From an uncultured Peptococcaceae bacterium (GTDB lineage: Bacteria; Bacillota; Dehalobacteriia; UBA4068; UBA4997), in assembly GCA_947647555.1 (NCBI GenBank), contig CANSKT010000011.1, forward strand, positions 1 to 32,270: a stretch of 32,270 bases of DNA, read 5' to 3'. The notes beneath the pieces were generated by a model. It searched no databases. It was not told the DNA's origin and saw nothing but the letters and a program-made list of their open reading frames with translations. Made by a program: the position numbers and the translations under genes. Below, piece after piece: positions 1 to 32,270 of the stretch. Numbering within the stretch: position 1 is the first letter of the stretch; each line of letters begins with the position of its first letter.

Positions 1-1
1 A

Positions 2-1237
2 AAGGAGAGTGTCGCAAAGAAACCGCCGGAATTGTCTAAGGCGGCAGAGCCAGCCCAAACACCGGCCTCAGATGTTAAGCCAAAGTCAGAAGAACCTGTT
101 AAACCTGTGGCTGATGTTAAAGCAGCCAAGGCGGCAGAGGCAGCAAAAGCACCGGCAGCAGATGTTAAGCCAAAGCCGGAAGAACCTATTAAAACTGCGG
201 CTGAAGCTAAAGCAACCAAGGCGGCAGAGGCAACCAAAGCACCGGCAACAGATGTTAAGCCAAAGCCGGAGGCGGTTCCCGAACAGGAAGTAGAAATCCC
301 CAAGGATTTTAAAATGCCGATTAATCAAAAGGCCAGCGAAAGCGTTACCACCCTGCCTTTGCATGAAATTAAATCCTTTGAGGGGCATCCCTTTAGCGTT
401 AAGGACGACAAGGATATGCAGGAATTGGTGGAGAGTGTTAAACGATTTGGCATTTTAGAGCCGGTAGTAGTTATTCCCTGCAAGGAATACGGTTACGAAA
501 TGGTATCCGGCCACCGGCGCTTGCGTGCTTGTCAGCTGGCCGGTATCACCAGAATCCCGGTAATCGTCCGTAATTTAGATCGCGATGAGGCGATTATTTC
601 AATGGTGGACGCCAACTTGAAACGTGAAAATATCACGCCGATGGAAAAAGCCAGAGCCTATGAAATGAAGCTTGCGGCAATGAAACGCAAGGCCGGGCGG
701 CGTTCTAAGGCCGAGGCGGCTAAGGGCGAAAAGCCTGTTCATGCTATTGACGAGTTGGCTAAACAGACCGGCGAGAGCCGTCCCACAATTCAGCGCATTG
801 TCCGGCTGAATAAGCTGGAGCCGGAATTACAGCAAATGGTGGATAAAAAGGAACTGCCGGTAAACACCGCCGCAGATATATCTTATCTGAAAAAAGAGGA
901 GCAAAAGGCGTTGGCCGACGCTATTCAAAAGGAGGCGAAAGTTCCCTCTGGCACACAGGCGGCAGAATTGAAAAAAGCCAGTCAGGCCGGAACGCTGACC
1001 CAAGAGAAAATCCACCAAACCGTTGCGCCAACCAAGCGTGAGGAAAATCCACCGCTAAAGGTTACTTTCAGCGACGATGAACTGCGCGCCTATTTCCCGG
1101 ATAAAGGCGTTACCGTACCTGACGTTAAACGGGCGGTGTTTGAGGGTTTGGATTTGCGCAAGCGGGTTTTGGAGCGGCAGAAAGCCAATGCCCAGCAGGG
1201 CAAGAATACGCCTGCAAAAAATCAGATGGCGAGGTGA
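2..1237 (+). CDS. ParB-like partition/nuclease-fold protein, 5' end missing
   Basis: The frame is open from the window edge, so the true start lies upstream; a TTG at 32 is in frame but has no reason to be the start. Numbering from base 2, residues 1 to about 110 are a Lys/Ala/Pro/Glu-rich, probably disordered region made of 30-residue repeats. The ParB N-terminal domain starts near residue 118 (LPLHEIKSF), with the GHRRLRA nucleotide-binding motif at 170-176 and NLKRENITPMEKA shortly after. A helix-turn-helix follows at about 248-272 (IDELAKQTGESRPTIQRIV). ParB family proteins bind palindromic DNA sites; here the role may be element maintenance or regulation rather than true partitioning. 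It sits 6 bases before the DUF3846 gene, so they are probably co-transcribed. The protein ends in a basic tail, NQMAR. The fold assignment is secure; the target site is unknown. Confidence 0.85.
   Translation, partial: KESVAKKPPELSKAAEPAQTPASDVKPKSEEPVKPVADVKAAKAAEAAKAPAADVKPKPEEPIKTAAEAKATKAAEATKAPATDVKPKPEAVPEQEVEIPKDFKMPINQKASESVTTLPLHEIKSFEGHPFSVKDDKDMQELVESVKRFGILEPVVVIPCKEYGYEMVSGHRRLRACQLAGITRIPVIVRNLDRDEAIISMVDANLKRENITPMEKARAYEMKLAAMKRKAGRRSKAEAAKGEKPVHAIDELAKQTGESRPTIQRIVRLNKLEPELQQMVDKKELPVNTAADISYLKKEEQKALADAIQKEAKVPSGTQAAELKKASQAGTLTQEKIHQTVAPTKREENPPLKVTFSDDELRAYFPDKGVTVPDVKRAVFEGLDLRKRVLERQKANAQQGKNTPAKNQMAR
38..273 (+). repeat. 90-bp tandem repeat coding a K/A/P/E-rich linker
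   Basis: Copies begin with AAGGCGGCAGAG at 38, 128 and 218, an exact 90-base (30-residue) period; the third copy is partial. Each encodes variants of KAAEAAKAPAADVKPKPEEP. It lies in the N-terminal region of the ParB-like protein and probably makes a flexible linker. Copy number could vary by slippage or recombination without breaking frame. Confidence 0.9.
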
Positions 1238-1243
1238 TGAGCA

Positions 1244-1654
1244 ATGAAAGTATTGATGGTAGAGGCGGGTTTTGCCCCCTATGAAGCGGAAATAAACGGC
1301 CTTAAAGAAATGCAGCAGGCGGTTGGCGGGCGTATTCAGGCAATCTATCCTTTTGAGGAGCAGGTTGGCGTTGTCTGCAATGAAGAGGGCATTTTTAACA
1401 ATCTGCCTTTTAACCGTAGTATGCCCGGCGGTTACGAGGGCGTGTTCGGCAACTTCTTTGTCTGCGGTTTGGGTGAGGAGGACTTTTGTTCTCTAACGCC
1501 GGAGCAAATGCAGAAATACAAAAAGTTTTTTCATAATGCAGAAATTCTGTTGGGAACTGATGGCAAGGGTTTGGTTACGCTTAAAGTTGAACCACAGATA
1601 AAGGGCAAAAAGGCGGCAGAAAAGCGGCGGGATACGCCGCCCGGCAGGGAGTGA
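1244..1654 (+). CDS. DUF3846 domain protein
   Basis: This 136-residue protein matches the DUF3846 pattern from memory: MKVLMVEAG at the start, AVGGRIQAIYPF, then VVCNEEG, and FFVCGLGEEDFCSLTPEQM near the middle. DUF3846 genes are common next to ArdC-like genes on Bacillota conjugative elements; no biochemical function is established. It has no signal peptide or membrane segment, so it is probably cytosolic. The ATG has GAGGTGATG just upstream, overlapping the stop of the ParB-like gene, and the next gene follows after 6 bases, so the three look like one operon. The tail is charged (KKAAEKRRD). Confidence 0.8.
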   Translation: MKVLMVEAGFAPYEAEINGLKEMQQAVGGRIQAIYPFEEQVGVVCNEEGIFNNLPFNRSMPGGYEGVFGNFFVCGLGEEDFCSLTPEQMQKYKKFFHNAEILLGTDGKGLVTLKVEPQIKGKKAAEKRRDTPPGRE

Positions 1655-1660
1655 GGGCGG

Positions 1661-2602
1661 ATGGCGGATTATCCAACACGAGAAGAACGCTTAAAGGAGA
1701 TAACCGACAAGCTGGAAAAGGGTATTGTCGATTTGTTTCAAAGCGGACGTTATGCTGAATATCTGGCTGTTATGGCTAAATTTCATAATTATAGCTTTGG
1801 CAATATCCTCCTGATTATGGCGCAATGCCCTGACGCCAGCCAAGTGGCCGGATATAACGATTGGAAACGTAAATTTGGGCGGCAGGTCAAAAAATTTGCC
1901 AAGGGTATTAAGATACTCGCTCCCTGCCCATATAAACAGCGGATAGAAAAAACCAAAGTTGACCCGGCCACGCAAAAGCCAATTATTGGAGCGGACGGCC
2001 AGCCGGAAACGGTGGTGCATGAGGTCAAAAAAACCTACTATAAAATAGTAACGGTTTTTGACGTGCAGCAAACCACAGGCAAGCCACTGCCGGAATTAGT
2101 CAGCGAGTTAAACGGCGAGGTTGCCGGTTTTGATGTGCTACTAGCCAAGCTGATAGATATATCGCCTATGCCGGTGGAGTTTAGCGAGTTGTCGGGTTCG
2201 ACAAAGGGCTATTGCAGTTATTTGGAACAGCGAATTGTGGTTAAAGAGGGTATGAGCCAAACGCAGACCTTGAAAACGCTGGTTCATGAAATCTGCCACG
2301 CCAAATGCCATGACCCGGAATTTTTGGCGGAAACGGACGGGAAAAACCGCCAGACCCGGGAGGTGGAGGCGGAAAGCGTGGCTTATGTGGTTTGTCAAAA
2401 TTTGGGCATAGATACGGCGGATTATTCCTTTGGCTATATCGCCGGTTGGAGCGCCAATAAAGAACTGCCGGAGTTAAAGGCTTCTCTGGCTTTTATCCGC
2501 AGTCAGGCGGCGGAGATAATCGACAGTATCAAGCCGCCGGTTAAGGAAAAAAACGCGCCCCAGCAGGAGCAAAGCAAAAAGCAATCTGCCCCCGCCCGTT
2601 GA
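1661..2602 (+). CDS. ArdC-like anti-restriction protein, ssDNA-binding domain plus zinc metallopeptidase-like domain
   Basis: The 313-residue protein has an ArdC N-terminal ssDNA-binding domain over about residues 1-140 (FHNYSFGNILLIMAQCP, then VAGYNDWKRKFGRQVKKFAKG). A metallopeptidase-like domain follows with H209-E-I-C-H213 (LVHEICHAKCHD) and a downstream EVEAESVAYVVC segment that should supply the third metal ligand. ArdC family proteins protect incoming single-stranded plasmid DNA from host restriction. Its place on the side of the oriT candidate away from the transfer operon fits a leading-region job. The start is the ATG following GAGGGCGG. The C-terminus is Gln/Lys-rich and ends SAPAR. 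Catalytic activity is inferred from the HExxH motif only. Confidence 0.85.
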   Translation: MADYPTREERLKEITDKLEKGIVDLFQSGRYAEYLAVMAKFHNYSFGNILLIMAQCPDASQVAGYNDWKRKFGRQVKKFAKGIKILAPCPYKQRIEKTKVDPATQKPIIGADGQPETVVHEVKKTYYKIVTVFDVQQTTGKPLPELVSELNGEVAGFDVLLAKLIDISPMPVEFSELSGSTKGYCSYLEQRIVVKEGMSQTQTLKTLVHEICHAKCHDPEFLAETDGKNRQTREVEAESVAYVVCQNLGIDTADYSFGYIAGWSANKELPELKASLAFIRSQAAEIIDSIKPPVKEKNAPQQEQSKKQSAPAR

Positions 2603-2606
2603 AATA

Positions 2607-2623
2607 CCGCTCAATTTGAGCGG
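2607..2623. repeat. Palindromic repeat copy 1 (CCGCTCAATTTGAGCGG)
   Basis: A perfect 17-base palindrome around a central T, 4 bases after the ArdC-like stop codon and before the ribosome site of the next gene. It is followed by GGCAAAAAA rather than the GGCATT seen after several other copies. Confidence 0.95.
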
Positions 2624-2649
2624 CAAAAAATAAGTATTGGAGGTATTTA

Positions 2650-3261
2650 ATGATTGAACGCCCGCAAAAGAATATAGAGATAATCGCCTTTTTGCGTGAA
2701 ATATTGCAGGCTAATACCCAGCACTATCAGTCGGATTTTCAATATGACATTGACAGTCTGCAAGCTGCGGCGCTAGAAAGCAAGGCGGAAAACCGCTCCT
2801 GGCTTTGGATGAGCCGCCCCAGCGGCACTTGGTGTTTTAAGGAACGGGAGGTTTTTCTGCAAAACACCACTGCTAACCAGACTTGGCAATTTTACGATTA
2901 TGAGGCCGATAAGATAAAGGCTTACCGAGTGGAAGTCTGCGGCAGGCAAGGCGACAAAGTGTTTGGTAATGTTTATCCGCTGGACTATCGGGAGCATTTG
3001 GAGCGAGTGAGAAAATTGAGCATACCGGCGGTTAAGGCCGTTTACCTTTTGGCGGACGGCACAACGATGTCGCTTACCTTTGACAATTTTGTGGCCGATT
3101 ATCGCAGAATGGTTGCCGAGCATGGCGTACCGCTTAATATTCGCTATGCTCCGGCCAGTGAAATGCGGCTGGCGAATATTCTCCGGCAGGAGCATAAAGC
3201 GGAATTGTTGAGCAAGAAAGGCTGGGCTAAGAAACCGCATAAAGCGGAGATAGCCCGTTAA
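2650..3261 (+). CDS. Uncharacterised ICE protein, 203 aa
   Basis: I do not recognise a named family. The protein starts MIERPQKNIEIIAFLREIL, has aromatic-rich segments (NRSWLWMSRPSGTWCF; WQFYDYEADKIKAYRVEV) and no signal peptide or membrane helix, so it is probably cytosolic. The start is well supported by TTGGAGG six bases or so before the ATG. It follows palindrome copy 1 and is separated from the next gene by only a ribosome site. The C-terminus is basic and ends HKAEIAR, closely matching the tail of the downstream gene (SRSEIAR). Location in the probable leading region suggests an early function in the recipient, but this is inference from position. Confidence 0.7.
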   Translation: MIERPQKNIEIIAFLREILQANTQHYQSDFQYDIDSLQAAALESKAENRSWLWMSRPSGTWCFKEREVFLQNTTANQTWQFYDYEADKIKAYRVEVCGRQGDKVFGNVYPLDYREHLERVRKLSIPAVKAVYLLADGTTMSLTFDNFVADYRRMVAEHGVPLNIRYAPASEMRLANILRQEHKAELLSKKGWAKKPHKAEIAR

Positions 3262-3271
3262 GGAGGTGCAA

Positions 3272-4075
3272 ATGAGAGGAGAAAAATTTTATTCAGTATA
3301 TGATCGCGATACTTTAGAACCTGGCAAAAATATTAAAGTTGAACGTACTATTTTCTCTAACGACGAGGCGTTGGATATTGCACCATATATTAATCAGTCT
3401 CAAGCGGAACTGAAAGCGGCCTTGCAGGATAGCCAAAACGGTGAAAAGGCTGTTTTTAATAAGCTGCAAGAGGTTTTAGAGGAATGGGCGAGGCAGGCCG
3501 GGCAAACCATTCTTTACCACAAAACGCTGTAATACCTGCAAACGCCGCTGGTCAAGCATACGTCTAACGAATGGGTTGAATCTGAATATAATATGCACGA
3601 AATAAGCAATATGGTTTATGTCATGCGCTGGCACAGCTACACCAATACCGAGTATGACCGAGAATTGCGGGAATCAGTGCCGGTTAGTTGGGATTTGACT
3701 TGGAGTCTGCGCTATAACGCTCCGAAAGGTTATGGTGATAAGATAGCTGGGCAGGAGCGCAAACATTTTAAGGATGAGGCGGCGATGCAGAAATATATGC
3801 AGGGCAGAATTGCTGCCTATGCGCATCTGTTTGTGGAAATCTCACCGCCCATTCCGAAAGGCGAGGAAAAACAATTTTCGGTAAACGGCTTGTTGCTGCC
3901 CGGCTATCGTGTTTGCGAGGAGCAGCCTGCGCTTGCGGATATATCCGATAGCCTGCTGGATAGTCTGGCCGGAGAGTACCAGCCCAGAGAGGAAAACTCT
4001 GCGGCCGAGATATTCGCTAGAGTAACTAAAAAGAGAGCGGCGCATAAAGCCAGCCGCTCAGAGATAGCCCGCTAG
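3272..4075 (+). pseudogene. Uncharacterised ICE gene interrupted by an in-frame TAA
   Basis: Two open stretches share one frame: 3272-3529 (86 residues, MRGEKFYSVYDRDTLEPG...) and the stretch from 3533 to 4075. They are separated only by the TAA at 3530-3532. The reading continues naturally across it (YHKTL-stop-YLQTPLVKHTSNEW, then EISNMVYVMRW). No frame change is needed, so one nonsense change, for example CAA to TAA, broke a gene of about 267 codons. The start is ATG 3272 after AAGGAGG; a GTG at 3266 lies inside that ribosome site and is rejected. An ATG at 3593 has no ribosome site. The downstream part contains ISPPIPKGEEKQFSVNGLLLPGY and ends SRSEIAR. The function is unknown. Readthrough or a sequencing error are alternatives. 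Confidence 0.75.
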
Positions 4076-4081
4076 GGCGGC

Positions 4082-4175
4082 GACTTCAGCAGCACAATTT
4101 AAGTTGCGCTGCTGAAGTCCTAGCAAGTACGGAATTTTGACGGCAAAATTCCTCTTGTTAGGGGCAAGCCCCTAA
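4082..4175. other. Candidate origin of transfer (oriT): three stacked inverted repeats
   Basis: Three perfect inverted repeats lie side by side. GACTTCAGCAGC (4082-4093) pairs with 4108-4119. GGAATTTTG (4131-4139) pairs with CAAAATTCC (4144-4152). TTAGGGGC (4158-4165) pairs with GCCCCTAA (4168-4175). The region is non-coding and sits immediately upstream of mobC and the relaxase gene, the usual place for oriT in mobilisable and conjugative elements. None of the hairpins is followed by a T-run, which argues against plain terminators. The nick site is not identified; it would most likely lie beside the last repeat, near CCTAAGACCCGG. Confidence 0.6.
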
Positions 4176-4187
4176 GACCCGGTATCA

Positions 4188-4204
4188 CCGCTCAAATTGA
4201 GCGG
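4188..4204. repeat. Palindromic repeat copy 2 (CCGCTCAAATTGAGCGG)
   Basis: A perfect 17-base palindrome with central A, followed by CATTAAAC. It lies between the oriT candidate and the mobC ribosome site, where a bound protein could affect both nicking and mobC expression. Confidence 0.95.
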
Positions 4205-4230
4205 CATTAAACTTATAAAAGAGGTGAAAA

Positions 4231-4542
4231 ATGGCAGAAGTATATAAAAAACTGACCTTGCGCTTAAATGCCAAGGAATATGCGCATCTGCAAAAGCAGG
4301 CGGAAATCAGCGGCCTTAAAATCGAGCCTCTGCTGCGCCAGCTGATTATGGGCGTGCAGCTGAAACCGCACCCGCCGGATAATTACGCCAGACTGCTTAG
4401 GGAAATAAACTTTATCGGCAACAACATCAACCAGCTGGCGCATAAAGCCAACGGTCAAGGCATTGCCACAATACTAGAGGTTAAGGCCGCCAGATTGATG
4501 TTGGCTGAGATTTTGCAGTTGGTTAAGAAAAAATACGGATAA
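4231..4542 (+). CDS. mobC: MobC-like relaxosome accessory protein
   Basis: The 103-residue protein has a ribbon-helix-helix-like start (KKLTLRLNAKEYAHLQKQAEISGLK split over residues 6-30) and the hallmark MobC segment REINFIGNNINQLAHKAN near residues 63-80. MobC proteins bind oriT and help the relaxase open the strands. It is preceded by AAGAGGTG and followed after 5 bases by the relaxase gene, the standard arrangement. Its binding site is expected in the inverted repeats just upstream. Confidence 0.88.
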   Translation: MAEVYKKLTLRLNAKEYAHLQKQAEISGLKIEPLLRQLIMGVQLKPHPPDNYARLLREINFIGNNINQLAHKANGQGIATILEVKAARLMLAEILQLVKKKYG

Positions 4543-4547
4543 AAAAT

Positions 4548-5927
4548 ATGGCCTATGATAAAATTATTGCTATCCACTCCCGGCTGGATAAATGTCTGGA
4601 CTATGCTTTGAATGAGGAAAAAACAGATTTGCAAATGGCGCTGGAATATATCGGCAACCCGGAAAAGAATGAAGCTAAGAGCGGTATACTGGCCAGCGCC
4701 CTTAATTGTAATCTGGAAACGGCCTATCAGGAGATGCAAAATACTAAAAAGCGCTGGAGTAAGGAGGGCGGCGTACTCGGCTATCACCTGATTCATTCCT
4801 TTGCTCCCGGCGAGGTTGAGCCGGAGCAGGCGCACCGTCTGGGGCTGGAATTTGCCAGTCGACTTTTGGGCGGGCGCTATGAGGCGGTTATTTCCACGCA
4901 TTTGGATAAAGCTCACCTGCATTGCCATATCGTGTTTAATTCCGTTTCCTTTGTGGACGGGAAAAAGTATCATAATACATTCAAAGACTATTATGGTGAT
5001 ATACGGGGCATATCCAACGAGGTCAGTCGGGAACAAGGCTTATCGGTTATTGAACCTGCTATTGAAGCGGCCAACAGCGGCAGGCCATATGCCGAATGGC
5101 AGGCAGAACAACAGGGGAAATTCACGCTGCGTGATTTGGTGCGGCAGGATTTAGACAAAGCTATTGCGCAGGCCTATACGCTGACTAGCTTTTGGCAGAT
5201 ACTGGCTAAAATGGGCTACCAAATAAAGCGTGGCCAGCGCATTAAGCATACAGCCGTTAGGCCGCCGCAGGGCAAACGGTTTATTCGGCTGGACAGCTTG
5301 GGCGAGGAATACAGCGAAAAGGATATTGAGCAAAGGCTGACAGCTTCCCGCTTCAACAGTTTTGGCCCAAATAAAGCCGTTGCACCGAAAATGGTTTACC
5401 GTCTGACAAAGCCCCGATATAAGCCCCGAAAGCTTAAAGGTTTTATCGCCCTATATTACAAATACCTCTATCTGCTGGGGGTTATACCCAAACGCCGTCC
5501 TGTACGCAATCCTGCGCAAAGGGCGGTTTTGTTGTCTAAAACGGAATTATTAAAGTTTGAGCGATACCAAAGGCAATTCAGGTATTTAACTAAGCGGCAG
5601 ATTGGCGACGACGCTGCACTGGCGGAGCATTTGAACCAGTTGCAGGCGGAAAAGGAGGAGATGACCTTACGGCGGCAGCAGTTGTATAAAATCCGCCGTA
5701 CTAAAAATTGTCATGCTGATAAGTATGATGAGCGTATCGGTGTGGAGATTGAGCAAATAACGGAAAAACTTCGGGAGCTGCGTCGGGAAATTAAGTTGTG
5801 TGAGCAAATTGAGGAAGATATACCGAAAATCCGGGCTAAGACGGCGGCAGAATTTAAGCGGCAGCCTAAGAGCCGGAGCATTACTAAACCGATAAAGGAA
5901 GTGAGAGAAAATGGACGTGAGCGGTGA
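4548..5927 (+). CDS. MOBP-type relaxase (MobA/VirD2 family)
   Basis: This 459-residue protein is the DNA-nicking relaxase. The three-histidine metal motif is visible as H123, H125 and H127 in HLDKAHLHCHIVFNSV, with a preceding H118. The N-terminal YIGNPEKN and GYHLIHSFAPGEVEPEQAH segments match the Relaxase family (PF03432). The catalytic Tyr is probably in the first 40 residues (Y18 or Y34); I cannot settle which. The C-terminal third (about 310-459) is Lys/Arg-rich with predicted coiled coil. Its own ribosome site is weak, so translation is probably coupled to mobC. It overlaps the PcfB-like gene by 17 bases. The length is typical for Tn1549-type relaxases. Confidence 0.92.
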   Translation: MAYDKIIAIHSRLDKCLDYALNEEKTDLQMALEYIGNPEKNEAKSGILASALNCNLETAYQEMQNTKKRWSKEGGVLGYHLIHSFAPGEVEPEQAHRLGLEFASRLLGGRYEAVISTHLDKAHLHCHIVFNSVSFVDGKKYHNTFKDYYGDIRGISNEVSREQGLSVIEPAIEAANSGRPYAEWQAEQQGKFTLRDLVRQDLDKAIAQAYTLTSFWQILAKMGYQIKRGQRIKHTAVRPPQGKRFIRLDSLGEEYSEKDIEQRLTASRFNSFGPNKAVAPKMVYRLTKPRYKPRKLKGFIALYYKYLYLLGVIPKRRPVRNPAQRAVLLSKTELLKFERYQRQFRYLTKRQIGDDAALAEHLNQLQAEKEEMTLRRQQLYKIRRTKNCHADKYDERIGVEIEQITEKLRELRREIKLCEQIEEDIPKIRAKTAAEFKRQPKSRSITKPIKEVRENGRER

Positions 5928-6525
5928 TGTGGCTGATTTAATGGTTAAAGAGAGTATCCAGCTGACCGAGGAGAGTATTAAGCTGCTGGCCGGAGGCAGT
6001 CGTAATTTGGCGGCTTTTCTGCTGGCGCTGGCTAAAGATAATAAAAAGCTGGTTGGCAAAACTGGTATGACGCGCCTGTTGCGGGAGGGTAAGGAACTAA
6101 AGGTTTTTCAGCTGCGGGAAAGCGATTTGCCGGAGTTTGCCAAATACGCCAAAAAGAATGTGTTGTTTGCGGTGATTAAGGATCAGCGGCGCACCGATGG
6201 TCTGGTGGATTTGGTAACGAACACCGATTTTGTCGCCCAAGTTAATTTGTTTATGGAACGCTGGGGCTATGGTATACCCGGCCTTGAGGATAAAACGCCA
6301 AAAAAAGCCGACCCCCTCGCTCAACCAGACAATTACTCTGCACAGCGAGGGAGTGGCTCGATACCATTGCCGAACTCGTCGAAGAAAACAGTTGATTTAG
6401 CTAAGCAAGTTAGCAAGATAGGCAGCGTTAGGGAGCGTTTGAGCTATTTGAAAAAGGTTATGGGTGCTGACAAGAGCGGCAAAACACCAAGCCGAGGCAG
6501 AGAAAATCAAGACAAGGCAAAATAA
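5911..6525 (+). CDS. PcfB-like protein (DUF3801 family)
   Basis: The 204-residue protein has the DUF3801/PcfB layout: a helical start (VKESIQLTEESIKLLAGGSRNLAAFLLALAKD is spread over residues 12-44), then KTGMTRLLREGKELKVFQL and FAKYAKKNVLFAVIKDQ, and a loose polar, basic tail. PcfB of pCF10 is an accessory protein that helps the VirD4-type coupling protein PcfC recruit the relaxosome. The start lies inside the relaxase gene, after GGAAGTGAG. It is therefore translationally linked to the relaxase, but the VirD4 gene is 12 kb away, because the surface module separates them. Confidence 0.75.
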   Translation: MDVSGDVADLMVKESIQLTEESIKLLAGGSRNLAAFLLALAKDNKKLVGKTGMTRLLREGKELKVFQLRESDLPEFAKYAKKNVLFAVIKDQRRTDGLVDLVTNTDFVAQVNLFMERWGYGIPGLEDKTPKKADPLAQPDNYSAQRGSGSIPLPNSSKKTVDLAKQVSKIGSVRERLSYLKKVMGADKSGKTPSRGRENQDKAK

Positions 6526-6564
6526 TAATTCAAAATAAAAATTATAAGAGAAAAGGAGATAAAA

Positions 6565-7473
6565 ATGTGTAAATCCAATAACGAACAGCTTAAACAGGTG
6601 CAAGCCAGAATATGGCGGCTGCGGCTGGCAAGCGTATTGGCGTTTGCCTCGCTGGCGCTGCTGCTTATGGCGCAGACGGCATTAGCCGCTGGGCTTTATC
6701 CGGCGGAAATCAGAGAAACCGATGAGGGCGGCAAGCACCGGCTGGAAAAGGTATATATGCTATCGGCGGCGGATAACCCCGACAATATCCCCACCGAGGA
6801 ATTTGAGCGCGAGGGTTATCGCTATACGCTGATGGATATTGTTCAGCAGGATTATAGCGAAAGCGACGTCAAGGAATATAGCGAAACTGTTACAATTAAC
6901 AGCAAAACCAAAGATATGGCCAGCATTATGCCTCAGCTGGCTGCAACTCAAGAGGTGGAAACTGAGGACGGCTATACCGGTACTTTAACGCTGGATACGG
7001 CCAGTATCAAGGTGGAGGCGGCGGGTTATACCTCGTCCTCTCGTACGGTTACGGCCAGCCGTACCTATCCGAATTTATCGGATGCGGATACCTCGTATAT
7101 CCCGAAATCGGTTACTGAAAATGGCCGGACGTTGCAGCTGGCAGACATTCAGTGGCAGGAAAGCGCCAACGGTTATACCGCCAACGCCACTTATACTGGC
7201 AGTGCAACCAGTAAATCCGCCACTGGCTATACGGTTACGGCTAATTATGTAGGACAGGTGGCTAAGACTATCAGCGGCAATATTATCTATACCGCTGTTT
7301 TTAGCGGCACACCTACCGGCGCTGGCAGTGCGGCTCTGGCAGCGAATAGCGACAATTTGGGCTGGCTGCTTGCGTTGCTTTTGGTGGCAGTAACCGGCGG
7401 CATGGTGTACGGCGGGCGTATTTTAATCAGAAAACGCAAAGCTAAACAGGAATGGAGGGAATATACAAAATGA
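6565..7473 (+). CDS. Secreted, C-terminally membrane-anchored surface protein
   Basis: Residues about 17-42 form a signal peptide (RLRLASVLAFASLALLLMAQ, cleavage after TALA). The ectodomain is Thr/Ser-rich and probably beta-sandwich, with repeated-looking strands (TINSKTKDM, YTGTLTLDTASIKVEAAGY, YTANATYTGSATSKSATGY). A membrane helix lies at about 266-288 (LGWLLALLLVAVTGGMVYGG), followed by a basic tail RKRKAKQ. There is no LPXTG-type motif before the helix, so it stays in the membrane rather than being sorted to the wall. It has a strong AAAGGAG site, and its TGA overlaps the ATG of the sortase gene (ATGA), so the two are translationally coupled. The function is unknown; a tether or assembly partner for the adhesin is possible. 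Confidence 0.75.
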   Translation: MCKSNNEQLKQVQARIWRLRLASVLAFASLALLLMAQTALAAGLYPAEIRETDEGGKHRLEKVYMLSAADNPDNIPTEEFEREGYRYTLMDIVQQDYSESDVKEYSETVTINSKTKDMASIMPQLAATQEVETEDGYTGTLTLDTASIKVEAAGYTSSSRTVTASRTYPNLSDADTSYIPKSVTENGRTLQLADIQWQESANGYTANATYTGSATSKSATGYTVTANYVGQVAKTISGNIIYTAVFSGTPTGAGSAALAANSDNLGWLLALLLVAVTGGMVYGGRILIRKRKAKQEWREYTK

Positions 7474-8318
7474 AATGGCGAAAGATATTAGCGATAATCG
7501 CTTTTTTAAGCCTCTTAACGGCAACGCCCGCCTTTGCTTTGGAATACAGTCTGGCAGGCGCGGCGGCGGCAGCTTTCGGCACGCCTACTTCGGACGAAAC
7601 AATCTATGTAGGCACGAAGGAAACAGTCAATATCGACCGGGGCAAGAACAGCGCCCAGATACCGCCTGGCTTTGGCACGCCCACCAGCTATCTGCCGGGC
7701 AGCGGCGAATATCTGACCCCTAATCTGGCGGCTAACGGTTCGACGGTCAAAGCCATAAACCCCAGCGCCGGTGCGGTTGTGAGCGTCAGCAACGCTGGAG
7801 GGGTTGGCGTTAGCGGTGGTAGTAATGTATCATCTATACCGACAGCGGCCAACAGTAATATAACTGTAAGCTATACGAATAACAGCAGCTACAATAACTA
7901 TACTGACTATACCGAGGTGGACAGCAGCCTTTACTATTCCGGCGGCTATCTAGCCAGGCTGAAAATTCCGGCTATTGATGTAGACACCAAGGTGTATCAG
8001 GGAACGGACAGCAGCACGCTGGCTAAAGGGGCTGGGCATTTTGTCAATACCAGTATTTGGGACGGCAACGTCGGCATAGCCGCCCATAACCGGGGCGTAA
8101 ATAATCTGTTTGACAAGCTGCATAAGCTGACGATTGGCGATAAAATCACCCTGACTACTAAGCTGGGGACGAGAACCTATGCCGTAACCAGCGTGGAAAA
8201 AATCAGCGATACAGATAATTCTTTGCTGACTGCAACAGGGGAAAACTGCCTGACTCTATTTACCTGTGTGCGTAATGAGAGCAGCTATCGCTGGGCAGTG
8301 CGGGCAGTTGAAATATAG
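7470..8318 (+). CDS. Sortase family transpeptidase, secreted
   Basis: I use the ATG at 7470, which overlaps the preceding stop as ATGA with GGAGGG 10 bases upstream, giving 282 residues; an in-frame ATG at 7452 overlaps that ribosome site. A signal peptide (ILAIIAFLSLLTATPAFA) is followed by about 130 residues of Gly/Ser/Asn-rich linker, then the sortase barrel. The catalytic residues visible are H206 (GIAAHNRG), C266 (LTLFTCVRNE) and R274 (SSYRWAV). Sortases cut LPXTG-like signals and join the protein to the wall or to another subunit. The obvious substrate is the LPKTG-ending adhesin 1.1 kb downstream. The long low-complexity linker may let the enzyme reach through the wall. The subclass is not certain; class D/E-like is my guess. 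Confidence 0.88.
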   Translation: MKWRKILAIIAFLSLLTATPAFALEYSLAGAAAAAFGTPTSDETIYVGTKETVNIDRGKNSAQIPPGFGTPTSYLPGSGEYLTPNLAANGSTVKAINPSAGAVVSVSNAGGVGVSGGSNVSSIPTAANSNITVSYTNNSSYNNYTDYTEVDSSLYYSGGYLARLKIPAIDVDTKVYQGTDSSTLAKGAGHFVNTSIWDGNVGIAAHNRGVNNLFDKLHKLTIGDKITLTTKLGTRTYAVTSVEKISDTDNSLLTATGENCLTLFTCVRNESSYRWAVRAVEI

Positions 8319-8347
8319 AAATAAAAAAGCCTGAAAATTCCAAAAAT

Positions 8348-8376
8348 TTGACTGTTTTGCGCTATTTTAGTATAAT
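8348..8376 (+). promoter_or_regulatory. Sigma-70-type promoter for the transglutaminase-like gene
   Basis: TTGACT (8348-8353) and TATAAT (8371-8376) are separated by exactly 17 bases. Transcription would start near 8383, giving a leader of about 138 bases before the ATG at 8521. The leader holds an orphan AAAGGAGG (8408-8415) followed by no start codon at a usable distance, and two copies of the palindromic repeat. Confidence 0.75.
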
Positions 8377-8437
8377 ATTAATAAGAAGATAAATAAAAAA
8401 TATGCCTAAAGGAGGATAGCCGAAACAATAAAATAAA

Positions 8438-8450
8438 GCTCAAATTGAGC
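8438..8450. repeat. Palindromic repeat copy 3 (GCTCAAATTGAGC)
   Basis: The 13-base core only; the outer bases are AA on the left and GG on the right, so the palindrome does not extend. It lies downstream of the promoter at 8348-8376, in the transcribed leader. Confidence 0.92.
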
Positions 8451-8483
8451 GGAGTTTTTAATCGAAATACCAATATTTAATTG

Positions 8484-8498
8484 CGCTCAAATTGAGCG
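8484..8498. repeat. Palindromic repeat copy 4 (CGCTCAAATTGAGCG)
   Basis: A perfect 15-base palindrome, 47 bases centre to centre from copy 3. It is the only close pair among the intergenic copies. It ends 12 bases before the GGGAGG ribosome site of the transglutaminase-like gene. Confidence 0.93.
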
Positions 8499-8520
8499 GA
8501 AAAAAAGGGAGGAAACTAAA

Positions 8521-9372
8521 ATGCGTAAAACAGGAAAAATGACTAAAATGTTGGCAGGCGTTATTTTGGCTTTGGGTTTGTTGACTTCCCCAGCTTTGGC
8601 GGCAGACGTACCACAGGAAACAACTGCACCCTATACAATCAGTGTTGGCCATTGGAGCCGCGAGGATTTTTCGCAGTCGGCCAATCCGGCAGTTTTCACC
8701 GGGGTGTTTGACCGGGATTTGTATAACGCTATCCGGCAGACGTTAGTGGACGAAAGTAAAGAGGATAAAGGCGAGTATGCCTATACTATGGTTAGTAAGG
8801 AGGATTATAGCGAGGTAAGAAAACTTTTAGGCAAAATGGACGGGTTAAAGCTATATGAACATTATGTACCGGCTAATTTGGTAAATTACTATCAATATCT
8901 TGATTATTTTGCGATAGATATAACTATACCAGAGCATTATAAACCTGCGTTAGAGTTTATTGAGCCGGTAATAGATAAAGTTCAGCAAATGACATCGGAT
9001 AAGGAAAAAGTTAAGTATCTTAATGATTATCTTTGCACTTTGATGACTTACGATAAGAAAAGTTCGGTTGGTATTCCTCAAACATTTTCTGAACATAACA
9101 GCGAATTGAAAGGGGCTTGTGCCGCATACACCAGAAATTTCAAATTTCTTTGTGCGGCGGCGAATATTCCTTGTTTTGCTGTTAGTAGCACAAACCATAC
9201 ATGGAATATGGTTTATGCAGACGGTCAATGGCTTCATGTAGATGTAGCGGCTAATGACCTTTACAATACAGAATTTATGTTGTTGACCGAAACGGCAGAA
9301 AATCGTATTGATGAAAATCCGGCGGCTACGGCTTTTCTAAAGGAACTGTTAGTCCCCGGCTCAACTAAATAA
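8521..9372 (+). CDS. Secreted transglutaminase-like cysteine protein
   Basis: The signal peptide is clear (MLAGVILALGLLTSPALAA, cleavage near residue 28). The C-terminal half shows the transglutaminase-like Cys-His-Asp pattern: C200 (LKGACAAYTRNFKFLC), H226 (STNHTWNMVYADGQW) and D241 (LHVDVAAND). Proteins of this superfamily act as peptidases or cross-linkers; bacterial secreted members are mostly uncharacterised. It has its own promoter and paired palindromes upstream and a terminator downstream, so it is a separate transcription unit inside the surface module. The residues from about 30 to 150 match nothing I know. The substrate could be wall peptide or the adjacent adhesin, which is speculation. 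Confidence 0.8.
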   Translation: MRKTGKMTKMLAGVILALGLLTSPALAADVPQETTAPYTISVGHWSREDFSQSANPAVFTGVFDRDLYNAIRQTLVDESKEDKGEYAYTMVSKEDYSEVRKLLGKMDGLKLYEHYVPANLVNYYQYLDYFAIDITIPEHYKPALEFIEPVIDKVQQMTSDKEKVKYLNDYLCTLMTYDKKSSVGIPQTFSEHNSELKGACAAYTRNFKFLCAAANIPCFAVSSTNHTWNMVYADGQWLHVDVAANDLYNTEFMLLTETAENRIDENPAATAFLKELLVPGSTK

Positions 9373-9396
9373 AAAAGCTTAATCTTAAACTATAAC

Positions 9397-9427
9397 AAGG
9401 CGAACCACTTTTGGCGGTTCGCCTTTT
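9397..9427 (+). terminator. Intrinsic terminator after the transglutaminase-like gene
   Basis: AAGGCGAACC (9397-9406) pairs perfectly with GGTTCGCCTT (9416-9425), with a 9-base loop and TTTT overlapping the 3' arm. It lies 24 bases after the stop codon, and the adhesin gene begins 36 bases further on, so the adhesin may depend on readthrough or on a promoter I cannot place. Confidence 0.85.
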
Positions 9428-9462
9428 CATATATAAAAAAATATAAAAAGGAGCGAAACAAA

Positions 9463-12400
9463 ATGCAGCAAAAACATTCGCAAAGACTTATTGCCCTGCT
9501 GTTGACGCTTGCGGTAATGCTGGGAATGGCGCCAGTATCCGCTTTTGCCGAAACGCTGGGCGACAGCAACACCGTAACCATTAAACGAGTGAATCGCGAT
9601 GAGTATTTGGATAAATCCAGCGGCGGCAGCTTTGGTGGCGGCGCTTGGACTTATACCTCTAACAAGGGTACGACTGGCGCGGCCTACTGCATAAATTGGG
9701 GGCTGGGTACGGTAGCGCCCAGCAAGGCGCTGACCTTGCAGAAATATAATCGCAATCCCAAAACGATGGGTGCATTTGCTAACGGCTATCCTCAGCGTAG
9801 TTTGGCACAGTTTAAGGAACTGCACCAAAGCGACGTGCGGGGTGTGGCTAATTTGACCGACAATGAATACGCCTATGCAACCCAGATTGCCGTCTGGTCT
9901 ACCTGCGGACAGGTCAGCGTGCCGGGTACGCCGTTTACGGCAGGACGAGCCAGCTTGGTAGAGCCGACCTCGGACGCTCAGAAAATCCGGGTGTTTGATG
10001 CAGTTAAGGCTATTTTGACTCAAGCCAACGGCTGGACGCATGATTTAACCACAGGTTTATCTGTTCGGGCGGAGGAAAATACCGATGTACGCGGTGTAGA
10101 GATTGTCAACGAATTTGGCTTACAAGGCGCTGCGGATAGCGGTACAGAGGGTATTAAGCTGGAAACTATTAACGGCAAACAATATTATACCCGAACAATG
10201 TATGTATCCTCGGCAACTTCCACTTGGGTGGACAGTTACCTGACAAAAATTTATTCGGATGACGCTCCCAGCGGCACAATATTCACAACGCTGAACAACA
10301 CAGCTTTGCAAACCACAACCTACAATGGCAAAACCTGTTATCTGGTGGATACCAGCAACAACCGCCAAACCAATTTGAACGCCAATTATGAAGAATTTTA
10401 CGGCGCGTTTAAGGTTGCAATTCCTGTGGAGAGTGCGGCGGCGGAGGGCAGCTTTAATATTAAAGCGGTAGGACGTGCCGGGCAATACAATCTTTTTCTG
10501 GCTTACAATCCCGCCTCAAGCGAGCAGTCGTATATCGTGGCCGATCCCGGCTATACCTCGCTGGAGGCGCAAATGCCTTTTAAGTGGACTTCCAAAGAAG
10601 AATTGGAGGAAACGGCCAGCCTGCAAGTGGTTAAGGCCGGAGCAGGCGGCGCGCCGTTGGAGGGAGCGGAATTTACTCTGATTGGCAGCGGCGGCACAAA
10701 CGTAGTCGGCAGGAGCGACCGCAATGGCCGGATTGAATGGAGCAATCTGCCAGCAGACGAGAGTTATACGCTGACCGAATCTAAAGCCCCGGCAGGCTAT
10801 AATATTGTCGACCCGGTAAATATAACTCTGCAAGCCGGGCGCACCAATTATCTGACGGTACGGAATAACACCGAAAAATCTTTTCGAGTGAAGAAAGTTG
10901 ACGCACAGAATAAAAGCTCACTGCCGGGCGCAGTTTTTCGTTTTGAGCAGATTGACGGCGGCTTTACCACCACCGGCACAACCGGCTTTGACGGCATTAT
11001 TGAGTTCAGCGGTACAGAATTGCCCTATGGTTCTTATCGGGTAGTTGAGCAAAGCGCCCCGACAGGCTACCAAAAATCCACCAAGGTAGAAACTGTGGAA
11101 TGGACGGGCAAGGAAGATGTGGTGCTGACTTTCGAGAATGTGCGGGATATTGGTTTGACTATCGTTAAAATTGACGAAGATACGGGAACATCTCTGCCGA
11201 ACGCTACCTTTGACGTTTACGCCGACGGCAAGCTGCTGACCAGCGTTACCACCAACGATGCAGGCGAGGCCAAAGTGAACGGTATTAAGCAGGAGGCGTA
11301 TATTGAAATTGTGGAAACGTCAGCCCCGGACGGCTATGTGCTGGATAAAACGCCGCATGGTATTCATATTGACCCCTACAATCCGGCATTGCAGGACGAC
11401 CCGGTGCTTACCGTAACCAACAAGGCCAGACCAGCCCTGAGGATTGTGAAATACGATAACCAGAGCAAAAAGCCTTTATCCGACGTTACCTTTGAGATTT
11501 ACAAGGATACCAAGCTTATCGGCAGCTACACCACCGATAGCAACGGCGAGATTTTTCTTTATGATTTAACGCCCGGCACTTATTTGGTGCAGGAGGTTGC
11601 CACTGACGATAACCATATTGTTAATTCTACACCGCAGCAAGTCGAACTGAAAGCCGGGCAGACGGAAACTCAAACGCTGGTGTTCTTCAATCAGCTTAAA
11701 CCGGGTATTCATTTGGTTAAGGTGGATAGCCAGACGATGAAAAGCCTGCCTAACGTGCGCTTTGAGTTTAAGCTGGTAGGCGGCAGCTACAAGCAGGAAT
11801 TTACTACCGACGCTAACGGTGAGATTGATTTGAGTAAATTGCCGGTTGGCGCTTTTCAAGTGCGGGAGTTAGAAGCGCCGGATGGCTATCTTATTGATAA
11901 TGAAATTCGCACAGTGCAGATAAACCCGGATGAAAACGCCAACTTTGTTTTCACCAACACCAAAAAGCCCAGCTTTACGCTGGTTAAGCTGGATAGCTTT
12001 GACAGCCAGCCTTTGGGCGGCGTAACTTTCCGTATCGCCAAAATTGAGGACGGCAGCCATTATCTGGACAGAATAACCGATACGCAGGGTAAAATCCATA
12101 TTGATAATTTGGCGCCGGGTATTTATTCAGTCCAGGAAATTGACGTGCCGGAGAACTATGTAAAAAACACCGGGGAATTTCATGTGGAGTTGTTTCCGGG
12201 CAGGAACAGCGAAATTGTTATAACTAACGACCGCAAATCCAGCCTGACTATTCGTAAAACGGATAAGGATACCGGCAAACCTGTGGCCGGGGTTACTTTT
12301 ACCTTGAACCATGCCGACGGTGCAACTATCACCACCGAGCCAACGGGCGCAGACGGCACAGTTACGCTTTATCGTCTTGCTCCTGGCGTATATACAATTC

Positions 12401-15400
12401 GGGAACAGAGCGTGCCGGAAAATTATCTGCTGGATACTACACCCCAGCAAATTACCATTGTGGCTAACCGCAACGCCGAGGTGAACTTCCAAAACTACCA
12501 GCGCCCAACGCTGAAAATCAGCAAAACGGATATTAACGGCAAAAATCTCACCGGCGCAGTGTTTGAGGTTAAAACCAAAGCCAGGGTGAAGATTGGCGAT
12601 TTTCCAGTTGGCGCTGACGGCACAATTACTATCTCTAATGTGCATTTAGACGAGGGCTATTATATCGTTACGGAAAAAGTTGCGCCTGCCGGATATATTC
12701 TGGATACTACTCCCCATGAGGTGTATTTGCGCCCCGGCAAGACCACAGAAATTTCTATTGAGAATGAACAGAAGCCGGGGCTTACCATTATTAAAATCGA
12801 CAGCGTGGTGGGCGACGGCATTAAGGGCGCAAAATTTGAATTATGGGTATCTAAGGATAAAACCCAAAATGGCACTTACCAAAAGCTGAACGATACCTTT
12901 TATTATACTGACGAAAACGGTTTAATCGAACTGCCCCAGCTGGATACTGGCTGGTATAAGGTGAAAGAGGTTGAGGCGGCGGCAGGCTATCTGCTGAAAG
13001 CGCCCAGTGAGCAGATTTTGTATGTGGAGCATGACAAGGCCAGCAGTATAACCTTTGAAAATATCCCAAAGTCAGCGCTGGTTATTCGCAAAATTGACGC
13101 CGACAGCGGGGCACCGCTGGCTAACGCCTGGTTCAGAGTGCGCTATCTGGGCGGCACCTCCGGCAGCGGCGGCACAATTATCGGCGAATACCAGACCTCG
13201 GCCAATGGTAATATTATTGTTACCGGCTTGGAGGCTGGCACCTATATCTGCGAGGAAATAAACGCGCCGAACGGCTATGTGATGGATACCGCTCCCCAGA
13301 CCGCATATATATCGGGTCAGGAGCAGGATTGTCTGACTTTGACCTTTACCAACAGCAAATATGGCAGTCTGCTGATTAAAAAGGTAGATAGTCTAACCAA
13401 TGAACCTTTGGCCGATGTGCAGTTCAATGTAGTGGATAGTGCAGGCACAGTTATTGGCAACAGCAACGGTTATTTTACTACCGATAGCGCCGGGACTATC
13501 TTAATTGCTGACATTAAACCGGGGACAACGCTGGTGGTGAAAGAAACCCGCGCCAAGGAGGGCTATTTGCTGGACGATACGCCGCAGACGATTAAAATTG
13601 ATAGCAATGAAACCAAAACGTTGGAATTTAGAAACGCTCCCAAGGGCGGACTGATTATCCGCAAAATTGACAGTACCACTAGAGAGCCGCTGGCTGGGGT
13701 AGAGTTCAAAATTACCATGGCAGACGGCGAACTCTTGCCGGATAACGAGGGATTGACCTCCTCCAACGGCTTGTATTATACCGACGGCAACGGGCAAATT
13801 GTTTTGTCTAAGCTAACAGGGGCGCTTACAGTAACGGAAACCAAGGCATTGCCGGATTATATTCTGGACGCCAAGCCGCAGACGGTGGTGGTAAACGCTG
13901 GAGATACGCAAACCTTGACCTTTGAGAATACGCCCAAGGGTTGTCTGGTGGTAAAGAAAATAGACAGTATCACTAAAGAACCGCTGGCCGGAGTTGAGTT
14001 TGAGGTTAAAGGCTGCGATGGCTGCACCTATCCGGCTGGCACTTATAAAACGGACGCTAATGGTATGTTCAGATTGAGCCATATTCCCAGCGGCTGTTAT
14101 TCGGTGGTAGAAACCAAAGCCAAAAGCGGCTATCTTTTGGACAATACAGTGCATACCGTTAAGGTTGAGGGCGCTGCTTGCAAGGAAGTAACCTTTGAAA
14201 ATCAGCCGCTAGGCTCGCTCCTGATTAAGAAAATGGACGCTCAAACTAAAAAGCCGCTCTCTGGGGTAATCTTCAAGGTAACTTATGCGGACGGAACGGT
14301 GGTTGGTACTGGCAACGGTGAATACCGCACCGATGAATCCGGCTATATCACTATTCCGAATCTCAAACCGGCCAGCTATATTGTACGAGAGGTGCAGGCC
14401 AAGGAGAATTATCTGCTGGACGATACGCCGAAAACTATTGAAATTAAAGACCACCAGACCTATGAATTGGAGTTCTTTAACGAGGCGGCAGGCAGCCTGA
14501 TTATCCAGAAAAAGGATAGTCTTTCCGGCAAGCCTTTAGCGGGGGTTATCTTCAAAGTAACCAAGGCGAACGGCGAGTTTGTGCCTGACGAAAACGGCAG
14601 ATTGTCCAGCAACGGCTTTTACCAGACCGACGCCAGCGGTCAGATTAAAATATCCGGCGTGGTGGGGACTTTGGTTGTGGACGAGTACAAGACAATTCCC
14701 GGCTATGTGATTGACGAAGCAAGCAGACATCAGACGGTCGTGGTAAATCCTAACGATACACAAACGCTGACTTTCTATAACGCTCCCGGCACAACGCTGG
14801 TGGTGCAGAAATTTGCCGCTGGAACTCAAAATGAACCGCTGGCCGGGGTTAAATTCTTTGTTGCCGACCAGAATGGTACGCCGGTGGGTAATTCCAACGG
14901 CGAATACTGGACGGACGATAGCGGGCGCATTGTTATTTCCGATATTGAACCAGGCAGTAGTATCACCGCCAGAGAGGTTGCCACAGTTGACGGCTATGTG
15001 CTGGACGGCACGCCGAAAACCATTCTCATTAAAGAGGGCGAGGCGCAATATCTGACCTTTATCAACCAAAAGGCCGGGACTCTGGTGGTGCAGAAAAAGG
15101 ATAAAATAACCGGGGAGCCTTTAGCTGGCGTGGAATTTCAAATAACCTATGCCGAGGGCGGCTATGTTGATGACGCTAACGGTCATTTATCTAGTAAAGG
15201 TATGTATAAAACCGATAAAGACGGTGAAATCCGCATTTCTGGTATTGTCGGAACTGTTGTAGTTAAGGAAACTAAAACGCTGGACGGTTATCTGATTGAT
15301 CCGGCTACTCAAACCCAAACGATAGTCATTAACCCGGCGGACACCCAAACGCTGGTGTTTGAAAATATACCCTGCAATAACCTGGTTATCCAGAAATACG

Positions 15401-17892
15401 AAAAAGGTACGACCAAGCCTATTGCTGGCGTAACATTTTTAGTTACCACCAGCGATGGCAGCGTGGTTGGCGCTAACGGGCAGAAGTATACTACTGATGA
15501 CAGCGGCAGAATTGTGGTTGAGGGCGTTGCCCCCGGCGTGGTTGTAACCGCTCAAGAGCTGGACATCACCGGCAATTATGCGCTGAATACCACGCCGCAG
15601 AGTATTACCATTAAGGAGGGAGAGGCGCAAAGCCTTACTTTCTATAACGAGCCTTTGGCTAATTTAACCATTTATAAGGTAGATAGCGCCACAGGCAAGC
15701 CGTTGGCTAACGCTCAATTTTTGGCCACCGACCAGACGGGCGCTGCGGTGGGAGCCAGCGCCGGGCATTTCACAACCGGGCAAAACGGCAGCATAACCAT
15801 AGGCGGCATTGTACCGGGAACAGTCGTTACCGTTCGGGAAGAAAAAGCCCCAGCAGGCTATGTATTAAATACCGAGCCGCAGACAATTACTATTCAAGCC
15901 AACAAGGATAACAGCTTGACCTTTGCTAATGAGCCGAAAGGCACGTTGATTATTAAGAAGCTGGACAGTGTAACAAACGAGCCTTTGGCTGGGGCGGAGT
16001 TCAAAATTACCACCAGCAGCGGCAAGTTAGTCGGCAATTTGGAGGGCGCAGTTACTTCCAACGGTATGTATAAAACAGATGAAAACGGCGAAATCCGCAT
16101 TACTGGATTAGCGCCAGACAGCTTTGTGCTGACCGAAACCAAAGCCCCGCAGGGTTATCTGTTGAACACCCAGCCGCAGACGGTGGAGGTCAAAACCAAA
16201 GATACGCAGACCATTCTCATTTATAACGACCCCTTGCAAACGCTGACAATCCAGAAATTTATAACTGGCACGACTAAGCCGGTGGCCGGGGCAACATTCT
16301 TGATTACAGATAGCACCGGCGCAGTGGTTGGGCAGAATAACGGTATTTATACCACTGACGCTAACGGGCGCATTGTGCTGCCAAGTCTTACCCCCGGCAC
16401 AACTATTACCGCTAAGGAAACCCAAACGGCGGCAGGGCTTGTGCTGGATAGCACGCCGCAGTCCATTCAGATTAAGCCGGGCGAGGCGCAAACGCTTACG
16501 TTCTACAATTCGCCGGAGGGCGGTTTGGAGTTGATTAAGGTTAGCGAGAGCGACAGAGGCCAGCGCATCGCTAACACTAAGTTTGAAATCCGCAAAATGG
16601 ACGGCGCGCTGGTGGATACCATTATCACAGATAAATCCGGCAGAGTGCATATTGACCTTGACGCTGGCGATTATTATGCTGTGGAGTTGGAGAGTGCCTC
16701 CGGCTTTAAGCTGGATAACACGCCGCATTATTTTACGGTCAAAGACGGTGAAACTACCACGCTGACCGTAACCAACAAGCCGTTCAGCGGCATATTGATT
16801 CACAAAATAGACAGCGTTACCAAGCAGGGCATTTATGGTGTAACATTCCTGTTGTACGACGGCAATATGAACCCGATAGACCAATTCACGAGCGACCAGA
16901 ACGGTTATGTATATGTAGATACGCTGGAATTATCAGGCAAGGTGTTCCTGCGGGAGTTGGATAATCCGGGCTATATCACCGACAGTCAGCTGAAAACTAT
17001 CTATATTAAACCCGGCCAGACAACGGAGGTGGTTTGGGAGAACACGCCGGTTACCGGCCAAATTCAGATTGTCAAAAAGTCTGCTGATTATAACCCTACC
17101 AACGGCCTGCCTGCTGGCTCATTATTGCAGGGAGCGACTTTCGATATTTTCAACGAAAGAACTGGTAATAAGGTAGATACCATTGTCAGCAACGCTAACG
17201 GTTTGGCCGTATCCAAGCAGCTGCCTTTGGGGCGTTATACCGTTAAGGAAAGCAAAGCCCCGGCTAATTATTCTATAAACAATGCGAATATTACCGCTGC
17301 TTTGGAGTATGAGGGGCAAATTGTGAAGTTTGAAGTCGCAGACGAAAGCGCCAATACGGGCGTGGCAATCAACAAAACCGGCCCCAAGGAAACTATGAGC
17401 GGCCAGCCAGTACGCTATGTGTTCTCCGGGATTGGCAACACCGGCACAGTTATGCTGGATAGCTTTTATTGGCGGGATACCCTGCCAGCCCAAGTGCGGC
17501 TGCAAAGCATTGTAACCGGCACTTACAGTCGACCGGGCAATTACAAAATCGTTTACAAGGTAAACAATGGCGGCGATTACCGCACATTAGCGGACAATTT
17601 AAGCACCAGCAAAAATTACACTCTGGTGGCTTCTCCGGCGGCTTTAGGGCTGGCCAGCAATGAGCGGGTAACTGAGGTGATGTTTGTGTTCGGGCAAGTT
17701 CCGGGTGGCTTTGCTCAAGTGGAAGCGCCAATGCTACATTGTAAGGCCATAAGCGGACTTGTGGCCGGAACTTCAATAGCCAACACCGCTGATGTGGGCG
17801 GCGTATATAACGATACTTGGCAACAGGCTGTTAGCCGTTGGGTAACAACAGTTTACGGTCAGCCGGTTAAACTGCCTAAAACAGGCTATTAA
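9463..17892 (+). CDS. Giant thioester/CnaB-repeat (SpaA-like) adhesin ending LPKTGY
   Basis: At 2,809 residues (about 300 kDa) this is the largest gene here. A signal peptide (LIALLLTLAVMLGMAPVSAFA) leads to a thioester-type domain: C76 in AYCINWG and Q141 in ATQIAVWS are placed to form the internal Cys-Gln thioester that bonds covalently to host surfaces. From about residue 385 to 2625 lie about 24 CnaB/SpaA-type domains of 80-100 residues. Each has an N-terminal Lys strand (such as LIIKKLDS), a Glu before a P-x-GY motif (ETKAPQGY) and a closing F-x-N, the Lys-Glu-Asn set that forms isopeptide bonds. A distinct C-terminal domain follows (VAINKTGPKETMSGQ onward). The protein ends LPKTGY directly before TAA, with no membrane helix or basic tail. 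The ATG follows AAAAAGGAG. The probable role is adhesion or mating-pair contact. Confidence 0.92.
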   Translation: MQQKHSQRLIALLLTLAVMLGMAPVSAFAETLGDSNTVTIKRVNRDEYLDKSSGGSFGGGAWTYTSNKGTTGAAYCINWGLGTVAPSKALTLQKYNRNPKTMGAFANGYPQRSLAQFKELHQSDVRGVANLTDNEYAYATQIAVWSTCGQVSVPGTPFTAGRASLVEPTSDAQKIRVFDAVKAILTQANGWTHDLTTGLSVRAEENTDVRGVEIVNEFGLQGAADSGTEGIKLETINGKQYYTRTMYVSSATSTWVDSYLTKIYSDDAPSGTIFTTLNNTALQTTTYNGKTCYLVDTSNNRQTNLNANYEEFYGAFKVAIPVESAAAEGSFNIKAVGRAGQYNLFLAYNPASSEQSYIVADPGYTSLEAQMPFKWTSKEELEETASLQVVKAGAGGAPLEGAEFTLIGSGGTNVVGRSDRNGRIEWSNLPADESYTLTESKAPAGYNIVDPVNITLQAGRTNYLTVRNNTEKSFRVKKVDAQNKSSLPGAVFRFEQIDGGFTTTGTTGFDGIIEFSGTELPYGSYRVVEQSAPTGYQKSTKVETVEWTGKEDVVLTFENVRDIGLTIVKIDEDTGTSLPNATFDVYADGKLLTSVTTNDAGEAKVNGIKQEAYIEIVETSAPDGYVLDKTPHGIHIDPYNPALQDDPVLTVTNKARPALRIVKYDNQSKKPLSDVTFEIYKDTKLIGSYTTDSNGEIFLYDLTPGTYLVQEVATDDNHIVNSTPQQVELKAGQTETQTLVFFNQLKPGIHLVKVDSQTMKSLPNVRFEFKLVGGSYKQEFTTDANGEIDLSKLPVGAFQVRELEAPDGYLIDNEIRTVQINPDENANFVFTNTKKPSFTLVKLDSFDSQPLGGVTFRIAKIEDGSHYLDRITDTQGKIHIDNLAPGIYSVQEIDVPENYVKNTGEFHVELFPGRNSEIVITNDRKSSLTIRKTDKDTGKPVAGVTFTLNHADGATITTEPTGADGTVTLYRLAPGVYTIREQSVPENYLLDTTPQQITIVANRNAEVNFQNYQRPTLKISKTDINGKNLTGAVFEVKTKARVKIGDFPVGADGTITISNVHLDEGYYIVTEKVAPAGYILDTTPHEVYLRPGKTTEISIENEQKPGLTIIKIDSVVGDGIKGAKFELWVSKDKTQNGTYQKLNDTFYYTDENGLIELPQLDTGWYKVKEVEAAAGYLLKAPSEQILYVEHDKASSITFENIPKSALVIRKIDADSGAPLANAWFRVRYLGGTSGSGGTIIGEYQTSANGNIIVTGLEAGTYICEEINAPNGYVMDTAPQTAYISGQEQDCLTLTFTNSKYGSLLIKKVDSLTNEPLADVQFNVVDSAGTVIGNSNGYFTTDSAGTILIADIKPGTTLVVKETRAKEGYLLDDTPQTIKIDSNETKTLEFRNAPKGGLIIRKIDSTTREPLAGVEFKITMADGELLPDNEGLTSSNGLYYTDGNGQIVLSKLTGALTVTETKALPDYILDAKPQTVVVNAGDTQTLTFENTPKGCLVVKKIDSITKEPLAGVEFEVKGCDGCTYPAGTYKTDANGMFRLSHIPSGCYSVVETKAKSGYLLDNTVHTVKVEGAACKEVTFENQPLGSLLIKKMDAQTKKPLSGVIFKVTYADGTVVGTGNGEYRTDESGYITIPNLKPASYIVREVQAKENYLLDDTPKTIEIKDHQTYELEFFNEAAGSLIIQKKDSLSGKPLAGVIFKVTKANGEFVPDENGRLSSNGFYQTDASGQIKISGVVGTLVVDEYKTIPGYVIDEASRHQTVVVNPNDTQTLTFYNAPGTTLVVQKFAAGTQNEPLAGVKFFVADQNGTPVGNSNGEYWTDDSGRIVISDIEPGSSITAREVATVDGYVLDGTPKTILIKEGEAQYLTFINQKAGTLVVQKKDKITGEPLAGVEFQITYAEGGYVDDANGHLSSKGMYKTDKDGEIRISGIVGTVVVKETKTLDGYLIDPATQTQTIVINPADTQTLVFENIPCNNLVIQKYEKGTTKPIAGVTFLVTTSDGSVVGANGQKYTTDDSGRIVVEGVAPGVVVTAQELDITGNYALNTTPQSITIKEGEAQSLTFYNEPLANLTIYKVDSATGKPLANAQFLATDQTGAAVGASAGHFTTGQNGSITIGGIVPGTVVTVREEKAPAGYVLNTEPQTITIQANKDNSLTFANEPKGTLIIKKLDSVTNEPLAGAEFKITTSSGKLVGNLEGAVTSNGMYKTDENGEIRITGLAPDSFVLTETKAPQGYLLNTQPQTVEVKTKDTQTILIYNDPLQTLTIQKFITGTTKPVAGATFLITDSTGAVVGQNNGIYTTDANGRIVLPSLTPGTTITAKETQTAAGLVLDSTPQSIQIKPGEAQTLTFYNSPEGGLELIKVSESDRGQRIANTKFEIRKMDGALVDTIITDKSGRVHIDLDAGDYYAVELESASGFKLDNTPHYFTVKDGETTTLTVTNKPFSGILIHKIDSVTKQGIYGVTFLLYDGNMNPIDQFTSDQNGYVYVDTLELSGKVFLRELDNPGYITDSQLKTIYIKPGQTTEVVWENTPVTGQIQIVKKSADYNPTNGLPAGSLLQGATFDIFNERTGNKVDTIVSNANGLAVSKQLPLGRYTVKESKAPANYSINNANITAALEYEGQIVKFEVADESANTGVAINKTGPKETMSGQPVRYVFSGIGNTGTVMLDSFYWRDTLPAQVRLQSIVTGTYSRPGNYKIVYKVNNGGDYRTLADNLSTSKNYTLVASPAALGLASNERVTEVMFVFGQVPGGFAQVEAPMLHCKAISGLVAGTSIANTADVGGVYNDTWQQAVSRWVTTVYGQPVKLPKTGY
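10612..17340 (+). repeat. About 24 tandem CnaB/SpaA domain repeats in the adhesin gene
   Basis: Units run 240-300 bases. Units 1-10 and 22-24 are divergent; units 11-21 are much more alike (EPLAGVEFKIT, PLAGVIFKVT, and so on), suggesting recent expansion. Within 11-21, a short loop type (VVGNSNGEYxTDDSGRI style) and a long loop type (LPDNEGLTSSNGLYYTD style) partly alternate. The count is by eye from the translated protein. Confidence 0.85.
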
Positions 17893-17908
17893 AATTTATT
17901 AAAACGCA

Positions 17909-17921
17909 GCTCAATTTGAGC
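17909..17921. repeat. Palindromic repeat copy 5 (GCTCAATTTGAGC)
   Basis: The 13-base core after the adhesin stop, followed by GGCATTTTGGCATTTTG, an exact direct repeat of GGCATTTTG. The left flank (CA) breaks the longer palindrome. Confidence 0.93.
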
Positions 17922-17938
17922 GGCATTTTGGCATTTTG

Positions 17939-17968
17939 TAGAGGGGTTGTCTTGTTGCAGCCCCTCTA
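17939..17968 (+). terminator. Probable terminator after the adhesin gene
   Basis: TAGAGGGGTTG (17939-17949) pairs with CAGCCCCTCTA (17958-17968), 11 pairs including one G-T. The run after it, TATTTATATAAA, is A/T-rich but lacks a clean T-tract, so efficiency is uncertain. It lies between the adhesin and the pentapeptide-repeat gene. Confidence 0.55.
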
Positions 17969-18000
17969 TATTTATATAAAAGTTGAGAGGAGGAGTTTTT

Positions 18001-18897
18001 ATGAGCGATTATCGTCAGGTACACAGCAGTTTAGCAATCAGCCAGCACATTGCCGGATTTATGGATACGGCAGGCCTAATTAAGGATTGCTATACCGTAG
18101 CTATCAGCTGTATTAACGACGTTTTGCAAGGCCGGGCAGATCAGACGATTGATGCGCTGTTTGCGGAATTAGCGGAAAAAGGCGGTGCAGCATACGCCCC
18201 GGAGATTGAATTTATAAAGGCCGAGGTTGAGGATTTTTTGCAACAGAAAAGCTTGCTGACCGAGGCATATACCAAACCGCCCGGCGTGGATTTGCCATAT
18301 CAGTATGATGAGATTTATCCGGGCGAGCAACTGAAAATAATCGACCAGGCGCTTTATGACCAGGCGGCGGCAGTTGGTTTTCCCAAGGATTTTTTTAAGC
18401 GGGCTTATTTCGACCAAGTAACATTTTATTGCCTGCCGGATAACGCCAACCTGACTCATTCCATTTTTAACGATTGTGATTTTATTGTCTGCCGCCTTAA
18501 AGGGGCGAATTTTCAAGAAAGCCGTTTATATGGCGGCAAATTTCATGGCTGCAATATTGAGGATAGCTCTTTTTGCGGCGCAACTATCGCCAATATCAAT
18601 TTCCGGGATTGTCAGCTTGCTAATGTGTCTTTCAGTTATGCTTATATGAGCAAGTGTAATACCATTGACTGCCGTATGGAAAATATAAATTTCTACAACA
18701 CTGTTTTGAATGATTCAGCATACGATCGAATTAGCGCCAAAAATATTCGCCGCCTTTATACGGCTAATATAACGGCGGGCGGGGCGACGGAGCAGGAAGT
18801 AAAATGGCTTCGGCAAAGTATTTTCCGGGTTTTAGCCCCAGAAAGCCCGGCGACGCTGCTGAACCGTCCTAAAAGCAAAGGAGCGTTAGCGATATGA
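18001..18897 (+). CDS. Pentapeptide-repeat protein
   Basis: The start is ATG 18001 after GAGGAGG; an in-frame TTG at 17983 is rejected because it lies upstream of that site. The protein has 298 residues. Residues 1 to about 145 form a helical domain I do not recognise (SLAISQHIAGFMDTAGLIKD; EVEDFLQQKSLLTEAY). Residues about 148-230 are pentapeptide repeats with Phe/Leu at the centre (ANLTHSIFNDCDF, GANFQESRLYGGKF, ATIANINFRDC) and unusually many Cys. Pentapeptide proteins such as Qnr/MfpA fold as DNA-like helices and shield gyrase; others are scaffolds. The gene overlaps the coupling-protein start by 4 bases, so it is tied to conjugation. A DNA-mimic protective role is possible but unproven. 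Confidence 0.75.
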   Translation: MSDYRQVHSSLAISQHIAGFMDTAGLIKDCYTVAISCINDVLQGRADQTIDALFAELAEKGGAAYAPEIEFIKAEVEDFLQQKSLLTEAYTKPPGVDLPYQYDEIYPGEQLKIIDQALYDQAAAVGFPKDFFKRAYFDQVTFYCLPDNANLTHSIFNDCDFIVCRLKGANFQESRLYGGKFHGCNIEDSSFCGATIANINFRDCQLANVSFSYAYMSKCNTIDCRMENINFYNTVLNDSAYDRISAKNIRRLYTANITAGGATEQEVKWLRQSIFRVLAPESPATLLNRPKSKGALAI

Positions 18898-20693
18898 AAA
18901 TGCCCCAAAACAACAGCTATCTGCCGTTTGTTCTGCTGACTGTGCCAGTTCTCTGGCTGGGCGCACTGGCGGCAGGCTGCTATGAGGAGGGTATGACCGT
19001 CTTTGATTTAATGGGGCGTTTTAATTTGGCTTTGGCACAGCCTTGGCGGATTGTCTGGACTCCCTACACCTTAAAGGCGATGTTGATTGCTCTGCTGCTT
19101 TACGGCTTTGCTTTGGCGATGTATTTTTCCGCTAAGGAGAATCGCCGGCCGGGTGAAGAACATGGCTCGGCCAAATGGGGCAGCGCCAAAGAGTTGAACG
19201 CCAAATACCGGGATAAGCGCTCAAATCAGAATACCATTTTAAGTCAAAACATTCGCATGGGGCTGGACGGCAAAAAGCACCGCCGCAACCTGCTGCAAAT
19301 TGTAATCGGCGGCAGTGGCAGCGGCAAGACCCGCTTTTTCTGCAAACCGAACCTGATGCAGGCAAATTGCAGCTTTATTGTTACTGATCCAAAGGGAGAG
19401 ATGCTTCGTGCGGTGGCTCCTTTGCTGCTCAAGCAGGGCTATGCTATTAAGGTTTTTGACCTTATCGACCCCAGCCATTCCGACGCTTTTAATCCGCTTT
19501 TGTATATTAAGGACGATACGGATGCCATGAAGCTGGTAAATAATCTGATTAAAAATACCACGCCGAAAAACGCCAGTAATAACGACCCGTTCTGGGAGAA
19601 ATCGGAAATTGCTTTAGACACCGCCCTTATTTTATATCTCATTCATGAGGCGCCGCCAGAGGAGCAAACCTTTGAAATGGTGATGTATATGATTGAGAAC
19701 GGCGGCGCTAAGGAGAACGATGATGATTTTCAAACGCCGTTGGATTTGCTGTTCGAGGCTTTGGGCGAGGAGGAGCCAGACCATATTGCTGTGCGGGAAT
19801 ACAAAATTTTTAAGCAGGCGGCTGGCAAAACGGCACGCTCTATTCTTATCTCCGCCGCAGTGCGCCTTTCTGCCTTTATCCTGCCGCAGATTGTAGGTAT
19901 CACCTGCCGCGACGATATGGAGCTGGGACAAATGGGCGAGCGCAAGCAGGCGGTGTTTGCGGTTATTCCAGATAATGACAGTACCTTTAATTATTTGGTG
20001 GGTATGCTTTACACCTGTGCTTTTCAATCCCTTTACTATCAGGCGGATAAGGTTCACCAAGGGGGACTCCCGGTGCCGGTACGCTTGATGATGGACGAAT
20101 TTTGCAACGTATCCCTGCCGGACGACTTTGGTAAGTTGCAGGCCACTATGCGCAGCCGCAATATCATGTCAACCATTGTTTTGCAGAATATCTCAGCGCT
20201 GAAAGCCCTGTTTAAGGACGATTGGGAGGGGTTAATCGGTAATGCTGACACTATGATTTATCTAGGCGGTAATGAACACAGCACCCACAAATATATTTCC
20301 GAAATGCTGGGCAAGGAAACGCTGGATACACGCAGCCAGACTATCAGCCGGGGTTCGCATGGCTCTAGTTCTATAAACCACCAGCAAACCGGGCGTGAAT
20401 TGCTGACCCCAGACGAGGTTCGGGCAATGGATAACGCCTATGAGATTGTTTTTATTCGGGGTGAGCGGCCAGTTATCGACCGTAAATATGATATTTTACA
20501 GCACCCCAATATTAAGCTGACCGAGGACGGCGGCGCGGCTCCTTATGTGCATAAACCGCAGATAAGTTATGTAAGGCCGGATTTGAGTCTGTTCTTTGAC
20601 TCGTTAGACAATGTAGAAATTCTGGCCGATGAGTTGTTTGACGACGAAAAAATTGAAGATAAACAAATTGATGAATTGGAGGAGAATATATAA
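18894..20693 (+). CDS. VirD4/TraG-type coupling protein (T4CP)
   Basis: This 599-residue ATPase links the relaxosome to the mating channel. Two N-terminal membrane helices (about residues 9-30, FVLLTVPVLWLGALAAGCY, and 57-77, LKAMLIALLLYGFALAMYF) precede a GEEHGSAKWG segment typical of the family. Walker A is GGSGSGKT at 139-146, and Walker B is LMMDEF with D401-E402. IVTDPKGEM and the C-terminal NADTMIYLGGNE are further family signatures. The acidic C-terminus (FDDEKIEDKQIDELEENI) is suitable for binding basic relaxosome partners. The start overlaps the previous stop by ATGA, and its stop overlaps the next start by one base (TAATG). Confidence 0.95.
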   Translation: MKMPQNNSYLPFVLLTVPVLWLGALAAGCYEEGMTVFDLMGRFNLALAQPWRIVWTPYTLKAMLIALLLYGFALAMYFSAKENRRPGEEHGSAKWGSAKELNAKYRDKRSNQNTILSQNIRMGLDGKKHRRNLLQIVIGGSGSGKTRFFCKPNLMQANCSFIVTDPKGEMLRAVAPLLLKQGYAIKVFDLIDPSHSDAFNPLLYIKDDTDAMKLVNNLIKNTTPKNASNNDPFWEKSEIALDTALILYLIHEAPPEEQTFEMVMYMIENGGAKENDDDFQTPLDLLFEALGEEEPDHIAVREYKIFKQAAGKTARSILISAAVRLSAFILPQIVGITCRDDMELGQMGERKQAVFAVIPDNDSTFNYLVGMLYTCAFQSLYYQADKVHQGGLPVPVRLMMDEFCNVSLPDDFGKLQATMRSRNIMSTIVLQNISALKALFKDDWEGLIGNADTMIYLGGNEHSTHKYISEMLGKETLDTRSQTISRGSHGSSSINHQQTGRELLTPDEVRAMDNAYEIVFIRGERPVIDRKYDILQHPNIKLTEDGGAAPYVHKPQISYVRPDLSLFFDSLDNVEILADELFDDEKIEDKQIDELEENI

Positions 20694-21088
20694 TGAAAAA
20701 ACAGAATAAGAAAACTAATTTGCAAACTGCTGTATCAATAAACAAACGGCAAACCAAAACCAAACAGGGGCGTTTTGTACTCTGTTGGAAAAGAAACAAA
20801 AGACGGCAGGGCGCTTTTGCCGCTGCTTTTATGTTAAGTCTGCTGCTGGCCGCTCCTGCTATGGCTGCGCCCAGCGACCCCTTGACGATTGTTAATAACC
20901 TTTCGGATTTTATCTTCTCAATTATTAAAGCCGTTGGTGTTATTGTGCTGGGCTGGGGCATTGTGCAGGTGGGTATGTCAATTCAATCCCACGACGCCAG
21001 CCAGCGAACGCAGGGTTTTCTCTGCCTGTTCGGCGGCTTGATGATTGCCTTTGCCAAAGAAATTTTAAGCGCCATTGGGGCTATTTGA
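20693..21088 (+). CDS. Maff2/VirB2-like small membrane protein (pilin-like subunit)
   Basis: The protein has 131 residues. A basic N-terminal extension of about 40 residues precedes a signal-peptide-like helix (FAAAFMLSLLLAAPAMA), then two hydrophobic segments (FIFSIIKAVGVIVLGWGIVQ and FLCLFGGLMIAFAKEILSAI) joined by a polar loop SHDASQRTQG. This two-helix layout and position after VirD4 match Maff2/VirB2-like proteins of Tn1549-type elements. Such proteins probably form the channel or a short pilus. The N-terminal extension is longer than usual for Maff2 proteins. The start codon shares a base with the coupling-protein stop after GGAGAATA. Confidence 0.75.
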   Translation: MKKQNKKTNLQTAVSINKRQTKTKQGRFVLCWKRNKRRQGAFAAAFMLSLLLAAPAMAAPSDPLTIVNNLSDFIFSIIKAVGVIVLGWGIVQVGMSIQSHDASQRTQGFLCLFGGLMIAFAKEILSAIGAI

Positions 21089-21094
21089 GTGAAC

Positions 21095-21113
21095 GCCGCT
21101 CAATTTGAGCGGC
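21095..21113. repeat. Palindromic repeat copy 6, longest (19 bp)
   Basis: GCCGCTCAATTTGAGCGGC is perfect over 19 bases, followed by CATTGTTG. It lies between the VirB2-like and VirB6-like genes, the only sizeable gap within the mating-channel operon before the methylase. Confidence 0.95.
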
Positions 21114-21132
21114 ATTGTTGTATGTGAGGTGA

Positions 21133-21978
21133 TTGAAATTGAGCGATAACTGGATTGTGGGCAATCTGCAAGCGGCCTTTAATACTTGGAATGAAAAGCT
21201 GGCCGAAATCTGGCAGCTGATAACCACCACGCCGGAGGATTTTCGGGGCGGTACTATCTGGGGAACTATTGTAACGATTAACGAGGCTATGGAGGCAATC
21301 GGTTATGGTTTACTGGTGCTGTTTTTTGCGATGAGTATCTTTCAGTCGGCGGTGAGTTTTCGGGATTTGAAACGCCCGGAGTTTGCCCTGCGCCATTTTA
21401 TCCGTTTTTTGCTGGCTAAGGTTGCGGTTGGCTCGGCCATGGAGGTAATGAACGGGATTTTTAGCGTCTGCGGCGGCATTGTGCAGACGGTGATGGGCGG
21501 CATTGGCGGCATGACCGCAGCCAGCGTGGCAGTGCCGCAGGAGATTGTGGAGGCTGTGGAGGGCGTGGGTTTTCTCGCCAGCATACCGCTGTGGCTGGTA
21601 TCTCTGCTTGGCAGCCTGTTCATTACCGTTTTATCCTTTATCTTGATTTTGACGGTATACGGACGTTTTTTCCGGCTTTATCTCTATACGGCGTTGGCTC
21701 CTCTGCCTTTAGCCTCATTTGCTGGTGAGAATACCAGCTTTGCGGGAAAAACTTTTCTTAAAAGCTATATCGGCGTTTGTTTGGAGGGTGCAGTAATCGT
21801 GCTGGCCTGCCTGATATTTTCGGCTTATATTTCAACCAGTGCGCCGGTGCTGGACGCTTCGCTTTCGGTGGTAACCATGAGTTGGCAGTATATAGGCGAA
21901 ACTATCTTTAATATGCTGGTGCTGGTGGGTTTGGTTAAGGGGGCGGAGCGTGTGGTTAAGGAGATGTTTGGTTTATGA
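21133..21978 (+). CDS. VirB6/TrbL-like polytopic membrane protein
   Basis: The 281-residue protein has at least five hydrophobic helices (YGLLVLFFAMSIFQSAV; FLLAKVAVGSAMEVMNGIF; SIPLWLVSLLGSLFITVLSF with ILILTVYGRFF; GAVIVLACLIFSAYIS; TIFNMLVLVGLVKGAE). The middle motif FRLYLYTALAPLPLASFAGE is typical of TrbL/VirB6-like proteins of Bacillota elements. It should form the inner-membrane part of the channel. The start is a TTG at 21133 after TGAGGTGA; another TTG two codons later is possible. No ATG is available nearby. The stop overlaps the methylase start by ATGA. Confidence 0.82.
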   Translation: MKLSDNWIVGNLQAAFNTWNEKLAEIWQLITTTPEDFRGGTIWGTIVTINEAMEAIGYGLLVLFFAMSIFQSAVSFRDLKRPEFALRHFIRFLLAKVAVGSAMEVMNGIFSVCGGIVQTVMGGIGGMTAASVAVPQEIVEAVEGVGFLASIPLWLVSLLGSLFITVLSFILILTVYGRFFRLYLYTALAPLPLASFAGENTSFAGKTFLKSYIGVCLEGAVIVLACLIFSAYISTSAPVLDASLSVVTMSWQYIGETIFNMLVLVGLVKGAERVVKEMFGL

Positions 21979-22532
21979 AAAGATATGGCGTAATCTATGC
22001 CGACCCGCCTTGGCATTACCGGGTTTGGAGCAAAAAGGGCGCGGGGCGTTCTGCGGAGGCGCATTATCCAACCATGAGTATGGAGGCGATTAAGGCTTTG
22101 CCAGTGGCCGATTTGGCGGCTAAGGACTGCGCTTTGTTCCTTTGGCTGACCTTGCCCCTGCTTTACGAGGGTTGGGCGGTTATGCAGGCTTGGGGCTTTG
22201 TCTATAAAACAGTGGCTTTTGTTTGGGTTAAACAGAACAAAAAGGCCGACAGCCTGTTCACCGGCATGGGCTATTGGACGAGAGCTAACGCTGAGGTTTG
22301 CCTGCTGGCAACCAGAGGGCGTCCGAAAAGACAGGCTTGCAATGTTCACCAGATTATACTTTCGCATATTGAGGAACACAGCAAAAAACCAGCTGAGGCC
22401 AGACGGCGAATTGAATTGCTGCTGGGGGACGTTCCCCGCATTGAATTGTTTGCCCGGCAAAAAGTGCCCGGCTGGGATTGCTGGGGCAACGAGGTAGAGA
22501 GCGATATTGATTTTAATTGCCGCTCAAATTGA
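21975..22532 (+). CDS. MT-A70 family adenine methyltransferase, intact copy
   Basis: The 185-residue protein carries the catalytic D10-P-P-W13 motif (YGVIYADPPWHYRVW), HYPTMSMEAIKALP and the C-terminal FARQKVPGWDCWGNEVES segment of the MT-A70 family (N6-adenine methyltransferases). It is embedded in the mating-channel operon, a position seen in related Clostridia elements, so it may mark element DNA against host restriction. The start overlaps the VirB6-like stop. The stop codon (22530-22532) is supplied by palindrome copy 7, which also encodes the last residues CRSN. A second, broken paralogue lies at 25236-25841. Confidence 0.92.
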   Translation: MKRYGVIYADPPWHYRVWSKKGAGRSAEAHYPTMSMEAIKALPVADLAAKDCALFLWLTLPLLYEGWAVMQAWGFVYKTVAFVWVKQNKKADSLFTGMGYWTRANAEVCLLATRGRPKRQACNVHQIILSHIEEHSKKPAEARRRIELLLGDVPRIELFARQKVPGWDCWGNEVESDIDFNCRSN

Positions 22533-22535
22533 GCG
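22521..22535. repeat. Palindromic repeat copy 7 (CGCTCAAATTGAGCG)
   Basis: A perfect 15-base palindrome that overlaps the end of the intact methylase gene and contributes its TGA stop. GAGGAGG of the PrgI gene follows 9 bases later. Confidence 0.94.
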
Positions 22536-22558
22536 ATAATTTCGAGGAGGTTTAGTTT

Positions 22559-22900
22559 ATGGAAATAAAAATTCCCAAGGAAATTCGCAGGCATAAGGAA
22601 ACGATTTTCTTTGGTTTATCAACCAGACAGTTTGTTTGTTCAATGCTGGCTGTGGGTACTGCTGTGGGCGTTTATTTTGCAGCCAAAAGCTGGCTGGGTA
22701 AGGAGAGCGCCAGTTGGCTTTGTCTGCTGGCCGCCGCTCCAGTTGCCATTGGCGGCTTTTTTAATTATAACGATTTGACATTTGAGCAGTTTGTCTGGGC
22801 ATGGTTCAAGTCGCAGATACTATTTGCCCGGCCAAGAGTGTTTAGAGCTGATAATATTTATTGTCAGGCTATCGTCAGGGAGGGGTTGAAAGATGATTAA
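22559..22900 (+). CDS. prgI: PrgI family (VirB3-like) membrane protein
   Basis: The 113-residue protein begins MEIKIPKEIRRHKETIFFGL and has two membrane helices (FVCSMLAVGTAVGVYFAA and WLCLLAAAPVAIGGFF) followed by FNYNDLTFEQFVWAWF, the usual PrgI family layout. PrgI/VirB3 proteins partner with the VirB4 ATPase at the base of the channel. It overlaps the VirB4 gene by 8 bases. The ribosome site is a strong GAGGAGG. Confidence 0.88.
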   Translation: MEIKIPKEIRRHKETIFFGLSTRQFVCSMLAVGTAVGVYFAAKSWLGKESASWLCLLAAAPVAIGGFFNYNDLTFEQFVWAWFKSQILFARPRVFRADNIYCQAIVREGLKDD

Positions 22901-25220
22901 AACCTTGCAAGAAGCTAACCGCAGTGAGCGAGAGGCGTTCAAAATTCCCCGCAGCGTGCAGCAGTCTATACCGATTCGCCGGATTTACCGGGACGGTATC
23001 TGGCAGGTAGGCAACAAGTTCAGTCGTTGCTGGCGCTTTGCCGATATAAATTATCTGGTGGCTTCCGAGGCCGACCAGCGAGATATGTTTATGGCGTATA
23101 GCAGCGTCATCAACAGCCTGCCCACTGGTGCAACCGCTAAAATAACTATCAATAACCGGCGGCTGAACGGTGATGATTTTCAGCACAGCGTTTTAATGCG
23201 CTTAAAGGGCGATAAGCTGGATAAATACCGGCAGGAGTATAACGCTATTCTGACCGAGCAGGCCATGTCCAGCAGTAATTTAATTCAGGACAAATACATC
23301 ACCATATCGGTGGCGAAAAAGCAGATTGACGAGGCGCGCACTCTGTTTAAGCGGGTGGATATTGATTTGGCCAAGGGCTTTGGGCGGCTTGACAGCGGTG
23401 CGAAACCGCTGGATAACCACGAACGCCTGCGGATATTTTATGACTTCTTCCGTCCCGGTGAGGAAAGCGGTTTTCGCTTTGATTTAAGCGAACTAATGCG
23501 GCTGGGGCATAGCTTTAAGGATCATATCGTCCCGGACGGTATGCGTTTTCTGGCTGACCATTTTGAGATAGGCTCTCAGGTAGGCCGGGTGCTGTTTTTG
23601 AGAGATTACGCCAGCTTTATTAAAGATACGATGTTGACCGATTTGTCCGATTTTCCCCGTAATTTGATGGTGTCTATTGATATTCTGCCAGTGCCGACCA
23701 ATGAGGCGATTAAGCTGCTGCAAAGCCAGATTATGGCGGTGGAATCGGATATTACCCGCTGGCAGCAAAAGCAGAACGCCAACAACAATTTTACTGCCGC
23801 TATTCCTTACGATTTGGAGCAGCTGCGGGCGGAGAACAAGGAATTTTTGGACGACCTGACTACCCGCGATCAGCGCATGATTTTCGGCAATATTACGCTG
23901 GTACATCTGGCGGATAGCTTGGAGCAGCTTAACTCCGATACGGAAACGCTGCAAGCCGTTGGCAATGAGGGTTTGTGTCAGTTTTCTATTCTGCGCTATC
24001 AGCAGGAGGACGGTTTAAATACCGCACTGCCTTACGGTTTGCGCCGGATTAAGGCGGTGCGAACGCTGACTACCGAAAGCACCGCCGTCTTTATGCCCTT
24101 TCGGGTACAGGAGATACAGGACGCCGGGGGCATTTATTATGGCGTAAACGCCGTCAGCAAAAATCTGCTTATTTGCAACCGCAAGCGGCTCTTGAATCCT
24201 CATGGTTTTATTTTGGGCGTTTCCGGCTCCGGCAAGTCTTTCAGCATGAAAGAGGCTATCACTTTTATTGCCCTTTCCACCAACGACGATATTATCGTTA
24301 TTGACGCGGAGCGAGAATACGGCGATTTGGTAAACGCTTTGGGCGGCGCTGTGATTGAGGTATCGCCCAACAGTCCGCACCATATTAACCCTTTGGAAAT
24401 AAGCCGGGGTTATGGGGCTGGCGAAAACCCGGTGGCGATGAAATCTGAATTGCTGATGAGTATTTGCGAACAGCAAATGGGCAGCGGCAATTTGGGGGCT
24501 TTTCATAAGTCGATTATTGACCGTTGTACGGCCAGCGTTTTTCACGACTTAATTGCCAGCGGCGGCAAGGCCAAGCAGCCAATTCTTGCCGATTGGCGCA
24601 ATGAAATTAAAAAGCAGCCGGAGCGGGAGGCGCAGGAGTTGGCTTTGGCTTCGGAACTGTTTGTGGAGGGCAGCTTAAATATGTTTGCCCACGCCACTAA
24701 TGTAGATATATCCAACCGCATTATTTCTTTTGATTTGTATGAGATGGGCGAACAGCTGAAGCCGACGGCGCTTAATGTAACGCTGGAAACTATCCAAAAC
24801 CGGGTGGCTGCTAACCGGCTGGCCGGTAAATACACCTGGGTATTTGTGGACGAGGTTTATTTGTTTTTCCGCTATTATTATTCGGCGCAGTTTTTGTATA
24901 AGTGTTGGAAACGCTTTCGCAAATACGCCGCCGCAATGACTGCCGCCACGCAGAATGTGGAGGAGTGTCTGCGTTCCGATACGGCGCGCATGATGTTCGC
25001 CAACAGTGAATTTCTGGTGCTGCTTAATCAGGCGGCCACTGACCGGGCGGAGTTGGCGAAACTGCTGAATATTTCCGCTAACCAGATGTCCTATATAACC
25101 GGCGCTGAGGCCGGGCATGGCCTCTTAAAGGTTGGCGGCTCGATTGTGCCTTTTGCCAATCAATGGCCGCGGGATACGGAGCTTTATTATTTGATGTCCT
25201 CAACGCCGGGCGAGAAATAA
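22893..25220 (+). CDS. VirB4-like conjugation ATPase
   Basis: This 775-residue protein powers assembly of, or transport through, the mating channel. Walker A is GVSGSGKS at 442-449, and Walker B is VFVDEVYLFF with D653-E654. The segments DAEREYGDLV and TAATQNVEECL are typical VirB4/TraE features. The N-terminal half (about 1-400) is the VirB4 domain that contacts the membrane partners. The start codon lies inside the PrgI gene, so the two are translationally coupled. Length is normal for the family and the frame is unbroken. Confidence 0.94.
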   Translation: MIKTLQEANRSEREAFKIPRSVQQSIPIRRIYRDGIWQVGNKFSRCWRFADINYLVASEADQRDMFMAYSSVINSLPTGATAKITINNRRLNGDDFQHSVLMRLKGDKLDKYRQEYNAILTEQAMSSSNLIQDKYITISVAKKQIDEARTLFKRVDIDLAKGFGRLDSGAKPLDNHERLRIFYDFFRPGEESGFRFDLSELMRLGHSFKDHIVPDGMRFLADHFEIGSQVGRVLFLRDYASFIKDTMLTDLSDFPRNLMVSIDILPVPTNEAIKLLQSQIMAVESDITRWQQKQNANNNFTAAIPYDLEQLRAENKEFLDDLTTRDQRMIFGNITLVHLADSLEQLNSDTETLQAVGNEGLCQFSILRYQQEDGLNTALPYGLRRIKAVRTLTTESTAVFMPFRVQEIQDAGGIYYGVNAVSKNLLICNRKRLLNPHGFILGVSGSGKSFSMKEAITFIALSTNDDIIVIDAEREYGDLVNALGGAVIEVSPNSPHHINPLEISRGYGAGENPVAMKSELLMSICEQQMGSGNLGAFHKSIIDRCTASVFHDLIASGGKAKQPILADWRNEIKKQPEREAQELALASELFVEGSLNMFAHATNVDISNRIISFDLYEMGEQLKPTALNVTLETIQNRVAANRLAGKYTWVFVDEVYLFFRYYYSAQFLYKCWKRFRKYAAAMTAATQNVEECLRSDTARMMFANSEFLVLLNQAATDRAELAKLLNISANQMSYITGAEAGHGLLKVGGSIVPFANQWPRDTELYYLMSSTPGEK

Positions 25221-25235
25221 ATGGAGGTGTGCTAA

Positions 25236-25841
25236 ATGTTTGTAGATATTTACAATACAAATAAAAAATATGCCATTCTTTACGTTGATCCACCTTGAAA
25301 GTATAATAAGCGCAATAAATTTGGCACTAGCTTTGGCGGTGGAGCGGCTGCACATTATCCCACTATGAGCATGGAAGAAATACAAAAGTTACCCATTGAA
25401 CGGCTGGCAGCTAAAAACTGCGCTCTGTTCCTCTGGGTAACTTTTCCTTATCTTAATGAGCAGATAAAGCTTTTTGATTACTGGGGCTTTAAGTATAAGA
25501 CGTTGGGCTTTAGCTGGCTGAAAATAAACAGTCGGGATGGACGGCCATTTTTTGGCGTGGGCTATTACGCCAAAAGCAACTGTGAGGTTTGTTTGTTGGG
25601 GGTTAAGGGCAGCTTAAAGCCGGTCAGCAATCGGGTGTCCAGCTGTATAGTAGAGCCGCGCCGGGAACATAGCCGCAAGCCGGATATTGTCCGGGAGAAA
25701 ATTGTAGAACTGTTTGGCGATTTGCCGCGCATTGAACTGTTTGCCCGGCAAAGCTTTGCTGGCTGGGATTGCTGGGGTAATGAAACGGAAAAGTATGTGC
25801 AAGATGAAAATAACGCTCAAATTGAGCTGCATTTTTCTTGA
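25236..25841 (+). pseudogene. Second MT-A70 methyltransferase, TGA in place of the catalytic Trp codon
   Basis: The start ATG 25236 follows GGAGGTG at a good distance. The reading is MFVDIYNTNKKYAILYVDPP, then TGA at 25296-25298, then KYNKRNKFGTSFGG in the same frame to TAG or equivalent at 25839-25841. The stop sits exactly where DPPW has its Trp (TGG), so one G-to-A change accounts for it. The rest is intact: HYPTMSMEEIQKLP, and FARQSFAGWDCWGNETEK, closely paralleling the copy at 21975-22532. An in-frame ATG at 25365 lacks a ribosome site and would lose the catalytic motif. TGA is a normal stop in neighbouring genes. The alternatives are low-level TGA readthrough, which commonly inserts Trp, or a sequencing error. 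The tail encodes NNAQIELHFS through palindrome copy 8. Confidence 0.85.
25815..25827. repeat. Palindromic repeat copy 8 (GCTCAAATTGAGC), in coding sequence
   Basis: The core lies in the last codons of the broken methylase gene, read as AQIEL, and is followed by TGCATTTTTC. The left flank AATAAC matches that of copy 10 exactly. Confidence 0.93.
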
Positions 25842-25866
25842 GCCAGAAATACAAAGGAGAGAGGAT

Positions 25867-28188
25867 ATGAAAAAAGATGAGAAACAACCAAGGCTCAAGC
25901 AGCCTAAAAATAAAGCGGCGCAAAGCCAGAAACCTATATTATCTTCCAAGCAGGCCGCTAAGCTTATGCGGGATAATTATGTTAGACAGCGTAACAAAAA
26001 ACCTGCTGAACAAACGCAGGAACGTACAAACGAAACCGAATATGCCATAGATAATATTGAAGCAGCTGCTTATATGGCAGTTGATGAAGTTTTGCCGATA
26101 AAACAGCCTAAGACTAAATCTGCAAAAGAGCCAAGGCCAGAAACAAAGCCAGAAGCTTTTAATTATAATGATGATGTATCAGCAGGGGAGAGTTCTAAGG
26201 CAGAACTGCCACAACGCCAAATCCCAAAACAGCAGCCGAAAAATTTGCAACAGCAACAGCCAATCCTAAAACAGCGGCTAAAAAATTCACAACAACAACA
26301 GCCAATCCCAAAACAGCAGCTAAAAAGTTTACAACAACAACAGCCAATCCCAAAACAGTGGCTCAAAAGTTCACAACAACAACAGTCAATCCCAAAACAG
26401 CAGTCGAAAAATCCGAAACAACAAAAGCCGAAACTAAAAGAAGAACCATCTTATATTTCCAAAATGCTGGAAGAAAACCCTAAAACAGATGTTAAGCGTG
26501 AAAAACAAGAGCCAAAAAGCAAGCCAACAACAATGGATATTAAAGAACGTCAAACAAATTCTAACCCCTTGCCAGAGGAAATACCCCGGCAAGGGGTTAT
26601 TTGTGATGCGGCGATTAAACCAGCTGTTAAAGAAAAGGCAGTTTATATATCCCCGAAAAACAGCAGGCAGGACAAAACGCAGAATGTTCAGCCAAATGAC
26701 GCTCAATTTGAGCCGCATTTTTCAGATATACCTGTTGTTAAGTCTAAACCAGCTGCTTATAAGGAGAAAACAGTTAATAGGCAGGTTGATTTTATACAAG
26801 AGAGTTCGCAAAATAACGCTCAATTTGAGCTATATTTTGAACCAGCAAAAAAAGCGGATAATAGGCTGGTAAATTCTTATGCCAAACCCAAAGATGTATC
26901 GCCTAAAAATAAGCCCGTATATATTGTGCCGAAAACAAGGGGTGCAGCTTATGAGAAAAAGTCTGTTGTTCCTAAACAACAAACTTTTGGCAGAAATAAA
27001 ACTGCTGCAAAGCTGGCAGGCAAAGCCAAAGAGCAAATGCAGAAGAAAGTCCAGCAGACGGCTGGCGTTTCTGCGGAATTTAGCAAAAGGCTAGTTAAAT
27101 TTGTGGCTAAAACAACGACTGCTATTGCTAAACCATTATTGGCAATGCTGGGCGGCAGTATTGCCTTGATAATCCTTGCCGCCATAGTGCTGATAGCGGC
27201 GGTGGTAAGTTCGCCTTTGGGCCTGTTTTTTGCTGGAGAGCGCAGCGCAGCCAATGCTGTTTCCCTTGCCGAGGCCGTAGCCAGTGTGAATGTTGCCTAC
27301 AATGCCAAATTGGAGGAATTGCAAGAGGGCGATTATGCCGGGATTGAGATAACCGGGCAGGCGGCAGCTTGGCATGATGTGCTGGCTGTGTTTGCGGTTA
27401 AGGTTGCTGGGGCTGATGTGGGTGGTTTAGATGTAGTTACGCTGGACAGCCAGCGGGTTGAGTTGCTTAAAAGCGTGTTTTGGGATATGACAAATATCCG
27501 AACTGAAACAGAAAGCACTGATAATGGCGAGATACTTAAAATAAGCGTTACTGCTAAAAGTGCGGACGATATGCGGATAGCCTATGCTTTTTCCAATTAT
27601 CAGAATAGTGCGCTAGATGAGTTGTTGGCTGAAAGCACTGCTTTAATTGCTTTGGCTGGTAGTTTGGATATTACCAATGTTGACGCATTGACAGTGCTTG
27701 CCGCTTTGCCTGACGATTTGCCGGAGGCGCGGCGGAATGTGGTGCAGACGGCTTTGACTCTGTATGGCAAGGTAAACTATTTCTGGGGCGGCAAGTCGCT
27801 GTCTATTGGCTGGGATAGCCGCTGGGGTGAGTTGCGTAAGGTTACGGCGGCAGGCAGTCGGACAACTGGCAGTTATCGCCCGTTTGGGCTGGATTGCTCC
27901 GGCTTTGTGGATTGGGTGTTTTATAATGTTACTAATGGCGGTTATATAATTGGGCATGGCGGTGGTGCAGCAAGCCAGCACGATTACTGTACTGATATTA
28001 GCTGGGCAGAGGCTATGCCCGGTGATTTGGTGTTTTATCTGGAAGATGATCATGTGGGCATTGTCTGTGGCTGGGATGATAGCGGCAATTTGCTGGTTAT
28101 TCATTGTGCCAGTGCAGCTAACAATGTGGTTATAACAGGAACCTCCGGCTTCAGCTTTGTGGCAAGGCCTGATTTTTATGGTGATTAA
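25867..28188 (+). CDS. Membrane-anchored NlpC/P60 wall hydrolase of the conjugation system
   Basis: I start at ATG 25867, preceded by AAAGGAGAGAGG; a longer in-frame reading from 25714 would overlap the methylase and is not preferred. The protein has 773 residues. Residues 1 to about 420 are a long disordered Lys/Gln/Pro-rich region with five 14-residue repeats. A membrane helix follows at about 426-455 (SIALIILAAIVLIAAVV). The next segment (about 460-640: WHDVLAVFAVKVAG; LKSVFWDMTNI) is typical of Tn1549-family proteins of this kind. The NlpC/P60 domain is at the end, with C677 (LDCSGFVDW), H729 (DDHVGIV) and H746 (LVIHCAS). It should cut wall peptides to let the channel through. By orientation, the disordered half is cytoplasmic. 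Two in-frame palindromes lie in that half. Confidence 0.9.
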   Translation: MKKDEKQPRLKQPKNKAAQSQKPILSSKQAAKLMRDNYVRQRNKKPAEQTQERTNETEYAIDNIEAAAYMAVDEVLPIKQPKTKSAKEPRPETKPEAFNYNDDVSAGESSKAELPQRQIPKQQPKNLQQQQPILKQRLKNSQQQQPIPKQQLKSLQQQQPIPKQWLKSSQQQQSIPKQQSKNPKQQKPKLKEEPSYISKMLEENPKTDVKREKQEPKSKPTTMDIKERQTNSNPLPEEIPRQGVICDAAIKPAVKEKAVYISPKNSRQDKTQNVQPNDAQFEPHFSDIPVVKSKPAAYKEKTVNRQVDFIQESSQNNAQFELYFEPAKKADNRLVNSYAKPKDVSPKNKPVYIVPKTRGAAYEKKSVVPKQQTFGRNKTAAKLAGKAKEQMQKKVQQTAGVSAEFSKRLVKFVAKTTTAIAKPLLAMLGGSIALIILAAIVLIAAVVSSPLGLFFAGERSAANAVSLAEAVASVNVAYNAKLEELQEGDYAGIEITGQAAAWHDVLAVFAVKVAGADVGGLDVVTLDSQRVELLKSVFWDMTNIRTETESTDNGEILKISVTAKSADDMRIAYAFSNYQNSALDELLAESTALIALAGSLDITNVDALTVLAALPDDLPEARRNVVQTALTLYGKVNYFWGGKSLSIGWDSRWGELRKVTAAGSRTTGSYRPFGLDCSGFVDWVFYNVTNGGYIIGHGGGAASQHDYCTDISWAEAMPGDLVFYLEDDHVGIVCGWDDSGNLLVIHCASAANNVVITGTSGFSFVARPDFYGD
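26218..26427 (+). repeat. Five 42-bp tandem repeats coding a Gln-rich stretch
   Basis: Units begin at 26218, 26260, 26302, 26344 and 26386, each a 14-residue variant of PIPKQQLKSLQQQQ. The exact 42-base period keeps frame. The last unit is the most diverged (PKQQKPK-like end). It lies in the predicted cytoplasmic disordered half of the NlpC/P60 protein. Confidence 0.93.
26701..26713. repeat. Palindromic repeat copy 9 (GCTCAATTTGAGC), in coding sequence
   Basis: Read in frame as AQFEP inside the NlpC/P60 gene. The flanks are AATGAC on the left and CGCATTTTTC on the right, nearly the same as copy 8. Confidence 0.93.
26818..26830. repeat. Palindromic repeat copy 10 (GCTCAATTTGAGC), in coding sequence
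   Basis: Read in frame as AQFEL inside the NlpC/P60 gene, 117 bases from copy 9, which is 39 codons. The flanks are AATAAC and TATATTTTG. Confidence 0.93.
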
Positions 28189-28192
28189 AATT

Positions 28193-28209
28193 CCGCTCAA
28201 ATTGAGCGG
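28193..28209. repeat. Palindromic repeat copy 11 (CCGCTCAAATTGAGCGG)
   Basis: A perfect 17-base palindrome 4 bases after the NlpC/P60 stop. It is the last copy in the window; none is seen in the helicase region, so it marks the end of the transfer module. Confidence 0.95.
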
Positions 28210-28297
28210 TGTTTATGATTATATATAAGCTAGTGCTAAAGCACAGAATGAATAATGTTAAAACTAGAAAACACTAGTAAAAATAGTCTTTTGTACC

Positions 28298-28326
28298 TTG
28301 ATAGAAACTATATTTTGTGTTATACT
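28298..28326 (+). promoter_or_regulatory. Sigma-70-type promoter before a short leader or small RNA
   Basis: TTGATA (28298-28303) and TATACT (28321-28326) are separated by exactly 17 bases. The start of transcription would be near 28333. The only thing before the terminator at 28426-28482 is about 90 bases with a hairpin. Confidence 0.65.
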
Positions 28327-28332
28327 TAATGA

Positions 28333-28482
28333 AAATAAATGAAGTAGAAAATTTTAAAAGTATACTTCACAAAATTCAACTTACTATGTTAAAAAAGGTG
28401 CATAAATAAATATGAATTATTAAACAACAGCGTAAAGAAAGACTGGCAACTATTACAGTTTTTCTTTGGGCTGTTATTTTTT
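28333..28482 (+). ncRNA. Possible small RNA or attenuator leader ahead of the helicase
   Basis: The unit is bounded by a promoter and an intrinsic terminator about 150 bases apart, with an internal hairpin (GAAGTA / TACTTC arms at 28341 and 28373). It matches no RNA family I recognise. It is either a free small RNA or a leader whose terminator controls the helicase gene that starts 150 bases further on. It could instead encode the 26-residue peptide at 28329-28409, though no ribosome site supports that. Confidence 0.4.
28426..28482 (+). terminator. Strong intrinsic terminator upstream of the helicase gene
   Basis: AACAGC (28426-28431) pairs with GCTGTT (28470-28475). After a 2-base mismatch, AAAGAAAGACTG (28434-28445) pairs with CAGTTTTTCTTT (28456-28467), with one G-T and a 10-base loop. 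ATTTTTT follows directly (28476-28482). It lies well away from the NlpC/P60 stop, so it more likely ends the short transcript from 28333. Confidence 0.8.
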
Positions 28483-28631
28483 ATGAAGATTATTGAATGG
28501 GTCTTAATTGAAACGATTTTCTTTTAATAATTGCTTGTTGTTCAGATATTACAATAGGTGTTTTCTATAACAATTACAATATATAATTTTAATTGTGTAA
28601 GGAATGAAATTTTAAAAGCCGGAGGATACTT

Positions 28632-31600
28632 ATGGCTAAATTAGAGGATATTATTGTAGGCTGTAATGTTAATGGACTTGTTATAAACGAAACGGTTTCT
28701 GTTATTGCTATAAAATGGTATGGTAGTAATGTTATGCAAGTTACATATAAAGATACCAAAGGTAATTTAGGCGACCAACTCTTATACAGAGAAAATGAAG
28801 CCAATCTAAGCGTTTTGGATAAAAAACTGCCTTGGAGTTTTGATGCTGATGGAGAAATGCTAAGGCTTGTATCAGAAGCTTACCGTATAAATTTAGCTCA
28901 TTTATTTGACCCTTATTTGGCAGTACATACATCTGCTGTGGAGCCTCTACCTCATCAGATTTCGGCCGTTTATGAAGAAATGTTACCAAGACTCCCTCTA
29001 CGCTATATACTAGCAGATGATCCTGGTGCTGGAAAAACAATTATGACTGGTTTATTCCTAAAAGAATTGATAATTAGGGGAGATTTAAAACGGTGCTTGA
29101 TTGTTTCTCCTGGTAGTTTGGCTGAACAATGGCAGGATGAGCTGTTTCGCAAATTTAATTTGCGTTTTAATATTTTAACAAATGATGTAATTGAAGCTTC
29201 TGTAACAGGAAATATATTTACAGAAAATTCTTATTGCTATTATATTATTCGTTTGGACAAGCTTGCAAGAAATGATGTCTTACAAAATAAACTAAAAATA
29301 AGTGATTGGGATTTGATTGTGGTGGATGAGGCACATAAAATGTCCGCTACTGTTTGGGGAAATGAGCCTAAATACACGAAGCGTTTTATGGTTGGACGAC
29401 TACTTTCTAGCATAACACGTCATTTTTTGCTGCTAACAGCTACGCCACATAACGGCAAAGAACAAGATTTTCAGTTATTTATGTCGTTGATAGATCAAGA
29501 TAGATTTGAGGGTGCAGCACACACCAGTAATCACTCTATTGATGTTTCTGATGTTATGCGGCGTTTAGTGAAAGAGGAACTGCTAAAGTTTGACGGAACA
29601 CCACTGTTTCCAGAACGACGTGCTAACACAGTGAATTACACTCTTTCACCCAGAGAGATTAAATTATATCAAGCAGTTACCGATTATGTGGAACAAGAAT
29701 TTAACCGTGCCGATTCTTTAAGCAACGAACATAAAAATACAGTTGGTTTCGCTCTTACTATCTTGCAAAGGCGTTTGGCTTCTTCACCAGAGGCAATTTA
29801 TCAATCATTACGCAGGCGGCGTGAGCGTTTGGAAAATAGATTGACTGAAGAAAAATTGCAAAAGCAAGCTGAATATTATCAAAAATATGATTTATCTGAT
29901 TATGACGATGATGATTTGCCCTCGGCTGAATTTGAGGAACTAGAAGAAAATATTGCGGATCAGGCTTCGGCTTCAACTACGATCAGTGAATTGGAAGCGG
30001 AAATAAGCACTTTGCAAAGGCTTGAAAAATTAGCAGCTGAATTGCGTACCAGTGGTGCTGACCGTAAATGGGATGAATTATCTAAGCTTTTGCAGGATAA
30101 TGATGAAATGTTTAGCGAAGATGGGCAGAGAGAAAAACTGATTATTTTTACCGAACATAGAGATACACTACGCTATTTGGCAGATAAAATCAAGACACTG
30201 TTTGGCGATGATAGATCAGTAGTACAAATTCATGGCGGTATGCTGCGAGATGAACGCCGCAAGGCTGAGGAACTGTTCAAGCAAGATAAAGATGTGCGAA
30301 TTATGATTGCTACTGATGCCGCTGGTGAGGGCATTAACTTGCAAAGAGCGCATTTAATGGTGAATTATGATTTACCTTGGAATCCTAATCGTTTAGAGCA
30401 GCGTTTTGGTAGAGTTCACCGTATTGGTCAAACCGAGGTTTGTCATTTATGGAATTTAGTAGCTAAAGAAACAAGAGAGGGGCTTGTTTTTCAGCGGCTA
30501 TTTGAAAAACTGGAAGAAGAACGCAATGCCCTTGGTGGTAAGGTTTTTGATATATTAGGTAAGGTTAGCTTTGAGAATGAATCGTTGCGTGATTTGCTGA
30601 TTAAAGCGGTACGTTATGGTAATAAACCAGAGGTTAGAGCCAGACTGTGGCAGGTTATAGATGATTCGCTTGACAAGGCAAAATTACAGGAGTTACTGGA
30701 AGAAAGAGCCTTGACCGAGGACTCCATGGATATTAGCAAAGTTATGAAGATTAAGGAGAATATGGAGAGGATTGAGGCTCATAAATTGCAGCCACATTTT
30801 ATTGAAGCTTTCTTTGTTGACGCTTTCAAAAGTGTAGGCGGTTCTATACGGCAACGTGAGGGTAGGCGTTATGAAATTATTAGAGTGCCAGCCGCTGTAA
30901 AAAATCGAGATATGCAGATTGGCTTTGGTGCGCCGGTTATAGACAAATATGAGCGGATTTGTTTTGATAAAGACGATTGTAATTTGCAGGGACAAAAGCC
31001 AGCAGAGCTTATCTGTCCCGGACACCCTTTATTGGAGGCTACACTTGACTTAGTGCTGGAAAGAAATTTCGAGCTATTGAAACATGGTACTATTTACATT
31101 GATGATTCTGATTATGGTACAGAGGCTCGCCTATTATTCTACATAGAGGACTCTATTCAAGATGGAGTTATACTTGAGAACGGCGCTAAACGCATTATTT
31201 CTAAAAATCTTCATTTTGTGGAAATGCAAGAGGACGGTACTGCTAAAAACGCCGGTTATGCACCTTATCTTGATTATCGTTCGGCAACCCAGGAGGAAAC
31301 AGCAGCAATTTTGGATTTTGCCAGAACACAAAGCTGGCTAACGAATGGCGTTGAAGATTTGGCTTTGCAATATGCGATTGCCGAGATTGTGCCGCAACAT
31401 TTTAATCAGGTTCGGCAGCATAAAAATAAAATGCTGGATAAAATTGCCAAGGCTGTTAAAGAGCGTTTGACTTCCGAAGTTCAGTATTGGGATAATAGGG
31501 CTAATACTTTAGCCGAAAAAGAATCTTCTGGCAAAATCAATGCCAAACTTAACTCACAAAATGCCAGAAAAAGAGCTGACGATTTAGAAGCACGTTTACA

Positions 31601-32138
31601 TAAACGCATAGAAGATATTGAAAAAGAAAAAATGATTTCTGCTACTCCACCAAATATTGTAGGCGGTGCATTGATAATACCCAAAGGACTGTTGCATATT
31701 TTGACAGGCAAGCCTCTGCCGGATACCTTTGGGCAAACTGATAAACAAGCTATTGAATATGCTGCCATGAAAGCGGTTATGGACATTGAAAGTGAATTAG
31801 GCTATCTGCCAAAGGATGTAAGTGCGCTAAAATGCGGCTATGATATAGAATCAAAAATACCAGAGGAAATTGCGCAAAATGGTTTTACCTTAAGAATGAT
31901 TGAGGTTAAGGGCAGAGCCAAGGGAGCGACCAGCGTAACGGTTAGTAAAAACGAGATTTTAACAGCACTAAATAAACCGAATGAGTATATTTTAGCTATC
32001 GTTGAAGTTGACGGGGAACAAACGCATACAACCTACTTGAAACAGCCATTTAAGAAAAGTTTGGATTTTGCGGCAACCAGTGTGAATTTTAACATTAAAG
32101 AATTGATAGATGGTTCGGAGGTTTTATATGGAGATTGA
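28632..32138 (+). CDS. SNF2-type helicase with C-terminal DUF3883-like domain, probable defence protein
   Basis: The 1,168-residue protein has a complete superfamily 2 helicase core: PGAGKT at 131-136, VDEAH at 231-235, LLLTATPHN near 267-275, an acidic insert (YDDDDLPSAEFEELEENI), then IFTEHRDTLRYL, IATDAAGEGINLQ and EQRFGRVHRIGQ. The last 130 residues carry a DUF3883-like domain (IESELGYLPKDVS, GYDIES, MIEVKGRAKG), whose GYDI...EVKG pattern resembles PD-(D/E)xK nuclease folds. Helicases of this layout occur in anti-phage systems such as DISARM (DrmD is an SNF2 helicase) and related restriction-like operons. The ATG follows GGAGG. The gene is more A+T-rich than the transfer genes and overlaps the next gene by 11 bases. 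The specific system cannot be named from this window. Confidence 0.85.
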   Translation: MAKLEDIIVGCNVNGLVINETVSVIAIKWYGSNVMQVTYKDTKGNLGDQLLYRENEANLSVLDKKLPWSFDADGEMLRLVSEAYRINLAHLFDPYLAVHTSAVEPLPHQISAVYEEMLPRLPLRYILADDPGAGKTIMTGLFLKELIIRGDLKRCLIVSPGSLAEQWQDELFRKFNLRFNILTNDVIEASVTGNIFTENSYCYYIIRLDKLARNDVLQNKLKISDWDLIVVDEAHKMSATVWGNEPKYTKRFMVGRLLSSITRHFLLLTATPHNGKEQDFQLFMSLIDQDRFEGAAHTSNHSIDVSDVMRRLVKEELLKFDGTPLFPERRANTVNYTLSPREIKLYQAVTDYVEQEFNRADSLSNEHKNTVGFALTILQRRLASSPEAIYQSLRRRRERLENRLTEEKLQKQAEYYQKYDLSDYDDDDLPSAEFEELEENIADQASASTTISELEAEISTLQRLEKLAAELRTSGADRKWDELSKLLQDNDEMFSEDGQREKLIIFTEHRDTLRYLADKIKTLFGDDRSVVQIHGGMLRDERRKAEELFKQDKDVRIMIATDAAGEGINLQRAHLMVNYDLPWNPNRLEQRFGRVHRIGQTEVCHLWNLVAKETREGLVFQRLFEKLEEERNALGGKVFDILGKVSFENESLRDLLIKAVRYGNKPEVRARLWQVIDDSLDKAKLQELLEERALTEDSMDISKVMKIKENMERIEAHKLQPHFIEAFFVDAFKSVGGSIRQREGRRYEIIRVPAAVKNRDMQIGFGAPVIDKYERICFDKDDCNLQGQKPAELICPGHPLLEATLDLVLERNFELLKHGTIYIDDSDYGTEARLLFYIEDSIQDGVILENGAKRIISKNLHFVEMQEDGTAKNAGYAPYLDYRSATQEETAAILDFARTQSWLTNGVEDLALQYAIAEIVPQHFNQVRQHKNKMLDKIAKAVKERLTSEVQYWDNRANTLAEKESSGKINAKLNSQNARKRADDLEARLHKRIEDIEKEKMISATPPNIVGGALIIPKGLLHILTGKPLPDTFGQTDKQAIEYAAMKAVMDIESELGYLPKDVSALKCGYDIESKIPEEIAQNGFTLRMIEVKGRAKGATSVTVSKNEILTALNKPNEYILAIVEVDGEQTHTTYLKQPFKKSLDFAATSVNFNIKELIDGSEVLYGD

Positions 32139-32270
32139 GGAAATAAAGAAAAGGAATTATATTTTTATCGCTAATGGTATGGATCCTGCATTAAAAGGTT
32201 TTTCATTAGATGGTTGGGAAGTGAAAACTATTCATAAAAGACCGATTGAAAATGAAACTCCTAATAAAAT
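32128..32270 (+). CDS. Unknown gene, 3' end beyond window
   Basis: The frame opens at ATG 32128, inside the last codons of the helicase gene (GGAG at 32117-32120 is the ribosome site), and stays open for 47 codons to the window end: MEIEEIKKRNYIFIANGMDP, then ALKGFSLDGWEVKTIHKRP. I do not recognise the family. The 11-base overlap indicates translational coupling with the helicase, so it is probably a partner in the same system. The visible part has no methyltransferase or nuclease motif. Confidence 0.65.
   Translation, partial: MEIEEIKKRNYIFIANGMDPALKGFSLDGWEVKTIHKRPIENETPNK

Follow-up and report, generated by a model that had tools for sequence, protein, structure and literature searches.

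An in-frame UGA at the catalytic tryptophan codon of a conjugative-element methylase, and a conserved in-frame UGA in the release factor 2 gene of its host genus

When a single UGA codon replaces a functionally decisive residue of a gene, is the gene dead, or is the codon read as an amino acid? The question is raised by a frame for an MT-A70 adenine methylase (hereafter MTA2) in a stretch of 32,270 nucleotides from an uncultured Peptococcaceae bacterium. Referred to here as the window, this stretch makes up the entire contig C11 of the draft genome G000 (2.17 Mb, 162 contigs, 96% complete, 2.11% contamination). A preliminary description of the window had placed the stop exactly on the Trp codon of the catalytic DPPW motif, with everything else intact, including the start and the ribosome site, and had proposed either a recent knock-out or a methylase dependent on readthrough. 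The frame and its parts are as follows.

25223 to 25227, + strand: GGAGG ribosome-binding site, eight bases 5' of the MTA2 ATG (read directly)
25236 to 25841, + strand: MTA2, second copy of an MT-A70 adenine methylase frame, 201 codons, interrupted once (translation, profile search)
25296 to 25298, + strand: in-frame TGA at the Trp codon of DPPW, context CCA CCT TGA AAG (sequence reading)
25365 to 25841, + strand: longest open frame after the stop, 158 amino acids, from an internal ATG (open-frame list)

MTA2 translates as MFVDIYNTNKKYAILYVDPP*KYNKRNKFG...IELHFS*, with a single internal stop, and its own terminal stop, a TGA at 25839-25841, lies in the same frame as the N-terminal part. Neither a second stop nor a frameshift occurs in the 201 codons. 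The catalytic motif is encoded at 25287-25298 as DPP-TGA and is complete only when Trp is inserted at the UGA. With TGA translated as Trp, the product matches the Pfam MT-A70 profile (PF05063) over its full length (positions 1-172 of 172; 103.8 bits versus a cut-off of 23.9), and a genome-wide search in which stops were read through recovered the frame at 97.9 bits with one TGA inside.

The position of the stop is less remarkable than it first appears. There are 85 single-base routes from MTA2 to a stop, including 17 transitions; since its six Trp codons account for 12 of these (two at Trp21 itself), a transition to nonsense in this gene usually strikes a conserved Trp, and a stop at Trp21 is not far beyond chance. 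What is notable about MTA2 is that everything but the stop is intact. The 158-residue open frame beyond the stop could in principle be made as a C-terminal fragment with a new, non-catalytic role. However, DPPW and the N-terminal portion of the fold are missing from it, and no well-spaced ribosome site precedes its ATG, so that such a role is extremely improbable and an active methylase from this frame appears unlikely.

A scan of genome contigs provided a comparison set of 80 MT-A70 loci. The preliminary description had proposed that the codon be compared with that of relatives; in 84 aligned copies, window included, residue 21 is encoded by TGG in 83 and by TGA in the window only. Conservation was measured over 81 copies, and 32 positions reached 98% invariance or more. 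Besides Trp21, MTA2 of the window keeps all of these (31/31). Among the 55 positions conserved at 90% or more it differs at only three, all by mild changes. Retention of the 31 codons bounds neutral divergence after a loss of function at about 4% (95%), which leaves two options, a young stop or a product that remains in use. A tree of 85 rows gives MTA2 an end branch (0.22) close to that of its sister (0.16), which argues against a long period of fast decay.

MTA2 thus resembles pseudogenes with a single nonsense codon in having one early premature stop that is absent from intact relatives, and differs from them in having no second lesion, no accelerated branch and no other sign of decay or relaxed selection, although a recent event would look alike. 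According to the preliminary description, further inactivating changes in orthologous copies would point to plain decay. This expectation was borne out in part. A methylase of the same clade (L015:8001-8549) has a TAG at the conserved Trp94 and lies directly after an intact methylase of the type of the first copy in the window (MTA1), and G004, the only other genome of the genus with a strong MT-A70 match, lacks the N-terminus including DPPW; the window copy, on the other hand, shows no further decay. The G004 remnant (L343:11157-11555, on G004:C17) is located between a cytosine-methylase-like and a phage-type frame, both judged by eye. In G001, the closest relative compared (prfB dS 0.14), a profile search found no MT-A70 match, which is consistent with a young insertion of the element that carries MTA2. 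The genes of this element that surround the methylases are listed below.

4548 to 5927, + strand: MobA/VirD2-type relaxase of the conjugative element
18894 to 20693, + strand: VirD4-like coupling protein, CD1115 family (NF045973, 490.1 bits)
20693 to 21088: VirB2-type pilin
21975 to 22532, + strand: MTA1, first MT-A70 methylase, intact, Trp of DPPW encoded by TGG (profile search, tree)
22559 to 22900, + strand: PrgI family conjugation protein (PF12666)
22893 to 25220, + strand: VirB4-like conjugal transfer ATPase, CD1110 family, directly 5' of MTA2 (NF045971, 971.6 bits)
25867 to 28188, + strand: cell-wall hydrolase with an NlpC/P60 domain, next gene of the operon after MTA2, with its own ribosome site

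Judged by its genes, the element is of the CD1110/CD1115 type of conjugative elements and is putatively integrated; neither end was identified. Both methylases are inside its transfer operon (VirD4, VirB2-type pilin, MTA1, PrgI, VirB4, MTA2, NlpC/P60 hydrolase) and are the only two MT-A70 genes in the window. They share 51% identity. In the tree they form old, separate clades, and a recent duplication of MTA1 was on this ground rejected as the origin of MTA2. In its full-length profile match, its near-invariant residues and its place among type IV secretion genes, MTA2 is a typical MT-A70 methylase of conjugative elements, and a related element (L018) and plasmid records also carry MT-A70 genes; the exception is its catalytic Trp codon, TGA versus TGG in the 83 other copies. 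Several other features of the window were observed. The N-terminal part of the NlpC/P60 protein contains repeated Gln-rich coding units (CAACAACAACAGCCAATCCCAAAACAG-like; 26200-26450). A sortase (7452-8318) precedes a surface protein of 2809 residues (9463-17892) that lies inside the element and has 24 SpaA (prealbumin-like) matches and a thioester domain. At 28632-32138, there is a full-length match (1651.6 bits) to HmaA, which PADLOC lists as a helicase of a candidate defence system; the 3' end of the contig follows closely, so that no partner genes can be seen.

How does this organism read UGA? The gene for release factor 2 (RF2), prfB, is present in G000 (525 bits; SPF and GGQ motifs intact), and TGA is the stop of 84 of 330 sampled genes (about 25%). 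Of the 45 tRNA places found with a covariance model, 44 were read by ARAGORN, the 45th being cut by a contig end. No UCA anticodon was found among the tRNAs read in this 96% complete genome, in which the one tRNA-Trp has the anticodon CCA, and no tRNA gene was found in the window. Candidates for tRNA-Sec in G000 scored below the cut-off, the best of them being Ser, Leu, Arg and Gly tRNAs; none of the nine genomes of the genus contains selA. Thus, the features that define a code with UGA as Trp (table 4: loss of RF2, disuse of TGA as a stop and a tRNA with UCA) are not those of G000, and the tRNA-Sec, SelA and SECIS element expected of a selenoprotein were not found for MTA2. We also saw no stimulatory RNA structure 3' of the MTA2 stop when its folding was compared with that of shuffled sequences (z +1.17 and +0.10).

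Recoding typically shows itself as a lone UGA at a residue on which function depends, and dedicated decoding, whether by a genome-wide UGA=Trp code, by a suppressor tRNA of the element or chromosome or by selenocysteine, would account for MTA2. With RF2 present and TGA ending genes as described, no suppressor tRNA found in the window or the draft genome, no selenocysteine machinery found and no significant fold downstream, we disfavour all three explanations and give them almost no credence. Genome-wide recoding was also rejected by cross-genome alignments of sampled stretches and by a coding-potential scan of 1.08 Mb (about half the genome), in which there was no general excess of in-frame TGA codons; its exclusion by the preliminary description therefore holds, and RF2, the share of TGA stops and the lack of a UCA anticodon among the tRNAs read give it firmer ground. 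Because RF2 and TGA stops are present, and neither a tRNA with a UCA anticodon nor selenocysteine machinery was found, UGA is a stop in G000 and any readthrough would be near-cognate.

The alignments and the scan yielded only three clean cases of in-frame TGA, in prfB, glgA and MTA2; the other cases were a damaged recombinase with a TGA and an amidoligase-like gene with a TAG. All three clean cases read TGA AAG. This context was rejected as a special readthrough signal since it also ends 2 of the 84 TGA-stopped genes. Similarly, the preliminary description had regarded the A that follows the MTA2 stop as a leaky context; the base is indeed A, but the argument is weak, A being the commonest base after genuine TGA stops (28/84). 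In glgA (G000:C1:42354-42356, - strand; L207), a private TTA-to-TGA change interrupts an otherwise intact gene; the codon is TTA in G001 and a sense Leu codon in the other genus copies read. The amidoligase-like gene (G000:C29, around 7025, - strand) has one in-frame TAG in an otherwise continuous frame. Together with the L015 methylase, these cases show that single nonsense codons are a background feature. A stop that separates glgA of G000 from that of a close relative is also what would be expected if the MTA2 stop were an assembly or consensus error, or the minority allele of a strain mixture in which the population has TGG, and G000 is a contaminated draft in many contigs. Nonetheless, single substitutions to a stop are rare among consensus errors and the composition of C11 is within the range of other G000 contigs, which gives no indication of gross misbinning. 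We consider an error or a mixture very unlikely.

The reading that we consider probable is that MTA2 is a leaky null allele, produced by a recent and private change of TGG to TGA at the catalytic Trp codon of a cargo methylase of the conjugative element. It is favoured because the TGA is private, the near-invariant positions are kept, the end branch is ordinary, other nonsense codons are present and MTA1 is intact. Translation of MTA2 would start normally and yield a 20-residue peptide ending in Asp-Pro-Pro, with termination mostly through RF2. A small fraction of ribosomes may insert Trp at the UGA by near-cognate decoding, giving traces of full-length MTA2 with DPPW restored. The loss of the enzyme would be tolerated, perhaps through the intact MTA1 on the same element. 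Of the two proposals of the preliminary description, the evidence therefore favours the knock-out and leaves readthrough a smaller probability. Four points stand against the leaky null reading. The undamaged remainder of MTA2 is also predicted by continued use through readthrough; MTA1 and MTA2, as separate old clades, need not be redundant; the Pro codon before the stop is a context in which release factors act slowly in vitro (PMC7246954); and a conserved UGA in prfB of the host indicates that readthrough, or an equivalent, must work at least at that gene. The view of UGA in this host given by the preliminary description was incomplete, because this codon lay outside the window.

G000:C48:11828-12880 (L139): prfB, encoding RF2, 365 codons, interrupted in frame by a UGA at codon 27

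Autoregulation of RF2 by frameshifting is a textbook case. The G000 gene reads MLSDWKAPLEKALTKLHELQKALDMT-UGA-KEQEAARLEEAAAAPDFWDNQ, in the same frame on both sides of the UGA. The codon is present in prfB of eight of the nine genomes of the genus (G000 to G007), in the form GAY ATG ACN TGA ARG, and is replaced by GGC in the ninth (G008). All nine genes are equal in length and have a ribosome site before the ATG, with pairwise dN of 0.001-0.15 at dS of 0.14-2.15; codons near the UGA vary synonymously, whereas the UGA itself is invariant in the eight genomes that have it. G008 branches within the genus in the prfB tree (support 85/87 and 82/74, moderate), which suggests an ancestral UGA with a single loss.

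Like the autoregulatory +1 frameshift site of known prfB genes (PMC5009743, PMC12421855), this early UGA would sense RF2. Unlike that site, it has neither CTTTGAC nor an internal Shine-Dalgarno sequence in any of the nine genomes, and RF2 continues in the UGA frame; it was therefore rejected as a frameshift site of the usual kind. CTTTGAC does occur in prfB of other families of the order. Outside the genus, we read 20 prfB matches with a TGA inside: a CTTTGAC-type site lies within 30 bases in 16, the remaining four combine a variant site with an upstream TGA GGG that is in frame with RF2, and none of the 20 has the arrangement of this genus. A restart after the UGA was also rejected as the source of RF2: the first in-frame ATG, GTG or TTG follows at 27 to 57 codons in seven of the UGA genomes, and none occurs within 100 codons in the eighth (G003). 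A restart at a CTG eight codons 3' of the UGA could still account for RF2. In G000, the 100-base region at prfB, which is GC-rich, folds better than shuffled sequences (z -2.43) and may hold a candidate structure.

An early and conserved UGA, one frame on both sides and no nearby restart at ATG, GTG or TTG indicate that this genus must make RF2 across the UGA, most simply by readthrough or some equivalent. It is likely, judging from these draft genomes, that the genus swapped the prfB frameshift for regulatory readthrough of an in-frame UGA, RF2 being made only when RF2 is scarce. In such a loop, low RF2 would let a tRNA win at codon 27, and RF2 would then be made; both the readthrough and its feedback are predictions, as is the identity of the residue inserted. 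Early in-frame UGA codons in RF2 genes had been imagined before sequencing; as of Atkins et al. 2016 (PMC5009743) none was known, and readthrough had replaced RF2 frameshifting in no known organism. In a later survey of 12,753 species, premature stops of prfB were described as of the frameshift type (Prince et al. 2025, PMC12421855). We found no earlier report of the in-frame form in the literature searched, which included few subscription journals.

The tRNA that would read the UGA was also considered. A tRNA-Trp(CCA) with a 4-bp anticodon stem reads UGA (PMC13092985). The host likewise has only tRNA-Trp(CCA), and the top pair of its anticodon stem is a weak G-U; by sequence, however, this stem is not of the 4-bp kind. 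The G-U pair does not track the prfB trait, being found also in relatives of the order with a canonical prfB, and a 4-bp stem was therefore rejected as a genus-specific cause. The tRNA is identical in seven of the eight UGA genomes and 96% identical to these in G003 (L275-L282). G008 has a different tRNA-Trp(CCA) (C24, L302) and no UGA in prfB, which is one coincidence of two changes and no more.

Given the prfB UGA, low RF2 should raise UGA readthrough in this host, and MTA2 could on that account be a conditional methylase: when RF2 is scarce, DPP-UGA-A would be read as Trp and a useful amount of enzyme made. Leaky UGA codons read by tRNA-Trp are known from bacteria with the standard code (PMC7918605), and MTA2 shares with them the codon, the expected amino acid, which would restore DPPW, and the intact downstream frame with its near-invariant residues. 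It differs from them in that its stop is not conserved among relatives. The residue before the UGA, Pro in MTA2 and Thr in prfB, may also contribute: Pro before a stop is a context of slow peptide release by release factors in vitro, and Thr is depleted before stops in all phyla (PMC7246954). These residues would argue for leak and not for regulation. With a TGA that occurs in no relative, a context that also ends ordinary genes, no structured element 3' of the stop and no general enrichment of in-frame TGA codons in the half of the genome sampled, a conditional methylase is unlikely. That MTA2 is switched on through its DPP-UGA codon by low RF2, the same signal as for the host prfB, would be a more specific claim, and we regard it as quite unlikely.

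On the leaky null reading that we prefer, the methylase allele alone is nothing unusual, a nonsense mutation, probably recent, in the cargo of a mobile element. It may serve as a natural reporter, since full-length MTA2 would require insertion of an amino acid at the UGA. Of the two observations, that on RF2 outranks the methylase allele in importance, the in-frame form of RF2 being the rarer thing. With a conserved in-frame UGA in prfB, the old readthrough alternative to frameshifting becomes directly testable in this genus. If the proposal is correct, its prfB would be the simple RF2 feedback loop once imagined and reported never to have been found, and the genus would show how much UGA readthrough a bacterium with the standard code tolerates. 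If readthrough at prfB is tuned by feedback, low RF2 would also increase the reading of UGA codons elsewhere in the host.

Finally, a second, short release-factor-like frame of approximately 200 residues, with a weak prfB match (about 64-73 bits), was observed in G000 (G000:C40:7927-8475; L141) and also in G001, G006 and G007.
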